This document shows, piece by piece, positions 1 to 64,000 of a stretch of DNA of 64,000 nt; within the stretch, counting starts at the first letter, position 1, and the number at the start of each line of letters is the position of its first letter. The notes under the pieces were generated by a model. That model was not told the DNA's origin. It saw only the letters and a list, made by a program, of their open reading frames with translations, and did not search any database. The stretch lies in IMG/VR virus record IMGVR_UViG_3300005264_000003, positions 1 through 64,000 of that record, one strand, 5' to 3'. The position numbers and the translations under genes were made by a program. The DNA is from a virus.

Positions 1-6
1 CCCCAC

Positions 7-141
7 TTACCCCATTACAAAGAACGATAAGATGACAGTAATGCCACCTAGCACCACTAATGACACCATACATAGTGCTTCCTGCAATATGCTCTTCTCT
101 GCTACTACATTGTTCTTGATCTTACCCTTATACATGCTCAT
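7..141 (-). CDS. 44-aa single-span membrane protein
   Basis: This short leftward gene reads from ATG at 141 to TAA at 7-9. A GAGGAG ribosome binding site lies about 8 nt upstream and decides the start. The product has a charged N-terminal stretch (MSMYKGKIKNN) followed by one hydrophobic segment at about residues 21-43, so it should be a small inner-membrane protein with a short cytoplasmic head. It belongs to a group of tiny leftward genes pointing away from the structural operon. I do not recognise a family. Phage membrane peptides of this size are often host-takeover or lysis accessories, but nothing here proves either role. Confidence 0.6.
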   Translation of the reverse strand: MSMYKGKIKNNVVAEKSILQEALCMVSLVVLGGITVILSFFVMG

Positions 142-166
142 GATAATACTCCTCTATTAGGGTATA

Positions 167-186
167 TGTACCCCCGGGTTATAGTA
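167..186 (-). promoter_or_regulatory. TATAA-CGGGGGT motif upstream of the 44-aa gene
   Basis: Read leftward the site is TACTATAACCCGGGGGTACA. It lies 25 nt before the start codon and matches 15 of 20 bases of the site at 445-464, which precedes the next leftward gene. TATAA resembles a -10 box and the G run would fall at the transcription start. No convincing -35 box was seen. It may be a phage-specific promoter or an operator. Confidence 0.35.
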
Positions 187-237
187 AAGGGGCCTATAGT
201 TAGCACCCCATGCATACTTAGTTATCATTAAGGTCTA

Positions 238-402
238 TCATGCATGACCCTTACGTCTTGTACATGTGTCACCATATGGCCCTCTATATCCATTATCACA
301 CGTACACTTAACATATCTAGGTCTATATACAGGCTCATGCTCACGTACTACAACATTACGTACTACAGCACCACAATGGGTACAGATCTCAGTTACTTTC
401 AT
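238..402 (-). CDS. 54-aa Cys-rich, probable zinc-binding protein
   Basis: This leftward gene runs from ATG at 402 to TGA at 238-240, with GGAGG about 8 nt upstream of the start. The product has CTHC near the N-terminus (C7, C10) and CTC near the middle followed by a fourth Cys close to the C-terminus. This spacing suits a small zinc knuckle or ribbon. The C-terminal half is basic. A rightward frame over the same bases lacks a ribosome binding site and is only its shadow. Function is unknown; small zinc-ribbon phage proteins often bind nucleic acid or a host protein. Confidence 0.6.
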   Translation of the reverse strand: MKVTEICTHCGAVVRNVVVREHEPVYRPRYVKCTCDNGYRGPYGDTCTRRKGHA

Positions 403-444
403 GATATAGCCTCCATATATAGGGCATACATACGAGGGCCACTA

Positions 445-464
445 TTGACCCCCGCCTTATACTA
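445..464 (-). promoter_or_regulatory. TATAA-CGGGGGT motif upstream of the 54-aa gene
   Basis: Read leftward the site is TAGTATAAGGCGGGGGTCAA, 42 nt before the start of the 54-aa gene and just past the stop of the 89-aa gene. It is the second copy of the motif at 167-186. The core CGGGGGTCAA also occurs at 908-917, there inside a broken gene. Confidence 0.35.
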
Positions 465-468
465 AGCC

Positions 469-738
469 CTATGCTGTGCGTAGTACATATTGCGTTATTG
501 CAATACGTAGCTGTAAGCGTAACGCCAGCTCTTCTTGCTCTACTACTGCCTGGTTAAGTGCATTAATATCTTCTAGTAGTGCAAGAATCTCATCATCCTG
601 AGATGGCACAGCAGGACAACCAGCAGCAACCCATCGCACTAGGCGAACAGCACCAACACAAGCAGCATACACAACGCAAAGAGCAAGACAAGCAAGTGCA
701 ACATTAACGAGTACAATAAATACTAAAAGTAAATCCAT
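469..738 (-). CDS. 89-aa membrane-anchored coiled-coil protein
   Basis: This leftward gene has AGGAGA about 7 nt before its ATG. Residues 2-31 form one long hydrophobic segment rich in Leu, Val and Ala. After a short basic stretch, residues 47-80 are predicted helix or coiled coil (DDEILALLEDINALNQ region). The plan, an N-terminal membrane anchor followed by a coiled coil, resembles i-spanin-like or other phage membrane adaptors. No partner o-spanin lipoprotein or lysozyme gene is adjacent, so a lysis role is not supported. It is part of the leftward small-gene cluster. Confidence 0.6.
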   Translation of the reverse strand: MDLLLVFIVLVNVALACLALCVVYAACVGAVRLVRWVAAGCPAVPSQDDEILALLEDINALNQAVVEQEELALRLQLRIAITQYVLRTA

Positions 739-800
739 AATGGTCTCCTTTCAAGAGGCCGGGGTTGATGATAGTATACAAGACGTATACCATATATATA

Positions 801-1111
801 CTACAGTCCCTCTAACTCTACTAACCAATCCAGCACACTCCATAGTGTGCGTTTAAAGAGAATTCATACGATAATCTTCTGGCAGATCCTTTCCATATAC
901 ACAAGACTTGACCCCCGGGGTCTGTATATAGCTTTCTTTCCGATTTCCCCTATACGTTTCCTCTCAGGAGAGCCAAGAGGCTTTTTGCTTTCCATACAGC
1001 AAAAATATCTTTAGATAATGCCAGGGTATATTCTATATCCTCACACATAACACTAACACATACGCCCTTTACACCCTCTTCACATCCCTTCACCCACTCT
1101 AATTCCCCCAA
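801..1111 (-). pseudogene. Small leftward gene broken into three frames
   Basis: Three consecutive leftward frames each read as convincing protein and join end to end. The first runs from a TTG at 1111 or GTG at 1093 to TAG at 950-952 and includes MCEDIEYTLALSKDIF. The second covers roughly 860-960, has no start codon and includes YGKDLPEDYRMNSL before TAA at 853-855. The third, about 803-857, ends LWSVLDWLVELEGL. Each join needs a +1 shift, the second at CTT-TAA, a context known for +1 slippage. Decay by two single-base insertions is the simplest reading; programmed shifting or sequence error are alternatives. A 43-aa ATG frame at 864-995 also overlaps but has no ribosome binding site. Confidence 0.35.
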
Positions 1112-1189
1112 TTCTAACGCCTACAAAAGATTAAACAATTCTACAAACTATTTCACACAATTTCACATAACTTAAGGTTGGTTTTCCAT

Positions 1190-1198
1190 TTTATAACA
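1190..1198 (-). promoter_or_regulatory. Extended -10 candidate, leftward
   Basis: Read leftward the bases are TGT followed by TATAAA, an extended -10 element without a clear -35. It points toward the small leftward genes and lies back to back with the strong rightward promoter at 1208. Confidence 0.35.
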
Positions 1199-1207
1199 GG
1201 CAAGCTC

Positions 1208-1237
1208 TTGACATGCTCCTTCTTTCCGTATTATATT
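1208..1237 (+). promoter_or_regulatory. Consensus sigma70-type promoter for the rightward operon
   Basis: A perfect TTGACA at 1208-1213 is followed, after 18 bases, by TATATT at 1232-1237 (TTATAT one base earlier with a 17-base spacer). Transcription would start near 1244, about 45 nt before the first rightward gene. It is the only match of this quality noticed in the window. This suggests the packaging and structural operon, or at least its first genes, can be read by unmodified host RNA polymerase. Confidence 0.7.
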
Positions 1238-1260
1238 ATAAGCATAGACACAGTTCATAC

Positions 1261-1269
1261 GTTATTAAC
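1261..1269 (+). repeat. Intergenic motif GTTATTAAC (copy 1)
   Basis: This copy sits in the leader of the rightward operon, 29 nt before the first start codon. Other exact copies or reverse complements are at 15112, 20224, 23321 and 50835; near copies are at 14331 and 30404. All lie in short gaps between genes. The shared core is TTAWTAACA. Confidence 0.45.
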
Positions 1270-1289
1270 ATTATAGATAAGGCTACATT

Positions 1290-1466
1290 ATGCACATTTG
1301 GATTCAATTAGGGATACTAGGATTAGTAATATTTACAGCTAGTTGTCCAGAAGAGTACAAGCTAGCAATAAGTGCATCACCAATTAACATACTAATAGCA
1401 AGCATCGCCCTAGGACCTATATTCCTACTTGCAACTATGATATATCTAACATACATGGAGTTTTAA
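1290..1466 (+). CDS. 58-aa two-span membrane protein
   Basis: This is the first gene after the rightward promoter, from ATG at 1290 to TAA at 1464-1466, with a weak AAGG site upstream. Two hydrophobic segments (about residues 3-18 and 33-55) flank a short polar loop containing CPEEYK. The second gene starts on the base after its stop, so the two are translationally linked. It is too short for family assignment. A holin-like or superinfection-exclusion role is possible but unsupported. Confidence 0.55.
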   Translation: MHIWIQLGILGLVIFTASCPEEYKLAISASPINILIASIALGPIFLLATMIYLTYMEF

Positions 1467-1622
1467 ATGAAGAAAGTAGTAAAGAAGACAATAGACATGC
1501 CAGTTGAATTATTTGATAAGATTATGACATTTGCATACAGTAAGAAAATCTATAAGTTCAGTCCTTCTGTTATACAGTTACTAGAATCCGCCTTAGATGC
1601 AGCAGAGAAAGAGGACGCATAA
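1467..1622 (+). CDS. 51-aa ribbon-helix-helix-like protein
   Basis: The gene starts directly after the previous stop and its TAA overlaps the next ATG (TAATG). The N-terminus KKVVKKTIDMP fits the beta-strand of an Arc/MetJ ribbon-helix-helix domain. It is followed by a helix (VELFDKIMTFA), a turn, and a second helix (SPSVIQLLESALDAAEKE). The length equals a complete minimal domain of this fold, which dimerises and binds operator DNA. At the head of the late operon it could be an autoregulator. The assignment is by pattern only. Confidence 0.5.
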   Translation: MKKVVKKTIDMPVELFDKIMTFAYSKKIYKFSPSVIQLLESALDAAEKEDA

Positions 1623-2047
1623 TGGAAACAATAGACGCGTTAAGCTTCGACAAAGAGCAATCATTCGACAGAATCGTATCATGCTCACTGTTCATAAATG
1701 CAAGGCAGCAGATTTTTGATATAAACCATACACTCTTAGATGATAGCATTAATGCTACTGATACAATGCTAACACTGTCCTTTAGCATCAAGAACGGTGT
1801 AGAAGAACTAATAACATTCTTCTCAGATAAAGTAAGCAATACGTTAGAGCCTGCAGACATAGAGATCTGCTTAAGTAATGACCAGATGTCACTATGCATG
1901 ATTACAGCTATTGAACTAAGTAACTTTAGATACAATATTAAAGGAAACAGTCTTATCTGTAACTTCGACACTAGAGACCAGGCACTACTGATTGATAGTG
2001 ACTATAAAGAAGTAGAATACTTTAAGCAAAGAGAAGGTAAGTTATAA
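1622..2047 (+). CDS. 141-aa protein of unknown function
   Basis: The gene begins on the last base of the preceding stop codon. The acidic product has mixed alpha/beta character and no signal peptide or membrane segment. It contains no motif I recognise. A reverse-strand frame over most of the same bases is a shadow without a ribosome binding site. It lies between the ribbon-helix-helix-like gene and the pre-terminase genes. Confidence 0.6.
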   Translation: METIDALSFDKEQSFDRIVSCSLFINARQQIFDINHTLLDDSINATDTMLTLSFSIKNGVEELITFFSDKVSNTLEPADIEICLSNDQMSLCMITAIELSNFRYNIKGNSLICNFDTRDQALLIDSDYKEVEYFKQREGKL

Positions 2048-2061
2048 CCATAGAGGAAGCC

Positions 2062-2388
2062 ATGAACAACATAGGTCACGTAATAAGATATAAGAAGAAG
2101 AAGTTTTTCGGACTTGTAACAACTATAGCTTTAGGCATAAGGCATAGTGGTGACTATTTTGTTATATTTGAAGAAGAAAACAGCGCCCCTAAAAAAGTAC
2201 ACATGAACGACATAGGAGAAATAAAAGATAGTATGATTATTAAGTCTACTATCTTTAAAGTTCTACAAGGAGAAAGGTTTCTTGAGAGATCAATATTCAA
2301 TAACAGGACATGCAATAGAGAAGTATTTCTCAGACAATACATGAACGTAGTAAAGGATAAAGCATGGCAAACGAATATAAAGACATAA
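2062..2388 (+). CDS. 108-aa basic protein of unknown function
   Basis: A GAGGAAG site precedes the ATG. Residues 1-60 are rich in short beta-strand patterns (IGHVIRY, FFGLVTTIAL, YFVIFEE) with a KKKKFF patch, which suggests a small SH3-like or OB-like barrel that could touch nucleic acid. The C-terminal part is helical and basic. Its last 25 bases overlap the next gene in another frame, so the pair is probably translationally coupled. No family recognised. Confidence 0.55.
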   Translation: MNNIGHVIRYKKKKFFGLVTTIALGIRHSGDYFVIFEEENSAPKKVHMNDIGEIKDSMIIKSTIFKVLQGERFLERSIFNNRTCNREVFLRQYMNVVKDKAWQTNIKT

Positions 2389-3143
2389 CAGCACCAGCAG
2401 GATCTCTAGCAGATGTTGTTACTGCCTTAGAGGTTATAAACAAACCAAAAGGATTAGACAGAGTAAGAAACGTCTTAGCAATGAGGATGAACCAATACGC
2501 AGACATCCAACTAACAGAAGACGAAGTAAAGAAGATGGCAACATCTTTTGCTAACATCGAAACAGGATCAGCAACTAACTTAGTAGTTATATGCAGCAAA
2601 GAAAAATGTCTATATAAGAACAGATGCGTACTCTATTCATCTAACAAAGCTCCTGAAGGCAGAGAATGTCTTCATGAAAACAAAGTACTTATAGATGCTA
2701 TGGATAGATACATGCAATCCTTAGACGTAGATATTGATAACTACGCAGAGATGGTAATGATTAATCAGCTAGTAGAATATGAACTAATTGAATTCCGCTG
2801 TAATACCATACTATCCTACGACCACCAGAACATGAAGATGGAAATAGTAGTAGGCATAGATGAGAAAGGACAGCTAATTACAAAAGAAGACATATCTCAC
2901 GCACTGCAGATTAAGATGCAGATCTTTAAAAACAAAATTAAGCTACTTGAAGAACTTACTGCTACCAGACGAGAGAAGTATAAAAAGCAAGCTGCGTTGA
3001 AAGAAAGTAAGGATGGCCCTACAAAGGTCATATCTAGCATGAAAGCCGAACTAGAGAAAATGAAGAGAGGCAACGTAGAAGTAGATGAAGTACATTACGA
3101 ATTAAATGCTTTAGAGAATGAGGATATCGTAGTAGATGAGTAA
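2364..3143 (+). CDS. 259-aa Cys-cluster coiled-coil protein, possible packaging factor
   Basis: Four cysteines at residues 77, 82, 88 and 102 with a His at 104 form a compact metal-binding cluster (CX4CX5CX13C). Residues 180-235 are strongly helical and charged, probably a coiled coil. It lies a few genes before the large terminase, where small terminase subunits usually sit. A coiled coil with a small DNA-facing domain would suit that job, but no helix-turn-helix was seen and the assignment is positional only. The next gene overlaps its end by 8 bases. Confidence 0.45.
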   Translation: MANEYKDITAPAGSLADVVTALEVINKPKGLDRVRNVLAMRMNQYADIQLTEDEVKKMATSFANIETGSATNLVVICSKEKCLYKNRCVLYSSNKAPEGRECLHENKVLIDAMDRYMQSLDVDIDNYAEMVMINQLVEYELIEFRCNTILSYDHQNMKMEIVVGIDEKGQLITKEDISHALQIKMQIFKNKIKLLEELTATRREKYKKQAALKESKDGPTKVISSMKAELEKMKRGNVEVDEVHYELNALENEDIVVDE

Positions 3144-3471
3144 TTCATTCTTAATCGTATGTAGAGACAGAAAGAGAATCGGGCATGTTTATAGTATAAT
3201 GAAAAACTATATGCTTAAGAATAATCAATGTTCACTACATTCTGTCAATCCAAACTACCGCTTATTAAGCAGTAATGGAGATTCATTTAGATTTACAGCC
3301 ACTACCTTTTCAGATGCTACTACAAGAGGCTTACATATAGACTATATTATCTTAGATGATGACATAACAATTAGAGATGTAGGTACTGATATGTATATGA
3401 GCCTTAAAGGCAATAAGAACGCAAGAGAAGATAGAATTAAAACACTTAATTTAGAAAGCTTACTTAAATGA
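3136..3471 (+). CDS. 111-aa protein with a Walker-B-like strand
   Basis: The start overlaps the previous gene's end, and its TGA overlaps the next ATG. The N-terminus FLIVCRDRKRIGHVYSIM resembles a beta-strand plus helix of a P-loop core. Residues about 72-84 read RGLHIDYIILDDD, very like the Walker B strand of terminase ATPases, but there is no Walker A loop. It may be a degenerate or partial terminase-like ATPase fragment, or a regulatory partner of the motor encoded about 2.7 kb downstream. No better assignment is possible by eye. Confidence 0.5.
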   Translation: MSNSFLIVCRDRKRIGHVYSIMKNYMLKNNQCSLHSVNPNYRLLSSNGDSFRFTATTFSDATTRGLHIDYIILDDDITIRDVGTDMYMSLKGNKNAREDRIKTLNLESLLK

Positions 3472-4538
3472 AATATGCAAGCAAAGAGTTAATGCAGATC
3501 TATAAAGAGCTAATAGAAGCAATGGTAAAGCCAGAATTGAATGAGAGCGGTGAAGAGATTCTCTATACTTATACTGAATCATCTCCTAGTATAATTCAAC
3601 CTAATAAGCCTTGTCTTATCTCTTCCGACTTACTCCATGGCGTAAATGAAGAAAGTAGTAAAGAAGAAAATAATATAGAGGAGTTAAGTCAGCCGTGCGA
3701 CTTTGAGGACTCACTCATTGAGAAAGATGAAAGACTCTCTACAGATGAGCTTGATGTCATTCTCCATGAACTAGATAACCATTATAAACAAGGTGGCAAT
3801 ATCTACACTAGCGAGAGTGATGAAGAGAAGTATCTTGTAATTAATGATCTACATATTCCTTTCCAAAGAAAGACTGTAATAGAGGCCATCTTAAAGACTT
3901 ATGGGGATAAAGGATATAACTTAGTTTTAGCTGGTGATATTCTCGACTGTTATGACATCTCTACTTTCCCTAAAGCTTACGCCGTTGGCTTAGGTACTGA
4001 GATTAAGACTGCCAAGGATTACATTAAGAGATTTGCTGCTTTGTTTAAATCGGTCTATGTAGTGTCAGGTAACCATGAAGGTAGGTTAGCTACCTATTTA
4101 CGCAAAAGAATCTCTCCTGAGGTCGTTGAGTTCCTTCCTGATGATATTTTAGAGAACATCATCAATGATCTTAAGCTAGATAATATTAAATACGTACCAG
4201 GTGACACTTATAACTGGTATGTTCAGATTGATAATGTAATTATCTGTCACCCAAGAAGCTTCTCAAAAGCCTCCCTAGGTACTGCAGCTCGGGTACAAGA
4301 GTTCTTTACCACCAGAGGATTTACGGCTGATATGTTTATTGTTGCTCATACACATAAGCTAGGACAAGCAGTTAATAAAGGTGGAACTATTATAGAATCA
4401 GGCTGCATGTGCGTACCTCAAGACTATGCAATGGACGGTAAGGTTTCATATACACCAGAAGCTTCAGGCTTTGTAGTATTCACATCTAACAAGAAAAAGG
4501 TAGGATTTAACGATGTACGACTTCACTATGTTGGCTAA
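3468..4538 (+). CDS. Calcineurin-like metallophosphoesterase
   Basis: The first 115 residues are acidic and probably disordered. From residue 122 the dinuclear-metal phosphoesterase motifs follow in order: NDLHI (126-130), GDILD (156-160), GNHEG (201-205), CHP (260-262) and AHTHK (293-297). All expected metal ligands are present, so the enzyme is probably active on a phosphodiester or phosphomonoester. Phages encode such enzymes as nucleases, cyclic-nucleotide or polynucleotide-end phosphatases; the substrate is not visible here. Its place between packaging-type genes is common in large phages. Confidence 0.85.
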   Translation: MKYASKELMQIYKELIEAMVKPELNESGEEILYTYTESSPSIIQPNKPCLISSDLLHGVNEESSKEENNIEELSQPCDFEDSLIEKDERLSTDELDVILHELDNHYKQGGNIYTSESDEEKYLVINDLHIPFQRKTVIEAILKTYGDKGYNLVLAGDILDCYDISTFPKAYAVGLGTEIKTAKDYIKRFAALFKSVYVVSGNHEGRLATYLRKRISPEVVEFLPDDILENIINDLKLDNIKYVPGDTYNWYVQIDNVIICHPRSFSKASLGTAARVQEFFTTRGFTADMFIVAHTHKLGQAVNKGGTIIESGCMCVPQDYAMDGKVSYTPEASGFVVFTSNKKKVGFNDVRLHYVG

Positions 4539-4773
4539 GGCAATGGACCTTAAGCGAGAAGGAGAAAATGAAGTAGAAAAAGAAGTTAATGCTGAAGTCT
4601 TTCTCGATGACATAGATAAGTTGTATTCAAATTTGGTAGTTGCCTCTTTTGGAGGAGGCGCTACCTCTTATCTTGATCTAATAGAAAGCATGCATGCCGT
4701 ACTAGATTTTGAGGAAGCTTCCATGCCTATGACATTAATGGAAATGCTAGAGAAAGGAGAGCAGAATGAGTAG
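4513..4773 (+). CDS. 86-aa acidic protein of unknown function
   Basis: It overlaps the end of the phosphoesterase gene by 26 bases in another frame and its own end overlaps the next start. In-frame ATGs at 4528 and 4543 are alternative starts; none has a good ribosome binding site, so coupling to the upstream gene is likely. The product is acidic and mostly helical with a central GGGA turn. No family is recognised. Confidence 0.5.
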   Translation: MYDFTMLAKAMDLKREGENEVEKEVNAEVFLDDIDKLYSNLVVASFGGGATSYLDLIESMHAVLDFEEASMPMTLMEMLEKGEQNE

Positions 4774-5452
4774 TATACCATGGGCAGATTCGGGTAAATT
4801 TACTAGACATACAAACTGGGCTCAAGGTTGGGGAATGACTAGGTATGGCGTAGCTACAGCCATTACTGCTTCTGCATATACGACAATCGGTACGGGAGCA
4901 CAATTTTTAAATGATGCACATAGTCAAAATCCTAATACAATGGAAAACTTAGGATATGGCACTGGCGCAGCTATAGGTGAAGGATTAGTCTTAGTAACAA
5001 TGGGTATTACGGCTGCTGATGCATATAGATCTAGAGGATCAAACCTAAAGAATCCTGCATTCCAGGCTACTATGTACAAAGACAAACTTTACAGAAATCC
5101 TAATACTATTGTAGGGCCAAGAACTGGAACGAAAGTTAAAAATGCACCTAGGGCTAAAACAGGCCTATTCAGAGGCGGTAAATTTATTAAGCCAATGAGC
5201 TGGAAAAAAGATATTAGCCTAGGCATTGGAGCTATGCTTACAGGAATGGTCGCGTCAGCTGGTCTTGGCATGGTAGGCAGATATATTGATGGTAATATAG
5301 CTGAACACAAACGGAGAAGCGTGATAGATTACGACTCTAGATTTTTTGATACAAGAAGATATGATCAGGCTACTAATAATCAAGTTGGAATGGCTATGCA
5401 AAACTATAGCGATAGACTTGTAAGTGTAGCTAGAATTCATCATAGCAGATAA
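4766..5452 (+). CDS. 228-aa Gly/Ala-rich protein with conserved-looking C-terminus
   Basis: AGGAGAG precedes the ATG. The middle contains two hydrophobic Gly/Ala-rich stretches (about residues 60-83 and 150-172) separated by a basic region. The C-terminus, from FFDTRRYDQATNNQ to ARIHHSR, is polar, aromatic and arginine-rich and looks like a structured tag. The next gene encodes a protein of the same size and composition. Such Gly-rich amphipathic proteins in large phages are often internal virion or membrane-interacting proteins. I do not recognise a named family. Confidence 0.55.
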   Translation: MSSIPWADSGKFTRHTNWAQGWGMTRYGVATAITASAYTTIGTGAQFLNDAHSQNPNTMENLGYGTGAAIGEGLVLVTMGITAADAYRSRGSNLKNPAFQATMYKDKLYRNPNTIVGPRTGTKVKNAPRAKTGLFRGGKFIKPMSWKKDISLGIGAMLTGMVASAGLGMVGRYIDGNIAEHKRRSVIDYDSRFFDTRRYDQATNNQVGMAMQNYSDRLVSVARIHHSR

Positions 5453-5463
5453 TAGGGGGTAGT

Positions 5464-6153
5464 ATGAGTATAACATCTAAAGCAGGCGAAACATTAACTG
5501 ATTGGCTTGGTATAGCTAGCCATGGATCAGAAGGCTTTTCCAGGCTAGTACAAAAAGAGTCACAAATAAGCAGGAGAGTATATGGAAGGACTGCTCCGAA
5601 AGTGCCGAGGACTGGTAATCGTACAATTCCATTTAGAGGAGCAAGGAAAGCAGCTCCTATTGGGACTCTGTTTGTAGGACCACCAAGACCAAGTCTCCCT
5701 CCCTCTCCTATGAATACTGGCTGGCGAGGCGCTCGTGACGGAATTGGCTCTGGCATAAAGAAGTGGGGATGGAACAGTAAGAAGCAAGACCTAACAACAG
5801 CAGGATATGAGGCGCTAGGCAGTGTTGCTAGAGGCGCAATGATTGGGGTAGCAGGCAATATCGCATATGGTGCTGCGAGTGCAATTGCTCCAAATAACTT
5901 TCAGCGGGACAGAAGCGTGTTTTCTTCTGCCTTTAAAGGTGCACTAGGCGGAGCAATCCTAGGAGGCGCAAGAGTTGCTGGCGGAGGCATAAGAGCAGCA
6001 CACTTTAACGGGAGATACCAAGGCATAGCTAATGCTGGTAAGATGATACGCAAGGCTAGTGATAATAAGGTTATACGTGGAGCACTAATTGCTGGCATTG
6101 CTGGTTCGCAAGGTAGCTTTTCAATGACCAGGCCTGTCAATAAAGGCTACTAA
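5464..6153 (+). CDS. 229-aa basic Gly/Ala-rich protein
   Basis: It follows the previous gene by 11 bases with its own GGGGG-type site and ends TAATG into the terminase gene. The N-terminal 110 residues are basic and Pro/Arg-rich. Residues 118-178 form Gly/Ala-rich hydrophobic stretches like those of its neighbour, followed by a short basic tail. The two genes may be diverged duplicates or two subunits of one assembly. Function is unknown; an internal head or membrane-active virion protein is the likeliest class. Confidence 0.5.
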   Translation: MSITSKAGETLTDWLGIASHGSEGFSRLVQKESQISRRVYGRTAPKVPRTGNRTIPFRGARKAAPIGTLFVGPPRPSLPPSPMNTGWRGARDGIGSGIKKWGWNSKKQDLTTAGYEALGSVARGAMIGVAGNIAYGAASAIAPNNFQRDRSVFSSAFKGALGGAILGGARVAGGGIRAAHFNGRYQGIANAGKMIRKASDNKVIRGALIAGIAGSQGSFSMTRPVNKGY

Positions 6154-9071
6154 TGAGAATAAATCACCCTAAGTTTAAAAATAAAATTTGTCAAGCCTGC
6201 ATAAAAGCACAAAAGGCTAAGTATGGTAAGTTTGACATGAAGTGTAGTGGCATAACCATTGAAGCTGATGTTAAATTTGCTATGAAGCATGGCAATATGT
6301 CAGAGGAGGATGCTAGGTATATATATGACCCAGTGTTCTTCTTTGAAGCTAGCTTTGGATCTCCTGCGAGAGACTATCAGATCCCTATCTTGCAATGCAC
6401 AAGCAGAAACTTAGTCTCAAGACAGTGTCGGCAGACAGGCAAGACTCTTGCTATTACAAATAAGATCTTACACTACGTAGGCACCAATGACAATGCTACT
6501 GTTCTTATAATAACTCCACAAGAAAAGCAAATTAAAAAGATCTGGGATGAGTACATATTCCGAGATGGTATAGATAAAAACCCTAGATTATCTGTAAAAA
6601 GAAAGCGCGAGAAGCCTTTCTATCAAGTTGAATTCGATAATGGATCTAAAATAATGCTTATGATTGCAGGCCCTGGTGCTCGTGGTCAATGCTTACCTGC
6701 TGGACAGCTAGTAACTATGCATGATGGGTCTCAGAAGGCAATAGAGGAGATAGAGCTAGAGGACATTGTACTTACGTTTGATGATAAAGATAATACTTTA
6801 AAGCCTAATAAAGTGAGAACTCTTCACGGTAATGGCATAAAAGATATCTATGAAATAGTTACCGAAAGCGGAAGAAGGACAAGAGCTACAGGTAATCATC
6901 CATTTTACATTAACGGTGAGTGGAAAGATGCAGATCAGATCAACAAAGATGAGCTAATTGCTATACCTAAGCATGTCCCTTTTGGTAAAAATAAACTGAA
7001 TGACGCCCTAGTAAAGTATATTGGATACATGATTGGAGACGGTACATGCTCTTCTGTTGAGTCTACTCCGTTTAAGTTTACAGTAAACAATAATACGATT
7101 AAAAGTGAGTTTATTAATATTTGTTCATGCCTAGGCATTAAGATTAGCAGCATTCATCAAGACACAAGAAGAGATAATTTATTTAATATTGCCATGTCTG
7201 CAAGAAAAACAGGCACTGCTTATGATGTAATGAATAGCTATAATTTATATGGTAAGAAGTGTGACACCAAGAGTATTCCAGAAGAAATAATGTCTTTAAA
7301 TAAACAGCAACTTGCCTTGTTTATTAACAGGCTATACTCTACGGATGGCTGGATATGCCATAGCCCTGGGCAAAGAACTATTAATACTGAAATTGGATAT
7401 TGCTCTACTTCTAAAAAACTAGTTACTCAACTGCAATATTTATTAAATAAGTTCCAAATCAAATCTAGAATACAAGAAAAGGAAAAATCTCTTAATGGAA
7501 GAGCCTGTAAAAGACAATACATACTTAAAATAAGAGATAAAAAACAGACACTTGACTTTATTGAGCAAATTGGATTCATATTTGGGAAAGAAGAAAAGTC
7601 TAAGGAAGTTTTTGATATAGTCAACAAGGACAGTATAAGAAGTAGAGTATACAGATCTGACATTAATGATATTTACTATGAGAAAGTAAAAAGCGTAAAT
7701 GTAGTTTCTAGTGAAGAAACTTACAACTTAACGATAGAGAATACACATACTTTTATAGTAGATGGTATCATAACTCATAATACTGCTGATTGGATCTATT
7801 TGGATGAAGCAGCAATTATACCAAATGATATGCTTAAAGATATAGTCATGACAATCGCTTCTCGTGGAGATGAAGCTACAATGCTATTGACATCCACGCC
7901 TATGGGTCGTGGTAATGTATTCTATACAGCATGTAAGGAAAACTCTGTATTTAGAGAGTTCCATGTATCTATTGATGACGTACCTAGTATGCATAATATG
8001 ATACCTCAATTTAAGAAGCTATTAGGTGAAACTGGGTATATACAAGAGGCACTAGCTGAATTCCCAGCTACATCAGGCGGTCCATTTAACCTTAATGGAA
8101 TTACTTTAGCTAAGACAGATTATGAGTATGAACATGCTACTAGAAGTGGAGGTATGTTATACTTCGGAGGAGTCGACTGGAACGGACCGGGCATAGGTAC
8201 TTATTTCTATATAGTAGGCTTTGACCCTCAGAGTTATAAGTTTAAGATAGTAGATAAGCAGATAATAGCTTCTGCTAACTGGAATAGTACTGTTGCTAAA
8301 CAGGCTCTTATAGAGTTAAACAGAAAGTGGGAACCGAAGCATTGGATGTGTGATTATGGATACTCTCAATCCTTAATAGAAGAAATTAGACTATATTCAA
8401 TGAAAGTTAATGTCGAAAATGGACATCCAGATACACAACTCAAGCATATAGTAGAAACAGTAGCATTTGGATCACCTATGGAAGTAGAGGATCCATTTAC
8501 TAAAGAAATGACTAAGAAGACAGCTAGATCGTTTATAGTCTCACAGGTTGCAAGATTATTCGAGCCACAAGGTACTACGGGCAAGGAGTGGGTTCCAATA
8601 CAATTCTCATCTCATGATGAGGAGTTAATAAAGTCTCTTGAAGTATATAAGTTGCTATCTATATCAAGAACAGGCCAAGAGCAGTACGGTATAGATTCCA
8701 AGGATGGAGTAGAGGATCATGCAATGGATGCTTTTATTCTAGCTATTTACGGCGTTGTTAAATATTACAATGAGCTGTTTAAGAAGATTATATATTCTTC
8801 AGTTTCATTTAATGCAACAACACTACTTGGTGCAGAAGCAGAAGAAGAGCTAGAAAAGAATGTCGTAGCTGGAGGAATCATCTTATTAACAGATAATAGC
8901 CCAGAGCCAATCTATCTTGACGAAAGAGTAATTAAGGATCCTTCTGAGGCAAAAGAGATAATTATATCAAGAAGCTTTTCTAAAGGAATGACAAAGAGAG
9001 CCTATACAGAAAAAAATCTTTCTGGTATAATGAGAAGTAGACGTGGAATGATTAGAAGAAATAATTTTTAG
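6153..9071 (+). CDS. terL: Terminase large subunit, interrupted by an intein
   Basis: This is the ATP-driven DNA packaging motor and genome-cutting nuclease. Walker A is RQCRQTGKT (residues 90-98). Walker B is WIYLDEA (547-553) and the coupling motif LLTSTP follows. The nuclease half shows its acidic residues in GGVDWN, MCDYGYSQS and EDHAMDAF. Residues 180-543 are an intein, so the spliced protein would be 608 aa, normal for the family. The insertion lies just before Walker B, at Gln179/Thr544. Cys13, Cys16 and Cys31 near the N-terminus add a possible metal site unusual for terminases. The start overlaps the previous stop. Confidence 0.95.
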   Translation: MRINHPKFKNKICQACIKAQKAKYGKFDMKCSGITIEADVKFAMKHGNMSEEDARYIYDPVFFFEASFGSPARDYQIPILQCTSRNLVSRQCRQTGKTLAITNKILHYVGTNDNATVLIITPQEKQIKKIWDEYIFRDGIDKNPRLSVKRKREKPFYQVEFDNGSKIMLMIAGPGARGQCLPAGQLVTMHDGSQKAIEEIELEDIVLTFDDKDNTLKPNKVRTLHGNGIKDIYEIVTESGRRTRATGNHPFYINGEWKDADQINKDELIAIPKHVPFGKNKLNDALVKYIGYMIGDGTCSSVESTPFKFTVNNNTIKSEFINICSCLGIKISSIHQDTRRDNLFNIAMSARKTGTAYDVMNSYNLYGKKCDTKSIPEEIMSLNKQQLALFINRLYSTDGWICHSPGQRTINTEIGYCSTSKKLVTQLQYLLNKFQIKSRIQEKEKSLNGRACKRQYILKIRDKKQTLDFIEQIGFIFGKEEKSKEVFDIVNKDSIRSRVYRSDINDIYYEKVKSVNVVSSEETYNLTIENTHTFIVDGIITHNTADWIYLDEAAIIPNDMLKDIVMTIASRGDEATMLLTSTPMGRGNVFYTACKENSVFREFHVSIDDVPSMHNMIPQFKKLLGETGYIQEALAEFPATSGGPFNLNGITLAKTDYEYEHATRSGGMLYFGGVDWNGPGIGTYFYIVGFDPQSYKFKIVDKQIIASANWNSTVAKQALIELNRKWEPKHWMCDYGYSQSLIEEIRLYSMKVNVENGHPDTQLKHIVETVAFGSPMEVEDPFTKEMTKKTARSFIVSQVARLFEPQGTTGKEWVPIQFSSHDEELIKSLEVYKLLSISRTGQEQYGIDSKDGVEDHAMDAFILAIYGVVKYYNELFKKIIYSSVSFNATTLLGAEAEEELEKNVVAGGIILLTDNSPEPIYLDERVIKDPSEAKEIIISRSFSKGMTKRAYTEKNLSGIMRSRRGMIRRNNF
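6690..7781 (+). other. Intein with LAGLIDADG endonuclease inside terL
   Basis: The 364-residue element begins with Cys (CLPAGQLVTM, block A) and ends with the His-Asn pair of block G (VDGIITHN), followed by Thr as the +1 extein residue. Block B is present as ATGNHPFYI and block F as ETYNLTIENTHTFIVDG. Two LAGLIDADG-type helices, YIGYMIGDGT and RLYSTDGWI, indicate a homing endonuclease domain. All residues needed for canonical Cys-type splicing are visible. The insertion point is a highly conserved ATPase motif, the typical target of homing inteins. Confidence 0.93.
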
Positions 9072-9083
9072 GAGATATTAATA

Positions 9084-9800
9084 ATGGCTGCAGCATCAAA
9101 TGAACCTGGAGTCTCAGGCTCTGAAGTAAAACCACTAAGTACGCTTGAGTTATATCAAGAGTCAGTACCTTTCTCTAACGAAAGACTTGATAGAGCGATA
9201 AGTTCAAATCAAGAATTCTCTAATCCTATTATAGTGCCATTTGCATTTGATTTCACTACAGCGCTTAATACGTTGGAGTGTGTAATTTATGTAAAAAATA
9301 CATCTACTGAGTTTAGATACGAGAACGTTGTTGTTTCTATGATAGAGAGCACTGGGCAGAGCTTTGACAATGAACACGCCTACATAGAAAGAGACGAGTC
9401 AGACAATATGCTCTTCATATTAAATAGAAAAGCTGTTCGTGCTAAGTGGGCTCAAGTACCAGATCTTCCTTTTTTTATTGATAGTTCGTTTATGATAATA
9501 AGCCATGCAAGTGAGGGTAATGGATATTCTAACTCATGCAGGCCTGTTGGCGATGACGAGAAGCTATCTGTAAAATTTAGTTATGGTTACGATGAAATCT
9601 CTTCAGTAGAATGGGAGTCTAAGGGCAGCGTTTTAATTATTCCTGCCATTGGCAGAGTTAATGTTCCTGACACATCTTATCATCCAATAAGAGTAAGAGT
9701 TACATGGAAAGATAAAACTAAGCTTTTTACTATTAGAGATTATTCTATTGATATATCATATCAGCGTCAAAGACCTGTAGCTGAACTAGAGCTGCGCTAG
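9084..9800 (+). CDS. 238-aa beta-rich virion-type protein
   Basis: AGGAG lies upstream of the ATG. After about 45 polar residues the protein is almost entirely alternating hydrophobic beta-strand pattern, without cysteine-rich or membrane segments. A head decoration, head-completion or neck protein would fit its place between terminase and portal. I recognise no motif that would choose between them. Confidence 0.5.
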   Translation: MAAASNEPGVSGSEVKPLSTLELYQESVPFSNERLDRAISSNQEFSNPIIVPFAFDFTTALNTLECVIYVKNTSTEFRYENVVVSMIESTGQSFDNEHAYIERDESDNMLFILNRKAVRAKWAQVPDLPFFIDSSFMIISHASEGNGYSNSCRPVGDDEKLSVKFSYGYDEISSVEWESKGSVLIIPAIGRVNVPDTSYHPIRVRVTWKDKTKLFTIRDYSIDISYQRQRPVAELELR

Positions 9801-9809
9801 AGGTGATAT

Positions 9810-10193
9810 ATGGATGACTTTAATAGGATAGAGATAGGTTTTAAACCAGGAAAGATAGACAGGAAAGATGTAGTTAATAATGATGCATCGACTAAATCTA
9901 TTGAGAACTCTACGGTAATAGCTACTAAGCTGTTAGATCACTTAGCTATAATTAAAGATTTCAGAGACAAAATAGATGCAGTAGACTATCTTATAGAAAA
10001 CGCAGAGAAGCTTTCTGGTAATATAAGATTTGATGTTTCTGAAAAAGATATACAAAGAGCAATTAAGTCTATTGGATATAGTGGAAACTACATTGACTTT
10101 AATGTATTTAAAGAGGCTGTAACCTTACTAGTGCAAGCTTACGGTGAGGTTGCACTAATAGAATTAACAGGAGTCAGAAATGAGCACAAGTAA
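9810..10193 (+). CDS. 127-aa helical protein of unknown function
   Basis: A GAGGTGATAT site precedes the ATG. The product is charged and mostly helical, with no membrane segment and no recognised motif. It overlaps the next start by 14 bases. It sits in a run of four small genes between terminase and portal, which may encode head-assembly factors. Confidence 0.5.
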   Translation: MDDFNRIEIGFKPGKIDRKDVVNNDASTKSIENSTVIATKLLDHLAIIKDFRDKIDAVDYLIENAEKLSGNIRFDVSEKDIQRAIKSIGYSGNYIDFNVFKEAVTLLVQAYGEVALIELTGVRNEHK

Positions 10194-10557
10194 CTTAGCT
10201 GATGCTACGCTAGCTGCAGAAGCTTTGCTTGCTCACAGTAGTCTTGCTGGGGAGTCTGCGCTAATTCCAGGTAAGTCAGACTGGGCTACACAGATAATTG
10301 GTGCTTATGACTTGATATTCCCGCATCTACATATTGATATCCCTACTAGGCTGGAAGTTCAGTCAGCACTACAGACTACTATGGATACTCATCACTTGAC
10401 AATTAAACATGACGGCAAAGACAGCTTCGTTGGACAAGAAACATTAGCTACACTGACGGCAGTTGATAATAACGAGACAAGTGGCGGGCCTGGACTAGTA
10501 AGATCTATTGGCAATAGCGTGCTCGCGAAAGGATATGGTGTTGGTAGTGTTAAGTGA
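10180..10557 (+). CDS. 125-aa protein of unknown function
   Basis: GGAG lies about 8 nt before the ATG, inside the end of the previous gene. The N-terminal third is Ala-rich helix and the rest is mixed, ending in a Gly-rich tail (AKGYGVGSVK). It resembles small phage structural or scaffold-accessory proteins in composition only. Confidence 0.5.
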   Translation: MSTSNLADATLAAEALLAHSSLAGESALIPGKSDWATQIIGAYDLIFPHLHIDIPTRLEVQSALQTTMDTHHLTIKHDGKDSFVGQETLATLTAVDNNETSGGPGLVRSIGNSVLAKGYGVGSVK

Positions 10558-10726
10558 AAAAGCAGTAAATGCAAAAAGAATAATTGAATACTATACAGAC
10601 CTACTAAATGAAGAAGAGTCTAGCGAGGCGGTATTTACTACACAATTCTCTAACTTGCACATGCTTAAGTTTAGAATACAAGCTACGCTGGATGCACTAG
10701 AGAGCTATGAAATTAAGGTAGAGTAA
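10535..10726 (+). CDS. 63-aa helical protein, start uncertain
   Basis: The frame is open from a TTG at 10508. The ATG at 10535 and nearby GTG or TTG codons (10538-10547) are alternatives; an AAAGGA site at 10528-10533 fits the later codons better by spacing. From residue about 5 the product is a charged two-helix protein ending LDALESYEIKVE. It overlaps the previous gene's end and its TAATG leads into the next gene. Function is not recognised. Confidence 0.45.
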   Translation: MVLVVLSEKAVNAKRIIEYYTDLLNEEESSEAVFTTQFSNLHMLKFRIQATLDALESYEIKVE

Positions 10727-12153
10727 TGTCTAGTATATCTGATTTTACAAACAGTAACGAGTATACAACGATACTCGGCAATATAACTAATGGCGCCTCT
10801 AGCTTAAAGATAGAAGGCAGCGTCATATCTCTTGATAATGGAAAGATATCTGGCGTATCAACACTGCTTGAATCTGCAAAAGGAGTAGCATCAACAGTTA
10901 CTTCTCCGCTAGTAGAGCTAACGAGCTATTCTGCTCCAGCCACCTTGGCTCTAGATAGCTTCTATTCTATAGGCCAAGAGTTTGACGAGATGATAAAGGA
11001 TAATTTAGCTGTGCAAACTATGCACATTAAAGGGTCTGATATACTATGCTCAGCATTCTGTGTTGTTGTTAGCTTTTTGGATTGCAAAACTAGAAATGAA
11101 CTGTATAGTGCCATACTAAACATGCAAAGAGGACTAACAGCTGTAGCTCAAATGAGTGCTGCCGCCAACGAGCTCGCTAGAACAGCAAATGCCTCAATGG
11201 CAGCAGCAGAAACAGTTGTAAGTGCAGCTACATCTATATTTGATAAAAATCCTATAAATACAGTTTTTGATAAGCAGCCAAGTGGCATGTCTGTGGCTAT
11301 GGCAGCATCTACAATCGGAGCCTTAGGTAAAAGCGTTGGAGGTATTGTAGAGACGTTTGAAAGGGGAATTAATGTACTTAATTATGGAAGAGTATTAAAG
11401 CCAACAAACGTTACTTGTTTAATATGGGACTTAGCTAAAAGCGTACTATATTCACTTCAGGGACAGGCATTGTCCTATGCTAACGAGGCGATTGATAAGG
11501 TCATTTCACCTATCGAGGACATGATAATAGGTTGGATTCCGTCCGAGTGTGGCACAAGGGGATATGCCTGGAGATTCTTTCAGAAAATACTGGATGGAAT
11601 AACAAGAGAAAAGCACTGGATATTACAGTTAATAGCAGATATGTTTGCTTCAGGAACGGACTTTTCGGACAAGATGGGGAATTTTAGTAAAGACTCCTTA
11701 GACATGTTAGAGCTAAGAGCGTTTCTAGATGCATTAAAGATGTCTTCGCATAGATTTGGTGACCTAGCTATAGCATGTGGCATTGCACCATGCAATGATG
11801 ATTTAATAACAGATGAAGGAAAAGCTCTTGCAGATGCTATTAAGAGCGGAGTTGCATCCACAGCTCCTCCCGGCATACCAAATGTAATAAACAGCTTGCC
11901 AGTAAAAGGTACTACTAACCTAGATGAGATATCTGAATCGATGGCCAGCATGCTTGGATTGCAAGGCGAAGATGTAATAGCAACTGAAGACAGTTTATCA
12001 TTTACATATACAGTGGCAAGTAATGCGCCCAGTAAAATAAAAGAACTAGTAAGCCTTAATGATCTTGGACCCGACTATTCTGTATTTAACAACGGTAGTG
12101 AAATTAAAGTCATACACACGTTCAAGCGAATGTGCGGTGGAGAGAATAAATAA
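10726..12153 (+). CDS. 475-aa Ala/Ser-rich virion-type protein
   Basis: The start overlaps the previous stop and its own TAATG starts the portal gene. The protein is Ala- and Ser-rich, with long helical stretches at about residues 45-75 and 125-200 and several weakly hydrophobic segments. There is no signal peptide. It contains no enzyme motif I recognise. Its position suggests an internal head or portal-vertex protein. Confidence 0.5.
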   Translation: MSSISDFTNSNEYTTILGNITNGASSLKIEGSVISLDNGKISGVSTLLESAKGVASTVTSPLVELTSYSAPATLALDSFYSIGQEFDEMIKDNLAVQTMHIKGSDILCSAFCVVVSFLDCKTRNELYSAILNMQRGLTAVAQMSAAANELARTANASMAAAETVVSAATSIFDKNPINTVFDKQPSGMSVAMAASTIGALGKSVGGIVETFERGINVLNYGRVLKPTNVTCLIWDLAKSVLYSLQGQALSYANEAIDKVISPIEDMIIGWIPSECGTRGYAWRFFQKILDGITREKHWILQLIADMFASGTDFSDKMGNFSKDSLDMLELRAFLDALKMSSHRFGDLAIACGIAPCNDDLITDEGKALADAIKSGVASTAPPGIPNVINSLPVKGTTNLDEISESMASMLGLQGEDVIATEDSLSFTYTVASNAPSKIKELVSLNDLGPDYSVFNNGSEIKVIHTFKRMCGGENK

Positions 12154-14315
12154 TGGAATTAAAAATAAACCCTACGCCAGGCCAACTAGACAGTGCTAAG
12201 AGATTTTTATCATTAGCAGATAGCACAAAATCAATAATACCGGTAAGATCAACTCCTATTATCTCTAAGCTGGCCCGGAATATAAAAACTGTCAATGCTC
12301 CAGTTCCTAGATTCTTTGAGTCTCCTGAGCAAATAGCTAACTCTTCTGGTTCAGAGTATGATTTGATATCCGTATTTAAGCTATTAAAATATGAGCCATA
12401 TTTCTTAAAGGCTACTCAAAAAAAATTAGGACTACTAGTTAAGTCTGGATTTCAGATCAATAGCGATAACGATAACATTAAGAAATATATTGATACAAGA
12501 TTTTCATTAATGTTTCTTCAGACAGGCTGCTCTTTAAGAGAAATTATACATAAGCTAGCATACTACTTAATTACATGCAGCAACGCATTCCTTATCAAGG
12601 TAAGAGATAAGAATTTTCAGCATGCGACATCATATAAGTTAGATGGGAAAGAAATGCATCCAGTTGTAGGGCTATTTTTAGCTCATCCAACAAGTATGAA
12701 GCCTAGATTTAAGACTCAGAAGATGGGTAAAGGTAAGTATAAGCTCGTGATTGATAAGTGGGTTCACTTTAACTCAAGAGGAGAAACTGCTGAGTTTCAT
12801 CCTGATGACATAGTTCACTTTACAACACTTAGAGAAGATGGCATGATATTTGGAATGCCAGAAGTGCATCCTGTAATTGATGATGTACGCACGCTTAGAA
12901 AGATTGAAGAGGACGTACAGCTTCTAATATATAGAGACTTATTCCCTGTAATACATTACTCAATTGAGAATCCATCAGTAATAGATCATGCGAGCGGAAT
13001 GACAGAGCTAGATCAGGCAAAGCACGATATGCAAAGTGTAATTCAAGACGGTGGTATAGCTACAGATGCAAGACACGAAATTAAGTTCGTAGGCAATGAA
13101 CATAAAGGTATTGATGCTAAGCCATACTTAGAATACTTCCAGTCTCGTGTATTTACAGGACTAGGCGTATCAATGGCAGACATGGGCATAGGGCAAGACA
13201 TTAGTGGCGCGACAGCATCTTCCATGTCTAAGCAACTAACAGACGCTGTAAGATATATTCAGCAAGAGCTAGCACAACAGTTTAACGAGCTAATTCTAAC
13301 TGAAATGGCACTGCAATCTCCATTCGGAATGAGTGCTGTTAATGATAAGTCAGCGCCTACGCTAGAGTTTAATGAAACTGATATCGAGTGGAAGATTAGA
13401 CAAGAGAATCACGAAGCAGATCTTTTTGCTAAAAACGTAAAAACAATAGATGAAGTAAGAGCTAAGCTAAACGTAGAAGAGCTTACTGATGAGCAATTAA
13501 CTAGAACGTTCCAAGGACTATTTGGTCAACTACAAGTAGATCAAGCAACAGAAGCAGGAGAGCATCTTGCTAAAGTTGGAGCATCAGCGGCACCTCAGAC
13601 TGTCAAGACCGCTACTGGTGGCACTAAGCAAGTTGGCGGAGCTAAAGATCCTGGCACGTGGAATAATCCTACATCTACTGGCACAGGAAAGAAGTCAGCA
13701 GCTGATAGAGATTCAGTTAAGTCAGCCAAGTCTAATTCTAATATAGTTAAATCCGTAAAAGACTCAGAAGACAGCATCTCTATACAAGACCAGTTTAAAG
13801 AATCAGTTACGTCTATACTTGAGATAAACGACAAGGGTAAGAAGAAGCTAGATTTAATATTCGCTACCAAGATGACATACGAGACTATAAAAAGTAATAT
13901 GATGGACTCCTTCCACGAGGGCATTAGCGCAGCTATTGGGGACATAGGCAGTGTATTACATGACAACAATAGATCTAGTCTAGATATTATCCATAATATA
14001 TTTGAGAAGGTAGACAGACTAAGAGATAATATTGTAGGTAAGCTTAATGCCGATCCAAGCTATCTTAATATTGCAGCAGCAAGAGTAGGCGCTACTAGTA
14101 AAACAGAGCAAGTAAGAGCTTATAATTATGGATATGCTTTAGCAAGTTTAAATAATGGTATAAGTAAGTTTACTATTTATTCTGAACATAAAGACATTGC
14201 ATGTGATAGTTCTGAATTTGTAGGAAAGGAAATTACAGTAAGTAAAGCCACGGCCTTTAGCGCAATACCTCCTTTTAGGACAAACTCAAGACTTAAAATT
14301 AAAGCTATAACATAA
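12153..14315 (+). CDS. Portal protein with C-terminal MuF-like domain
   Basis: The portal forms the dodecameric ring through which DNA enters and leaves the head. Portal features include the FHPDDIVHFTTLREDG strand-turn region followed by YRDLFPVIHY, and the conserved turn GLGVSMADMGIGQDISGATA before a long helix. Residues 430-560 are a Ser/Thr/Lys-rich linker. The last 60 residues (HKDIACDSSEF to IPPFRTNSRLKI) align by eye with the end of Mu gpF/SPP1 gp7 head-morphogenesis domains. The usual second Cys and terminal Cys-Arg-Cys are replaced by Ser and Ser-Arg-Leu, so metal binding is probably lost. Length 720 aa fits a portal-MuF fusion. Confidence 0.8.
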   Translation: MELKINPTPGQLDSAKRFLSLADSTKSIIPVRSTPIISKLARNIKTVNAPVPRFFESPEQIANSSGSEYDLISVFKLLKYEPYFLKATQKKLGLLVKSGFQINSDNDNIKKYIDTRFSLMFLQTGCSLREIIHKLAYYLITCSNAFLIKVRDKNFQHATSYKLDGKEMHPVVGLFLAHPTSMKPRFKTQKMGKGKYKLVIDKWVHFNSRGETAEFHPDDIVHFTTLREDGMIFGMPEVHPVIDDVRTLRKIEEDVQLLIYRDLFPVIHYSIENPSVIDHASGMTELDQAKHDMQSVIQDGGIATDARHEIKFVGNEHKGIDAKPYLEYFQSRVFTGLGVSMADMGIGQDISGATASSMSKQLTDAVRYIQQELAQQFNELILTEMALQSPFGMSAVNDKSAPTLEFNETDIEWKIRQENHEADLFAKNVKTIDEVRAKLNVEELTDEQLTRTFQGLFGQLQVDQATEAGEHLAKVGASAAPQTVKTATGGTKQVGGAKDPGTWNNPTSTGTGKKSAADRDSVKSAKSNSNIVKSVKDSEDSISIQDQFKESVTSILEINDKGKKKLDLIFATKMTYETIKSNMMDSFHEGISAAIGDIGSVLHDNNRSSLDIIHNIFEKVDRLRDNIVGKLNADPSYLNIAAARVGATSKTEQVRAYNYGYALASLNNGISKFTIYSEHKDIACDSSEFVGKEITVSKATAFSAIPPFRTNSRLKIKAIT

Positions 14316-14371
14316 CAGCAACGACTTGACTATTAACACATTAATGCATCTACTTTCGAAAAGGAGAACAC

Positions 14372-15116
14372 ATGAGTAGGGGTAAAAAATAACCAATAAA
14401 GAGTTTTCAGATTGCGCCAATGAGATTCATCTGTTTAGATATGATTACTCTAAAGTAAAGTATATAAACTCTTATACTAAAGTTTGTATTAGCTGTCCTG
14501 TTCATGGTGAATTCTGGCAAAGGCCGGCTGCTCATCTACAAGGACAAGGATGTCATAAGTGTTCTCGCTGCAACCAAAAACAGAATAAGCAACTTACAAC
14601 AGAAGAATTTACAGAGAAAGCAAAAAGTATACATGGTAGTAAATATAGCTACCTGAAGACTTCATATGCAGGAAATAGAAATAGTATAACCATTACATGC
14701 TTAGATCATGGTGATTTTGAGCAAATTGCAGGCAATCATATCAGAGGATACGGATGTCCTAAGTGTAACTCATCAAAGGGAGAATTTCTTATCAGAGAGT
14801 ACCTGCCTCACAAGAAGATGCTGTTTGAAGAGCAAAAAAGATTTAAAGGATGTAAGGTAAATAAAGCTTTGCCTTTTGATTTTTATTTACCAAGCCATAA
14901 TCTTCTCATAGAATATGACGGAGTTGCTCATTTTAAGCCAACTACATTTGGAGGAATGAGCATGGACAATGCTATTCTAAATCTAGAGAATCAAAAAACA
15001 GAGATAGAATTAAGAACGAGTATGCTAAGGAAAACAAGATTAAACTTATAGGAGTGCCTTATTGGAAGATTTCTAATATAAGCGCAATACTAGACTTAGA
15101 GCTAAATAATAGTTAA
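14372..15116 (+). pseudogene. Homing-endonuclease gene broken by two frameshifts
   Basis: AGGAGA and ATG at 14372 open a frame that stops after six codons. Shifting -1 at the A6 run (14384-14389) gives a long frame with two zinc-ribbon repeats (CPVHGEFW...GCHKC and CLDHGDFE...GCPKC) and a Vsr/restriction-like nuclease core (PFDFYLP...LLIEYDG). A second A6 run (14993-14998) needs another -1 shift to reach RIKNEYAKENKIKLIGVPYW and the stop at 15114. The whole would be about 248 aa, typical of free-standing phage homing endonucleases. One extra A in each run would restore it, so decay, slippage or sequence error are all possible. Confidence 0.8.
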
Positions 15117-15120
15117 TAAC
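15112..15120 (+). repeat. Intergenic motif GTTAATAAC (copy 2)
   Basis: This copy lies 43 nt before the gene at 15155 and overlaps the end of the broken endonuclease. It is followed by ATA, as at the 20224 copy. Confidence 0.4.
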
Positions 15121-15154
15121 ATAATGAAAGTCAAAATAAACCAAGGAGAACGAT

Positions 15155-15514
15155 ATGTCTGAAGATAAGAAGCCTAAAACTCGCAAAAAAAGAACACCTA
15201 AAAGTAAAGTTGAAGTTACGGCTGTAGAGCCTGTAGAAGTTAAGCCAGAGACTCAGCCAGAGCCCACAGAAGAAGCTCCAGTTGAGGAAGTTGTAGTAAA
15301 TGAGGCTCCAGCAGGGGTAGCGGAAGTTAAGCCCATTAAGCCAGTAAAGAAAGATATTGAAGAAGGATCTGAGGTTACTATAGTTAAGGTGTCTGGTAGA
15401 TTCTCAGTTCTTAATGGCAAGCCTGGTGTTGTGTTAGAGAAGATTGGTGGAAGTCTTCTTGTTGAAATTGAAAACAAGAAATACTCACTAACAGTTAGAA
15501 ACGTAGAGGCTTAA
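15155..15514 (+). CDS. 119-aa protein: disordered linker plus small barrel
   Basis: AGGAG precedes the ATG. Residues 1-20 are Lys/Arg-rich and residues 20-68 are a Pro/Glu/Val repeat that is surely disordered. Residues 70-119 form a compact beta pattern (EGSEVTIVKVSGRFSVLNGK, then LLVEIENKKYSL) like a KOW/SH3 barrel. It stands directly before the protease-scaffold gene, 1 nt apart. A role in head assembly or nucleic-acid contact is possible. Confidence 0.5.
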   Translation: MSEDKKPKTRKKRTPKSKVEVTAVEPVEVKPETQPEPTEEAPVEEVVVNEAPAGVAEVKPIKPVKKDIEEGSEVTIVKVSGRFSVLNGKPGVVLEKIGGSLLVEIENKKYSLTVRNVEA

Positions 15515-15515
15515 A

Positions 15516-17573
15516 ATGATTCTCAATAAAGATTCCATTAAACTATTTGAACAATATCAGGTAAACCTACCGGAAGCTGTTCTCATTAAGATGGAGGATG
15601 GAATCAGGAAGGATAAAGAATTACTAATAACAATAGATGCTAGTCATTATGGACTTCGCAACAATAACGGTACCATCTATCGTCATGACACAATGATTAA
15701 TGACGTACAGTCGTTTGTTTACCCTAAACCTAAGCCTATTATTGAGAGACACAGACCTAGTACATCAGCTAAGTTTGGTAGCATTATCGCTGCAGACTAT
15801 AAGCTAACAAATTATCATGCAGATCTTTTGCAAGATATGGATGTTGACGGATTAACTACAGAAGAGTATATTGATATGTGTAACGAAGAGATTCTTCCTA
15901 TGCAGCTCAGAGATGCTAATTATAATGGACTCGCCTATGTGCAGGTTGTTGGTAAGCTAGATGACAAAGAAGGCATAAAGAAAGTACTTGATGGTGAATT
16001 CTTAAGTGTTTCAATAGGAGCTTCTCCTAGAAGACTTATATGTTCTATATGCTTACAAGATCAAACAAAAGGCATATGTGAACACTTCGCCAATAAAGCA
16101 AGCAATAGATTTATGCTAGCTGAGCAACTAGACTACGAAGAGCTTTCATTTGTTCCAAAGCCAGCAGATCCATTTGGTAGAGTAGTTAAGATCCATGATG
16201 GTCAAATGGAAGAATTTCAAATAGAGCATGATATCAATATACTTAATACTGGTATTAATGTAGTATACATGGAAGACTTCTTTGAAGAAGCTAGAGATAA
16301 AACAATTGTATGTGTAGATAACATCTGCACAATTATTAACCAGGAGGAACAAAAGATGGATAGAAAGAATATTTCTATTGCAGATGAGTTCTCTGCTGAG
16401 ATTCTATTAAATGCCCTGAAGAACATTAAGCTAAATGATGAAGATAAGGATATCGTTAGCGCGCTCAAGCTGAATGAGGATAGAGCAAAGGACTGGACTG
16501 CTAGAAAGTTCGCCGTTGTTCAAAAAACTCAAGATGGTGAAGCACGTAGATTTCCTCTGAATGATGAGCTAAATGTTCGTGCAGGATTAGCATTAATTGA
16601 TCAAGCAGAAGATTTAACTGAAGCTGAGATGAAAAAAGCAGTTGCTAAACTAGGGAAGGCAGCAGCTAAGTTTGGCATTGAGCTAGAAGATAGCGAAAAG
16701 AATACTGAAGAAAAAAATGAAATACCTCAAGAAGAAGATACAAGTCTTTCTGATGAGGAAAAGGGTCAGAAAGCAGCCAAAGCTGATGCAGGTGCTGAAG
16801 ATACTTCTAGTACAGGTGAAGTAACTCCAATTGATACTCTCCTTGATTCTCTAAAAGAGGAAATGTCTAAGATTGAGTTTAAGGAAGCAGATCCAAAGCT
16901 AGAAGACAACACTGGCATTGATACTGTTAATTCACAAAAAGACCCAATAGGCAAGATCTTCGATTTACTTAAATGGTATGCTAACGATCAGGCTTATGCA
17001 GCTAAATCACTTAATAGCGGAGTTGGTGCATTCCTAGAAGAAGTTGGCAAGGAAGCTATCGCTAAAGGCTCTTACGATTCGTTGCGAGATGAAAAGACTG
17101 TGCTTGAAGATAGTGTTAAAGGATTTGAGTCTAGTAAAATTGAACTTGAAACTAAGAACACTGAGTTAGCAGAGGAAGTACAATCATTGCAAGATGAGTG
17201 TGACATTCTCGAAGAAACAGCTAAGGATCTTAACTATGAACTACGCACACATCTAGTAGATGAAGTAGTTGCATGCAAGCTAGCTATTGGCCTCTTAATT
17301 GATGCTGAAGTTGAGCAATCTAAGGTTGATCTATTTAAACTTCCATACAATGCTCTTAAGATGCAGGTTAATGATTCACGTAAGTTAACTGCAAAGCTTA
17401 AGGGCCCAGTTAATAACAAAGTAGAAATAGAAACAGTAAAAGACCCCACTCTTCAGGATAGTGATAATTCTGAGGAAAAAAATTCTCAGGCGCCCCCTGA
17501 GTTGAAAGATGAAGACGCTAGAAAAGAGTCTGGCGATGAACTAGTAAAAGCATTTGTAAACCTATTTAGGTAA
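15516..17573 (+). CDS. Prohead protease fused to capsid scaffold
   Basis: The N-terminal 250 residues look like a phage prohead maturation protease: His79 in KPIIERH, and Ser164/Ser166 in DGEFLSVSIGA preceded by AYVQVVGKL. A Cys/His insert (C176, C179, C188, H190) follows the serine. From about residue 281 the protein is acidic and helical with a coiled coil at 530-580, as in scaffold proteins, which fill the prohead and are then cleaved. A strong internal start at 16356 would make the scaffold alone. The neighbours downstream are a major head protein and the capsid protein, as expected. Exact protease family is uncertain. Confidence 0.8.
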   Translation: MILNKDSIKLFEQYQVNLPEAVLIKMEDGIRKDKELLITIDASHYGLRNNNGTIYRHDTMINDVQSFVYPKPKPIIERHRPSTSAKFGSIIAADYKLTNYHADLLQDMDVDGLTTEEYIDMCNEEILPMQLRDANYNGLAYVQVVGKLDDKEGIKKVLDGEFLSVSIGASPRRLICSICLQDQTKGICEHFANKASNRFMLAEQLDYEELSFVPKPADPFGRVVKIHDGQMEEFQIEHDINILNTGINVVYMEDFFEEARDKTIVCVDNICTIINQEEQKMDRKNISIADEFSAEILLNALKNIKLNDEDKDIVSALKLNEDRAKDWTARKFAVVQKTQDGEARRFPLNDELNVRAGLALIDQAEDLTEAEMKKAVAKLGKAAAKFGIELEDSEKNTEEKNEIPQEEDTSLSDEEKGQKAAKADAGAEDTSSTGEVTPIDTLLDSLKEEMSKIEFKEADPKLEDNTGIDTVNSQKDPIGKIFDLLKWYANDQAYAAKSLNSGVGAFLEEVGKEAIAKGSYDSLRDEKTVLEDSVKGFESSKIELETKNTELAEEVQSLQDECDILEETAKDLNYELRTHLVDEVVACKLAIGLLIDAEVEQSKVDLFKLPYNALKMQVNDSRKLTAKLKGPVNNKVEIETVKDPTLQDSDNSEEKNSQAPPELKDEDARKESGDELVKAFVNLFR
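16342..16358 (+). promoter_or_regulatory. Internal ribosome binding site for a nested scaffold
   Basis: AGGAGG at 16342-16347 lies 8 nt before an in-frame ATG at 16356. It is as good as any gene start in the window, though it lies inside an open gene, exactly where the protease domain ends and the acidic scaffold begins. Confidence 0.7.
16356..17573 (+). CDS. Nested capsid scaffold protein (internal start)
   Basis: Same frame as the protease-scaffold fusion, starting at its residue 281 (MDRKNISIADEF). The predicted product is 405 aa, acidic and largely helical with a coiled coil, ending KAFVNLF. Nested scaffold genes inside the protease gene are known in lambda (C/Nu3), where many free scaffold copies and few protease fusions are needed. 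Here the evidence is the internal ribosome binding site and its location at the domain boundary. Confidence 0.65.
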   Translation: MDRKNISIADEFSAEILLNALKNIKLNDEDKDIVSALKLNEDRAKDWTARKFAVVQKTQDGEARRFPLNDELNVRAGLALIDQAEDLTEAEMKKAVAKLGKAAAKFGIELEDSEKNTEEKNEIPQEEDTSLSDEEKGQKAAKADAGAEDTSSTGEVTPIDTLLDSLKEEMSKIEFKEADPKLEDNTGIDTVNSQKDPIGKIFDLLKWYANDQAYAAKSLNSGVGAFLEEVGKEAIAKGSYDSLRDEKTVLEDSVKGFESSKIELETKNTELAEEVQSLQDECDILEETAKDLNYELRTHLVDEVVACKLAIGLLIDAEVEQSKVDLFKLPYNALKMQVNDSRKLTAKLKGPVNNKVEIETVKDPTLQDSDNSEEKNSQAPPELKDEDARKESGDELVKAFVNLFR

Positions 17574-17598
17574 ACAATAAATTAATGGAGGAATAACA

Positions 17599-18903
17599 AT
17601 GAGTGTAAACGGACAGAACTACTTCGCAAATATGGTTCAGGCACCTCAAATTTTACAAGGTAGCCCTAACTATAACGTTGAGGTTTCTGAGGGCCAAACA
17701 CCTCCTGGTGAATTTTACCCTGCACAGTACTTGCCAACAGTTCTCTCTGAGAACCGTCTAGCTGGTTCCGCGTATGTGTTAATGCCAGGTAAGGTTGTTG
17801 CATATGATAGCGCTAAGAGACTTGTACCTGCTGGTCTTGCAATGGAGTACTCTGAGTACAAAGCCGCATTTGATGCTCACATTACATCAAATGCAAGTGA
17901 CGCTAGTGCACCTACGGCTACAGATATTTCAAACGCAAAGGCAGATAGTACCGTAACTGCTAAAAACCTAACTACTTTCAATCGTCAAGATATTGAGTTC
18001 GGCGTAATCAGTGCAGATGGTGCACCTGTAATCGACGGTGATATATGGAACGAAATGATTGTAGATAACCTAGATACATTTACTGCAGGACAATCTGCAT
18101 TTACTGACCCTGTTGGTATTATGCGCTATTCTGCTTTAATGGCTCCGGGTTCAAATCCATCTAACCCTACTACATTTACCAAGCATGCCTATGACACTGG
18201 CGGAGCTCGCGCTTACACTCGCTGGGCATACATTCAAGTGCCTGTAGTGGAAGTAAATACTCGTCGTGAGCTAGCTACCGAAGGTGACAACAAGCACCGT
18301 ATGCGCATCTATTCTGATGGCGCTATCAAGATTGTTAGAGCTAATGGCGATCCAGTTGAACTTGACTATGGTGATGGTCTTGGTGCTGTTGAGCTTAAGC
18401 AAAAGCATTCTTTCACTGACGTTGAAGGCGTTGATGGCGAGCCTACCTACTTTACAGTACTTGGCCGCACAGTTCTATTTAACGGCGCAATCCCAGCTGA
18501 CTGGTACGTAGAGTATGCTCCTAAGGTTGACCTACCTTTCACTTGTGTTAAGTATGGTACTCCTGGTCAGGCTACTACATTGTATGATTCTATGATCACT
18601 AATCCAATCTCCACCTTTGTTGGTGAGCAAGTCGGATTTGATATGAATTCTAACTTTGCAATGCAAGCTGACATAACAGCTAACGGCTACAACCGTACTG
18701 TTGGTCGTATTCTTGATATTAAGAATGGCTCTAATGATGATCTTAAGCTTGTACGTTCTTACTTCCGTGACTCTGGTCTATGGCAAGAACAACCAGGTTC
18801 AGCAACAGATGGACGTAATACTCAGCTTTCTATTGTTAATGCTCCTAAGCATATCGTTAGAATCGCTGTTAACTTTGAATCTAACTTTAGCCTAATCGCT
18901 TAA
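17599..18903 (+). CDS. 434-aa abundant head protein, possible decoration protein
   Basis: A GGAGG site precedes the ATG, with the same leader style as the capsid gene that follows. The protein is beta-rich with many Gly/Asp/Thr turns and no enzyme motif. Its codon use differs from most neighbours: Arg is often CGT or CGC and Gly often GGT, as in the capsid, sheath and tube genes, which points to high expression. Position between scaffold and capsid suggests a head-surface (decoration) or vertex protein. Confidence 0.6.
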   Translation: MSVNGQNYFANMVQAPQILQGSPNYNVEVSEGQTPPGEFYPAQYLPTVLSENRLAGSAYVLMPGKVVAYDSAKRLVPAGLAMEYSEYKAAFDAHITSNASDASAPTATDISNAKADSTVTAKNLTTFNRQDIEFGVISADGAPVIDGDIWNEMIVDNLDTFTAGQSAFTDPVGIMRYSALMAPGSNPSNPTTFTKHAYDTGGARAYTRWAYIQVPVVEVNTRRELATEGDNKHRMRIYSDGAIKIVRANGDPVELDYGDGLGAVELKQKHSFTDVEGVDGEPTYFTVLGRTVLFNGAIPADWYVEYAPKVDLPFTCVKYGTPGQATTLYDSMITNPISTFVGEQVGFDMNSNFAMQADITANGYNRTVGRILDIKNGSNDDLKLVRSYFRDSGLWQEQPGSATDGRNTQLSIVNAPKHIVRIAVNFESNFSLIA

Positions 18904-18927
18904 TAGTTAATTACTGGAGGAATAATA

Positions 18928-20136
18928 ATGGATTTATCGCAGAAACTACTTTCCTTTATGAAGGCTAGAAAACTTCTAGATGAGGATCAGATTGCTAAGG
19001 GTGACATTAAACTAAAGGACATTCTTAATAACAATGACCTTTCTCGTCTTGTCCCAATTGCTATTTCTGAAGTTGTTCGTGAGGCTAGTGAATTCGAGCT
19101 TCTTGCAACAAAACTCTTCAAGAAAATTAGTCAAAAGGAAGGTATCTATATTCAACTGCCCGCAGTTGGCGCTATGGATACAATCGAAGAAGTTGCTCCA
19201 GGTGCTGAGTACGGCACTGAAGAGATTACTTTAGGTGGGGGAACAGCAATCAGAGTTGATATCCGTAAGTATGGTATTAAACTGGGCCTTACTGAGGAAA
19301 TGATCGAGCAATCTCAATGGGATGTTATCGGTGAGTGGCTTAAGGCTGCTGGTAAAGCATTTGCACGTAAGAAGAACTGGATTCAATTCCAGATGTTTGA
19401 GCGTCAAGGCCTTACTCTTGTTGATAATAAAAACCCTAACCATACTGTTCTTGGCCGCGCACTTAGTGGTAAAGATGGTGCTGGTAACTTTAACTATTCG
19501 TTTACACACGAAGACTTCTTTGATATCTATGCAGCAATGCTTCAAGAAGGTTTCGCTCCAAACGTAGTTGTAGTTCACCCAATGACATGGGCTCTTTGGG
19601 TTAAAGATCCAATCTTGCGTGCCTTCACCATGACAAATGGTGGTGGTAACTTGATGGCTGGTTATGACCTTGGCGGAGTTAAGCGTGACAGCTTCTTCGG
19701 CGGGCTTGGTAAGTCTTCTGGTGGTGCTGATCTTGGTGAAGCTATGCCGCCTGATTTTCAAGGGCGTCCTATTCTTCCATCCTACCTTAACGTTCCTTTA
19801 AGTGTTATGGTTTCTCCTCAGGTTCCTTTTGATCCTGTTGCAAAAACTACCAGTATGTATTTTGTTAATACTGAGAATGCCGGAGCAATTGTTCAAGGCG
19901 AAGAGATCAATCATCACAGCTGGGCAGATCCAGAGCGTGATGTTCAGTTTATCAAGCTTCGTGAGAAGTATGGTATCTCAATGCTGAATGAAGGTAAGGG
20001 TGTTGGTGTTGTTAAAAACGTACCAATCGTTCCTAACCGTTGGGTTGATCAGCAACTACAGCCTACTGTGGTTATCGATCCTGCTAATGCTCAGGTATTC
20101 CCTGAAGACATGACAGCAACAGACAAGCTTGTTTAA
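18928..20136 (+). CDS. Major capsid protein, HK97-fold type
   Basis: This protein builds the icosahedral shell. The order of elements suits HK97-fold capsids of myophages: a helical N-arm, the strand IYIQLPAVGAMDTIEEVAPG, an E-loop-like segment, the long spine-helix region around GEWLKAAGKAFARKKNW, and the A-domain pattern FAPNVVVVHPMTWALWVKDP. Length 402 aa is typical. About a dozen Arg codons are CGT/CGC against two AGA, opposite to most other genes here. It has GGAGG upstream and a strong terminator downstream. Confidence 0.88.
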   Translation: MDLSQKLLSFMKARKLLDEDQIAKGDIKLKDILNNNDLSRLVPIAISEVVREASEFELLATKLFKKISQKEGIYIQLPAVGAMDTIEEVAPGAEYGTEEITLGGGTAIRVDIRKYGIKLGLTEEMIEQSQWDVIGEWLKAAGKAFARKKNWIQFQMFERQGLTLVDNKNPNHTVLGRALSGKDGAGNFNYSFTHEDFFDIYAAMLQEGFAPNVVVVHPMTWALWVKDPILRAFTMTNGGGNLMAGYDLGGVKRDSFFGGLGKSSGGADLGEAMPPDFQGRPILPSYLNVPLSVMVSPQVPFDPVAKTTSMYFVNTENAGAIVQGEEINHHSWADPERDVQFIKLREKYGISMLNEGKGVGVVKNVPIVPNRWVDQQLQPTVVIDPANAQVFPEDMTATDKLV

Positions 20137-20162
20137 TCTAAGATTAAAGTAAGTGGATATAG

Positions 20163-20200
20163 AAAAGGTAGTCAGTTAACTCTGGCTACCTTTTTCTTTT
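20163..20200 (+). terminator. Intrinsic terminator after the capsid gene
   Basis: The arm AGGTAGTCAG pairs with CTGGCTACCT (one G-T pair) around a 6-base loop, preceded by AAA and followed by TTTTTCTTTTT. It ends the capsid transcript and separates head from neck/tail genes. Confidence 0.85.
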
Positions 20201-20202
20201 TG

Positions 20203-20211
20203 TGCTAAAAT
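20203..20211 (+). promoter_or_regulatory. Extended -10 candidate for the neck/tail genes
   Basis: TGC-TAAAAT directly follows the terminator and is about 56 nt before the next start codon. No -35 match was seen at the usual distance. It would restart transcription after termination. Confidence 0.3.
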
Positions 20212-20223
20212 TTACTTAGAGTG

Positions 20224-20232
20224 GTTAATAAC
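20224..20232 (+). repeat. Intergenic motif GTTAATAAC (copy 3)
   Basis: It lies 43 nt before the first gene after the capsid terminator, the same distance as copy 2, and is again followed by ATA. Confidence 0.4.
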
Positions 20233-20266
20233 ATACATAATAAATAAAACACTTGGAGTAATAAAT

Positions 20267-20605
20267 ATGGTATTTACAGTAAATCTAAAGCAATTATCTT
20301 TTAAGCAAGATCTTTCTAATTTAAATATTATGCTAACCGATCAAGTTTCAACCTATGCTATATTGCGATACGCTCAAGATGTACCAGACAAGGCGTACCA
20401 AAGAGCGATGAATATACTATTGGCCTCTGGTGACAACATTGGACACAGGAAATTAAGAAGTTTAGTTATGGCATATGGTAAGGTTGCCGGAGCAGGCATG
20501 ACTATGGATGAAGAGCTTGAAGAGACTATTGAATGCTGGGTTGGCTTTGGCCCTGATGCTAATATGTCTGTAGATGGCATACCAATGCAGATGACAATGG
20601 AGTAA
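20267..20605 (+). CDS. 112-aa protein of unknown function after the capsid
   Basis: TTGGAG precedes the ATG. The product is mixed alpha/beta without cysteine cluster or membrane segment; the middle is helical and Ala-rich and the C-terminus acidic then Met-rich. It is the first gene of the neck block and is followed 4 bases later by the Ig-like gene. A head-tail connector role is possible from position only. Confidence 0.5.
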   Translation: MVFTVNLKQLSFKQDLSNLNIMLTDQVSTYAILRYAQDVPDKAYQRAMNILLASGDNIGHRKLRSLVMAYGKVAGAGMTMDEELEETIECWVGFGPDANMSVDGIPMQMTME

Positions 20606-20609
20606 TTAA

Positions 20610-21602
20610 ATGTCAATTAAGATACTTACAGCAGACCCATATAACAATCAGCAATATGTTGCAATAGATTCAAAGATTGTAATAGAATTTGATTCTGAAA
20701 TAGACCCCTTTACAATAGAGAACGGAGTAAGCTTATATACTCCATCTCCTTCTATGTGGACTGGACCAGACCTAGCTATCCTAAACAATAAGCATATGGA
20801 TGGTATGGATATGACCGAAGAGTATACATACTTTCAGTTTAACTGGACGCTAGAGGATACAGATAGTGGGGTTATTAATGGTAAGCTAACACTTACACCG
20901 CTAGTTACATTATTGCCAGATAGAGATTATTTTGTAGCTATATACCCCGGATTAGACTCCTCGAGATATTTATCTAAAATAACTACATCAGCTCCAGTTA
21001 CAGTACTAGATGATGCAAGCACGGGACTAGTTGAGATTGCCAGTGCATATAAAGGTATAAAAGCCGGGACACTAAGCATAGTTGTTACAGGCATTAATGG
21101 TCTAGAAATAGAGTTTACAGCAACCGACTTAGAGAATAACTCTACAGTGCATAATGTAGACTTTGCTGGCGGTATAAAGCTTACGCTACCAGCTTTAGGC
21201 AGTGATGATATTCCTGTTACATGGGCATTGTTGGATAGTATTGAAATAGATGTATTTGCAGGAGAAGGAGTAGATTCATTATTTAAGAATCAGTTTACAA
21301 CTACACATATAGCATTAAGCGACACACCTAGCTCTACTAAGATAAATACTCTTAGTGATATAGGTAGGGACGTAACAGCGCTTAAGCTACTTGGCTCAAT
21401 ACCAGACAATCTAGCAATAGATAATATAAGATACAATCCAGTTACTCTTAAGTTCAATCAAGACATAAATCTTGATCAAGACATAAGCTCTAAAATTAAA
21501 ATAAAAAGAAAAGATATAGATAGCGGAGTAGTGAGGACAGTAAATTATTACTACAAGATTACTGGCTCAACAATCAAGTTGTACCTCACATCACTAGCTT
21601 AA
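20610..21602 (+). CDS. 330-aa Ig-like (Big_5/SbsA type) domain protein
   Basis: Residues 1-110 have the bacterial Ig-like pattern DSKIVIEFDSEIDP...GVSLYTP...LTLTPLVTLLPDRDYFVAI, in which a conserved strand marks the sandwich edge. A second partial copy of that pattern is near the C-terminus (NPVTLKFNQDINLDQDI). The middle is also beta-rich. Ig-like domains are common on phage surfaces, where they decorate head, neck or tail and bind sugars or host surface. Position favours a neck or head-surface protein. Confidence 0.6.
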   Translation: MSIKILTADPYNNQQYVAIDSKIVIEFDSEIDPFTIENGVSLYTPSPSMWTGPDLAILNNKHMDGMDMTEEYTYFQFNWTLEDTDSGVINGKLTLTPLVTLLPDRDYFVAIYPGLDSSRYLSKITTSAPVTVLDDASTGLVEIASAYKGIKAGTLSIVVTGINGLEIEFTATDLENNSTVHNVDFAGGIKLTLPALGSDDIPVTWALLDSIEIDVFAGEGVDSLFKNQFTTTHIALSDTPSSTKINTLSDIGRDVTALKLLGSIPDNLAIDNIRYNPVTLKFNQDINLDQDISSKIKIKRKDIDSGVVRTVNYYYKITGSTIKLYLTSLA

Positions 21603-21638
21603 CAGGCTAATTTCAGCCAAATCAACAGGAGAAATAAA

Positions 21639-21785
21639 ATGGCGTCAAAAGGAAAAGCAATGAGCGGAACCAAAGTAGTTAAGAAGACACCTAAGCCTAA
21701 AACTAAAGGACCTTCAGCTGGTAAAAGTATGAAGAACACTAGCAAGAAGTCCTTTCCATCTAAAGGGCGCAAGGTTAAGAAGTAA
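21639..21785 (+). CDS. 48-aa highly basic Lys-rich protein
   Basis: An ACAGGAG site lies about 9 nt before the ATG. More than a third of the residues are Lys or Arg, with Pro/Ser/Gly between, and there is no hydrophobic core. It is surely disordered alone and could bind DNA or an acidic protein surface in the virion. It is closed by the hairpin at 21792-21811. The clear ribosome binding site and Lys-rich coding pattern support a real gene. Confidence 0.6.
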   Translation: MASKGKAMSGTKVVKKTPKPKTKGPSAGKSMKNTSKKSFPSKGRKVKK

Positions 21786-21791
21786 TTTTTA

Positions 21792-21811
21792 GGACTGCTT
21801 TACGGCAGTCC
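21792..21811 (+). terminator. Hairpin after the Lys-rich gene
   Basis: A perfect 7-bp stem, GGACTGC/GCAGTCC, encloses a 6-base loop. The following tract is only ATAACTTTTAT, so it may be a weak terminator or an RNA-stabilising or processing hairpin. Confidence 0.5.
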
Positions 21812-21855
21812 GCATAACTTTTATAGCAAACTTTTATTTATCATAGGAGAACACA

Positions 21856-22860
21856 ATGGATGGATTAAGAATAGAAGATGGTCAGACTATATATAAGATA
21901 GGGTCTAAGCTAGATTTAGCATTACAGCTCAGCTCAGATGATGCACTAACTGAAGGGCTGACAGTCAGTATTGAAATTAGAGATATATTTAATAATGTTA
22001 TTGATACAGTAGTTGCAGATCAAATAGGCGGTAATTTATATGTAGCAGAATGGACTGTGCCAGTAAACTTAGATGCCTTATATAATACAAATCTTGTTGA
22101 TGAAACTGACATGAGTATATCTATTTATTGTCTGCAAGATGTATGGATTTTTAGTGATGCTTCAGAGTCATCTTACAGCTTCTCTGTAAGCAGAAGAGCT
22201 GAGCAGGTCATACAAGATGATTCATTGTTTACAATAACTATAAGCGATTTGAACAATACCGGCATAGAAGCAGAAATCAGCTTTATGTCTAAGCTATCTA
22301 AATACTACGCGCCAGTCGATGATGTAATAGCAGTATCTAGTATTGCACTATCTAATATAAATACGTTTGATTTAGTTAAGCAAATAAAGCTAGCCTCTGA
22401 TTACGTCGATAATCACATGAAGCCAAGCGTAATAGTTAACAGCATAGCTTTCAATAGTGCAGTTAAGTGCTTTGTAAGATATACAGCAGCAGCTAATGCG
22501 CTAAAAGAAGACCTTAAGATTGAGAGTGAGTCTAAGAAGCTAGATACATTTACAGTACAGAAAGCATATAACTCTAAAGGCTTTCTTAGTGATATAGAAT
22601 CTAAGGCCGATGACTGTGCTTTAGTTATTTGGGCAGGCGGCAATGATACTCCTTTTACGACTAAGAGGTTTCAGAAAGGACTATGTGACCCAAATAGACC
22701 TAGTGTCTCTAGGGCTAACTTAGATATATCAGGCAATGCTCCATGGGTAAACGTTACTACTGGATCACTGCTTTCCTCAGATATGGATGGTAATATTATT
22801 GAGCTTCGTGGAGTAAGAACAATAAGCCTGCCAAGTGCAAGTCAAAGGATGTTGTTATGA
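21856..22860 (+). CDS. 334-aa neck protein with N-terminal Ig-like sandwich
   Basis: AGGAG precedes the ATG. Residues 1-125 show a beta-sandwich pattern (KIGSKLDLALQLSSDD, TVSIEIRDIFNNVIDTVVAD). The rest is mixed, with a helical segment around residues 175-230 and a polar C-terminus. Its end overlaps the Cys-cluster connector gene by 4 bases (ATGA). Position between capsid and tail-completion genes suggests a head-tail connector component, but no named family was recognised. Confidence 0.5.
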   Translation: MDGLRIEDGQTIYKIGSKLDLALQLSSDDALTEGLTVSIEIRDIFNNVIDTVVADQIGGNLYVAEWTVPVNLDALYNTNLVDETDMSISIYCLQDVWIFSDASESSYSFSVSRRAEQVIQDDSLFTITISDLNNTGIEAEISFMSKLSKYYAPVDDVIAVSSIALSNINTFDLVKQIKLASDYVDNHMKPSVIVNSIAFNSAVKCFVRYTAAANALKEDLKIESESKKLDTFTVQKAYNSKGFLSDIESKADDCALVIWAGGNDTPFTTKRFQKGLCDPNRPSVSRANLDISGNAPWVNVTTGSLLSSDMDGNIIELRGVRTISLPSASQRMLL

Positions 22861-23321
22861 GTATAGACTTAAGAAAAGAGCTGTCTATTCTTTTAGAAAA
22901 AAGTTACGATACAGTCATAATTAGAAGGATGTCAGATATTAAGTGTAATTGCTGGAGAATTAAGTCTCTAACTCCAGATCCAGAATGTCCTAACTGTGAA
23001 GGCTCTGGGTATATATATAATGAACATTTAGTTACATGTAAAATGTTTTCTGCACCAAGCTTCTCTATTTCGCACGCACAAGACTTTGATTATGGTGTTT
23101 CTTATTCCAATACGTATGTTTTATATTTTAACGTTACTGACTTAACAGACTCCATAAGCATAGAAGACTTAATTTATGAGTTAAAAATCAAGCAGAATGG
23201 AGAACCAGTAGACCCAATAATTAGAACTAAGAGTCTTAAAGTTATTGATTCATACAGAATGAACCTAGATGATGGCGGTCGAGAACTAGTTAAAGTATAT
23301 GCGAAGCCAATGGTAGTATAG
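22857..23321 (+). CDS. 154-aa head-tail connector-like protein with zinc cluster
   Basis: Residues 30-65 contain CNCW and CPNCEGSGYIY, a DnaJ-like zinc knuckle, plus a further Cys in the HLVTCKMF strand. The remainder is beta-rich. Small proteins with this knuckle and a beta-barrel are common at the head-tail interface of myophages. It is coupled by ATGA overlap to the preceding neck gene and followed by the tail-completion gene. The exact connector class (head completion, stopper) is inferred from order. Confidence 0.55.
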   Translation: MSIDLRKELSILLEKSYDTVIIRRMSDIKCNCWRIKSLTPDPECPNCEGSGYIYNEHLVTCKMFSAPSFSISHAQDFDYGVSYSNTYVLYFNVTDLTDSISIEDLIYELKIKQNGEPVDPIIRTKSLKVIDSYRMNLDDGGRELVKVYAKPMVV

Positions 23322-23329
23322 TTATTAAC
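23321..23329 (+). repeat. Intergenic motif GTTATTAAC (copy 4)
   Basis: It starts at the last base of the previous gene's stop codon and lies 17 nt before the next start, a shorter spacing than the other copies. An AAGGTAG site follows directly. Confidence 0.35.
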
Positions 23330-23337
23330 AAGGTAGC

Positions 23338-24072
23338 ATGGGAAATGATATTATTATGGAAGATACTAAAGCTTTAGCCAATAAAATATTTGTAGAAATG
23401 GTAGAGAAACTACCAGCATCTGATCCAGAAAATAACCCCTTTGCGAACGTTGGAGTTATAACATCTTTAAATCAATTCATGGATTTAGTTATTGCAGCAA
23501 ACTCTATTTACAATGAAACATTTGAAATACCGAATACGGACCAGTTAGTAATAGCAGAAGATGTGCCAAGCGAAATCGTCAACAAGATGAATAACTTGGG
23601 CTCAAATACAATAGATGCAGATACATTAAGAGACTTAAGAATAGTAACATATACTGCTGATGAGAGACCGGCAGTTATTGCAGCAAGAAGAACAAACGAA
23701 TACAATGGCACTCGTAGCATTAAGTACAGGTTAATTGATATAGTTCCTGATCCTATGTACACAGGCTATTCGATAGCTAGGTATGGAAGAGAAATAGAAG
23801 CTGACCTATCCTTTCATGTGTGGGGAATAAATTTCGAGGACATCCGTAAGAGAGGGGCGCTCCTTAAGGATATAATCGACACAAACGTTTGGTTTTTTAA
23901 AAATAAAGGTCTCAAGGATATTATCTGGCAAGACAGTCGAGAGACAAGATTGTGGGATGGTAAAAACTTAGTTAAAGAGAAAATAGAACGCTATCTAGTA
24001 AGGTATGTTGACCTTAAGGTAGTAAGAGAGAAGAACCTTGAGCAGGTAATTTTCCAGTTCGGGTTATCGTAA
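23338..24072 (+). CDS. 244-aa tail-completion/terminator-like protein
   Basis: A weak AAGGTAG site precedes the ATG. The first 120 residues are helical and acidic. The C-terminal half, with REIEADLSFHVWG followed by a long helix (ALLKDIIDTNVWFFKNKG), resembles tail terminator or neck proteins that cap the sheath and tube in myophages. It stands directly before the sheath gene, the usual place for such proteins. The assignment rests on order and general pattern. Confidence 0.5.
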   Translation: MGNDIIMEDTKALANKIFVEMVEKLPASDPENNPFANVGVITSLNQFMDLVIAANSIYNETFEIPNTDQLVIAEDVPSEIVNKMNNLGSNTIDADTLRDLRIVTYTADERPAVIAARRTNEYNGTRSIKYRLIDIVPDPMYTGYSIARYGREIEADLSFHVWGINFEDIRKRGALLKDIIDTNVWFFKNKGLKDIIWQDSRETRLWDGKNLVKEKIERYLVRYVDLKVVREKNLEQVIFQFGLS

Positions 24073-24101
24073 CCTCAATAAAACAATGGAGGAAAGAATA
24101 T

Positions 24102-26810
24102 ATGTTTAATGTTGCACCCAGATATCTATCCGGTATTTCTGTGTTTCTTGGTGATGATATCACTGAGCGAGAAGTCACTGGAGAGTTAGTTGTCCTAATG
24201 GGTCCAGCTACAAAGGGTCCTTCTAGTGCCGTAACTTTAAGAAGTATTGATAGCTTAGTACCTCTTTTTGGCTCTAATAACCCTCTTGCTAAAGCTGCTC
24301 ACCAATTTTGGGATGGCTATGTTGATGCAGGCGCTACAAACTCACTACAACTCGTAGCAATGCGTATTGGTGGAATTGCAGCAACGCTCGCAAACTCTTT
24401 CGGCGTAGTCATCGAAACAGAAGATGCATATAATGGTATTGAAGACGAATACTATGTTTATATTTGTGACGTAGATGCAGAATCCTTTAACGTTAAGGTA
24501 TGGGACAAAGACAGACTGCTTGTTTTTGACTACCTAAATGCAATTGATACAAGATATGTCAAGGTAACCGTGCCTGATATAACTGGCACTACTGGTAAGC
24601 TTTATGGTACTGATATTGATAATGATCCTTTGAATCCTGGCTTAACACTCGCTGAGCTAACAAACAAAGATCAAGTTGCACCTGGTGGCTTATTTTATGG
24701 TACTACTGGTGCAGGCCCTGTTCCTGGTGCAAGTAGCATTGTCTTAAGTGATGAGCATGGCTCGCAAGATTCATTTGCATCCTTTGCTGACCTATTCCCA
24801 TCTACGGGCAAGGTAAGAATTTCAGGTAAGATTGGTGCCGTTAAATACGAAGAGTTTATTAGCTATTCAGAATATGACTCTGAAACTAATACCTTTACTT
24901 TATCTGCCGAGACTACTGTGGATTTCTCTGGTGTAGCTGCTACTGATATGAGAGTAGAGTATATTGGCTCAACTTTAATAAAAGGTGATTCTGAGTTAGA
25001 CCTAACTGATCGTCAGCTTTATGAGAAGATGCGCAATATGCTTCTAGAAGTTGAAACTTGGACTCCTGATTATATTGTTACTGGTGGCGGATATTTTGAT
25101 GCTAAAGGAACTTACGTATCAGGTAAGACTGCTGTAACAGTACCTACAACTGCACAGGTTGCTGGTCCAGAAACTGCAGACACAGCGCTTTCATTAGCAT
25201 TCGTTGAGGCTGAGGCAGCTGCTACATGGGCAGACTCAGGTACCGCTAAGCTAGATAGTGGACTAGAGCTAGACCTTGGTGATGGCAATGGCCTTACTGG
25301 AGTTAGTCAGTATATTCGATACTCAGGCATTACAACCGTTGATGACGGACAATCGGATACAGACTATAGACTCAATGTAACATTTGATCAATTTGAAGTT
25401 AGTGCAAATTACGTAGGGGATTCTCAAGTTCTTTATGTTAAGCAAAAAGCAAGTGGACCTGCAATCGATAAGTTGATGCCAGAGGGATGGTTCCGTATCT
25501 CTAAGGCAGGACAAACACTAGCTGGATACTATAAGCTAGCATCTGTTACTGATGGAGTTGCTAAGCTTGCAATTCACGTACCTGCTAATCAAGCAGCAGA
25601 AATAAGTGTCCATGTGTCTGGTGCAGCTGAATTTGATGCCGATGGAGATGGAGCACTGCCGATAGCTACTGACACATTTGAGCTTTGCTGGATGCCTTTT
25701 GGTACTAATGACACTTACCTACATGGCTACTGGACTGAGATTGAAAGCTATGAGACTGGCATTGGCTACGTTAAAGAGACCGATCAAGGTGACTGCTATA
25801 CTTTTGAGTGGAGCGATGAGCCTCAGATTGGATATGGATTAGCTCATTTCGGCTATCTTATTGCGAACTTCTGTAATGAAGCGACTATTGGTTACAATAC
25901 GCCACTTACAGGAATGAACATGACTCCGCCTACTGCATTTGACAGAGCGTCAGTTATTCAATGGATTGGATCTAAGGCCGCATACAAGATGGTTGCTGGA
26001 GAGCCTACCGCTATTGAAGCTGTATCTGCATCCGGTACAGGTCTTCTTGGCAATGCCATTATGGCAGGTTCGGAGAGATTTAATCGTACATACTTAAATG
26101 ACACAGCAAATAACAAGTTTGTTGATCCAGCATATGGTCTTCTTATGACTAATGATGGATTTGTTGATGGCTCAGAGACAAGAGATACTTACGGTAACGT
26201 AGTTGATCTTGGTAAGTTTATGTGTGTTGGTGCAGGACTGCTAACATTTGTAAATGCCGCTTCTGGTACTCCTTATACTGAAACATGTGGCTTGTATTCA
26301 ATTGGTATGCTAGCTGGTAGCCCAAAAGAGCAAGGTATTTCATTTAAGCAAATTGGTAAAAATTCTGGCACTACAATTAGTGTCATTGTTAATAGAAAAT
26401 TATATAATGACCTAGTTAACCTTGGCTATATTGTAATTACTAGAGAAAAAGGCCTTGGATGGGTTATCAATAACGATCACTCTGTTGCAAGAAAAGATAG
26501 CGGATATCGCTTAATTTCTACTACAAGAATTGTTAAAACTGTTATTGAGGCTAAGCGTCAAGAGCTTGTAAGTTTTATTGGCAAGCCTATTAATACATTC
26601 TACTACGAGGCAGCTAAGACTAAAATGGCTGACTCCTTCAAGAATGACGTTTCACTAGGTCTGCTTAATGGCTATAACTTCAACCTCGAAGCTTCTAAGG
26701 CTGGTCAGGCTATTGGTAAGCTCTACTTAAGAGTAGTTCTTAATCCGCCACTTGAATTAACTCAAGTAGACATTGATACTGTTATTGACCGCAACGTAAC
26801 AACTAGCTAA
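24102..26810 (+). CDS. Contractile tail sheath protein
   Basis: The sheath surrounds the tube and contracts to drive it into the host. Typical features are the N-terminal GELVVLMGPATKGPSS with a following fixed-spacing PLAKAAHQFWDGYVDAGA, and the C-terminal signature of sheath proteins: ISVIVNRKLYNDLVNLG, STTRIVKTVIEAKRQEL, NTFYYEAAKTKMADSFKNDV, and a final strand. At 902 aa it is larger than T4 gp18 (659 aa); the extra length is mainly a beta-rich insert at about residues 150-500 that should form outward domains. Codon use is of the highly expressed type. A UUCG hairpin separates it from the tube gene. Confidence 0.93.
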   Translation: MFNVAPRYLSGISVFLGDDITEREVTGELVVLMGPATKGPSSAVTLRSIDSLVPLFGSNNPLAKAAHQFWDGYVDAGATNSLQLVAMRIGGIAATLANSFGVVIETEDAYNGIEDEYYVYICDVDAESFNVKVWDKDRLLVFDYLNAIDTRYVKVTVPDITGTTGKLYGTDIDNDPLNPGLTLAELTNKDQVAPGGLFYGTTGAGPVPGASSIVLSDEHGSQDSFASFADLFPSTGKVRISGKIGAVKYEEFISYSEYDSETNTFTLSAETTVDFSGVAATDMRVEYIGSTLIKGDSELDLTDRQLYEKMRNMLLEVETWTPDYIVTGGGYFDAKGTYVSGKTAVTVPTTAQVAGPETADTALSLAFVEAEAAATWADSGTAKLDSGLELDLGDGNGLTGVSQYIRYSGITTVDDGQSDTDYRLNVTFDQFEVSANYVGDSQVLYVKQKASGPAIDKLMPEGWFRISKAGQTLAGYYKLASVTDGVAKLAIHVPANQAAEISVHVSGAAEFDADGDGALPIATDTFELCWMPFGTNDTYLHGYWTEIESYETGIGYVKETDQGDCYTFEWSDEPQIGYGLAHFGYLIANFCNEATIGYNTPLTGMNMTPPTAFDRASVIQWIGSKAAYKMVAGEPTAIEAVSASGTGLLGNAIMAGSERFNRTYLNDTANNKFVDPAYGLLMTNDGFVDGSETRDTYGNVVDLGKFMCVGAGLLTFVNAASGTPYTETCGLYSIGMLAGSPKEQGISFKQIGKNSGTTISVIVNRKLYNDLVNLGYIVITREKGLGWVINNDHSVARKDSGYRLISTTRIVKTVIEAKRQELVSFIGKPINTFYYEAAKTKMADSFKNDVSLGLLNGYNFNLEASKAGQAIGKLYLRVVLNPPLELTQVDIDTVIDRNVTTS

Positions 26811-26819
26811 CAATAGGAA

Positions 26820-26839
26820 GGAAGAGCTTCGGCTCTTCC
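26820..26839 (+). promoter_or_regulatory. UUCG-capped hairpin between sheath and tube genes
   Basis: A perfect 8-bp stem GGAAGAGC/GCTCTTCC is closed by a TTCG tetraloop. No T-tract follows, so it is not a standard terminator. An mRNA-stabilising or processing hairpin that adjusts tube versus sheath levels is likely. Confidence 0.6.
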
Positions 26840-26869
26840 GGACTATTAATCTATTCGGAGGAATAATTA

Positions 26870-27493
26870 ATGGATAACAATAATGCTCTACAGAATGTCT
26901 TCTCTGGATCTGATGTAGTTTGCATCTTCGGTGACAGCTACATGGGTGAGTGTATGTCTCTTACCGTTGGCATCAACAGAGAAGCAGGCCCACTATATGT
27001 TATGGGCCGTAAGGAGCCAATCGCAATCCCTAAAGGAAAACGTGGCATTGGCGGATCATTTATCTTAGCTCAATTAGGATACGATGCGCTACTTGGCTTC
27101 TATGAACAGATCATGGGAACTAATAAGAAGCCTATTTGGGTACGTAAAGATGAAAGCGTTCCTTCTACTGAGAGAGGCATTGATACAACAGCCTATAAGG
27201 CAGACAATGTTTCAATTGCTGAAGATGGTACTATTACTGAAATTGGCACATTTGACTTATGGGAAGAGCTATATACCCCTAACTATGTCGATCAAATGCC
27301 TCCTTTTAACATGACTATCGTTGGCGTCAATGAGCAGGGCGAGAAGATGGGATTCCGTATTTACGGAGTTACCATTATTAATGAAGGCATGGCTATTTCT
27401 GTTGATGAGCTTAATATGGAGAAGCGCTATACATTCATTGCTCAATCTGTATCTCGTACACAAAAACTAGCTAGCAATACAAGTACTAATTAA
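26870..27493 (+). CDS. Tail tube protein
   Basis: This protein polymerises into the inner tube within the sheath. It follows the sheath gene, has a CGGAGG site, and at 207 aa has the normal length. Tube features are the strands around YMGECMSLTVGINREAGPLY and the GKRGIGGSFILAQLGYDAL segment, and in the C-terminal half MPPFNMTIVGVNEQGEKMG followed by the strand-helix IINEGMAISVDELN. The same two blocks recur in the next two genes. Codon use is of the highly expressed type, and the gene ends in a terminator. Confidence 0.9.
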   Translation: MDNNNALQNVFSGSDVVCIFGDSYMGECMSLTVGINREAGPLYVMGRKEPIAIPKGKRGIGGSFILAQLGYDALLGFYEQIMGTNKKPIWVRKDESVPSTERGIDTTAYKADNVSIAEDGTITEIGTFDLWEELYTPNYVDQMPPFNMTIVGVNEQGEKMGFRIYGVTIINEGMAISVDELNMEKRYTFIAQSVSRTQKLASNTSTN

Positions 27494-27524
27494 TATTGCT
27501 AACAAGCTGAATGCACTATCTCTT

Positions 27525-27573
27525 AAGCCCGAGGTTGCACTAGAAATAGTGTGCTTCGGGCTTTCTGTTTTTA
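27525..27573 (+). terminator. Two-level terminator after the tube gene
   Basis: The outer stem AAGCCCGA/TCGGGCTT is perfect and holds an inner GCACTA/TAGTGT hairpin with a GAAA loop. TTTCTGTTTTT follows. It should end most tube transcripts. Confidence 0.85.
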
Positions 27574-27598
27574 AAACTTTATATAGGAGAAGCTAAGA

Positions 27599-28915
27599 AT
27601 GGCTACCTTAAAAAGAACAAACTCAAATATACATATAATTGTAAGATTACAGCCAAGTAAAGATAAGCCATGGTACTTTCATAATTCATCAATTGAACTA
27701 ACTGTCGCTGAGGGCAGATATATAGATCCCGTTTCAGGACTAACACTTGAAAGCGCCATTAAGAGCAAGCTTAATGAAATAGAATTGAGCTCGCCAGACT
27801 CGTCTCCTAAGGATGTTGAAAGTCAAATAACCAGAATAATAGAAAGAGCAAGAGAAAATGCCATTGAATTAAGCTTCAATGCCTCAAGTAGCACTGTTGG
27901 CAAGTTTGATCCTAAGGTGGGTAAGGTAACTGGAGTAGAGGCTCCTGGTAAGTTTCCTTCATCTATGTCCACAGAGAGCGACTCTGCATATAATATTGGT
28001 GATAAAAACGTAGAAGACGTAACAGAAGGGCTTGGTGCATTTTGGAAGGCTCAAAGAGAGGGTGGCAAGAATGTAAATGGATTTCAAGAGACTGTTGGTG
28101 GAGCCGACATGGCAGTATTTTTCTTAGCTGAAGTGCCAATTATTGACGACCTAGTTAAAGGTATAGCCAAGGAAGAGGCAAGAAAAGAGTTAATTGTTCT
28201 TGAGATGGACAACGTGCTATCTTTACAGTACTCTATATTAAGAGAGGTCTACCCCGTAAGACAACTAGGCAATGCTAATCCTGTAGATTTCACAAGAGGC
28301 CCTAGGACAATAGCTGGACACATAGCGTTTGCTATATTCTCAGAAGATATACTTGGCAGGTTAAGGTCTCGAGTACTTAAGGAATTTGAAGGCCTATTTA
28401 AGAATATAAAAAACAATCAAGAGTCGCTCATGAAAACAGTGGCGTCAACTCAAGCTAAAATGGATAACCTGCTAATTAACGAAGACTTATCTGTAGATCA
28501 AGGCGTAATGGATAATAAGACTGCACTAGATGAAGCAAATGCAGCTGCAGCTAAAATGTATCAATATTATGATGCAGCACTACACTTTGATGCTGTTGAA
28601 TTACTAGACTCACTACCTCCGTTTCACTTACTTGTTATGGGGATTAATGAGAATGGTGTATTATCTAAATTTCTAGTAAAGAATATACAAATAATAGATG
28701 AAAATCAATTGCAAGGCACTAGGCAGCCAAACATAATGAATAAAGCATCATTCGTTGCGAGAGATATAGTACCAATGAGCGCTGCTGGACTAGATAAGAC
28801 TGTAACATCATCAATGAATGATTGGGCTCCTGGATCCGGCAATAACTCTGTAACAAAGAAGTTTTCAGCCTCTCAGGCATTAAGTCAAAGTATACGTAGC
28901 GATTTGGAGATATAA
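27599..28915 (+). CDS. Tube-fold paralogue with inserted helical domain
   Basis: AGGAGA precedes the ATG. Two parts match the tail tube: about residues 205-250 (YPVRQLGNANPVDFTRGPRT then IAGHIAFAIF) and 340-375 (LPPFHLLVMGINENGVLS, then KNIQIIDE). Between them is a helical region of about 90 residues, and the N-terminal 200 residues are a separate mixed domain. Proteins that cap or start the tube at the baseplate in myophages often keep the tube fold with additions. This gene is therefore probably a tube-initiator or baseplate-ring protein rather than the main tube. Confidence 0.6.
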   Translation: MATLKRTNSNIHIIVRLQPSKDKPWYFHNSSIELTVAEGRYIDPVSGLTLESAIKSKLNEIELSSPDSSPKDVESQITRIIERARENAIELSFNASSSTVGKFDPKVGKVTGVEAPGKFPSSMSTESDSAYNIGDKNVEDVTEGLGAFWKAQREGGKNVNGFQETVGGADMAVFFLAEVPIIDDLVKGIAKEEARKELIVLEMDNVLSLQYSILREVYPVRQLGNANPVDFTRGPRTIAGHIAFAIFSEDILGRLRSRVLKEFEGLFKNIKNNQESLMKTVASTQAKMDNLLINEDLSVDQGVMDNKTALDEANAAAAKMYQYYDAALHFDAVELLDSLPPFHLLVMGINENGVLSKFLVKNIQIIDENQLQGTRQPNIMNKASFVARDIVPMSAAGLDKTVTSSMNDWAPGSGNNSVTKKFSASQALSQSIRSDLEI

Positions 28916-28917
28916 GA

Positions 28918-30399
28918 ATGACTGACAATTCAGGATATGAATTTAGCGGTGGCATAAATAGTGTTGGAGAAGTTACTGAATATAAAAAGCAAACATCTTA
29001 CGAGCCGACATATGTTACTGCACCACAGGGTAAGATTTTAATAAACGGTATGTTAATTGATGAATGCTATGATATACAATACTCTTATAGAGAATTTAAA
29101 GAGCCAGTATATGGGTACAACTCCAGGCATTTTGATAAAATATTACCTGGCACCGTAATAATTCACGGAGCCTTCACGATAAACTATAAGCACGATGGAT
29201 ATCTTCATTCAGCTCTGCATATCGCTAGCGGAGGAGACAGTGGTAACGATCTGTCTTCTATAGATGCTGCCATCTTAAGAAAGGAAGATCTTAAACAAAA
29301 ACAAATAGCATACAGGTCGAGCTTAGATAGCTTAAGGGCTAGCCAAGAAAGCCGCAAAGGACTATTGGATCAAAAAGCTCAAGCTGAGGTAGCCATGAAG
29401 ACTGCAACTCAGCACTTATCTGATGCAAAGAGCAAGCAGCAAATGAACTGCGGAAAAGGAGGAGCACTCGATGCTGAAGTTTCCTCGGCTAGAAAAAAAT
29501 ACCAAGAGTATGTAAATAGTCTCACCACTGAGCAACTAGAGCAAGTTACGGCTGCTAAGAAAGAAGTCAAAGAAGCTCAAACTCTTAGTAGCGAGAGCAG
29601 TGCTGAGTATGCTAAATTATCTGAAGAGCTACTGAGTAAGAAGAATCAAATTAGATTAGAGATAAATAAGCTAATAGAGCAAAACATAAATAACAAGACT
29701 GTAATGCAAAAGTCAGAAACAAAAAAAACTTTACTTAAGGATACAAATGCAACAGAAGAAGAGGTCTCTTCTGTCGAAGCATATATTACTAGGCTAAGAA
29801 TTTCATATGAAGCAAGGGAAGATAAAATAACGTCACTTAAGGCTAAGGAAGAATTATTAGACGCAGACATAGCTGAGCAAGAGCAATCATATAGGAAAAT
29901 TGCAATCAAGGAAGATGACTCAATAGAGAAGAGTGTTACTTCTACTCCAGAGACAGTAAGGTATATTGAGTTAAAACAAAGGCTTGATGTGGCGATTACA
30001 AATAAAACTGACGGATCATCACTAATTAAAGCAGAGGTAATGTCATTTCAAGATGTATTTGATAAGGCCTCAGCTAACCTGAAGTCTGCACAGAAAAAGC
30101 TAGGAGAACTAGAGCAGAGCACGGATGCACTTAGGGAATCAATGATTGACAATAAGAAGAAGGTAAGAGAAATAAACGATTTAGTAATAAAGCACATAGA
30201 GCTAGGCGATGACTATGTGAGAATTAAGCATCAGAGAGCAGAAGACTATAAGGACTTTAATATATTTATTGAATACAATGGAGACATACATAAAGTTCTT
30301 ATGCATTGCCAGCTTACTGGGCATACACATGCATTGCCACATTCAGGCGATCCAGTTAGAGAGCAATATACATTTATAGCAAAGAAGATAAATGCATAA
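28918..30399 (+). CDS. Tube-fold paralogue split by a long coiled coil
   Basis: Residues 38-97 match the tube pattern (NGMLIDECYDIQYSYREFKE, then GTVIIHGAFTINYKHDGYL). Residues 440-493 supply the remaining strands (DFNIFIEYNG...VLMHCQLTGHTHALP...YTFIAKKINA). Between them about 310 residues form an almost uninterrupted charged helix with heptad-like spacing, from DAAILRKEDLKQK to LGDDYVRIKHQRAE. So a coiled coil is inserted into a tube fold. Position after the tube and before the tail chaperones suggests a baseplate-proximal tube ring or a tape-measure-like rod anchor. The function is inferred. Confidence 0.6.
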   Translation: MTDNSGYEFSGGINSVGEVTEYKKQTSYEPTYVTAPQGKILINGMLIDECYDIQYSYREFKEPVYGYNSRHFDKILPGTVIIHGAFTINYKHDGYLHSALHIASGGDSGNDLSSIDAAILRKEDLKQKQIAYRSSLDSLRASQESRKGLLDQKAQAEVAMKTATQHLSDAKSKQQMNCGKGGALDAEVSSARKKYQEYVNSLTTEQLEQVTAAKKEVKEAQTLSSESSAEYAKLSEELLSKKNQIRLEINKLIEQNINNKTVMQKSETKKTLLKDTNATEEEVSSVEAYITRLRISYEAREDKITSLKAKEELLDADIAEQEQSYRKIAIKEDDSIEKSVTSTPETVRYIELKQRLDVAITNKTDGSSLIKAEVMSFQDVFDKASANLKSAQKKLGELEQSTDALRESMIDNKKKVREINDLVIKHIELGDDYVRIKHQRAEDYKDFNIFIEYNGDIHKVLMHCQLTGHTHALPHSGDPVREQYTFIAKKINA

Positions 30400-30437
30400 T
30401 ATGCTTATTAACACATACAACCTAAAAGGAGACAAAT

Positions 30438-30854
30438 ATGAAAGAAGAGATTAGCAAGGAAGCGCAACCAGTTTTAGAGAGTAGTTTTTGGGATGAAATT
30501 GATTGGGATAAAGTATCTCATAATAAGATTGACAGAGGAAGCTTCTTGAGAACTAAGTCACTTAATAGTAAGATATTTGCTACGTTTCTTGGACCGCAAG
30601 ATCAGTTGCAATTCTACTTATTTAAGCCTCTTGGATGGGCTAAGTACAAAGACATTAGATCAAAAGACTTAGATAAAGACACTGTGCATGAATATATCAT
30701 AAATGCATGTCTAATACATCCAGCCAGCAATCCAATTGCTGTAGGCAATATTGATGCAGGTATAATGCTAACACTTGTAAATCAAATACTTACTATAAGC
30801 AACTTCTTAACGGATCCAAATCAGGCACTTGAATTACTATTAGAGATCAAATAA
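30438..30854 (+). CDS. Tail assembly chaperone-like protein 1
   Basis: AAAGGAG precedes the ATG. A 138-aa acidic-to-neutral helical protein directly before a second small protein and then the giant tape-measure-position gene has the standard order of tail assembly chaperones. The sequence FLRTKSLNSKIFATFLGPQD and the C-terminal Leu-rich helix fit the family generally. The stop overlaps the next ATG (TAATG). The second frame closes a few codons upstream and there is no slippery heptamer, so the lambda G/GT-type frameshift is not supported. Confidence 0.55.
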   Translation: MKEEISKEAQPVLESSFWDEIDWDKVSHNKIDRGSFLRTKSLNSKIFATFLGPQDQLQFYLFKPLGWAKYKDIRSKDLDKDTVHEYIINACLIHPASNPIAVGNIDAGIMLTLVNQILTISNFLTDPNQALELLLEIK

Positions 30855-31429
30855 TGTCAAAATATAAAATCTCTACCAGTGATTACACGATAGTATTTAA
30901 CTCTATAAGTGCAGAGGATGCAGACAGGTATCACAGAATAATAAAGCAGACAGATAGCGCAGAGGCTGAAGAGATGTTATTCTTGTCAATAGTGGAAGAT
31001 AAGAGCATTGACATAGAGTCACTCAATGCTGGCGTTATACCAACAGTGCTGTATTGCGCATTTCATATATCTGGATTTATAACTATAGATGAGTCTGTTC
31101 CAGACAACATAGAGAAGGCTAGAACTAGAATAGCAAGTAGCCTTTATCATTCCTTACTGTATCCAGCTATAATAAAGACTCAGCCAGGGTATACATTAGA
31201 TATGCTGCGGAGCAAAAGCTTAAATGACTTAATGGAACTATTCGCTTTAAGCGAGATAATCCTAGGCAAAGACATTGTCAATATCGAAGAAATGAGAAAA
31301 ACTATTGCTGAAAGTAAACAAAATAAAGTTTCTCCATCTGCTGGCGGAATTGCCGGAGTAACATCAGAAGAGCTTGACTTAGTTAAGTCAATGATTGAAG
31401 CGGAAGAATTTAATAGCGAGATATTCTAA
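30854..31429 (+). CDS. Tail assembly chaperone-like protein 2
   Basis: Starts on the last base of the previous stop and ends TAATG into the giant gene, so the three are translationally chained. The 191-aa product is acidic and helical, with an N-terminal beta-alpha pattern and a C-terminal disordered GAGG-type linker before a last acidic helix. No enzyme motif is present. Role inferred from order: solubilising the tape-measure protein while the tube polymerises. Confidence 0.5.
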   Translation: MSKYKISTSDYTIVFNSISAEDADRYHRIIKQTDSAEAEEMLFLSIVEDKSIDIESLNAGVIPTVLYCAFHISGFITIDESVPDNIEKARTRIASSLYHSLLYPAIIKTQPGYTLDMLRSKSLNDLMELFALSEIILGKDIVNIEEMRKTIAESKQNKVSPSAGGIAGVTSEELDLVKSMIEAEEFNSEIF

Positions 31430-34400
31430 TGAGCAGTAAGCCAATAAATCCTATAACATTTTCGGTAGATATAGAGGCTAATAATCTCCCCACTGACTTT
31501 CATATAGTGAGAGGCCTTGGGGAGCCCTTTAGGCTTCCTGACCTAAGCAAGATGGTGGATGGATTTGCAAACGTAGATATATATCAAATTGGATACATGG
31601 CCAATGGTGAAAAGAAGCATGTTGACGTAACTGAAACTACGTTTAAGCATCCCGAGGTCTCTACGCCATTAAAGTATTCAGAAGAATATATAGACGCTGC
31701 TGGCAAGACGCGTTCGTTTAAGAGAGCTACTACAGTTACAGCATCAAGAGAAAGCTATGAGTCTCTATTCAAGTCTAGTGTAAATAAGATGAATGCTGCA
31801 TCTACCGAGCAATATAGGAAAAAAGTACTGCCCTACTACTTACTGCAGGCTAGGAAGAATACTCAGTTCATGCTAGATAACGGTGGATCAATTGGTGCAA
31901 TGCCTTTTGATGTATTCATAAAGCCATATGAAGAAATAAGAAGAATAGCTGAATCTCCTGAGAATGGGTTTAAGTATAGTCAAGTTACGCAAGCTAACTT
32001 TAGAGGTAAAGGTACAGACTCTCTCTATGAAGCAATAGATAATCTTGTCAGCTCAGCTAGCTCTAAGGATGCACCAGCTGTATTTAGATCATGGAACCCA
32101 GCATATGATGCGCCAGTTATACTGGCAGCACTACAGAAGTCGGGGCATACTGCTCTGGCAGACAAGTTTATTGCACAGCATAAGTCTGGACTATTAAAAA
32201 TACAAGGCATAGAAGATGAGTGGCATGAAGTTTTATGGAAGTTAACTAAAGAGAATCCTGATATAGCAGATGATATAAGAGTAGGAATGCACCCAATAGC
32301 AGCAATTGCTACGGGTCGGCCTGGTGGCAAAGTAACTACGTATGGAGAATTTAAGTACTCTACATATAGCTGGAAGCAAGAGGACATAGCTAAGCTTTTC
32401 AGGGGACATAAGAATTTTAGAGACATAGGCCATATAGCATCAACAGATATATTACAATCAGAAGAGCTTGCTAGTTTTATGCAGGCAGTAAAAGAAAGAG
32501 CTAGGAAAACTCTTGGACTTAAAGAGGCTACAGAAGCATTAAATCTAGAAGATACAGGCAATGCATTTACAGATGCCTTTAATGCTGAGATAGCTAAGAC
32601 CTTTGGTGATAATGGCGCTACGACAGCAAGGGGAATGCTAAGAGAAGCAACTATAGATTCAAAGAGGAAGAATAAATTCTTTAGACAAAACTTTGGATCA
32701 TGGTTTGCTGCTGACACATCTAAAAGAGCAAGAGCAAGCTGGACAAAATATCCTGGAGTTATAGGAGCAGCAATTGCAGTAGCAGGAGCAACATATTTAG
32801 CTAATAGTGAAACGAAGACAAGTCTAGGCAGCGGTTTTTCAAGTATCAATGGAGTTCCTATAGGCAAAGGCATTGGGTCAGGAATAGACAAGGACAGTCC
32901 TAATCTTGGCGCTAATATGGTTGGCGCTATGGCATCAGGCATTGTTGTGCCTGGAATAACAATGGCAGCTATTGGATACGGAGCAGCGCAAAGACATCCT
33001 ATGCTGGGATATTCTCCATCTAAGCCTGAGACCTTTACGCAGGCCTGGAATCAAATTAAGAGTACGATAAGATATGGCATCAAGACTACAGAGGGTCAAG
33101 TATCTTTAGCTCGCGTATTCGAACTAGGAAGCTTAACAGATTATTTTTCTAGCAGTAGAACTTACTTGGCTGGAAAAGGCAAGAGTGGTAATTTGCCTAA
33201 CGGAAAGCCTGGCAGGTACTATAAGTTTAATGTTATACAGACAAAGAATGGCATAACAAGAGTACTTGATCAGAAATCACCAGGCCACGGCATGGACATG
33301 ACTAAATTTATGCATGTACTCAAGCGGGATAATATATCTCAATATAAAAAACTAGACAGTATTCTTAATCCAAACATTAAAGATATGGCGCCTGAAAAGA
33401 GGCCTTACACAAGGCAAATAAGAATAGCATCCACAGTTGGCGGTGGAACAAGAGTGCAGTGGGACGACTATGCCACTGAAAGCTTCGGCAAGGAAAACAG
33501 AATAACGAATTATTTATTAATAGATAAACATATAGGCATAAATAAACTACGGGACGTAATACCGCAAGCTGCCAATCTGCATACTAGGCAGACTGATAAA
33601 AATAATTTGCGCAGCACGAATACAGCAGCCAGGGAAGCTGTTCATAGGGATATGTATAGATATGGCGGGTTTGCAAAAGATGAATACGAAGATTACATGG
33701 GCAGGCTTGTTAAGCCTGGATTTGCCAGAAGAAGCGAGCTTGGTAACACTGCGTGGCGCGGAGCCGAGAAGTTAAGATGGATGTTAGATCTGAACTCGAA
33801 GAGTGTTGGTGAGGCTAACAATTTACTTATACCTAATGTAGCTGAGACGCTTAATAGCACGAAGGCTGTAGTGCTAGTAAAGGATGCTAGATACTATGCT
33901 GATGTAATACCAAACTGGCTCATTGGTAGCATGGATAGATTCCTTGAAACTCCATTTGAGTTCTTAGGAGTTGAGCATGGTAAAATAGAAGGGCTTGCTA
34001 ATAAATTGAAAGCATCCCCCAACTTTACAACTAATACATTCGGTAAGGCATTATCTGCTATAGAGAAGCCTCACTTCGGATTAGGACTTGCAGCAAATGG
34101 TGGGTCTGCTTCTAGGTATCTGATGTCATTTGGACTCAAGAGAGTACTGCCTGCATACCTAGCTATAAACATGTTCTCGCTTACTGATCACTTACTAGGT
34201 GCAGCTACTATGTCTCCTACTGGAAGAGGACCTCTTACATCTGTTCCCATAAAAGCATATGAGACAGCATCCTTGCTATATACTAAGATGTCCGATATTG
34301 TAGGGCTAACTGATTATGCAAAATGGCAAGCAGATGTTGCTCCTGGATCTACGGGTATCGGAATATTCGCTCCCGCTGCGACAATGACTGCAACTTATTT

Positions 34401-37284
34401 TATGGGTGAGGTAGCATATAAGCATGGGCCAGATTTTATTGGCGGAGCAATAGACAAGGCTGCAAAGAAAGCAATTGAGCATCCATTCTTACAGAAAGCA
34501 CTTAGAAAGGAATCATTTACTGGTGCAGTTTCTAGGGGGCCAGTGGAAAGGTTCATGTCTTATGCTATTAAGAATCCTAAAAAGGCTTTGTTTGGATTAG
34601 CAATGTTGCCTGCAATACCTTTTGTTCCAGGATTCCTCGGATCAGATAAAAACTATATGGAAAAAAAGGCTGAATACGATGGCGAAAAAGATGTTGCCAT
34701 TAGAAAGTATCGTGGATGGCTATTATCTTCATCTCCATTTGAGGGCGGTAGAGTTAGATCGTTTCGTAGGCATGCTTTAAATTTGGTTGAGAGCGACTTT
34801 GAGAACAGAGGGGTAGTCTATCCTTCTTTCGCAGAAAGATTTGCTCACAGCGCAACCCTAGGCCTCTACAAGCCTAATATGCTAGAGGAGTACCACAAGG
34901 AATCGCAGCCAGTATATAAATCTGCTCCATTCGGAGCAAACATTCCATTACTTGGTCCTTTGATAGCCGGTACGTTGGGTCAAATAATTGGACAAAAAAC
35001 ATATCACGTTCCAGGAGAAACAGCAGGAGAGGGCGATGGAGTTGGATATGATATGGGCATCGGACTAGAGCAGTCATTAAGTGATGGCGAGTCAAGAGCT
35101 ATGATTGCTGGTGATGGTAGTACTGGATATATAATGGGCCTAGAAGATCCTGCATCTTTAAACTCTATGGCTTCAAGATTTGCTGACACACTTTCTGATT
35201 TATCCGGTTTCCGTGGCTTTACAACAAAGACACTTTACAGTCGAGGATCAGGAAAGTCGCTGCCAGATGATTACACACCATATGCGCAAGATGCAAGTCA
35301 AATGTATAGTCCCGCAGAGCAAATGTGGCAATACAATCTTGGTGACATAACAGTAGTTGGTGGTGAGTTTTTACGTCGTGTATTACAAAATTCTGAGAAG
35401 AAGTGGCAAGTTAATGATATACCGAACGAGTTAATGGGAGTAAGCTGGATACCGCAGAGTGATAATTATGGTAAAGACTTAACTCATGGCACCACTTTCG
35501 ACAAGGTAGACATGGGTTGGCTTTACGGAGCTAGAAAAGGCTGGGAATTTTTATACCCAGGAGAAGCTAATGGAGAAATGGAAACATATGGGGCTCCAGT
35601 AAGAACAGAAATATTGTCTCATATAGCACCTTACTCTAGACAGTATAAACAAGAAGCAAAAAAGACATTAGACATGGCTCTTGACGATAGAATAGATCCA
35701 AGAAGAGAGCAGAGATTCTATGAGACTCTAGAACAAGTTTCTCAAGTTAAAGAACAGTTATATGCTACGGCAGGAGAATATACACATACAATAGATACAG
35801 AAAGTAGATCTGGTGTAGTGCAGTCAATGGATGAGTCAACTGGGTCATTTATGATTAATAATACGCAGTATAGGCTGGCTGGGGTATCTACAAATGAGGC
35901 TGATATAAGATCAAGGCTATTGCAAAAAAAAGAATTTGAGAATGCTAGACAACTAAGCGCTGAAGTGCAGAGAGTTCAGCTTCAAACAGCAGAGATAATG
36001 AGAAGCAATCTAGCTCCAGGCACGCATATAGACATGGACGTTGCTACAGCAGCAATGCTACCTAGTGCTACTAACCTGGGATATGAAGCGAGAATCAGCG
36101 GACTTTCAGAAAAGATGCTTGAGGCTGGTGCTGCTTTTGCTGATACCGGTAACATAGCAACACATAACATGGCGCAAGATAGACATGGTATGTTTAGTAA
36201 GCTACTAGCTTCGCATTGGGAAGGAATGACGTCAGTTAACTCGTATTGGAATAAGAAGCTTATATCTCAAAGAGACTATCTTGATAACTATACCACTAAT
36301 CAAGTATTTAACCGAGAAGTAAAGCTTTGGACTAGGCCTATCGATCACATACTAAAGCCGTTTATTGCATCAACTATGCATAATTGGTTCGGGCTAGATG
36401 CGATACCTTCATTTACTAAGCAGCGCAGAGCTACTCAGCAGTATTGGGATATATTAAAGTATATAAAATACAAAACACTATCTACTAAATCTAGGGCTGA
36501 CGGAGATCTTGATTCAGCTACTTACTATGAAACTCAATGGAGAAGCACTATGGTAGGTGCTGATCCAACCAATGAAAGCAAGAGAGACGAACTAATGGCT
36601 CTTCCTGGAAATGAGAGACAGTATTTTAATTACTTCTCAGCTGAATCAGATCCAGATAAAAGATCTGAAATATTTAAGTATTTACCAGAGCCAGCTAAGA
36701 GAATATATTCAAGCATATGGCTAAAGAAGATGGCAGAGACGTCGAGTAACCAAGAAGTTCAAGCAGCTTGGGCAGGACTAAAATCATCTGAAGGCTGGAG
36801 TCTTTCAGAGGAAGAGGAAGCTGACTATATAAATGAAACTAATGGCAATGTATCTAAGGGCGACTGGGCTAGAGCAAGATTTGTACAGCAATATGCTAGA
36901 GAAAATGATCTTCCTGGACCTGAGTGGTCAGGCTGGAACTCAAATGTAGATATAGATAACACACAACTGCTTTCATTAATGGAAGATGGAGAGAATGCGC
37001 AAGACTATGGATTTTTTGATAGTAAGATACGTAAAGCTCTATATGACGATGATGCATATAAGGCAGCAACCGATATAGATTCGGCTAGTACCACTGCCAG
37101 CGTATTAATGGGAAGCGCACTTCCCTATTTAATGGAAGATAGCATGTCTTTATCTTACGCCGTGCCTGTAAGTATGTCTAGTCCTACTATTGAAATGAAT
37201 ATAGAGACTAATGGATTCAATAAAATATTAATGAGAATGAATGACTTAGGGTCATCACTACTTCCTGATGAATTCCTAGATTAA
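31429..37284 (+). CDS. 1951-aa giant tail protein (tape-measure position) with N-terminal DEDDh-exonuclease-like domain
   Basis: The position after two chaperones is that of the tape measure, which sets tail length and is ejected with DNA. Unusually, residues 1-345 carry the motifs of DEDDh 3'-5' exonucleases in order: FSVDIEANNL (D14, E16), then IYQIGYMANGE, SWNPAYDAPVILAAL (D227) and HIASTD (H335, D340). All catalytic residues are present, with a large insert between the first and second. Later come Gly/Ala-rich hydrophobic segments (about residues 445-525 and 920-1110, including IPFVPGFLG), then a long helical half. An enzyme-tipped, membrane-active ejected protein is my inference. The start overlaps the previous stop. 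Confidence 0.7.
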   Translation: MSSKPINPITFSVDIEANNLPTDFHIVRGLGEPFRLPDLSKMVDGFANVDIYQIGYMANGEKKHVDVTETTFKHPEVSTPLKYSEEYIDAAGKTRSFKRATTVTASRESYESLFKSSVNKMNAASTEQYRKKVLPYYLLQARKNTQFMLDNGGSIGAMPFDVFIKPYEEIRRIAESPENGFKYSQVTQANFRGKGTDSLYEAIDNLVSSASSKDAPAVFRSWNPAYDAPVILAALQKSGHTALADKFIAQHKSGLLKIQGIEDEWHEVLWKLTKENPDIADDIRVGMHPIAAIATGRPGGKVTTYGEFKYSTYSWKQEDIAKLFRGHKNFRDIGHIASTDILQSEELASFMQAVKERARKTLGLKEATEALNLEDTGNAFTDAFNAEIAKTFGDNGATTARGMLREATIDSKRKNKFFRQNFGSWFAADTSKRARASWTKYPGVIGAAIAVAGATYLANSETKTSLGSGFSSINGVPIGKGIGSGIDKDSPNLGANMVGAMASGIVVPGITMAAIGYGAAQRHPMLGYSPSKPETFTQAWNQIKSTIRYGIKTTEGQVSLARVFELGSLTDYFSSSRTYLAGKGKSGNLPNGKPGRYYKFNVIQTKNGITRVLDQKSPGHGMDMTKFMHVLKRDNISQYKKLDSILNPNIKDMAPEKRPYTRQIRIASTVGGGTRVQWDDYATESFGKENRITNYLLIDKHIGINKLRDVIPQAANLHTRQTDKNNLRSTNTAAREAVHRDMYRYGGFAKDEYEDYMGRLVKPGFARRSELGNTAWRGAEKLRWMLDLNSKSVGEANNLLIPNVAETLNSTKAVVLVKDARYYADVIPNWLIGSMDRFLETPFEFLGVEHGKIEGLANKLKASPNFTTNTFGKALSAIEKPHFGLGLAANGGSASRYLMSFGLKRVLPAYLAINMFSLTDHLLGAATMSPTGRGPLTSVPIKAYETASLLYTKMSDIVGLTDYAKWQADVAPGSTGIGIFAPAATMTATYFMGEVAYKHGPDFIGGAIDKAAKKAIEHPFLQKALRKESFTGAVSRGPVERFMSYAIKNPKKALFGLAMLPAIPFVPGFLGSDKNYMEKKAEYDGEKDVAIRKYRGWLLSSSPFEGGRVRSFRRHALNLVESDFENRGVVYPSFAERFAHSATLGLYKPNMLEEYHKESQPVYKSAPFGANIPLLGPLIAGTLGQIIGQKTYHVPGETAGEGDGVGYDMGIGLEQSLSDGESRAMIAGDGSTGYIMGLEDPASLNSMASRFADTLSDLSGFRGFTTKTLYSRGSGKSLPDDYTPYAQDASQMYSPAEQMWQYNLGDITVVGGEFLRRVLQNSEKKWQVNDIPNELMGVSWIPQSDNYGKDLTHGTTFDKVDMGWLYGARKGWEFLYPGEANGEMETYGAPVRTEILSHIAPYSRQYKQEAKKTLDMALDDRIDPRREQRFYETLEQVSQVKEQLYATAGEYTHTIDTESRSGVVQSMDESTGSFMINNTQYRLAGVSTNEADIRSRLLQKKEFENARQLSAEVQRVQLQTAEIMRSNLAPGTHIDMDVATAAMLPSATNLGYEARISGLSEKMLEAGAAFADTGNIATHNMAQDRHGMFSKLLASHWEGMTSVNSYWNKKLISQRDYLDNYTTNQVFNREVKLWTRPIDHILKPFIASTMHNWFGLDAIPSFTKQRRATQQYWDILKYIKYKTLSTKSRADGDLDSATYYETQWRSTMVGADPTNESKRDELMALPGNERQYFNYFSAESDPDKRSEIFKYLPEPAKRIYSSIWLKKMAETSSNQEVQAAWAGLKSSEGWSLSEEEEADYINETNGNVSKGDWARARFVQQYARENDLPGPEWSGWNSNVDIDNTQLLSLMEDGENAQDYGFFDSKIRKALYDDDAYKAATDIDSASTTASVLMGSALPYLMEDSMSLSYAVPVSMSSPTIEMNIETNGFNKILMRMNDLGSSLLPDEFLD

Positions 37285-37294
37285 CGGAGAGCAT

Positions 37295-40200
37295 ATGTCA
37301 TACAACAATCCATACGATAAAGAAGACGGAATACTTGGTACTATTGTGAAAGGCACTGCTCTTACTGGTGCAGGCGTAGTGGCAGTTAATGCTTATAGAA
37401 ATCCAGAAGCTACAAGACGTAAGTTTGGTCAAGCAATGGACATGATTGCTCCAATTAAGAGCCCTAAGCTTAATCCTTATCAGCAGAGACTAGCAAGAGC
37501 GAATGAGATTCTATTTAGCACAGTAGCAGAAAGAGATGCTAGAATTAAATCAAAAGATAAAATTAGAGCAGCAGAAGCCATGCAGATGACTGGGTCTAAA
37601 AGCTCATGGTCTGCAATAACGCCTGTTGCACTACCAATTGGAGCTGACAGTAAGCAGAAAGTATTGAATGAGATTTCAGCTCAAGTTAGCGAGTATTCAT
37701 TTGAGAAGCTAGATGACATTCGCGATATAGACAATAGGCCCATTGGAAACAAAATACATAAACAGCTTAAAAAGAAGTTTCCAGGACAGATAACAAATGC
37801 TCCTAAGTTTAAAGGTACGAGAGCTACATGGAGGATAGGAGGCGAGGATCTAGAGATAGATTTCTCTAAACGCATAGGACAAACTGAAGGCTTCATGAAG
37901 CGCATAGGTGAGTCAATGTATGTAGCTCCATGGAGAGCAGACCTTCAAAGCGTCGATGGGAAACTAGGGTATCAGTTATCTGATCCCAACACTGATATAT
38001 TAAGCTTCCTAAGCGATATGAATGATGAAAATGGAAATGGTAGATTATTCTGGGGAGTAAATGAGAATAGCGAGGTAAGAAGTAAGTTTGAGAAATTAAC
38101 AGGCAGTGGAATGGATAGTAAAAGGGCTATGGCTAAGCTTAGATCTGAAGCAGAGAAGTATTCATTGAGAGAGTTAGATGTAGTCAGGAACTTGCAGGAA
38201 GCAATTAAAAGAGAAACAAGAACTGATACGCAAATAGCCGATAATGATATTATAGGAAGAAATATGCACGCCTCGAAGGTGCAAGTAAATGAGCACAGCG
38301 CATATCTTGTTGGGCAAATGCCTGCTCATAGAGGAGTTGGGTCCAGAGCTCTTGGTACTGGTGCCATTAATAGTGATGTAATTGACGGCAAGAACGTGCA
38401 AGAGTTATACGATATACATACAAATTCAACAATGGATAACAATCTAATAACAATATCTACTAGCGGCAATACTAGTAAAAGAATAAGAGAGATGGCTATA
38501 AAGCATGGAGGCTATGTAGATAGCCAAAGCACAGTTGCTGAACTTGGTTGGAGCATGAGAGTAGGATCTACAGCTGCATATGCTGAAAGAGAGAAAAGCT
38601 TTAAAGGAATAATGTTTGAAAGCCATAAGCTTGCCAAGACTCCGTTTAGTGGCGTAGGAGGCACGAAGATAGATAGTGATGCATTGGCTAGGATTAGACA
38701 CAACTTCTTTATTAATGATGATGGTGCAGATAGTGATTTCAAGTATAGTTCTCATGTACAAAGCAAGGCTATTGTACAAAAAAATAAGGGCGTTTATAAT
38801 ATGGCTCTTGCTTTAAGTCCATTTGAATCTGAAGCAATAATGATAGGAGACGCAACTAGCGAGAACATGAAGACACTTGCTCCAAAGACAACTAGTGTAG
38901 CAGCAATGGCCATCAAGAAAGGCGATAAGGCATATGAAAAATCTTTCGTTGAAATGAAGTATTTCGATGTGGATTCTAATTCTCAGAAATCATTCACAAA
39001 TCTTACGCTTCAAGACATAATGGAAGATTCACACAAAAGCAATATTATGACTCAAGGATTTGGTGAGATACACATAAAGAGAGGTACGATATTAGGCAAA
39101 AAGCCAGTTGGTCAAGAATTACTCAATGATGGCACTGTAAATGATATAATTGCTAGAGAAAGCGGAATTATAAAAACACAAGTCAACAGGCTGATTGGTA
39201 GAGATGATTATATATCTACATTAGCATCACATAACAGAATGATTGTTGATGGTCATAAGCTAGCAGGAGGAGTTAAGATTGTATCACAAGTGCATGAGGA
39301 TGCAGTTAAGATGGCACTTAGCAATGTAACTACACGTAACACGACTAACTTTAGAGACAATGAATTAGTAAATGAATTGACTCAAAATGCAGGGCTTGGT
39401 AAAGCAGAAGGTACTATGTCACTGGACTTTCTTAAAAAAACACTTCCTAAAAAGGGTCCAAATAACAGAGTAGTGCTTGGTAAGGGTTCTTCTGAGTTAA
39501 TGCAAGTTTTACAGTCTGCGATTGGGTGGCAGGCTCTGCAAGGTGATCATGATGTAAAATTAAAAGGTAAGGCGGCACAGCAGTTCTCTAAGTATATTAA
39601 TAATGGTAACACTCATTTAATTAATGGAGAGTTAAACTTATCAAAGATCATGAAGAAAGGTAACTTATCTTTCAAGCAAATGATACATGATAAGAAGTTA
39701 TTCGCAGACCAGTATGAGCACACAATTGAAACACTTGGCCTAATAAGAGAAGGGTTTGGCAATGGAGATGCTCAAACTATTATTCAGCCAATGAGAGGAA
39801 GTGTAGACATAGGCTTTTCATCAAAAGGAGCTAAGTCTGCAGCCACAACAATAGACACTCACATAAGGCAACTTGAAATACTTGGAGAAAGAGCAAAGAG
39901 TGGCACAAATGCAAGGAAGCTTCTTGCAAAACAAATAACAATTGGTGAGATAGCGAAGACAGTTACAGCTAATGCCAGGGAATTAGCAATGGGTGTAATT
40001 GGTGGTGTAATGCCTCAAGAGCAAGCATGGAATTCTATAGGTAAAGAGTTTAGTGAAATGAAATTATCTTCTAAGGCAATTTTTAATTTTTTAGATAATC
40101 CAGAAATACTTAGAGACCTAGGCGTCAACAGTACTACTCCTGCTATTAAAATGAGCAACGAGTTAAGACTTATGGAAAGTGGAGCCAGGGGCCATAATAT

Positions 40201-42685
40201 TAATGGAGCACTAAAAGCCTACGGTGACAGCTTTGGGCATATACCTCACCTTAAGGATCCAGGTGATATACTTAAAATGCTAGGTGGTGTGAATGCATAT
40301 GATGACATAACTTTAAAGAGGCCAGAGGTTGCTCTTAATACATTCTTAAATTCTGGGCACAGCTTTGAAGACTCCAAGGGTAATATTATAAATAACAGGC
40401 ATGGGTTTACAATAGAGGCTGACGGAAAGAAATTATACATACCAAGTGGAGATGTATGGTCTGGGTATGTTACTGAAGATGGGTCTACTACGTTTGATAG
40501 TATGTTTCTTAAGACTCAGAAAATGCTAAGAGGCTTAACGGTACGAGATGGGGAGCCTGGAGATATTGAGGGATGGACTAAGTCATTATTTGGAGAACTA
40601 GGCAACTCAAAAGAAGGACTAAGAGGACAGGCAACATTAAAGGTAGATGGATCTTCATATGTTAAGGTTGCACAAGATTATAGATTATTACAGAACGATG
40701 TATTAGGTGGAGCAATTGATTCATGGGATACAGATGCTAGCTCAAAAGAAATTAGATATGCAGCATCAGAACTAAAGCACTTACTTGGCAACAGCTCTGC
40801 TATGTCAGCTGACGACTTCGATAGTCAAATTAAGCAAATGCTTAGTGAGACATTTGAGCAATCTCAAGATAACTCTACGTTAAAAAGATCAATGAATGAA
40901 ATACTTGTCGCTCAGTATGGAGAAGGACATTTCTTGGCTAAGTATGAAAGTAAGATTAACTCCATAAAAGCTAAGGAAGATATAATACCGCTAGTAGAAA
41001 AAATTACCTCTGATCAAGTAAAACTTAGTGATAAAATAGCTGATATGTATGAAGAGTTTGGCAAGACAGGCAATGCTAGTCTCTATAATGATATAATGAG
41101 CGAGTCTAGAAATATGCATCAGTCTTATAGCATCAGATACCCGCATATACTACAGGGCTCTCATTCACAAACACCTACATTTATAAGCAAAGCAATAAGA
41201 CGTGGTACAGTAGCGCTTGGTAATATAGACTTAGTTAACAAGAATGGTGACCATGATGGTGATGCAAATTTTGTGAAAGGAATATACAGTAGGGCTACGA
41301 GAAATAAGACGTTTGAAATGATAGATGTGCAGCAAAGAGAAGCATTTAAGCACATGAGCCTTAGAATTCAAGGTGTAATGGCCGACATATTTCAAGGAGG
41401 CGTTGACGCTAAAGGTCCTGCGCTTGCAGCTTCAATAGATGGAGCAAGCTCAGTAGCGGAAACGATACTAAAGACAAACCCAATGGCTACATCAGTTGCC
41501 TCATTTATGACAAAAGCTGTTACTGGTGGCTTTAATGTTGGAGCTCTACAGACAAAAGGTTACCTTGGCATGATACAAGAGAGCTTAGGCTTATCAGAGG
41601 ATCATATAGCTTCAATGAATTCATATTTTAGCAATATGATTTCAATGACAACAGAGCAGAAGATAATTGGATCAAAGCAAATGGAAACAGTTATAGGTGA
41701 CTTTCAAGGCTTACCAGATGAAAATAAAATGAAAGGCATACTAGGCATGCTTAATCAAGATGATTATATGGAAAAGTCCCTCCAGGATATAAGATCTACC
41801 GGTAAAGTTAATCCATTAATTGGCACATGGGCATCAGATGCAGCTAGGCATAACAATCCAAAGGAAATAAGAGAAGTTGCACAGGCAGTCCTTAATTTTG
41901 CTGATATGGAAAACGGATGGCAAGAGTTTGGAGAGGCAGATTTCAGGTCTACCATGAACATTATAGGACACAAAGAAGATGTTATAGATACAATGTGGGA
42001 TCAGTATATAGAAACCATGGCAGTAGAGAGGCAGAATCTTGCCTCTAACAGTGAAGCTATGAGGGCTGCAGGATTGCAAGATAAGCAGCTATTTGAAATA
42101 TGGGGAGACGCATTGCGCAGCAAGGACCTATCTGCATCTGAGAATATCAGCTTTATCTTAAGTAAAAAGAACTCTCCAGGCGAAGCGCTTGCAGCACTTG
42201 ATCTTAATCGTCAAATGTCAATAGCAGGTAACATGCTTAATCTTCCAGAAATGAGCAACACGCTACCTCAGAAAGGAAGAAGGATAATAGGGTATGATAA
42301 GTTACAGGATGGCATATCATGGATGATGGATCCAGTACACGGCGGAGGGCCTGTTAGGATGGCTGGAGTTGCTGGTATTGGACTGGTATCAATGACTGCG
42401 CTAAATGTCTTGTCTGGTGATGGCACACTGGAAGATCCAGGCGATTTACCTAGCGTCAACAATCCATCCTTTACATCTAATAGAGGCAGTGGTAATATGT
42501 CCATGAGTACACTTTCATCTAATGTTGGGCTAAACTCTAATATAAACTTATTAACAGATAATACAATGAGTCCAACAAGTGCTATTGGTATGATGCAAGG
42601 TATGCTTGGGTACCAAGGCAACACAATATCTGTTAGACATGACGGTGAAGATCCTTATAAGCAAGACCTTATGTATTATAAATAG
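37295..42685 (+). CDS. 1796-aa giant protein, candidate virion RNA polymerase (DxDGD motif)
   Basis: GGAGAG precedes the ATG. Residues 1319-1323 are DHDGD inside NKNGDHDGDANFVKG. This matches the metal-binding DxDGD loop of double-psi beta-barrel polymerases, closest to the GSDLDGDxYFV form of QDE-1/YonO-type enzymes. Upstream, RYPHILQGSH (about 1286-1295) matches the RNPxLHPGD segment that precedes the loop in that family. Downstream a Gly-containing helix region (TKAVTGGFNVG, about 1405) could belong to the active-site support. Residues 12-33 and 1707-1726 are hydrophobic. Known crAss-like phages carry a giant virion polymerase of this class. The rest of the chain is unrecognised. Confidence 0.6.
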   Translation: MSYNNPYDKEDGILGTIVKGTALTGAGVVAVNAYRNPEATRRKFGQAMDMIAPIKSPKLNPYQQRLARANEILFSTVAERDARIKSKDKIRAAEAMQMTGSKSSWSAITPVALPIGADSKQKVLNEISAQVSEYSFEKLDDIRDIDNRPIGNKIHKQLKKKFPGQITNAPKFKGTRATWRIGGEDLEIDFSKRIGQTEGFMKRIGESMYVAPWRADLQSVDGKLGYQLSDPNTDILSFLSDMNDENGNGRLFWGVNENSEVRSKFEKLTGSGMDSKRAMAKLRSEAEKYSLRELDVVRNLQEAIKRETRTDTQIADNDIIGRNMHASKVQVNEHSAYLVGQMPAHRGVGSRALGTGAINSDVIDGKNVQELYDIHTNSTMDNNLITISTSGNTSKRIREMAIKHGGYVDSQSTVAELGWSMRVGSTAAYAEREKSFKGIMFESHKLAKTPFSGVGGTKIDSDALARIRHNFFINDDGADSDFKYSSHVQSKAIVQKNKGVYNMALALSPFESEAIMIGDATSENMKTLAPKTTSVAAMAIKKGDKAYEKSFVEMKYFDVDSNSQKSFTNLTLQDIMEDSHKSNIMTQGFGEIHIKRGTILGKKPVGQELLNDGTVNDIIARESGIIKTQVNRLIGRDDYISTLASHNRMIVDGHKLAGGVKIVSQVHEDAVKMALSNVTTRNTTNFRDNELVNELTQNAGLGKAEGTMSLDFLKKTLPKKGPNNRVVLGKGSSELMQVLQSAIGWQALQGDHDVKLKGKAAQQFSKYINNGNTHLINGELNLSKIMKKGNLSFKQMIHDKKLFADQYEHTIETLGLIREGFGNGDAQTIIQPMRGSVDIGFSSKGAKSAATTIDTHIRQLEILGERAKSGTNARKLLAKQITIGEIAKTVTANARELAMGVIGGVMPQEQAWNSIGKEFSEMKLSSKAIFNFLDNPEILRDLGVNSTTPAIKMSNELRLMESGARGHNINGALKAYGDSFGHIPHLKDPGDILKMLGGVNAYDDITLKRPEVALNTFLNSGHSFEDSKGNIINNRHGFTIEADGKKLYIPSGDVWSGYVTEDGSTTFDSMFLKTQKMLRGLTVRDGEPGDIEGWTKSLFGELGNSKEGLRGQATLKVDGSSYVKVAQDYRLLQNDVLGGAIDSWDTDASSKEIRYAASELKHLLGNSSAMSADDFDSQIKQMLSETFEQSQDNSTLKRSMNEILVAQYGEGHFLAKYESKINSIKAKEDIIPLVEKITSDQVKLSDKIADMYEEFGKTGNASLYNDIMSESRNMHQSYSIRYPHILQGSHSQTPTFISKAIRRGTVALGNIDLVNKNGDHDGDANFVKGIYSRATRNKTFEMIDVQQREAFKHMSLRIQGVMADIFQGGVDAKGPALAASIDGASSVAETILKTNPMATSVASFMTKAVTGGFNVGALQTKGYLGMIQESLGLSEDHIASMNSYFSNMISMTTEQKIIGSKQMETVIGDFQGLPDENKMKGILGMLNQDDYMEKSLQDIRSTGKVNPLIGTWASDAARHNNPKEIREVAQAVLNFADMENGWQEFGEADFRSTMNIIGHKEDVIDTMWDQYIETMAVERQNLASNSEAMRAAGLQDKQLFEIWGDALRSKDLSASENISFILSKKNSPGEALAALDLNRQMSIAGNMLNLPEMSNTLPQKGRRIIGYDKLQDGISWMMDPVHGGGPVRMAGVAGIGLVSMTALNVLSGDGTLEDPGDLPSVNNPSFTSNRGSGNMSMSTLSSNVGLNSNINLLTDNTMSPTSAIGMMQGMLGYQGNTISVRHDGEDPYKQDLMYYK

Positions 42686-42695
42686 AGGTAAATAA

Positions 42696-45600
42696 ATGTC
42701 GATTACGAATGAAGAGTTAGTAGAAATCCTAAAAGAAGCTGACCTGTGGCCACCAGTTAAGAAAGCTCCGGCAACTAGCATTAAGAAAGTGCATTCAGTA
42801 CCAGAAGGATTGGTTACATATCATAATAAAGTAATAACTAGCCTTGTTGTTGTCGATGGTGATACGATTGAAATCGTTGAGCCTGGCATTGAAGATAATG
42901 AGTCTATACGTTATTATGGAATTGATACAAATGAAACAGCCAAGGACTGGCTAGGCAAGCCAGAAGAAGATTATGCTAACTGGCAGACACAAGTACATGA
43001 TGAGCTAATAAGATATGCTATAGACAAGAATCTTCATATAGAAATAAGTGATCACCTAGCAGGTTACTTCGGTCGTACTGTAGCTGATATACGAATAGAC
43101 GGATCTAGTGTATCAGGAATATTCGTAGGAGCAGGCATTACTCCGCCCAGCATGGGGGCAGATACGAAAGTAGTTCCAGATACATCTATTACTAAAAATC
43201 AAATCATAGCAAACTATAACACTGCTATGCATAAGCGTTCTGGTATCTGGAAAAATGTTGGCGAGTATGTCTATCACCCCAATAACAATATTGACGAAAA
43301 ACTTATAATTGACCTGTTTAATGATACATATTCTACTAAAAGAAAACTAGGTAAAGGCATAACTAAGATTGGTGACGTGTATCTAGATATACCTCCTACG
43401 CAAATAGCTATTACTCAACTCAGAACATCACGCTCTGTGCCTCAATTGGGCGGTGAATCAAAGCCTATTAGTGAAAACTCAGCTAGAACAATCATAAAAC
43501 TTCACTTAGTGTTCTCAGGCGAGGAGACTATAAACACTGATCTGGTAAGAATTTTACAGCAATTTAGGTACTGTCCAATAAACCTGCTTTACTCTTTCGA
43601 TATATTTGAGAAAGTTGTAGGCGATAATAAATATCTACTAGAAGGATATGGTCAAGTAGATGATGAGTGGTTTATACCTGTAACAATGGATGAGTATACT
43701 ATACATACAATTGAAGGTCATCCATCCTCGCTTGGATGTGTCTTACAGTTATCTTTATTTAACTATGCAGCATACTTTAATGGAGATATAGCAGAGAAAG
43801 TTCAGTATTACAAATATGAAATTGAAAGTGGAGAAGTCGACTCTAAGAGATCTTTAGCTGGTGTAAATAGAGACTTTGTATACACTTCACACCTAGAAGA
43901 AGCTGTGCATCCATATAATTTATATATAACTAGTCACTTAAAAGATAAGTTGCACATGTTTAATGGTTCAGATAGCTATACTGAGCTATTCAAGGTAGCA
44001 GGCACTAGAACTCCCCCTAACTATGAAGCAATTAGCGCTAAAGATGCAGGTAGGCTTTCTGATGAACTAGATGAGCTTTACTTGATACTTAGCTCTAGAG
44101 TTAAAGAATTAACAATGTCTACGAGTATCTTTTTTAGGAATAACTTTACATGGCTGCCAGTTATTGGATACTCACAACCAGTTGCACAATACATAGGGCC
44201 TGGAGACTCTGTAGTTACACTCGAGTTGCAAACTGAGGACAACTCAGTTATATCTAGTTTATTAAATACATTCGGAGAAGAATCAACAACAAGTATTGTT
44301 GATACATTTTATGATGATAGATATATATTATCTAACTCACTTACCAGATTGTGTGCTACTGAAGTCTGCAGTATGAAGAATTTTTCAATGTCTAATGTTA
44401 GTGGTCACCCAGATGCGTCAGTTATTAATATGGTATTTTGTAAGACAGCATATGCCACTACAGCAAATGAGGTTAATCCTGTTGCTGAGTTTGACGAGTA
44501 CTGGGGTCTTCAGAGAATATTAAAATCACTAGACAAAGAAGACATGGAGGCAATTGAAACTGAACTCAAGAGCGATAGAGTTACAAGACTAGACATTGGC
44601 GACAGTGCTGACTCTTTCATTAGGCTGGCAGAGAGAAGCGGAAAGACTGATACGGAAAAGAAGGTAAATGAAAAAACAATAGCTGCTATGACAGTTGCTC
44701 TTAATAAGCTAAAGGGACATAAGAATTCCATGGAGTTTAATGCCCCTGAGTTTCATTTGCTTCAATTTAGAACTAACTTAAATTCAAGTATATTAAGTGC
44801 ACGAATGAGCGGTTTGTCTGGAAAAATTATTCTTCTAGATGGATTGAGCATGTATTCAAGAATGACGGTGTCTCAATTCCCTGCTAATAAAACACTAGAT
44901 CAGCTTAATCTTAATGCGAATAAGGCATATAAGACTTACTATGGTGGAATGCTTAGTTCTTATCCTCGCAGCCGGGTTGCCAAAGAGATGACTAGAAACT
45001 TCAGAGATGCCTTAGGCGGACACGGAGAAGCATCTAGGATATTAAGAGCTTATGTTAGTAAGGTATACGCAGGCGGATGGCTTACTAGTGATATAACAGG
45101 ACCGCCAGTAAGCTTACTAGATTTAAGCGAGAAGCTGCATGAAGAATACCTTAATCCTAGCTATAGTAATGACTATGTAAATAGAATTAACACTCATGGC
45201 ACCTATAATGGACATGGATGGGATCTTTCTGATTACGATAGATGGATGGGTAAGCTGGTTGACAAGTTATGTCATGCAATTGAAGCTAAGTCAACTGGAT
45301 TGCTTTCTAAGTTTAAAGAGAGGTGGAATGAGCAGTCTCTCCTAGAAAGCAAGGGATACTCTGTTATAATGAAGTTCGTTGGCACTGCAATAGAGGCTAG
45401 AGTTATTAAGACTGCTTTTATTTTAGGTAGCAGAGACGCTAATAGGAAAGAAGAAGTGTCTGAGGCAAGAGAATATTTCCATACCCCAAGGAATATATCG
45501 TACCCTTCATTTTCAGTTATATATAATGCAGATGATGGTACAGAAGGAACTGATTTAATACTAACAGATAGTGATGCTAATGGAGAGTCTAAAAATTGGA

Positions 45601-48600
45601 CATTTCAGGTAACATTTTTTCCTTCTGAGCACAATGAGGGCATTAGTAGATATTGGCACGAGGAGCCAGACTCTGAAGCTGCATCTGAAGCTGAGCTCGA
45701 AGAAGCTAGAGCAAAAATGGATGTAGTGTCACATGGCAATATAGTTATACCTTATGCTGGACATAGGTATTTCCCTAACATAGACTTATACCTGAAGCAT
45801 CAAGAGATATTCTCTACTACCGTAGGGGAATGGTTTGCTAATAAATATATAGAGGACCCATATAAGATTTTCGAGCAAGTATCTGAATCAGTAGAGCAGT
45901 CTATAGCTCCACTAATGGATAGGCCGGCATGGGAAGCTACATACATTGAAAGAAGTCATGGTGTTGCATTTGCTAACAAGATAGCAGAAGACCCACATGA
46001 TCCATGTAAGTTAGTTGCAGCTATTAACTGGATGAGTTTTGGTAAAGATTTCAGTGAAGACAATCGAGACACAGCCTTATTAAAAGGCAAGCCTAATAGC
46101 ACAGTAGATCGCTGGATAAATAAATGCATACCAGATATGATTCTTAGTAGCGAAGATGGTAGCCCTAAAGATCTCGACGTTCCTTTTAGTACTGTTCATC
46201 AGTGTGCTGCCCTTAGTAGTGGCTACTATGACTCGGCTAAGTTTCAAGGAAAAGAGATAGTTGCATTTAGAATGAATGTAATGAGTAAGACAAGTATGTC
46301 TCTCAATACAGCAGGACAAACATCTAGGGGATATAATCTTCAAAACAAGATGTGTGCTATAGAGTCAGATGGTGCACTATACTTGCCTTCAGATGTGCCT
46401 GAAGCTTCACTTGCTGGCAGCATAGATGATTCAGCTAAGTTCATTCATTCTCCAGCAGACACGCAAATACACTACGGAGGCAACTATGCAAATGGGTGTG
46501 ACTTGACATTATTGCAAAAGCACCCAGAGGGATTCGCAAAGGAGCTAGGGCGAGAACAACCTGCATTACAAGCGCTGGGTCAGAAAGATGGATTAAATAC
46601 AATTGAAGCTGACGCAATGCTTAGGGAAAAATTCTATAAGATATTACTAAAAAGCAACAGTAAAGGTGCCGAGTTCAGTAAGTCGCCAGCACAACTAAGG
46701 GGTATAGCTAAGAGTCACGTAAGTACACTTAAAGACTCTATTGCTCCAGCTACAAATATTTACTATATGACAGAGAAGCTAATAGTAGATTATCTAAGCA
46801 ACGGAGTAACGTCTGAACTAAAGGCTGATTTAAAAATAATAGTATCAAAGTACATAGCAGACTTTGGCCCCTTAATAGATGATGCGACAAAAGAGTTGGT
46901 ATCTAGAAATGCTCTTGAATCTATGATGCCTACTATTGGGATAGAAAATGCATTTCCTACATATAAAATGTATATAATTGAAGAAGACATGTCTGATATA
47001 AGATACTTCTCAATGGATGATTGGTATGATCTTAGGACAGCTCAAGACTTGATGATTGTAAAGTCTAAAGACAATCCAGCACATATGCTTAAAGGTAGAA
47101 TTATAGTAGATCATAGATATATAATTACTAGCGACAAAGTGAACCAGAAAGTTTCTGATATTAGCAATCCTCAGGAATTTGAAGTTGAGGCACCAGCACC
47201 GGGGATTGTTGATACTAGGGCTGAAAACCATTTCAATAAAGGAATGACTCCGTTACGAGAAGGTATGAGAATTTGCATTAAACTAGGCTACCACTCTGAC
47301 CCAAGAGCTATGGACACAGTCTTTATTGGTACGATTACAGGACTTAGTGGCAACATGAGTACTGGCGTATATGACCTAGAGGCTAGAGGTGATGGTAGAG
47401 AGCTACTAACTCCTCCGTCACAAGATGTAAAGCCTAATATCTCAGGAGAGAATTTTGCTGAGATTATATCTATTATGATGAGAAATAGCCCTGCTGTTAT
47501 GCACTTTGGAAGAACATATGGTTCATTTTTAGAGAAATTCTCAAGAAGGCACTGGGCGCTATTTGCACTTGCTAAGCACGGAAGACTATCTAAGTCTCAT
47601 GTTTTTGGAGCCGTAGGTATGTCAATGGGACTAGCTGCAAGATCAGCAATCAGGCAGGCAGCCATGAAAGGATCTCTTTCTGAGGAAACTGGCATGGGCA
47701 TGTGGGCGTACATGATTCATTCATTTAGTCGAAAGACTATGTCTGTATATGAAGAAACAACAGCCTTGTATAACAATACGCTTTTGCCTTTATCTGACAA
47801 AGGATCCCATGAGAGATGGGCTGCATATAGTAATAATATATTTGACGGCGATGATGGTAAATGGGGTATCTTTAGCTCAGAGTTTGGTAACGCAAAGTTC
47901 TCTCAAGTAAAGGGCTGGTTAGCAGGAAATACATTTGATCCAAGAAAGGCTAGTGCTCAAACTGCCGGCATACTATATAATACATTCAAGCAAGGCAATA
48001 ATCCTATTGATGATAACATATTCGCTATTGATATTTGGAATACTTTTGTTCCATGGCGCACATTTGACATGCCAATCAATAACACAAGAACTATTTGGGA
48101 TGTGCTTGTTGATATTAAGAGAATGTATCCAAACTTTGCACTTGACGTAAGACCGTATGGGTCTAGATCTACGCTATTTATGGGGCCTAAGGAGTTTAAT
48201 ATATGGAGAACTGACGACCCACTACAAGCAGTTGCTCCTCAGTTAGCCGAGATAACTACCAATGAGGCATCATGGGATGATAGTTTTAGCTATAACTTAT
48301 CAGCTAAAGATGCCCTTAGGTCACAGGTTATATTGGATAGATTTGGTGACCGGAAGCCATCAGAAAACAATGTAGCAGGATGGGTGCCATTTCAAAGGCA
48401 GCATACGGTATCTTCTTTCAGTGACATAGTAATGAATGGCATCCGATCTACTCCTTATAGAGGATGGAATAACGTCGTAGTAACGTATTCAAAAGGCCCT
48501 GGCGATAACGAGAGTAGGGCTCCTATTATGCAGTCTGCCAATGCAAACTTAGATCCAAAAGCTATTAGAACAAAATATGCTAATATAGACTGGACAGATG

Positions 48601-50054
48601 ATCCGCAAATGGCCAAGCAGTATGCCATTGGACTACTCAAAGAGGGCGTTGAGAGAATGTACGGCGGTACGTTAATCATAAGAGGTAACTCTAAGATAGA
48701 GCCGCATGATAAAGTATTTATATGTGACGCAGTTAATAAGATGTATGGATGGATAGAAGTAGAAACAGTGATACATAAATTTGATCTAAGTATGGGCTTT
48801 ACAACTCATATAGTACCAAACATGGTATGCTCTGTAAATAACGACTCTTATAGTACTTTTAGTAATGTATTTAGAAGACAAATGGTTGAAAAGTGGGGGA
48901 CATTAATCTTAGGCTATGCCGGTGGCGCTGCTGTTGGATATGGAGTAGCAGGATTAATTGGTCCAATAGGATGGGTAGCAAGCGCTGTGGTTTCAACGGC
49001 AGCATTAAGTATAAGTGTTGCTGGTGCATATCGAGAAATAAAAAGCAAAGCAGAGTCTATAATGGATGCAGCTGAAGCCGAAGGCAAGGCCAGGAAAGAA
49101 GAGAGACTCTTGTCTGACAGACTAAATTTCATGTTTCTATCAGACGCTGTAAAACACGGATATGACAGAGGAATAGCGGCTCATTACCTATTAAGATTGT
49201 TAGGTGAAGATGGCCTAGGTATAAAAGCAAGAGACATAAGAATGCCTAAGCTAGCAGGAAAGAGGGCGATTAAGAAGGGCGTTGATATTGCAGCGGAAAG
49301 ATGGGCTTTTGCATCAAAGTTTATTGGTGGATTTAGAGATGAGTACAAGGTAGGCAAAGCCATTAAGAAGCAAGCTTTATTTGATAGTATTGCAAAGGAT
49401 GTTGGCAGAACAATTGACTGGGATGCTATTGATGCTGCACCAACATTAACAGATGCGAGAGTTAAGTTAGAGGCTGAATTAAATAGCTTAATAGAAAAAG
49501 CTTCAGAGGAGCTATCTGACGATGCAAAGAAGACGATAACAAGATCGCTAGGCAGGGACTTTGGCGATGCTCTCGTGCCCAGGGATACTATCTCAAGAGC
49601 AGAGAGTTCTTCAGCAGGTGCGTTAAAGAGCACTAAAGCTAAGCTGTTAAAAAAGGTTAAAAAAGTTCGAGTAACGAAAGGCCTTAAGGCGGCAGGAGGC
49701 TTTGGGTTATCTGTTTTTGCAATAGGAGCAGACATGGCTCCAGCGCTAGTGGAAACATTTGTAGTTAATGCTATGTTAAACTCAAATACAATAATATGTC
49801 ATCCGCTATACAGTAAGCATGGTATGCTTATGAATGGATTAGATGGATACCAAAACAAGACATCATATAAGCATCTTAAGGGTATGATAGTTCAAGCTGA
49901 AGGCTATGTTAATAAGGCTAAAGAGGCGCTTAGTGAATGGGATCACATGTTCAACTTGAGCAATGGAGCGACACCTATGAGTGAAGACGCAGCAGCGCAA
50001 CTAAGAGCTTCTGCTATTAACTTGAATGAGGATACAGGAGTAGGAGATGAGTGA
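42696..50054 (+). CDS. 2452-aa baseplate-hub protein with N-terminal staphylococcal-nuclease-like domain
   Basis: A GAGG site precedes the ATG. Residues 44-148 are a thermonuclease-like domain: VVVDGDTIEIV (D54, D56, T57), IRYYGIDTNET (R72, D77, T78, E80) and YFGRTVADIRIDG (R127). These correspond to the calcium and catalytic residues of staphylococcal nuclease. Residues 235-320 resemble a tail-protein barrel. About 1495-1572 (REGMRICIKLGY, VFIGTITGLSG, YDLEARGDGREL) look like a hub domain of the T4 gp27/Mu gp44 type. Residues 2066-2112 are a Gly/Ala-rich membrane-like stretch and the C-terminus is helical. At 2452 aa it is many times the length of a simple hub. Confidence 0.7.
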   Translation: MSITNEELVEILKEADLWPPVKKAPATSIKKVHSVPEGLVTYHNKVITSLVVVDGDTIEIVEPGIEDNESIRYYGIDTNETAKDWLGKPEEDYANWQTQVHDELIRYAIDKNLHIEISDHLAGYFGRTVADIRIDGSSVSGIFVGAGITPPSMGADTKVVPDTSITKNQIIANYNTAMHKRSGIWKNVGEYVYHPNNNIDEKLIIDLFNDTYSTKRKLGKGITKIGDVYLDIPPTQIAITQLRTSRSVPQLGGESKPISENSARTIIKLHLVFSGEETINTDLVRILQQFRYCPINLLYSFDIFEKVVGDNKYLLEGYGQVDDEWFIPVTMDEYTIHTIEGHPSSLGCVLQLSLFNYAAYFNGDIAEKVQYYKYEIESGEVDSKRSLAGVNRDFVYTSHLEEAVHPYNLYITSHLKDKLHMFNGSDSYTELFKVAGTRTPPNYEAISAKDAGRLSDELDELYLILSSRVKELTMSTSIFFRNNFTWLPVIGYSQPVAQYIGPGDSVVTLELQTEDNSVISSLLNTFGEESTTSIVDTFYDDRYILSNSLTRLCATEVCSMKNFSMSNVSGHPDASVINMVFCKTAYATTANEVNPVAEFDEYWGLQRILKSLDKEDMEAIETELKSDRVTRLDIGDSADSFIRLAERSGKTDTEKKVNEKTIAAMTVALNKLKGHKNSMEFNAPEFHLLQFRTNLNSSILSARMSGLSGKIILLDGLSMYSRMTVSQFPANKTLDQLNLNANKAYKTYYGGMLSSYPRSRVAKEMTRNFRDALGGHGEASRILRAYVSKVYAGGWLTSDITGPPVSLLDLSEKLHEEYLNPSYSNDYVNRINTHGTYNGHGWDLSDYDRWMGKLVDKLCHAIEAKSTGLLSKFKERWNEQSLLESKGYSVIMKFVGTAIEARVIKTAFILGSRDANRKEEVSEAREYFHTPRNISYPSFSVIYNADDGTEGTDLILTDSDANGESKNWTFQVTFFPSEHNEGISRYWHEEPDSEAASEAELEEARAKMDVVSHGNIVIPYAGHRYFPNIDLYLKHQEIFSTTVGEWFANKYIEDPYKIFEQVSESVEQSIAPLMDRPAWEATYIERSHGVAFANKIAEDPHDPCKLVAAINWMSFGKDFSEDNRDTALLKGKPNSTVDRWINKCIPDMILSSEDGSPKDLDVPFSTVHQCAALSSGYYDSAKFQGKEIVAFRMNVMSKTSMSLNTAGQTSRGYNLQNKMCAIESDGALYLPSDVPEASLAGSIDDSAKFIHSPADTQIHYGGNYANGCDLTLLQKHPEGFAKELGREQPALQALGQKDGLNTIEADAMLREKFYKILLKSNSKGAEFSKSPAQLRGIAKSHVSTLKDSIAPATNIYYMTEKLIVDYLSNGVTSELKADLKIIVSKYIADFGPLIDDATKELVSRNALESMMPTIGIENAFPTYKMYIIEEDMSDIRYFSMDDWYDLRTAQDLMIVKSKDNPAHMLKGRIIVDHRYIITSDKVNQKVSDISNPQEFEVEAPAPGIVDTRAENHFNKGMTPLREGMRICIKLGYHSDPRAMDTVFIGTITGLSGNMSTGVYDLEARGDGRELLTPPSQDVKPNISGENFAEIISIMMRNSPAVMHFGRTYGSFLEKFSRRHWALFALAKHGRLSKSHVFGAVGMSMGLAARSAIRQAAMKGSLSEETGMGMWAYMIHSFSRKTMSVYEETTALYNNTLLPLSDKGSHERWAAYSNNIFDGDDGKWGIFSSEFGNAKFSQVKGWLAGNTFDPRKASAQTAGILYNTFKQGNNPIDDNIFAIDIWNTFVPWRTFDMPINNTRTIWDVLVDIKRMYPNFALDVRPYGSRSTLFMGPKEFNIWRTDDPLQAVAPQLAEITTNEASWDDSFSYNLSAKDALRSQVILDRFGDRKPSENNVAGWVPFQRQHTVSSFSDIVMNGIRSTPYRGWNNVVVTYSKGPGDNESRAPIMQSANANLDPKAIRTKYANIDWTDDPQMAKQYAIGLLKEGVERMYGGTLIIRGNSKIEPHDKVFICDAVNKMYGWIEVETVIHKFDLSMGFTTHIVPNMVCSVNNDSYSTFSNVFRRQMVEKWGTLILGYAGGAAVGYGVAGLIGPIGWVASAVVSTAALSISVAGAYREIKSKAESIMDAAEAEGKARKEERLLSDRLNFMFLSDAVKHGYDRGIAAHYLLRLLGEDGLGIKARDIRMPKLAGKRAIKKGVDIAAERWAFASKFIGGFRDEYKVGKAIKKQALFDSIAKDVGRTIDWDAIDAAPTLTDARVKLEAELNSLIEKASEELSDDAKKTITRSLGRDFGDALVPRDTISRAESSSAGALKSTKAKLLKKVKKVRVTKGLKAAGGFGLSVFAIGADMAPALVETFVVNAMLNSNTIICHPLYSKHGMLMNGLDGYQNKTSYKHLKGMIVQAEGYVNKAKEALSEWDHMFNLSNGATPMSEDAAAQLRASAINLNEDTGVGDE

Positions 50055-50424
50055 TTTAAGAGACATTACAAATCAGTCGAATGAGCTTAGAGACATAAGC
50101 AATAAAGGATTAAGCTCAGCATATAAGTCGCGGGAGGTTTCAATTGGCACTGTTACCTCCTGTGCTACATTTAAAAATAAATTTATAGTTTACTTAATAG
50201 ACGAGCACGTTTCGGTAGATGCAAAGCTTACAGGCATACTTAATGACTGGATAAGCTCTGCAAGGCCGAGCACTGGAGATCTCGTTTTGGTCTTACATAA
50301 AGCTACTAGTGATGCTATGATATTTGCGAAAATGGATGATAAGAGATCAGCAGAATATAAAGACAATGTAAAGTCTAATCCATTCCAGCAATGCAGGCAC
50401 ATGCAGGCACAGGGCCCAACATAA
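50047..50424 (+). CDS. 125-aa OB-fold-like baseplate assembly protein
   Basis: Its start overlaps the end of the giant hub gene by 8 bases. After 25 polar residues the pattern VSIGTVTSCATFKNKFIVYL, then RPSTGDLVLVLHKATSDAMI, then a short helical tail resembles the OB barrel of baseplate spike-base proteins (Mu gp45/P2 gpV N-terminal type). It stands between hub and gp25-like genes, the usual place. The C-terminal beta-helix of complete spikes is absent here and may be supplied by the next gene. Confidence 0.5.
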   Translation: MSDLRDITNQSNELRDISNKGLSSAYKSREVSIGTVTSCATFKNKFIVYLIDEHVSVDAKLTGILNDWISSARPSTGDLVLVLHKATSDAMIFAKMDDKRSAEYKDNVKSNPFQQCRHMQAQGPT

Positions 50425-50435
50425 CAGGAGTTAAT

Positions 50436-50834
50436 ATGGCTGTAAAAAATAACGAGCTAAGCGGATGGGCGGCACCAAAAGAGAAGCCTGATGCGGAAAA
50501 TGTCGGCATGGTTAATGTTGAACTTGATCATAGAAAAATAGCAACCAGACAAGGTACAGCACAGATATATATACAAGACAATCAAATCACAGTATCGCAT
50601 GGTGCCAATGGTCTTATGGTAAACGAAAGAGGTACAGCACTAATTAATCCTTTGCATATAGCTACTGATCCTAGCATGACAAGAATAAATACATTTTGGG
50701 TGCTTAATGATGAGATAATGACTACGTTACCATCTACGATATATACACCAATACCAATGCTAAGATACAAGAGACCTGCATTTGCAGATCAAGTAACTGA
50801 TCTTGCTAAAAGATTAGCGTCATTAGGAGCGTAA
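50436..50834 (+). CDS. 132-aa beta-rich spike-region protein
   Basis: The frame is open from 50391, but CAGGAG with good spacing selects ATG at 50436. The middle is a run of short alternating strands (TAQIYIQDNQITVSHGANG, LMVNERGTALINP), like a stack in a beta-prism or beta-helix. The C-terminus is helical. Its place right after the OB-fold gene suggests the two make up the central spike. No metal-tip motif is visible, so this is an inference. Confidence 0.45.
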   Translation: MAVKNNELSGWAAPKEKPDAENVGMVNVELDHRKIATRQGTAQIYIQDNQITVSHGANGLMVNERGTALINPLHIATDPSMTRINTFWVLNDEIMTTLPSTIYTPIPMLRYKRPAFADQVTDLAKRLASLGA

Positions 50835-50843
50835 GTTATTAAC
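50835..50843 (+). repeat. Intergenic motif GTTATTAAC (copy 5)
   Basis: It follows the previous stop codon directly and is 29 nt before the next start, the same distance as copy 1. Confidence 0.4.
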
Positions 50844-50863
50844 AGATATCTGGAGAATATAAA

Positions 50864-51265
50864 ATGTTAACAATAAAAGACTTAATGACAGACAGCGCGG
50901 ATGACATAATAATTAATGGCGACATTACTATAGAGCCAGGCACAATTGTGTCTACTATTAAGATAGCTGAAAGAAGAATATCTGCTAGATACGATGACTT
51001 CTTGATTAATAATATTGGAGCAGGATTAGAAAGACATATTCTTAAGAGAATTGATGCGGCAACAAAATATAACATTGAAGATGATATAAGAAGATCGCTT
51101 ACGTCTGATATGCTTATGTCGTTTAGTGAATATAAAGCATACCTTCTTAGTGAGACTGATGATGGAAGCCTGCCTATAGTGATAAAGTTTACTTCTCCAT
51201 ATTTTGGATCTGAATATACGTTTAGCACTTTAATTAATAATCAGAATCAAAGATCTTATAACTAG
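50864..51265 (+). CDS. gp25-like baseplate wedge protein
   Basis: CTGGAG precedes the ATG. The 133-aa protein has STIKIAERRISARYDDFLIN, then GAGLERHILKRI, then IEDDIRRSLTSD and a final strand pair. This matches the general plan of the T4 gp25/GPW family: strand, central helix with a conserved turn, second helix, strands. The next gene is the J-like protein, its usual neighbour in contractile systems. It would join the sheath's first ring to the wedge. Confidence 0.55.
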   Translation: MLTIKDLMTDSADDIIINGDITIEPGTIVSTIKIAERRISARYDDFLINNIGAGLERHILKRIDAATKYNIEDDIRRSLTSDMLMSFSEYKAYLLSETDDGSLPIVIKFTSPYFGSEYTFSTLINNQNQRSYN

Positions 51266-51294
51266 AATATAAATATATTAAACTTGGAGAAAAA

Positions 51295-52509
51295 ATGGCT
51301 ACCTACAGAGATAAGTTAGAGAGAATACTGCAGTCCATGCAAGAAAGAACAGGGATGACAAACTTACTTCCTGGGTCCAAGGCATATCAGTTAGCTGAAT
51401 CTTACGCATATGAGCAAATGCTTCAAGAAGCCAAACAGGAAGATTGGACTAGTAGCAACAGTATATCTGAAGCTAAAGGCGAGAAGCTTGATGCTATATC
51501 TAAAGGGTTTTTTAAGATTCCTAGGCTAGAAGCTGTGAGGTCATATGCGTCCAGCTCAATGAAGGCTCTTAAGTTCTATACTGATGATGGATATACGTTC
51601 GGGTCCATCAATACAGATGAATCATCTAACGTTACTATGCAGCAAGACATCATTATAAACGAAGGAACTACGATAAGCGGAATAAGGGATGGCTTAATTT
51701 ACAAGTTTAGAGTTATAGAAGATACAGTACTTGAAAAGAGTAGTAAGGAAGCATACGTAAATGCTGAGTTAATTCAAGGTGCTTCAGATAATATTCCAGC
51801 TAATATCTTAAAAATTCATAACTTTACAAATTATTCACAATCAGTTAATGGCTTACTTAAAGTTACCAATCCTGTTCCAGTAAACAGCGGTAGGCCCAGA
51901 GAGCTAGATGAAAACTACAGGTTTAGACTTGCTAACTCAATGAGAGCATTTCCAAAGACAACATCAGTAGCTATACATCAGCAAGTTACAAGTATGCCTG
52001 GAGTGTCAGACGTATACATAGAGACAGCTGCGAATGGCGGAGGTACTTTTACTGTTTACGTACAAGGCACTACTCCAATAACAAGCAATGACTTAATAGA
52101 GGATGTTAACTTGTCATTATCTCAAGTCATTAATCCTTGGCAGGTCACTTACACTGTTACAAAGCCGCGTTATCTTGGAATATCTGCATCTTTAAATTTA
52201 GTATTTAAGGATGGTTTTAACCTGGCAGCATCTGAAATAGCAGTTAACTCAATCATAAATTACTTAAATAACTTTAATGGTCAAGTGTTTTATGTTAATT
52301 CAATTCTTAGCATAGCGCAGGGTGTACATTCAGACATACTTGATGTATCATTTAATTATGTAAGATTACATGTTGGATCTGAAGATATTCGATCCTATGA
52401 AGAGTTTAATTTAACAGAAGACCCTAACCCTACAATAGTACTGGAAGTTAAAGAGAAGCTAATTTCAGAGCCTATAACAAGTGCTATCATAGCTGTACCG
52501 GTGGTGTAA
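51295..52509 (+). CDS. Baseplate J-like protein (T4 gp6/Mu gp47 type)
   Basis: This is a wedge core subunit. The family hallmark is the sequence VTNPVPVNSGRPRELDENYR followed by a helix, MPGVSDVYIETAANGGGTF and a strand-rich domain, all present at about residues 190-260. The N-terminal 90 residues are helical, with the GEKLDAISKGFF turn. Length 404 aa is typical. TTGGAG precedes the ATG. The neighbours (gp25-like before, large wedge protein after) agree. Confidence 0.88.
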   Translation: MATYRDKLERILQSMQERTGMTNLLPGSKAYQLAESYAYEQMLQEAKQEDWTSSNSISEAKGEKLDAISKGFFKIPRLEAVRSYASSSMKALKFYTDDGYTFGSINTDESSNVTMQQDIIINEGTTISGIRDGLIYKFRVIEDTVLEKSSKEAYVNAELIQGASDNIPANILKIHNFTNYSQSVNGLLKVTNPVPVNSGRPRELDENYRFRLANSMRAFPKTTSVAIHQQVTSMPGVSDVYIETAANGGGTFTVYVQGTTPITSNDLIEDVNLSLSQVINPWQVTYTVTKPRYLGISASLNLVFKDGFNLAASEIAVNSIINYLNNFNGQVFYVNSILSIAQGVHSDILDVSFNYVRLHVGSEDIRSYEEFNLTEDPNPTIVLEVKEKLISEPITSAIIAVPVV

Positions 52510-52510
52510 T

Positions 52511-55375
52511 ATGCTATATTATCCTTATAACGCAATAACATCAAAAACGATTAGCCAATTTCGGTATAATCTATATTCTGCTATAAGCATTAATATGCTT
52601 AAGTATAATCATGATTCATCTGCGACCCTGAGATTATTAAGTAGCTTAATTGATTCTAGTTGTGAAATAAATGAAGACCTGCCTTATCAATTTAGGTTTA
52701 ACTTTAAGGATTTTGAATTTGTTAACATAGATAGACTTAATGGATTTTCCTTATCCTCAGTTGATAATTTTTCAAAAGAAAACCAAGAAGGTAAGCAGCT
52801 ATATGGATATTCAAGATATACGAATGAGTACTATCCGCTGGAGATAATTAAAAGAAGGAATGATTTAATAAGACATTCTTTACCGACAGGAGCTTTCTTT
52901 AGCAGTATGACGATAGTGAAAGACCCTGAATTGTCATTAATCTACCCTAACACTAAATCTAATATCGGGCTAAAGGTTGAAGATAGTAGTATTACGATAC
53001 AGCCTGTATCTGGATTTAATTTTCTAGGCCGAGAAAGCGATAGCCCTATAAAGATTACTATATTTGGATTAGATACGTTTGGTGAAAGTATTGAAGAAGA
53101 AGTATTAATAGAAAGCAATATTGACTATATAACGATTAGTGAATTTAGTTTTATAGACAGTGCTATGGTAACAGGCGCAAATTACTCTGTTGAGATAATG
53201 ATATACCCCTACATAAGAGGAAGTGTTGTTGTATGGAACAATGATTATATTGACAGAGATACAATGGATGAGTACAATACGGTGCTAACAGTAAATAGAG
53301 AGGCGCATCAATTAGTATTCAACATGCTAAGAGAGAATCCATCTGAGTACCCGTATAACTACGAGCCCGTTAAAACCGTAGACTTCAACATGCCTGATAG
53401 TGAGATTATAATTGCTGAGTTTATAGATGTATCTAATAAGCTAATATATATATCTTCGGAAAATGATGGAGCCTTTTACTTAAGATGCTATCCTTTAGTA
53501 GTGCCAAAAACAAACATTAACACACTTGACAGTATTAAGACCACAGATCAGTCAGTAAGAATAGAGTGCCTGGAAGACTGTGTAGGTGAGAAGTTTGTGC
53601 TATGGATTTTCCCAACATCTAAGTCTAATGATGTGGATTTTATGCACATTTTCATTGATGGAAAAGCATATAAGCAAGACATACTGCTAGACTTAATAAG
53701 AGAGGGAATAGAAACAAATAGGATAGAGATACCTTTTTCTGACATCATACCAGCTCCGCCAGATAATTCATTAGACATTCCACCGGTAGTGCTAGACAAT
53801 CCTAATGCTTATGGGTCAGAGTCTGGTGATATGTTTGGTGGCTCTGTAGATATGTGTGATTCATATATAATAGCTGGAGCTAGCCGTGAAGATGACCCTA
53901 ATGGTTCAAGCTCTGGCAAGGCATATATATATAATAAAGAAACTGGCGCACTTATTCACACCTTAAATAACCCTAGTGGCTATGGTGGCAGCAATGAAGA
54001 TTACTTTGGTTATGCCGTCGGTATATGTGAGTCGTATAGTGTTGTAGGCGCTTATTATGAGGATGATCCTAATGGGACATATGCTGGTAAGGCATATATA
54101 TTCGACAATGTCACAGGAGAGTTATTGCATGTGTTAAATAACCCTAATGCCATTGGTGACAGTAGTTACTTTGACTTATTTGGCAGCGCTGTTTCTATAT
54201 GTGAATCTTATTGTGTCATAGGGGCGCATGGCGAGAGTGAAGATTCAGCAGCAGGACTCTTGGAATATGGTACAGCCTATTTATTTAACAATAAAACCGG
54301 AAGCCTGTTGCATCAGTTAGTTAATCCGGCAACGAAAGGCAGGTTTGGTCAGGCTGTTTCAGTATGTGAATCTTATAGTTTAATAGGGGCGTCCATGGAC
54401 TCCACTAATGGAACATGGCGAGGCTCGGCACATATATTTAGTAATACTACAGGAGAGCTGTTGAATACAATTGGTGTCCCAGATAGCATATTTTTTGGTC
54501 AAGCTGTTTCTATATGTGAATCTTATAGTCTTATTGGCGCATCTGACAGGAAAGCTAATGGTGTACATATAGTCTCTGATGCGTATTTATTTAAAAATAC
54601 AACTGGAGAACTAGTACATACAATAAAGAATCCAAGGACTTATAATGAAGATGGTAGTGATCGTTTTTCATATTCTGTTTCAGTATGCGAATCTTATAGC
54701 TTAATAGGGGCATCTGGTACAGATGGTGAGTCCGGGAAAGCATATCTCTATAATAATAAGACAGCCGAGCTAGTTAGGCTAATTAATAACCCTAATGCAT
54801 CTGGGTCAGAAGCGGGAGATAAGTTCGGCGGCTCTATATCTATTTGTGAGTCGGGCTATGTAATAGCAGCAATTGGCGAAGGATCAGGCGGACAAGCCTA
54901 TGCATATAAATTACTTCAACCAATGGAAGATGATAACTGTGCGCTAGTAGAAGTAAAGACATTTGGCGAAGTGCAGTCAGTTCAGCCCATCTTTCTTGAC
55001 AGAACTAAGCTTACTGCTTTATGGCAAAAGTCTCTTGATAACTACGACTTAGCTTTCAAAGACAGCCCAGCAATAGAAGCACTAGAGCCATCAATTAAGT
55101 CTTCTAGAATACAATATACTCCGATTGGTGCATATGGATATGGCGAAGAAGGATATGGCGGGTTAATAAGTGGATCAGATGAAAGCTTTGGCTATGGAGG
55201 CTTTAAAGAGCCAGATAGATCATTGCTGTTTAAGCTGTCGAATATAAGCCAAGTAACGCTTGATGGGTCCAGGATTGTGCATGTGTTTAATTCATTTTAC
55301 TATAATGAAGAAGACGACATTGTCGTTACATCAGATACAATAACTCACATAACATCTAACATGGAGATGTCTTAA
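52511..55375 (+). CDS. 954-aa baseplate protein with seven-bladed beta-propeller
   Basis: The N-terminal 425 residues are beta-rich with an early helical part, like large wedge proteins. Residues about 429-800 contain seven repeats of some 50-60 residues with the consensus NNPN...FG-x-VSICESYSLIGA...GKAYLFNNTTGELLHTL, resembling FG-GAP/integrin-type blades. The number suits a closed seven-blade propeller. A further C-terminal domain has GAYGYGEEGYGG. Propellers exposed at a baseplate often bind glycans or proteins, so a receptor-binding or accessory role is likely. The start follows the J-like gene by 1 base and the end overlaps the next ATG. Confidence 0.7.
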   Translation: MLYYPYNAITSKTISQFRYNLYSAISINMLKYNHDSSATLRLLSSLIDSSCEINEDLPYQFRFNFKDFEFVNIDRLNGFSLSSVDNFSKENQEGKQLYGYSRYTNEYYPLEIIKRRNDLIRHSLPTGAFFSSMTIVKDPELSLIYPNTKSNIGLKVEDSSITIQPVSGFNFLGRESDSPIKITIFGLDTFGESIEEEVLIESNIDYITISEFSFIDSAMVTGANYSVEIMIYPYIRGSVVVWNNDYIDRDTMDEYNTVLTVNREAHQLVFNMLRENPSEYPYNYEPVKTVDFNMPDSEIIIAEFIDVSNKLIYISSENDGAFYLRCYPLVVPKTNINTLDSIKTTDQSVRIECLEDCVGEKFVLWIFPTSKSNDVDFMHIFIDGKAYKQDILLDLIREGIETNRIEIPFSDIIPAPPDNSLDIPPVVLDNPNAYGSESGDMFGGSVDMCDSYIIAGASREDDPNGSSSGKAYIYNKETGALIHTLNNPSGYGGSNEDYFGYAVGICESYSVVGAYYEDDPNGTYAGKAYIFDNVTGELLHVLNNPNAIGDSSYFDLFGSAVSICESYCVIGAHGESEDSAAGLLEYGTAYLFNNKTGSLLHQLVNPATKGRFGQAVSVCESYSLIGASMDSTNGTWRGSAHIFSNTTGELLNTIGVPDSIFFGQAVSICESYSLIGASDRKANGVHIVSDAYLFKNTTGELVHTIKNPRTYNEDGSDRFSYSVSVCESYSLIGASGTDGESGKAYLYNNKTAELVRLINNPNASGSEAGDKFGGSISICESGYVIAAIGEGSGGQAYAYKLLQPMEDDNCALVEVKTFGEVQSVQPIFLDRTKLTALWQKSLDNYDLAFKDSPAIEALEPSIKSSRIQYTPIGAYGYGEEGYGGLISGSDESFGYGGFKEPDRSLLFKLSNISQVTLDGSRIVHVFNSFYYNEEDDIVVTSDTITHITSNMEMS
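53797..54908 (+). repeat. Seven tandem propeller-blade repeats in the coding sequence
   Basis: Blades begin near NPNAYG, NPSGYG, NPNAIG, NPATKG, VPDSIF, NPRTYN and NPNASG. At base level, close variants of TGTGAATCTTATAG recur in several blades (e.g. 54200, 54366, 54516), so the repeats keep nucleotide similarity and arose by recent enough duplication or gene conversion. All but the first have CES. Confidence 0.75.
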
Positions 55376-56157
55376 TGTCATTTGGAATCTGGAATAACTT
55401 AGACGAAGCCGCGCTTTACCTTGGACTAGAAAGACTAGACGGAGAAGTTGATGAAGAGCTTTGTGCTCGAATTAAGAAGTTCGGTAAGTGGAGGTATAAG
55501 ACTGATTATTATACTCAAGTTCACTCCATACCTTTACAGGTAGGACTAGGCACGAAGAATCTATTAGAGATAACATCTGTAAAAAGATTTGAATGCAAGA
55601 TAGACTGGGAGCACTTTACAATAGAAAGCTTCAATGACGACGGTACTAGTTCAGAATATGTAAGAGTTTTTATAAATACTCCCTTTGTTACAATTAGTAA
55701 AGTTTCAGACTTACTAGATCAGTCACTAGACTTTAAATGCAATATATATAACCCCCAATACAAGAGTTACTTATTCAAAAACATAATAAGACATACAAAT
55801 GTATTCATTGAAACAGCATTCATTAATAGCAGTAATTATAATTTCCTAAATGGCAATATAATTAAGGGAACATTGAGATTTAATGATGATAATATATTTA
55901 ACAGAGAAGTAGGTAGCCTTCAAGATCTAGGGAGTTCTGGTGATTACTTTGTGGATTATACTAGGGGCTATATTCAGTCTTACGATAATATTAAAGATGG
56001 AATATACGCTACATATAGAAGATTTAATGATAGGTTTATATTAGAGCATACAGACATAAACTTGCAGCCATTGAATGTAATATCTAAATATGGAGTTACA
56101 GATGACCTCATAGACCTAATGCCATATCTCTTAAACGGCAAGACATGGGGAATATAA
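55375..56157 (+). CDS. 260-aa baseplate-region protein
   Basis: The start overlaps the previous stop. The protein is mixed, with a helical first 45 residues and a mainly beta-rich rest; it ends in a helix (DDLIDLMPYLLNG). No motif was recognised. It lies in an uninterrupted run of baseplate-type genes and is followed 1 nt later by the next, so it is probably a wedge or peripheral tail component. Confidence 0.5.
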   Translation: MSFGIWNNLDEAALYLGLERLDGEVDEELCARIKKFGKWRYKTDYYTQVHSIPLQVGLGTKNLLEITSVKRFECKIDWEHFTIESFNDDGTSSEYVRVFINTPFVTISKVSDLLDQSLDFKCNIYNPQYKSYLFKNIIRHTNVFIETAFINSSNYNFLNGNIIKGTLRFNDDNIFNREVGSLQDLGSSGDYFVDYTRGYIQSYDNIKDGIYATYRRFNDRFILEHTDINLQPLNVISKYGVTDDLIDLMPYLLNGKTWGI

Positions 56158-56158
56158 T

Positions 56159-56788
56159 ATGTCAAAATTAACTAAATTCAATGTAAACGGATTAGAAATA
56201 GTAGACACAAACAGTGTGAGCATATATAATCTTGGTCCAGTATTACTTTATGCTGTAGATATATTCATTTACTCTAAAGTAGCAAGTGATATGGAATGGT
56301 TACTAACTAACAATATTAACAATTCGCCTAAGATACAACTATCCATAGATAACAGTCAGGCGTTTGACATATCTAAAGGATTGGCTGGTGAGTCATTTTC
56401 GAATCCCATATCTTATAATAGACTAAACGATATTGGACCAAACATAAGAAAGATTCCAAGTCATAACGTTGAGTATCAAAAAGACGTTGCGCTAATAGGT
56501 GGCAGCATGGACAGCAGTGTTGGGTCAAATTGGTCATATAGATTTCCAGTGCCTAGCTCTGCAGCAGATAGGGCATTCCAGTCTCAGAACCCAGGAGTTA
56601 ATAGTGATTCACTAACTATAGAAATTATCATAAATCCCAAGACTGATTTCTTGATGCTAAATAGGGTTATGGGCAATGCTATAATCACCGTAGCGCCATC
56701 ATTATATAAAGGGCTTGAATACAATTATTTGAACTATAACTCACAGCCTAAATTTCCAGTAAGTATTGAAAAGGGCATAAGGTATTAA
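56159..56788 (+). CDS. 209-aa beta-rich tail protein of unknown function
   Basis: The gene begins directly after the previous stop, so translation is probably coupled. The product is beta-rich with few charged helices and no cysteine. Its pattern (strand-loop repeats; hydrophobic FNVNGLEIVDTNSVSIYNLG at the start) suits a small structural domain of the tail periphery. No family was recognised. Confidence 0.5.
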   Translation: MSKLTKFNVNGLEIVDTNSVSIYNLGPVLLYAVDIFIYSKVASDMEWLLTNNINNSPKIQLSIDNSQAFDISKGLAGESFSNPISYNRLNDIGPNIRKIPSHNVEYQKDVALIGGSMDSSVGSNWSYRFPVPSSAADRAFQSQNPGVNSDSLTIEIIINPKTDFLMLNRVMGNAIITVAPSLYKGLEYNYLNYNSQPKFPVSIEKGIRY

Positions 56789-56789
56789 A

Positions 56790-58973
56790 ATGGCAAATAG
56801 CATTAATGAATCTTTGGATATTCTGAGAAGAAGCGTACTTTCAGTAATTATAAATAATACCGATATAAAGTTTACTAGCATTAAGCAATCACTAGAAGAG
56901 TACATAGCGAGTGGTGATAGTTTATTTTCCAGTCTATTGCATTTAATGGACTTTAATCCTCAAATGCTAGATTCATCGCAAATGAGTGCTGTGTATCTGC
57001 TTTCCTATATGGACTTCTTTGCAGTTTATGCACTTATGTACTCTAATTACATGCCTGTATTTCAGAACTTAAAGCATATATCAGAAAGTAAATATGCTCA
57101 CATATACAATCTATATAAAGACTTAAGCAGCGTAATGAAAGAAAAGCAAGCAGCACAAAAATACTTTTTCATTAGATATAATAGCTTCTTGTTTCCAAAA
57201 AATATAAACACCGAAGGGTCAGGGCTTATAAACAGGATAGAAAAAGCATCGAAGCCTCTTGGATTTAATGGCGTTTGTACTTTGCCGCTAAGAAAGCAAA
57301 CGGAAGTCAAGCCTTCATCAATAACATATTTCTCTGGAGACGGAGCAGTTAGTACTAATGCTAGCAGTGTTAAGCAGGATGGGTTTTCGTTCGAGATATT
57401 AAGAAGTCAAAGCAATAAAATTGGCACAGTGACAGGCAGTGGTGTAAAGCCAGCGAGTAGCACTACAATATCCATACCTGATGTAGCTGGAACTATTTTC
57501 GGATATTTTTCAGAGTCAATTCACTTAGAGTTAGTAGACATTGTTAGAGGTAATGCTAATGGTATAATTAGCGTGTCACTGATTGGCTCTACAAATGGAT
57601 TTGATTGGTCTGATGTTTTTGTTGCAAATGTAGATTCACAGACAAGCTTACTCATAGAGGATAACATAGCCATAGGACTGAATGTTAATTTTTACAGCGG
57701 CATGAACTTAAGAGTAGGCAATAAGTGGCTTATATCTATTAGTAATATAGATGTAAAATACCCATCTCTTATGCTTGATGTTAATTTTGATATATTGGAA
57801 CCAGTTTCATTTATAAGATATATGGATATTAGCTCATATAAGCTTGGAGTCAATAGTTCAACTATAGACAGAAATAGATTTAGCTCAGAGAGAATAAGTC
57901 CTTATACTTATGATGGCAGGATAGGACACGTCACTGTATGTGAAGGAGGACTAAATCAACTTAAGACAGAGCTCAGTCAATACGACTATGATATACAGTC
58001 TGATAATGGTAGCTTGTATTATAAGTATGATTTTAAGCTAAGTGATATAACAGCATATATAAACGAGTATGAAAGACACGGATCATTAGCATTTGATCCT
58101 CTAGTTGTAGATGGAATAAACACAGTAACAGTTGACTCTAAATGCAGGATGCCAGAGTATAAGCCAAATAGAATAGACTATAGTGAAAGCAAAGAAGATC
58201 AAGCTACGAAAGTAAGCATACCTAAGTCAAGCTTAGAGTTTAATATAATAGCAGAGACAGATACAAGCAGAGCTGTTATTCCAATGCTTCCAACTGACAT
58301 ACTTACAGATAGAACTACATATACAGAAAATAGCATGAGCCTACTTAACTCACTTCACTTAGATGCTAACGATGGAGATTACGGCACAGTAAGAGGTATT
58401 GATGAGCTATATGTGCGAATTGGGTCGTCATGGATAAAATACACAGAAGATCAATCTGCTGACACTCCATTGATTTTTGAACACGTTATTCCAGATAGCG
58501 TAGACTACAATGAATCTTATGGTAACATTGAATATGCGCCCGCAATATACAAGCCTAGGTTTCCAGTTAATGAAGACTATAATATTAAAAACACCGACCC
58601 TGTATTAACATTTAATTCTGAAAAAATGGTAGAAGCTGGATCTAATTATATTATAAATACTAAGAGTGTTACGATAAGCGAGTACTTCATGAAAGATACG
58701 CACTCTATATTCTATGGAGTAGACATTAGTAATATAGCGGACATGATTGGTAGTACAGTGGGCGAGAAGTGGATACAGGCAGCAAGCAACATTTACTACA
58801 TTTACTATATGGATGAAAACAGAAAGGTACACCTGGCAATAAGGAATATAGATGCTAGTACTGGTGGGCTAATTCCGTTTGTTGGATCTATAACTGGGCA
58901 AATAGAAATGAGTTCAATTGATGAGTCCTATAAGACTCCAATGGTATTTGACTACACTTTAGGGATAATTTAA
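56790..58973 (+). CDS. 727-aa peripheral baseplate/tail protein
   Basis: The N-terminal 130 residues are helical with several long amphipathic stretches; the remainder is beta-rich with jelly-roll-like strand spacing (VVDGINTVTVDSKCRMPEY, for example). It is the first of three consecutive proteins of 719-774 aa with the same plan. No enzyme motif was seen. They could form the outer wedge or carry fibres. Assignment is by context only. Confidence 0.5.
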   Translation: MANSINESLDILRRSVLSVIINNTDIKFTSIKQSLEEYIASGDSLFSSLLHLMDFNPQMLDSSQMSAVYLLSYMDFFAVYALMYSNYMPVFQNLKHISESKYAHIYNLYKDLSSVMKEKQAAQKYFFIRYNSFLFPKNINTEGSGLINRIEKASKPLGFNGVCTLPLRKQTEVKPSSITYFSGDGAVSTNASSVKQDGFSFEILRSQSNKIGTVTGSGVKPASSTTISIPDVAGTIFGYFSESIHLELVDIVRGNANGIISVSLIGSTNGFDWSDVFVANVDSQTSLLIEDNIAIGLNVNFYSGMNLRVGNKWLISISNIDVKYPSLMLDVNFDILEPVSFIRYMDISSYKLGVNSSTIDRNRFSSERISPYTYDGRIGHVTVCEGGLNQLKTELSQYDYDIQSDNGSLYYKYDFKLSDITAYINEYERHGSLAFDPLVVDGINTVTVDSKCRMPEYKPNRIDYSESKEDQATKVSIPKSSLEFNIIAETDTSRAVIPMLPTDILTDRTTYTENSMSLLNSLHLDANDGDYGTVRGIDELYVRIGSSWIKYTEDQSADTPLIFEHVIPDSVDYNESYGNIEYAPAIYKPRFPVNEDYNIKNTDPVLTFNSEKMVEAGSNYIINTKSVTISEYFMKDTHSIFYGVDISNIADMIGSTVGEKWIQAASNIYYIYYMDENRKVHLAIRNIDASTGGLIPFVGSITGQIEMSSIDESYKTPMVFDYTLGII

Positions 58974-58974
58974 T

Positions 58975-61299
58975 ATGGCAAAACTTGGAAGCTTAATCTT
59001 TATGGATGATATAGAGCAAAGCGTTAATTCAATTAAAAGCACAAGCGATTTGCTTCACAGTAATATCTTAAATGCCTTTTCTGATAGCAATGTACTATAT
59101 AATATGTCATCTGTAATGGAAGACATTGTTCTTGATAAATATCTGTCAATGTATAACACAGCTAAAGCTATTAATATAGGCAATATACTTAAAAATAATG
59201 TAATCATAGAGTCATTTACATCTAATGACTTTAATGACTTAGAGTTTCCTGTTGATGAGTATTTAAATATTGATACTCAAAATGGTGACTTATCACTACC
59301 AATACAATCAACTAAGTCGCTGGATGTTTCAAGCGTAATACTTGGATCTGAGTCTAATGGTAATCTTGGTAATTCACTAGAAAACAACAAGAATAATGAT
59401 GTCACTGCAATGCTAAATGGCAACAGTACTAGCATGTTAGAATATGAAATTGTCTCAAATTCATGGAAAGTTCCTACTTTAAGACTGTCTGTGACACTAA
59501 GGCTTGCAAGTGAGAATGTAGCAAATGGAGTGTATATAAAGACATTTGCTGAAGACGGAATGTTATATCCTAAGATAGAAAGCATATTAGTATCGCTCGA
59601 CGGAGAGCTGTGGATCAATGCTCCTCGTGTAGTAGATGTAAATAAAGCCGACTACTACATTAGATTTAAGTCTCAAAGGGCTAGATTTGTAAAGGTTTTA
59701 TTTTCTCAAACTACCTATCATGTTGTTAAGTCAATTTTTGGCAATAAGAATAGGTATATGATAGGCGTAAGAGAAATATCAATTAAGCAGACAACATATA
59801 AATCTACAGGCGAGTATATATCGAGAGCATTCACTAGTAGCTCTACAATAAACACTATTGCATTTAGAAGCCAAGAGGAATCCAATAGAGACATAAGCTA
59901 TTTCATTAGCGCTGACAATGGATCTAGATGGGTGCGAATTAAAAGCGGACAACTGTTACAGTTATCTAACGCAAACATGGGACTCAGAGGAGACATAGAT
60001 GTTTCAGCAGTAAGAATAAAGATATTAATGAACAGAAACCTATTGCCTAACACAAAGACTAGTACAGAATGGATTAATACAAATAGTAGCAATAAGTATT
60101 CTCTTACACATCAGCCGGCTGACATAAGCACCGTAGAAGCATGGGTTGGAGGCCACATTACTTGTGGAGATGATCACCCTTACAATGTAAGCATAAATGA
60201 TACAGCTAATATAGACAAAGAGGTATTAGAGACGTCTAGATGTATAATAGATAAGAACGTAAATTTTGCATCTGTTCTCAAGTTCATTCCTTATCATGAG
60301 GATATAGAGAAGGACATTATCGTTAAGATGAATGGTCTTATTCTTAAAAATAGCAGAAATACATATAATATAATCAGGCATGCCAATCCTCTCAACTCAA
60401 TAGTTATATTTAACAACAAGGCATTCTTGAGTAATTCAGTTCCAGCTAGCCAGTTAAGCTTAGAATATGCACCTTATTTACACGACAACAGAACTCAGCA
60501 AGTGCCAACTATAACTCTTCCAGCTACAAGGCCTGCCTTTATTCCTTCAGGTGATGGTGTTAGTGTTATAGCCTTGAAGTATTCTGATATAGAAGTAATT
60601 ACTCCATCACACATGAATATATTTGACAGCCTAGGAGAGACATATTCTGTAATAGAAAATAAGTCAGATGTGGACGGCATGAGCTGTTGGCTAATTGAGT
60701 CTGGTAACATTGGCGAGCCTGTGTGTCCTAAGCAATACACATTTTCACCTCACTTCAATGCAGCTAGTGGAGACTATTCATATAATCCATCAGCGTGGCT
60801 ATTTGAAGGATCGAACGATGGTATTAAGTGGACTACAATACAAGAAGAATCTTTAACTAATCCAGAGTGGAATGGTAGCTTGAAAGCATTCAAGACAGAT
60901 AATGATTGTTATTTTTGTTATTTCAGATGGAGGTTTACTCAGAATTCATCTGCTACCAATTTAACAACACTCAATTTAGCAGGCATAAACTTATATGAAG
61001 GCGAGCTAGAGAAATTAGAAAGCAGTAGCTTCAAAGTAATAGACAGATACACGATAAAGATAGATAATTCTAGCTACAGCATAGACTGGGACTATTTAGT
61101 TTATTATACGCCAGCTGTTAACATTGACAACTACGTACCAAATAATGTAGACTTAAATAGAATTGAGTTACAGGGACTTCCTACGCTACCAAACGGTATC
61201 AAGGTTTGCTTTGAGTATGAATATCAAGACAATGAATCTAATGAAGGTAAAGTGTTCTACACACCAATTTGCAATGAATACAAGGTAGAGTTACTATGA
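58975..61299 (+). CDS. 774-aa peripheral baseplate/tail protein with discoidin-like part
   Basis: After a helical N-terminus the part around residues 160-290 has LRLSVTLRLAS...ILVSLDGELW...RARFVKVLFSQ...YMIGVREISIKQT, like an F5/8-type C (discoidin) beta-sandwich. A second similar block is near residues 590-680 (PSAWLFEGSNDGIKWTTIQE, CYFCYFRWRF). Such sandwiches bind carbohydrates or mediate assembly. The end overlaps the next gene by 4 bases. It is the second of three similar-sized neighbours. Confidence 0.55.
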   Translation: MAKLGSLIFMDDIEQSVNSIKSTSDLLHSNILNAFSDSNVLYNMSSVMEDIVLDKYLSMYNTAKAINIGNILKNNVIIESFTSNDFNDLEFPVDEYLNIDTQNGDLSLPIQSTKSLDVSSVILGSESNGNLGNSLENNKNNDVTAMLNGNSTSMLEYEIVSNSWKVPTLRLSVTLRLASENVANGVYIKTFAEDGMLYPKIESILVSLDGELWINAPRVVDVNKADYYIRFKSQRARFVKVLFSQTTYHVVKSIFGNKNRYMIGVREISIKQTTYKSTGEYISRAFTSSSTINTIAFRSQEESNRDISYFISADNGSRWVRIKSGQLLQLSNANMGLRGDIDVSAVRIKILMNRNLLPNTKTSTEWINTNSSNKYSLTHQPADISTVEAWVGGHITCGDDHPYNVSINDTANIDKEVLETSRCIIDKNVNFASVLKFIPYHEDIEKDIIVKMNGLILKNSRNTYNIIRHANPLNSIVIFNNKAFLSNSVPASQLSLEYAPYLHDNRTQQVPTITLPATRPAFIPSGDGVSVIALKYSDIEVITPSHMNIFDSLGETYSVIENKSDVDGMSCWLIESGNIGEPVCPKQYTFSPHFNAASGDYSYNPSAWLFEGSNDGIKWTTIQEESLTNPEWNGSLKAFKTDNDCYFCYFRWRFTQNSSATNLTTLNLAGINLYEGELEKLESSSFKVIDRYTIKIDNSSYSIDWDYLVYYTPAVNIDNYVPNNVDLNRIELQGLPTLPNGIKVCFEYEYQDNESNEGKVFYTPICNEYKVELL

Positions 61300-63455
61300 A
61301 AACATTAATGCTCAGAAAGATCATGGAGGAAAAGTTTAAGTCTTCAGTGATAGCAAACAGTGATTGTCCTAGGTTTATTGATATATATAACTCATCAATA
61401 AACGCATTAGAAAAAGTGATAGATACAAGTAATGTTCCCAGTATAAAATACAGGGCCAAGACGTCTACTTTAAGCCATAACAAGAATACTGAAGATATTA
61501 TATCTTGGCTCCAAATAGCAGCTAAGACAATGTCAGTTATGATAAATGACTATGAAGATGTATCAAAAGCTTATCTTAATTTATCTACAAGGATATTAAA
61601 TGATTCTCAAGAATTAAACAATGAAGTTGCTAAGATAACTAGCATGTCATGTATTTATATACCGCCTAGCTATTCTAATCAGACCAGTAAGTCTGTAGTT
61701 GGGAAAATTGGTAACTATATATGTTTACCATTTTTTATTAATGCAACTGAGATGTATGACGGAAGCGCATTTATTAGATCATATTCCAGCGGAAGTATAG
61801 ACTTTACAAACTCTAGTAGGATCAACTCTGTACCACTTAAGGATCCGCTGGCACTAAAGGTGTCTAGTCAAGACAAACTCGTAAGCGTAATCACTAACAT
61901 TAACATAGATCTTATTACAGCTAACATGATTTATATTAGATTTCTAAATGAATCTACAAAAATAAAGCTCTCCTTATTTAATGGCACTATTAAGGTGTAT
62001 GAAAAGGAGTTTTACGATTCAGAGATTTTGGTAAACTTTAGCCCAATTGAGTTTAATATAATATCAATTGAATTAAACTATATCAATACGAATACAGATA
62101 AGCCGTTTGCTATACAACTAGATTCAGTAGAGGTATTTAAGAGGATTCAATTTTCAAAGTGTGGTCAATTTGAGTCTAGTCCAATTAAAATAAACAACGC
62201 ATCTAACATAGAGAATATAGGGCTTTCATATACTCAGCTTAGCGATGACTCTATTACAAAGTCTACCAATCTCGTATCAATATCCAATAATCCAGACATA
62301 CTAGCTTATAACAGAATAGATCAAGGGGAATCGTTAGACGTATCTGTTCATAAATTTAGGCACTCAGAGAGCTTTAGCGGGCTTAGTAGTCGCAATGTAG
62401 ATTATCCAAGGGTAGATATAGCAGGAAAAAGCTTTTATCAAATTGACATGGATCCAAGCAAGGATGATTTATGGAATATAAATTATGATCATGCATTAGT
62501 TTTACATGGACTAAATTCAGACTATGCTGAAACTAATGAAGTTGGATCAGGTTACTATGGTCAGCATTTTGAGAATTGGACTAAAATTGGTACGTACTGG
62601 AGGAGTATGATTAACATTACAGATGATGCTGTATTAATAGATATAGGCAGTAATGAATGCTTAATAAACGGCAGAGAGCGCACGGGTAAGATTGAGATGA
62701 AGAAAGGTATCTCAATGATAGATGTACACGAGAAAGACATAGATTTCAAGATGGGTAAAGAGATTGTATCAGACATGTCAAGAGAGTCGGATATAAAAGA
62801 AGATCCTTTGTATCCGTTTAATTTCGCATACATGTTCTCAGGTTTACCAGAATATGATACTAATGGAGACATAGAAGATAAACTTCTTCGAGTATTTCAA
62901 GTCAGCGGAGTTACAACGCTGTTCCTTAATGAATCATTCATACCTCTTTCTATCGAAGTTAGTGATACGTCTCAAGTTGAACCATATAAAATGCAGTTAA
63001 CTTCTGGTGTATCTGTTCCTGGTACATTTTCCATTGAGCCAAATTCTGGAAGAATAAAAGTTTGCCCAAGCAGAACCAGCAAGGTAAAGCTACAGGTTAA
63101 GTATAGAAGATCCTCATTCTTTAGAAGGCCTATTGGCGTAATGTTTAACAGGTTATTAACATTCATGCCAGTAAAAGCATTAATTGGACTAGAGAATGCC
63201 ACTGATGAACAATTAAACTATAAGTATATATTCGATAACGAGTCCTTTTTTACACTAGATGGCGACACATCGAAGAGAAAGTTACTGTTGCAGGATACAA
63301 CAAGTGACGACCTATTTAGGTATAATAAGATTCAGCATTCTCAGTTAATATTTAATCGCAATAATGAAAATTTATACATATCCTCTAAAATAGAAATGGA
63401 GACGACAAATAGATATATAACACCGGCTATAAAAGATATCTACCTGTCAACATAA
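61296..63455 (+). CDS. 719-aa peripheral baseplate/tail protein
   Basis: The start overlaps the previous end (ATGA). The N-terminal 115 residues are helical, followed by beta-sandwich patterns (NMIYIRFLNESTKIKLSLFN; IEFNIISIELNYIN) and a basic C-terminal region with YRRSSFFRRPIG. It has the same plan as the two genes before it, so they may be distant paralogues or partners in a wedge. No enzyme motif was recognised. Confidence 0.5.
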   Translation: MKTLMLRKIMEEKFKSSVIANSDCPRFIDIYNSSINALEKVIDTSNVPSIKYRAKTSTLSHNKNTEDIISWLQIAAKTMSVMINDYEDVSKAYLNLSTRILNDSQELNNEVAKITSMSCIYIPPSYSNQTSKSVVGKIGNYICLPFFINATEMYDGSAFIRSYSSGSIDFTNSSRINSVPLKDPLALKVSSQDKLVSVITNINIDLITANMIYIRFLNESTKIKLSLFNGTIKVYEKEFYDSEILVNFSPIEFNIISIELNYINTNTDKPFAIQLDSVEVFKRIQFSKCGQFESSPIKINNASNIENIGLSYTQLSDDSITKSTNLVSISNNPDILAYNRIDQGESLDVSVHKFRHSESFSGLSSRNVDYPRVDIAGKSFYQIDMDPSKDDLWNINYDHALVLHGLNSDYAETNEVGSGYYGQHFENWTKIGTYWRSMINITDDAVLIDIGSNECLINGRERTGKIEMKKGISMIDVHEKDIDFKMGKEIVSDMSRESDIKEDPLYPFNFAYMFSGLPEYDTNGDIEDKLLRVFQVSGVTTLFLNESFIPLSIEVSDTSQVEPYKMQLTSGVSVPGTFSIEPNSGRIKVCPSRTSKVKLQVKYRRSSFFRRPIGVMFNRLLTFMPVKALIGLENATDEQLNYKYIFDNESFFTLDGDTSKRKLLLQDTTSDDLFRYNKIQHSQLIFNRNNENLYISSKIEMETTNRYITPAIKDIYLST

Positions 63456-63458
63456 GAC

Positions 63459-63746
63459 ATGACTAATGATGATTACTATGTAAGTAAAGTATTTATGTCA
63501 GATAGCAGCCTTGTTATCAATAGCATTAAAACTCAAGTCCTAAACGGATTTAAACAAAAGATTATAGATTTAGAGTTGGCAACAGAAGATGATGTAATTC
63601 TCGATGCGCTTGCTTCACATTTACTAGTACTAGAGGATGCGTATAATATAAGTATGTATAAGTTTCAATTTAAAATATTCACTGGAATAGTTAACAGAGA
63701 ACTTGCAGCCATTAGAGAGATGGTAGAATATGAAGAGACAGTATGA
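63459..63746 (+). CDS. 95-aa helical protein of unknown function
   Basis: It begins 3 bases after the preceding stop and its TGA overlaps the next ATG. The protein is acidic and almost entirely helical, with an amphipathic pattern that suits a small adaptor or oligomeric bundle. No strong ribosome binding site is seen, so coupling to the upstream gene is likely. No family was recognised. Confidence 0.5.
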   Translation: MTNDDYYVSKVFMSDSSLVINSIKTQVLNGFKQKIIDLELATEDDVILDALASHLLVLEDAYNISMYKFQFKIFTGIVNRELAAIREMVEYEETV

Positions 63747-64000
63747 TAAAGGAGCTATTAGAAAGACACTTTATTAAAGATGCAAAGGAACCAAGAAAGC
63801 ATATCGATAGATTCTATCCAACTCAATCATCAGTTCCAGTTAGCAAGCGTTCATATATAAAGCTAGAGGGGAAATGTCTGAGGGCAGCCTATTATAGCTG
63901 TCTTGGGTTACCAGAAGAGGCCGAGTTTAGCTTAACTAAGCAGTTGATCTTCGGTATGGGAGATTATACTGAAAGCCTTATTCTTGATACTTTAGAGAAA
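63743..64000 (+). CDS. Cas4/RecB-family nuclease, N-terminal 86 aa (cut by window edge)
   Basis: The start overlaps the previous stop (ATGA). The visible part shows RHIDRFYPTQSS, then GKCLRAAYYSCLGLP, then LIFGMGDYTESLILDTLEK. This is the N-terminal plan of PD-(D/E)XK nucleases of the Cas4/RecB class: a first Cys (C45) that often ligates an Fe-S cluster, and a Gly-Glu helix (E77) that starts the active site. The rest, including the PD and EXK parts, lies beyond the window. Phages use such enzymes in recombination or DNA end processing. It marks the end of the structural genes. Confidence 0.65.
   Translation, partial: MIKELLERHFIKDAKEPRKHIDRFYPTQSSVPVSKRSYIKLEGKCLRAAYYSCLGLPEEAEFSLTKQLIFGMGDYTESLILDTLEK

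Follow-up and report, generated by a model that had tools for sequence, protein, structure and literature searches.

A conserved in-frame start site predicts a scaffolding protein nested within the capsid protease gene of a large myophage lineage

Introduction

Does a single open reading frame (ORF) between the portal and major capsid genes of a large phage encode two proteins – a protease-scaffold fusion and, from an internal start, the scaffold alone? This question is raised by a 64,000-nucleotide stretch of viral DNA (hereafter 'the window'), which comprises positions 1-64,000 of an 87,348-base virus record (IMG/VR IMGVR_UViG_3300005264_000003). A sequence-only reading of the window had proposed that a scaffold cistron is nested in a protease gene. 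Phages lambda and Mu provide established examples of such an arrangement, and a case probably within the same lineage (Bacillus thuringiensis phage 0305phi8-36) seems to be on record as well. New here are the start codon assigned in the window gene, a test of its conservation over 29 clusters of relatives, the herpesvirus/T4-like fold of the protease, and a switch between subclades in the predicted relative strength of the two Shine-Dalgarno (SD) sites.

Results

A strong Shine-Dalgarno site lies in frame within the predicted protease gene

The full ORF (15,516-17,573, plus strand), called as a predicted protease-scaffold fusion of 685 amino acids, remains open past the protease boundary in relatives. 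It is placed between a portal protein gene (12,153-14,315, plus strand), identified by profile matches, and a major capsid protein gene (18,928-20,136, plus strand), identified by profile and protein matches, in the order portal, 119-amino acid ORF, protease-scaffold gene, 434-amino acid ORF, major capsid protein. The fusion start begins 1 nt past the stop codon of the 119-amino acid ORF (15,155-15,514) and follows a weak SD (GAGG, 15,506-15,509, plus strand; duplex energy -5.8 kcal/mol). A tail-sheath match in the window indicates a myophage, consistent with the 'large myophage' of the sequence-only reading.

Within this ORF we identified an internal SD, AGGAGG (16,342-16,347, plus strand), followed by an 8-nt spacer (16,348-16,355) and an in-frame ATG (16,356-16,358, plus strand) at codon 281, just as had been described from the sequence. 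Because the ATG is in frame with the 685-codon ORF, a product initiated there would comprise 405 amino acids (16,356-17,573, plus strand; 45 kDa, pI 4.5), begin MDRKNISIAD, and have the stop codon (17,573) and C-terminus in common with the full-length protein. We refer to this product as the predicted scaffolding protein.

To place the internal site among others, we took all 41 plus-strand ORFs in the window that span at least 100 amino acids (59.9 kb) and scored the SD strength of in-frame ATG, GTG and TTG starts as duplex energy against the 16S tail. At -10.3 kcal/mol, the site at 16,356 has the strongest SD among in-frame internal starts of these ORFs and is also stronger than the SD at any of the 41 ORF starts (best -9.9, median -6.4). 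With both strands counted, the window holds two instances of the pattern AGGAGG-N(4-10)-ATG. When codons were permuted with the protein kept, an equally strong SD arose at codon 281 in 14% of 1000 synonymous shuffles and anywhere in the gene in about 20% of 200. Given these frequencies, the window site taken alone is suggestive, and the decisive case for the putative internal start comes from its conservation in relatives.

The N-terminal half is a predicted assemblin-fold protease

An AlphaFold2 model of the protease half, built from 58 sequences (mean pLDDT 79.5), adopts an assemblin/prohead-protease fold over residues 36-229 (15,621-16,202, plus strand), where ten-residue blocks have pLDDT values of 78-97. 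Structural alignment with VIA-align matched the model to the varicella-zoster virus (VZV) protease (Z 11.1, 120 residues, 2.9 A) and to T4 gp21, which shares the fold over 129 residues (Z 10.5, 2.7 A). Each of the 25 best rows was a protease of a herpesvirus or of T4; the row that followed, an unrelated protein, scored Z 6.4. The main T4 scaffold, gp22, is made from a separate gene, unlike the arrangement predicted for the window.

A Foldseek search of the PDB gave weak matches (best E 0.27, to the HCMV protease) and an alignment-based sequence search of the PDB returned nothing useful; Foldseek against BFVD yielded 135 matches at E<=0.001, several of them named prohead protease. Six of the eight relatives scanned matched a 'head maturation protease' family (phrog_18299) weakly, and the PHROG match of the window protein itself is to an unnamed family only.

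Ser166 within a VSIGA motif (16,011-16,013, plus strand) is invariant in the 58-sequence alignment and is a candidate catalytic serine; the nearly invariant His79 (15,750-15,752, plus strand) is a second candidate catalytic residue, and H44 is also nearly invariant. The alignment further reveals a CxxC...CxH motif (C176, C179, C188 and H190; 16,041-16,085, plus strand) that may form a metal site, and a PAD motif at residues 216-218 (16,161-16,169, plus strand) that is the last conserved motif of the protease. The fold thus supports the prediction that the N-terminal half is an assemblin-fold capsid-maturation protease, in line with the protease identity given in the sequence-only reading. That reading had also placed the internal start exactly at the domain boundary, which needs correction: the modelled fold ends at about residue 229, and the start lies about 50 residues later, in a linker.

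Features of the C-terminal half point to a scaffold

With a pI of 4.5, the C-terminal half is acidic; it is also more variable than the protease half, with a mean pairwise identity across seven sequences of 37% versus 59%. A full-length model from seven sequences was poor (pLDDT 47.6), and we used only its long helix, predicted at residues 517-591 (17,064-17,288, plus strand; model blocks from residue 521, pLDDT 71-85) and probably forming a coiled coil. Two relatives (L002 and L048) have weak coiled-coil profile matches that start near the internal start. Together with the position of the gene, this composition, variability and predicted coiled coil point to a scaffold.

It is nonetheless conceivable that the internal start yields something other than a scaffold, such as a regulator of the protease or a minor component of the core. 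In favor of this view, Pfam (E up to 0.1) and PHROG scans of the window protein identified no scaffold family, and the scaffold half has a weak match to DUF6582, a domain of unknown function (16,533-16,691, plus strand; Pfam E 3e-4, below the cut-off, which the relative L027 barely reaches at 27.4 versus 27.3). Yet a location between portal and capsid genes, a coiled coil, acidity and low conservation are typical of scaffolds. Nor does the small upstream ORF offer a general alternative: one relative (L009) has no separate ORF of at least 100 amino acids between portal and protease, and none is annotated there in the record of Bacillus phage KLEB27-3. We consider a non-scaffold product quite unlikely.

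The internal site is conserved in close relatives

Conservation of the internal site was a check set beforehand, and we examined it in a close family of 14 genes: the window gene and 13 distinct subfamily genes from viral contigs. The methionine and an SD-like site are kept in 14/14, the SD-like site being weak in two of them. M281 is the sole invariant methionine column in the alignment. Residues directly after it vary in identity and length, and the SD-to-start spacing is 5 or 8 nt as a result of one-codon indels.

One alternative is that the SD run is a by-product of a conserved, glutamate-rich xEE peptide, that M281 is conserved simply as an ordinary residue, and that the fusion alone is made, with the scaffold set free by later cleavage. 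Lending some weight to this view, the linker between the protease fold and M281 carries a strongly conserved peptide, CVDNICxIIN, immediately upstream; in the close-family alignment, the conserved stretch just 5' of the SD reads K(T/K)IVCVDNICTIIN (16,299-16,340, plus strand). The peptide encoded at the SD itself, in contrast, varies across the close family (QEE, QED, EEE, REE, RED, REA, PED and PEG), while its nucleotide core is largely kept: 12 of the 14 genes have an xxG GAG Gxx pattern before M281, and the remaining two (L011 and L013) have AGA GAG GAA. The codons used are CAG GAG GAA/GAT, GAG GAG GAA, AGG GAG GAA/GAT/GCT and CCG GAG GAT/GGC. GAG is present at the SD in all 14 genes, as compared with 17-44% of glutamate codons in the same genes. 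In L011 the homologous site is weak (-6.4 kcal/mol), and the best site in the range defined below, by which this gene enters the count given there, is a non-homologous one.

We also considered an RNA hairpin at 16,311-16,331 as a conserved element. Located just 5' of the SD, it has a favorable predicted fold both in the window (110-nt stretch, z -3.1) and in the relative L004. Pair counts over the 14 genes (13 distinct rows) showed no covariation, however, and 200 of 500 shuffles reached the observed percentage paired; we therefore rejected it as a conserved element.

Most distant relatives have a strong internal site past the protease

The protease sequence alone identified no relatives in viral_contigs, and the protease alignment identified none in genome_contigs. 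We found relatives through the capsid protein and two alignments, with one capsid-pattern search covering the best 80 of 87 matches. One search was run with two peptide patterns, [VI]C[VM]DNIC and [LIV]TI[DA]ASHY, and two others with capsid patterns only. Because the peptide patterns contain the conserved linker peptide, loci found only through them are not independent evidence for that peptide, but neither pattern contains the SD or M281. In the fetched loci, which for one search were the best 80 of 87, a protease profile matched 91 ORFs. Seventy of these are distinct and comprise the window gene, those of KLEB27-3 and Moorella phage MTATph1, and 67 from viral contigs. Since distinct ORFs are still related, we also give counts for 29 clusters (50% identity).

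Measuring offsets from the PAD motif, we found the strongest in-frame internal SD/start combination 15-130 codons past it in 64/70 ORFs, where start codon positions would predict 20.6. By cluster, this placement was observed in 26/29 (binomial 9e-12). A narrower range of 45-100 codons, chosen post hoc from the offsets, includes 61/70 ORFs and 24/29 clusters. The six ORFs with their best site outside the 15-130 range are those of MTATph1 (L003), L089, L085, L046, L047 and L077; in L066 the site is in range but weak (-5.4 kcal/mol).

We next compared strong sites with those of other genes. A best internal site of -8 kcal/mol or stronger was present in 55/70 protease ORFs versus 9/67 capsid ORFs from the same loci, and in 38/212 other ORFs of 400-900 amino acids. 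The absence of this enrichment from capsid genes argues against the SD run being a by-product of the encoded peptide, as does start codon usage. In the largest cluster, a distant one of 17 members, one alignment column holds the start in most members (ATG in 11, GTG in 3 and TTG in 1; in the other two, an ATG is displaced by one column), so that the encoded residue varies among M, V and L while start codon status is retained – even though GTG accounts for just 7-37% of valine codons and TTG for 6-38% of leucine codons in these genes. Over all 70 ORFs, the best in-range site uses ATG in 36, TTG in 18 and GTG in 16. The KLEB27-3 cluster is less regular, with called starts in one alignment column in just 8 of 14 members.

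Synonymous shuffles across relatives gave a more qualified picture. We shuffled 64 ORFs, leaving out six with no clear boundary site (L003, L066, L077, L085, L046 and L047). The per-site value was below 0.05 in 30/64, though such values are biased low because the tested site is the gene's best in all but L011; the stricter 'anywhere in gene' value was below 0.05 in 14/64. That shuffles retain an equal SD – in the 14% noted for the window gene, and in as many as 36% and 53%, respectively, for other close-family and distant genes – is a further point on the side of a peptide by-product. Weighed against the varying SD peptide, the exchange of residues at a preserved start codon and the capsid comparison, we regard that explanation as very unlikely.

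Two controls with annotated nested scaffolds bear on the scan. It placed the annotated Mu Z start first within gene I. In lambda, an in-frame ATG at codon 309 surpasses the nu3 start as annotated (codon 239) in SD strength, which indicates that SD strength is an imperfect guide.

A proposed two-start mechanism

We propose that one gene gives rise, from two starts, to a protease-scaffold fusion and a free scaffold with a common C-terminus, and we assign this reading a probability of roughly 0.87. Conservation of the site in 14/14 close-family genes, and a strongest internal site placed after the protease in 64/70 distinct ORFs, support the core of the original proposal, a scaffold cistron nested in the protease gene. 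We infer that both starts are used: ribosomes initiating at 15,516 would make the 685-amino acid fusion, and AGGAGG would recruit ribosomes to the ATG at 16,356, giving the 405-amino acid scaffold alone. By analogy with lambda, Mu and herpesviruses, the scaffold tail of the fusion may bring the protease into the procapsid, where fusion and free scaffold could co-assemble via their common coiled-coil part; the protease would later clear the scaffold and process capsid proteins.

The nested protein might instead have a transcript of its own, driven by an internal promoter as herpesvirus UL26.5 is. A 9-of-12 match to a sigma-70-like promoter is present at 16,216-16,243, about 113 nt 5' of the internal start. 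However, 11 promoter-like matches were found versus 9.6 expected from shuffles of the 4-kb region, a chance level that provides no promoter signal. We consider this route extremely unlikely; as an internal promoter would use the same SD and start, it would in any case modify the two-start reading and not replace it.

Comparison with known systems

Several characterized systems resemble the window gene. In lambda, the record places the scaffold Nu3 in frame at the 3' end of protease gene C, a nesting also described in PMC8508860, whose reference list includes Shaw and Murialdo 1980. Lambda C differs in belonging to the S49 family (a peptidase assignment given in a table of PMC10695390), whereas the window protein has a herpesvirus/T4-gp21-like fold. 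Consistent with the earlier description of the two phages as unrelated, BLASTP of the window protein against lambda C was at chance level (E 1.1), and a Pfam scan (E up to 0.1) identified no S49 signature in it.

In the Mu I/Z pair, too, the scaffold begins in frame within the protease gene and is preceded by a separate SD; Z carries the annotation 'start site internal to gene I' in the Mu record, and PMC4378225 describes the Mu arrangement together with a putative Val177 start with an SD in PaMx73. Mu I differs from the window protein in sequence (BLASTP at chance level, best E 0.64), in length (361 codons versus 685) and in the strength of its internal SD (-7.4 versus -10.3 kcal/mol). In herpesviruses, UL26 encodes a protease-scaffold fusion, and UL26.5, the scaffold, is nested in frame with its own promoter inside UL26 (PMC2949831). 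An assemblin-fold protease joined to a scaffold that is also encoded alone is thus a likeness to the window gene, but UL26.5 relies on that promoter, whereas the evidence in the window is an internal ribosome-binding site and a promoter scan at chance. The window gene is predicted to be a clear case of a herpesvirus-kind, assemblin-fold protease borne by a scaffold whose free form comes from the same gene via a second ribosome-binding site and not a second promoter.

The closest precedent is 0305phi8-36, for which a Figure 2 legend from 2007 reads 'protease with nested scaffold gene' (PMC2147016). The label, which comes with no start site or experiment, names the same arrangement as that predicted for the window gene. 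Phage 0305phi8-36 probably belongs to the lineage of the window phage, because the portal and head proteins of Acinetobacter phage ME3 are described in its record as homologous to those of 0305phi8-36 and the ME3 head protein matches that of the window at 30.8%. The present comparison extends that one-phage label to a trait tested in 29 clusters.

The nearest named relatives of the window gene are KLEB27-3 gp014, MTATph1 CDS0006 and ME3 gp20. KLEB27-3, for which a literature search found no publication, is 24.9% identical to the window over the protease half and carries GAGGAGG ahead of a GTG that lies in frame at codon 256 of 468. In MTATph1 (25.4%), the SD scan turned up nothing convincing as an internal start at the boundary. 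ME3 gp20 (ME3_20) matches the protease profile at 5e-18 and stands outside the 70-ORF set; its best internal site (codon 224) falls after the protease match and is weak (-5.4 kcal/mol). No nested scaffold is annotated in the head-gene stretches of these three records. Our analysis hence predicts an unannotated scaffolding protein, and its start codon, across a lineage of large tailed phages.

Relative ribosome-binding site strengths differ between subclades

The protease frame continues past the boundary in all 70 distinct ORFs, some of which begin at a contig end; the loci considered were those with a protease-profile match, and the count may therefore overlook split genes whose protease went unrecognised. 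We tentatively suggest, at slightly below even odds, that the nested start is old and near-universal in this sizeable, little-studied big-myophage lineage with an assemblin-fold protease, that the gene was never split among the 70 collected ORFs, and that the dose of fusion relative to scaffold has shifted from one subclade to another through a gain in strength at either ribosome-binding site. If the free scaffold is made from a second ribosome-binding site, the fusion-to-scaffold dose becomes comparable across many natural variants.

The sequence-only reading had envisaged that fusions would be few and scaffolds many. In 14/14 close-family genes the internal SD surpasses that of the fusion, but this holds for only 10 of the 48 distant ORFs in which both could be scored; the fusion start was taken there as the best site within the first 30 codons, and the internal start as the best one within the 15-130 range. 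Judged by predicted SD strength, most distant relatives thus point the other way.

Features of the predicted protease-scaffold gene

In the close family of 14 genes, the peptide K(T/K)IVCVDNICTIIN (16299-16340), encoded upstream of the internal SD (AGGAGG, 16342-16347), ranks with the best conserved stretches of the linker; it was not seen in the KLEB27-3 (Bacillus) or MTATph1 (Moorella) sequences that we compared. A hairpin of nine pairs (16311-16331), found in the window and in the relative L004, also lies upstream of this SD, and covariation across the 14 genes gives it no support. Within the protease half we identified a CxxC...CxH motif (16041-16085), whose three cysteines are invariant and whose histidine is nearly invariant across 58 sequences; this motif looks like a metal site.

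Internal starts in lambda gene C

For the nu3 start as annotated, at codon 239, our internal-start scan of lambda gene C gave a much weaker SD (duplex energy with the 16S tail of -6.9 kcal/mol) than for an in-frame ATG at codon 309 (-10.8 kcal/mol), which lies at 943-945 of the lambda locus L097 and at 5342-5344 of the lambda record.

Neighboring genes

Between the portal gene and the 119-aa ORF (14316-15154) there are only short frames. One piece (14818-15051) resembles part of a VSR-type homing endonuclease, although Pfam returned no match to it. The large terminase ORF (6153-9071) contains an intein (Pfam Intein_splicing, residues 187-543) that includes a LAGLIDADG endonuclease domain.

Follow-up and report, generated by a model that had tools for sequence, protein, structure and literature searches.

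A putative two-barrel RNA polymerase family among the giant tail genes of contractile-tailed phages, at the position termed tape measure in phage 0305phi8-36

We examined a 64,000-nucleotide stretch, here called the window, of an 87,348-base linear virus record (IMG/VR record IMGVR_UViG_3300005264_000003, positions 1 to 64,000), which carries the structural module of a contractile-tailed phage, with genes for the terminase, the portal, the major head protein, the tail sheath and the baseplate wedge. An ORF that opens with ATG and encodes 1796 amino acids lies between a 1951-aa giant gene and a 2452-aa hub/endolysin-like gene (Table 1). An earlier note on this DNA, made from the sequence alone, had placed this ORF in the tail cluster, and the positions of the tail sheath and the baseplate wedge bear this out. 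Judged by its neighbour genes, the phage belongs to the 0305phi8-36/ME3 lineage of contractile-tailed phages. The 87-kb record holds mainly structural genes, and no early region was recognised in it. When the ORFs in the remaining 23 kb of the record were read for DxDxD as a sign of a second RNA polymerase, nothing like DxDGD was seen. A search of the whole 87,348-base record with the family profile gave no match, and as it also missed the 1796-aa gene itself it is uninformative. Elsewhere in the module, the 2452-aa hub protein has an endonuclease-like stretch (phrog_452) at residues 50–137, and in the 972-aa terminase (6153–9071) the best terminase match falls in the C-terminal half, with further PHROG matches, one of them annotated as helicase, at about residues 172–457; an intein or a fused domain is possible in this terminase.

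Table 1 Features of the 1796-aa gene and its neighbours (positions in the window)
Feature	Position	Strand	Basis
Tail sheath (contractile tail)	24102..26810	+	phrog_16991, 5e-17
Upstream giant protein, 1951 aa, synteny anchor	31429..37284	+	tblastn to Moorella phage MTATph1 and Acinetobacter phage ME3; family search
Proposed single-chain two-barrel virion RNA polymerase, 1796 aa	37295..42685	+	ORF; syntenic homologues with conserved DxDxD
Tentative DPBB-B (beta-like barrel), ~residues 588–700; candidate basic residues K672, R681	39056..39394	+	Weak HHalign/profile placement
Predicted DPBB-A (beta'-like catalytic barrel), ~residues 1240–1345	41012..41329	+	Clade C profile alignment; same profile matches PDB RNA polymerase beta'
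R-Y-P (R1281–P1283), counterpart of the RNA polymerase beta' RxP segment	41135..41143	+	R 24/26, P 26/26 aligned
Predicted catalytic metal loop DHDGD (D1319, D1321, D1323)	41249..41263	+	Three Asp in 26/26 aligned; DxDxD in 50/63 homologues
EQKIIGSK (residues 1454–1461), fits family consensus LEQKxISSKHG, 3' of DPBB-A	41654..41677	+	Window-free profile
C-terminal hydrophobic segment, ~residues 1684–1706; clade C relatives have one too	42344..42412	+	Sequence reading, clade alignment
Downstream giant baseplate hub/endolysin-like protein, 2452 aa	42696..50054	+	phrog_20474, 1e-30; matches hub proteins of ME3, KLEB27-3 and MTATph1
Baseplate wedge	51295-52509		phrog_6, 2e-29

The 1796-aa protein contains the two motifs that the earlier note had read, and in the same order: RYPHILQGSH at residues 1281–1290, and then NKNGDHDGDANFVKG at residues 1315–1329. 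The latter holds the aspartate triad, and R1281 sits 38 residues N-terminal of the first aspartate. DxDGD by itself is not rare, being present in 865 of 20,000 shuffles of the 1796-aa protein (~4%), whereas RxP followed by DxDGD at 25–50 residues was present in 21 of 20,000 (~0.1%). When 1089 other ORFs (526,404 aa) on the contigs of related phages were examined, just 2 had the same combination, and one of these 2 is gp034 of Bacillus phage KLEB27-3, a member of the family described below.

Direct searches with the window protein returned little. It had no match in Pfam, a single match in PHROGs (E 0.5), and nothing by tblastn of phage genomes or by IMG/VR peptide patterns. Pairwise BLASTP against the counterparts in ME3 and KLEB27-3 aligned nothing over the motif, BLASTP and phmmer against the collected relatives gave no convincing similarity to any of them, and a scan with the upstream 1951-aa protein alone brought up no close relative of the window protein. 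The weak matches that were seen cluster on the motif diagonal, with residues 1279–1372 aligned to four relatives (L082, L060, L086 and L092), and the window sequence is an outlier within its family.

The family was gathered by synteny, with the conserved upstream giant as the anchor and the next downstream gene taken from each locus. Profiles of the C-terminus of the upstream giant led to 15, and then to 80, IMG/VR loci and to two genome contigs. The resulting next-gene set comprised 69 proteins, 63 of which were non-redundant at 60% identity, and the proteins are so divergent that BLAST breaks them into many clusters. In dozens of divergent phages the gene comes directly after the conserved giant tail gene, and at the loci that were checked it precedes the baseplate hub gene. 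ME3 and KLEB27-3 are isolated members of the family. In L102 (DUOT01000172.1) this gene pair, with DMDGD in place, is on a contig whose bin is assigned to an Acholeplasmataceae bacterium, so that Acholeplasmataceae may be infected by such a phage or may carry one in integrated form.

A DxDxD motif was present 370–680 residues from the C-terminus in 50 of the 63 non-redundant homologues, compared with 3.5 on average, and 9 at most, in 200 rounds of shuffling; the loop of the window protein, 478 residues from its C-terminus, is within this range. In three of the 13 misses (L042, L069 and L077) the motif is closer to the end of the available stretch, which was apparently cut by contig ends, one (L041) has a core-profile match of 28.7 bits in a gene further downstream, and L071 has DxDxD solely at another place. 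The motif is absent from this gene in L011, L012, L028, L051, L078, L090, L098 and the Moorella phage (CDS0027). Since several relatives keep the gene without DxDxD, the gene has a role beyond catalysis; the triad-less relatives, the Moorella phage CDS0027 among them, show from their sequences that catalysis can be dispensable and that the protein would have a non-catalytic role too. The earlier note had made its reading depend on homologues that keep the three aspartates, and besides the 50 of 63 these are kept in every sequence of a 26-sequence alignment made of the window and its nearest clade (clade C), from which two triad-less members were left out. The P of RxP is likewise invariant there, while, of the 26 sequences, 24 have the R and 22 have the G of DxDGD. 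Outside clade C, the fourth position of DxDxD varies (G, D, A, L, Q, K or F) and the aspartates are kept.

To identify the relatives, all PDB sequences were searched with a clade C profile from which the window sequence had been left out. The search gave four matches in all, each of them an RNA polymerase beta' chain aligned on RxP...DxDGD, with the phiKZ nvRNAP being the best (E 8.8e-4) and the bacterial beta' and AR9-type phage beta' chains following at 0.5–0.7 (AR9-type 0.65). Among 20 clade C members, five matched Pfam RNA_pol_Rpb1_2 (best 4.3e-4; those that were scored singly fell under the curated cut-off) and two matched phrog_2987, 'RNA polymerase beta subunit' (best 8e-7). In most clade C members, the candidate basic residues of DPBB-B take the form K-x6-8-[KR]-x-T. 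An AF2 model of one relative (L018, 1170 aa; pLDDT 76, pTM 0.71) was compared with the PDB by Foldseek, and all 50 matches listed were catalytic subunits of cellular RNA polymerases (best 7.7e-7), with 559 matches at E ≤ 1e-3 overall. The TM-scores are low (~0.14 of the query), since just ~250–350 residues align. Against viral structures (BFVD), the same model matched a protein of an uncultured siphophage labelled 'minor tail protein' (3e-17), an 802-residue piece of an uncharacterized ME3 protein (7e-12), which by its length may be half of the 1603-aa gp36, and also giant-virus RNA polymerases. The predicted model thus shows an RNA polymerase beta'/Rpb1-like fold in this relative.

This fold stands for the relative and not for the window chain, because the AlphaFold model of the window protein (pLDDT 39.5) is unusable; the model was shallow, as no close relative of the window protein was found. 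For the window chain itself, the window-free clade profile aligns its RYP, its DHDGD and the downstream EQKIIGSK. The DPBB-A core profile scored 12.0 bits on the window, against 8.7 for the best of 2000 shuffles, and two unrelated natural upstream proteins likewise reached 12.0 bits, so that the core-profile score is weak by itself. When the clade C profile was aligned to the window protein with HHalign, the E-value was 0.0015 over the length and the first barrel was weakly placed at about residues 590–690; the best site for the DPBB-B profile was in the same region, at a score below zero. By motif, position and synteny, a predicted beta'-type catalytic loop can be regarded as established in the window protein, and a complete two-barrel fold is predicted and very likely in its chain. 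Thus, where the earlier note had claimed a double-psi beta-barrel (DPBB) polymerase signature of the QDE-1/YonO/crAss type, the polymerase part was supported, as both the clade profile and the model of the relative are RNA polymerase beta'-like, and the assignment to those families was not, as described next.

QDE-1 and YonO (PF05183) share the single-chain two-barrel architecture and the DxDGD loop proposed for the window protein. Neither of them is known as a virion protein. Membership in their family was rejected, since PF05183 had no match at E ≤ 1 for the window protein or for 20 relatives. The closest precedent is Thermus phage P23-45, where the tape measure carries a virion RNA polymerase that transcribes the pre-early genes and that was found through a DxDxD search (PMC10770324, Chaban et al. 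2024). Its gp96, like the protein proposed here, combines a giant tail protein with a single-chain two-barrel RNA polymerase that has a DxDGD loop, and it was missed by sequence search; it was proposed to transcribe the first genes during DNA entry (PMC10770324), and by analogy the same role may be proposed for the window protein. However, gp96 is a 5,002-aa tape measure with the polymerase near its N-terminus (DFDGD at 779–783), whereas the window protein is from a contractile-tailed phage, has 1796 aa and carries its loop 478 residues from the C-terminus. A place in the gp96 subfamily was rejected (core profile −1.8 bits), as no sequence similarity was detected beyond the motif. The virion RNA polymerase of the crAss-like phage phi14:2 (published as gp66; AGO48955.1) is also a giant single-chain two-barrel enzyme encoded beside other giant structural genes, but its loop is DFDID and its phage is a crAss-like phage of Cellulophaga; this subfamily was rejected too, with 1.0 bit for the clade C core profile. 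The multisubunit RNA polymerases of the phiKZ/AR9 jumbo phages gave the clade C profile its best PDB matches. They consist of several polypeptides and their virion form is packaged in the head, whereas in the family described here both barrels seem to be in one tail-cluster chain.

The positional counterparts of the gene, between the same two giant tail genes, are orf146 of 0305phi8-36, gp36 of ME3 and gp034 of KLEB27-3, which are annotated as tape measure, as hypothetical or virion structural protein, and as structural protein, respectively; none is called an RNA polymerase. At the corresponding place, gp36 contains GGDHDQDQAAVL and gp034 contains NRYPT...ADYDGDFLS. The flanking gp35 and gp37 of ME3 are annotated as homologues of 0305phi8-36 YP_001429636 and YP_001429638, and gp36 therefore corresponds in position to orf146. 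That the window gene is a counterpart of orf146 we infer from the ME3 annotation notes and PMC2147016 rather than from the orf146 sequence. The name tape measure was given to orf146 mainly because its length fits the tail (PMC2147016), and the position in the window fits orf146, with the upstream 1951-aa protein being an equally good candidate for the tape measure. A probable two-barrel RNA polymerase family is hidden among the tail genes at this position.

A survey of jumbo phages assigns RNA polymerases solely to the phiKZ group and to the YonO-like enzymes of 0305phi8-36 (orf99) and c-st (PMC7824862), and a 2026 review of jumbo phages has no mention of 0305, ME3 or the tape measure. No paper that names the contractile-tailed family as RNA polymerase was found in a search outside which most subscription journals and preprints lay, so that an earlier description is possible. 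Within the literature searched, the two-barrel type of RNA polymerase and the idea of a tail-borne one are known already, and this family in contractile-tailed phages is new.

Most of the clade C giants start with a DEDDh-exonuclease-like domain in their N-terminal ~480 aa (L014, L018, L038 and others), which is an extra domain of KLEB27-3 gp034 (L004:7206-14510) as well. In 17 sequences its DxE, N..D and HxAxxD are invariant, and RNase_T was matched at 0.015 in L038. In most clade C members, exonuclease-like and RNA polymerase-like domains thus seem, by their sequences, to be joined in one tail protein. In the window, the N-terminus of the upstream giant (31429–32500) reads as DEDDh-exonuclease-like, with DIEANN at 14, SWNPAYDAP at 221 and HIASTD at 335, as if the exonuclease had moved to the neighbouring gene; no profile confirmed this reading. 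MTATph1 CDS0027 (L002:22226-26155), L090, L078, L098, L051 and L101, the last cut short by its contig, match the exonuclease-domain profile and have no DxDxD triad, and in these counterparts the polymerase active site was apparently lost.

Taken together, these findings make it likely that a single-chain RNA polymerase of the two-barrel (double-psi beta-barrel) type, carried in the virion and transcribing the earliest genes, is built into the giant tail protein. Within the particle the polymerase would probably lie in the tail tube, as a tape-measure-like protein or as ejected cargo, and upon tail contraction it would enter the cell with the first DNA. There, with D1319, D1321 and D1323 binding the catalytic Mg2+, it would transcribe the earliest phage genes before, or independently of, the host RNA polymerase. 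Packaging and early transcription are suggested by the gene position and by analogy with P23-45 gp96 and the crAss-like phages. For packaging, support comes from the constant tail-cluster position, by the database labels of KLEB27-3 gp034 ('structural protein') and of ME3 gp36 (in one record, 'virion structural protein'), and by the P23-45 precedent.

The protein could instead be a tape measure or an ejected structural protein, in which the polymerase domain is a relic whose fold is kept for structure with no useful catalysis. The gene does stand where 0305phi8-36 orf146 was assigned as the tape measure (PMC2147016), some relatives retain it without the aspartate triad, and the window sequence is the outlier of its family. 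However, the triad, the Gly of DxDGD and the RxP and EQKxIxSK segments are all intact in the window, whereas in a relic one would expect such features to be lost, as is seen in the triad-less relatives; thus we hold this to be unlikely. It is considerably less probable that a working two-barrel polymerase is made during infection for middle or late transcription, and that the place of its gene in the tail cluster has no bearing on its function. Use of non-virion RNA polymerases is possible in this lineage, since 0305phi8-36 has the separate YonO-like orf99 with its own monocistronic transcript (PMC2147016, PMC7824862), but in dozens of divergent phages the gene described here comes right after the same tail gene, and database records name its counterparts in KLEB27-3 and ME3 as structural proteins. 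Finally, it is hardly credible that the motif arose by chance in a giant tail protein that is unrelated to the polymerase-bearing relatives and orthologous to them in position only: the lack of convincing BLASTP or phmmer similarity and the frequency of DxDGD alone among the shuffles speak for it, but the weak matches fall on the motif diagonal, the motif lies at the family distance from the C-terminus, and RxP with DxDGD at such spacing has a shuffling probability of ~0.001.

Returning to the virion polymerase, phages of this family are likely to package an RNA polymerase of their own and to begin transcription of their genes with no need for the host enzyme. A wider picture, to which we give an even chance, is that in an ancient and large lineage of the 0305phi8-36/ME3 type a virion RNA polymerase is part of the tape-measure or ejection apparatus, is threaded down the contractile tail tube and transcribes the arriving DNA, is fused to an exonuclease in one large clade, and forms a class separate from the head-packaged phiKZ type. 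Should these giant tail proteins prove to be virion RNA polymerases, dependence on host transcription has been wrongly assumed for many phages. Polymerase evolution studies would then gain a very divergent set of two-barrel enzymes, and the carriage and ejection of a polymerase through a contractile tail would become testable.
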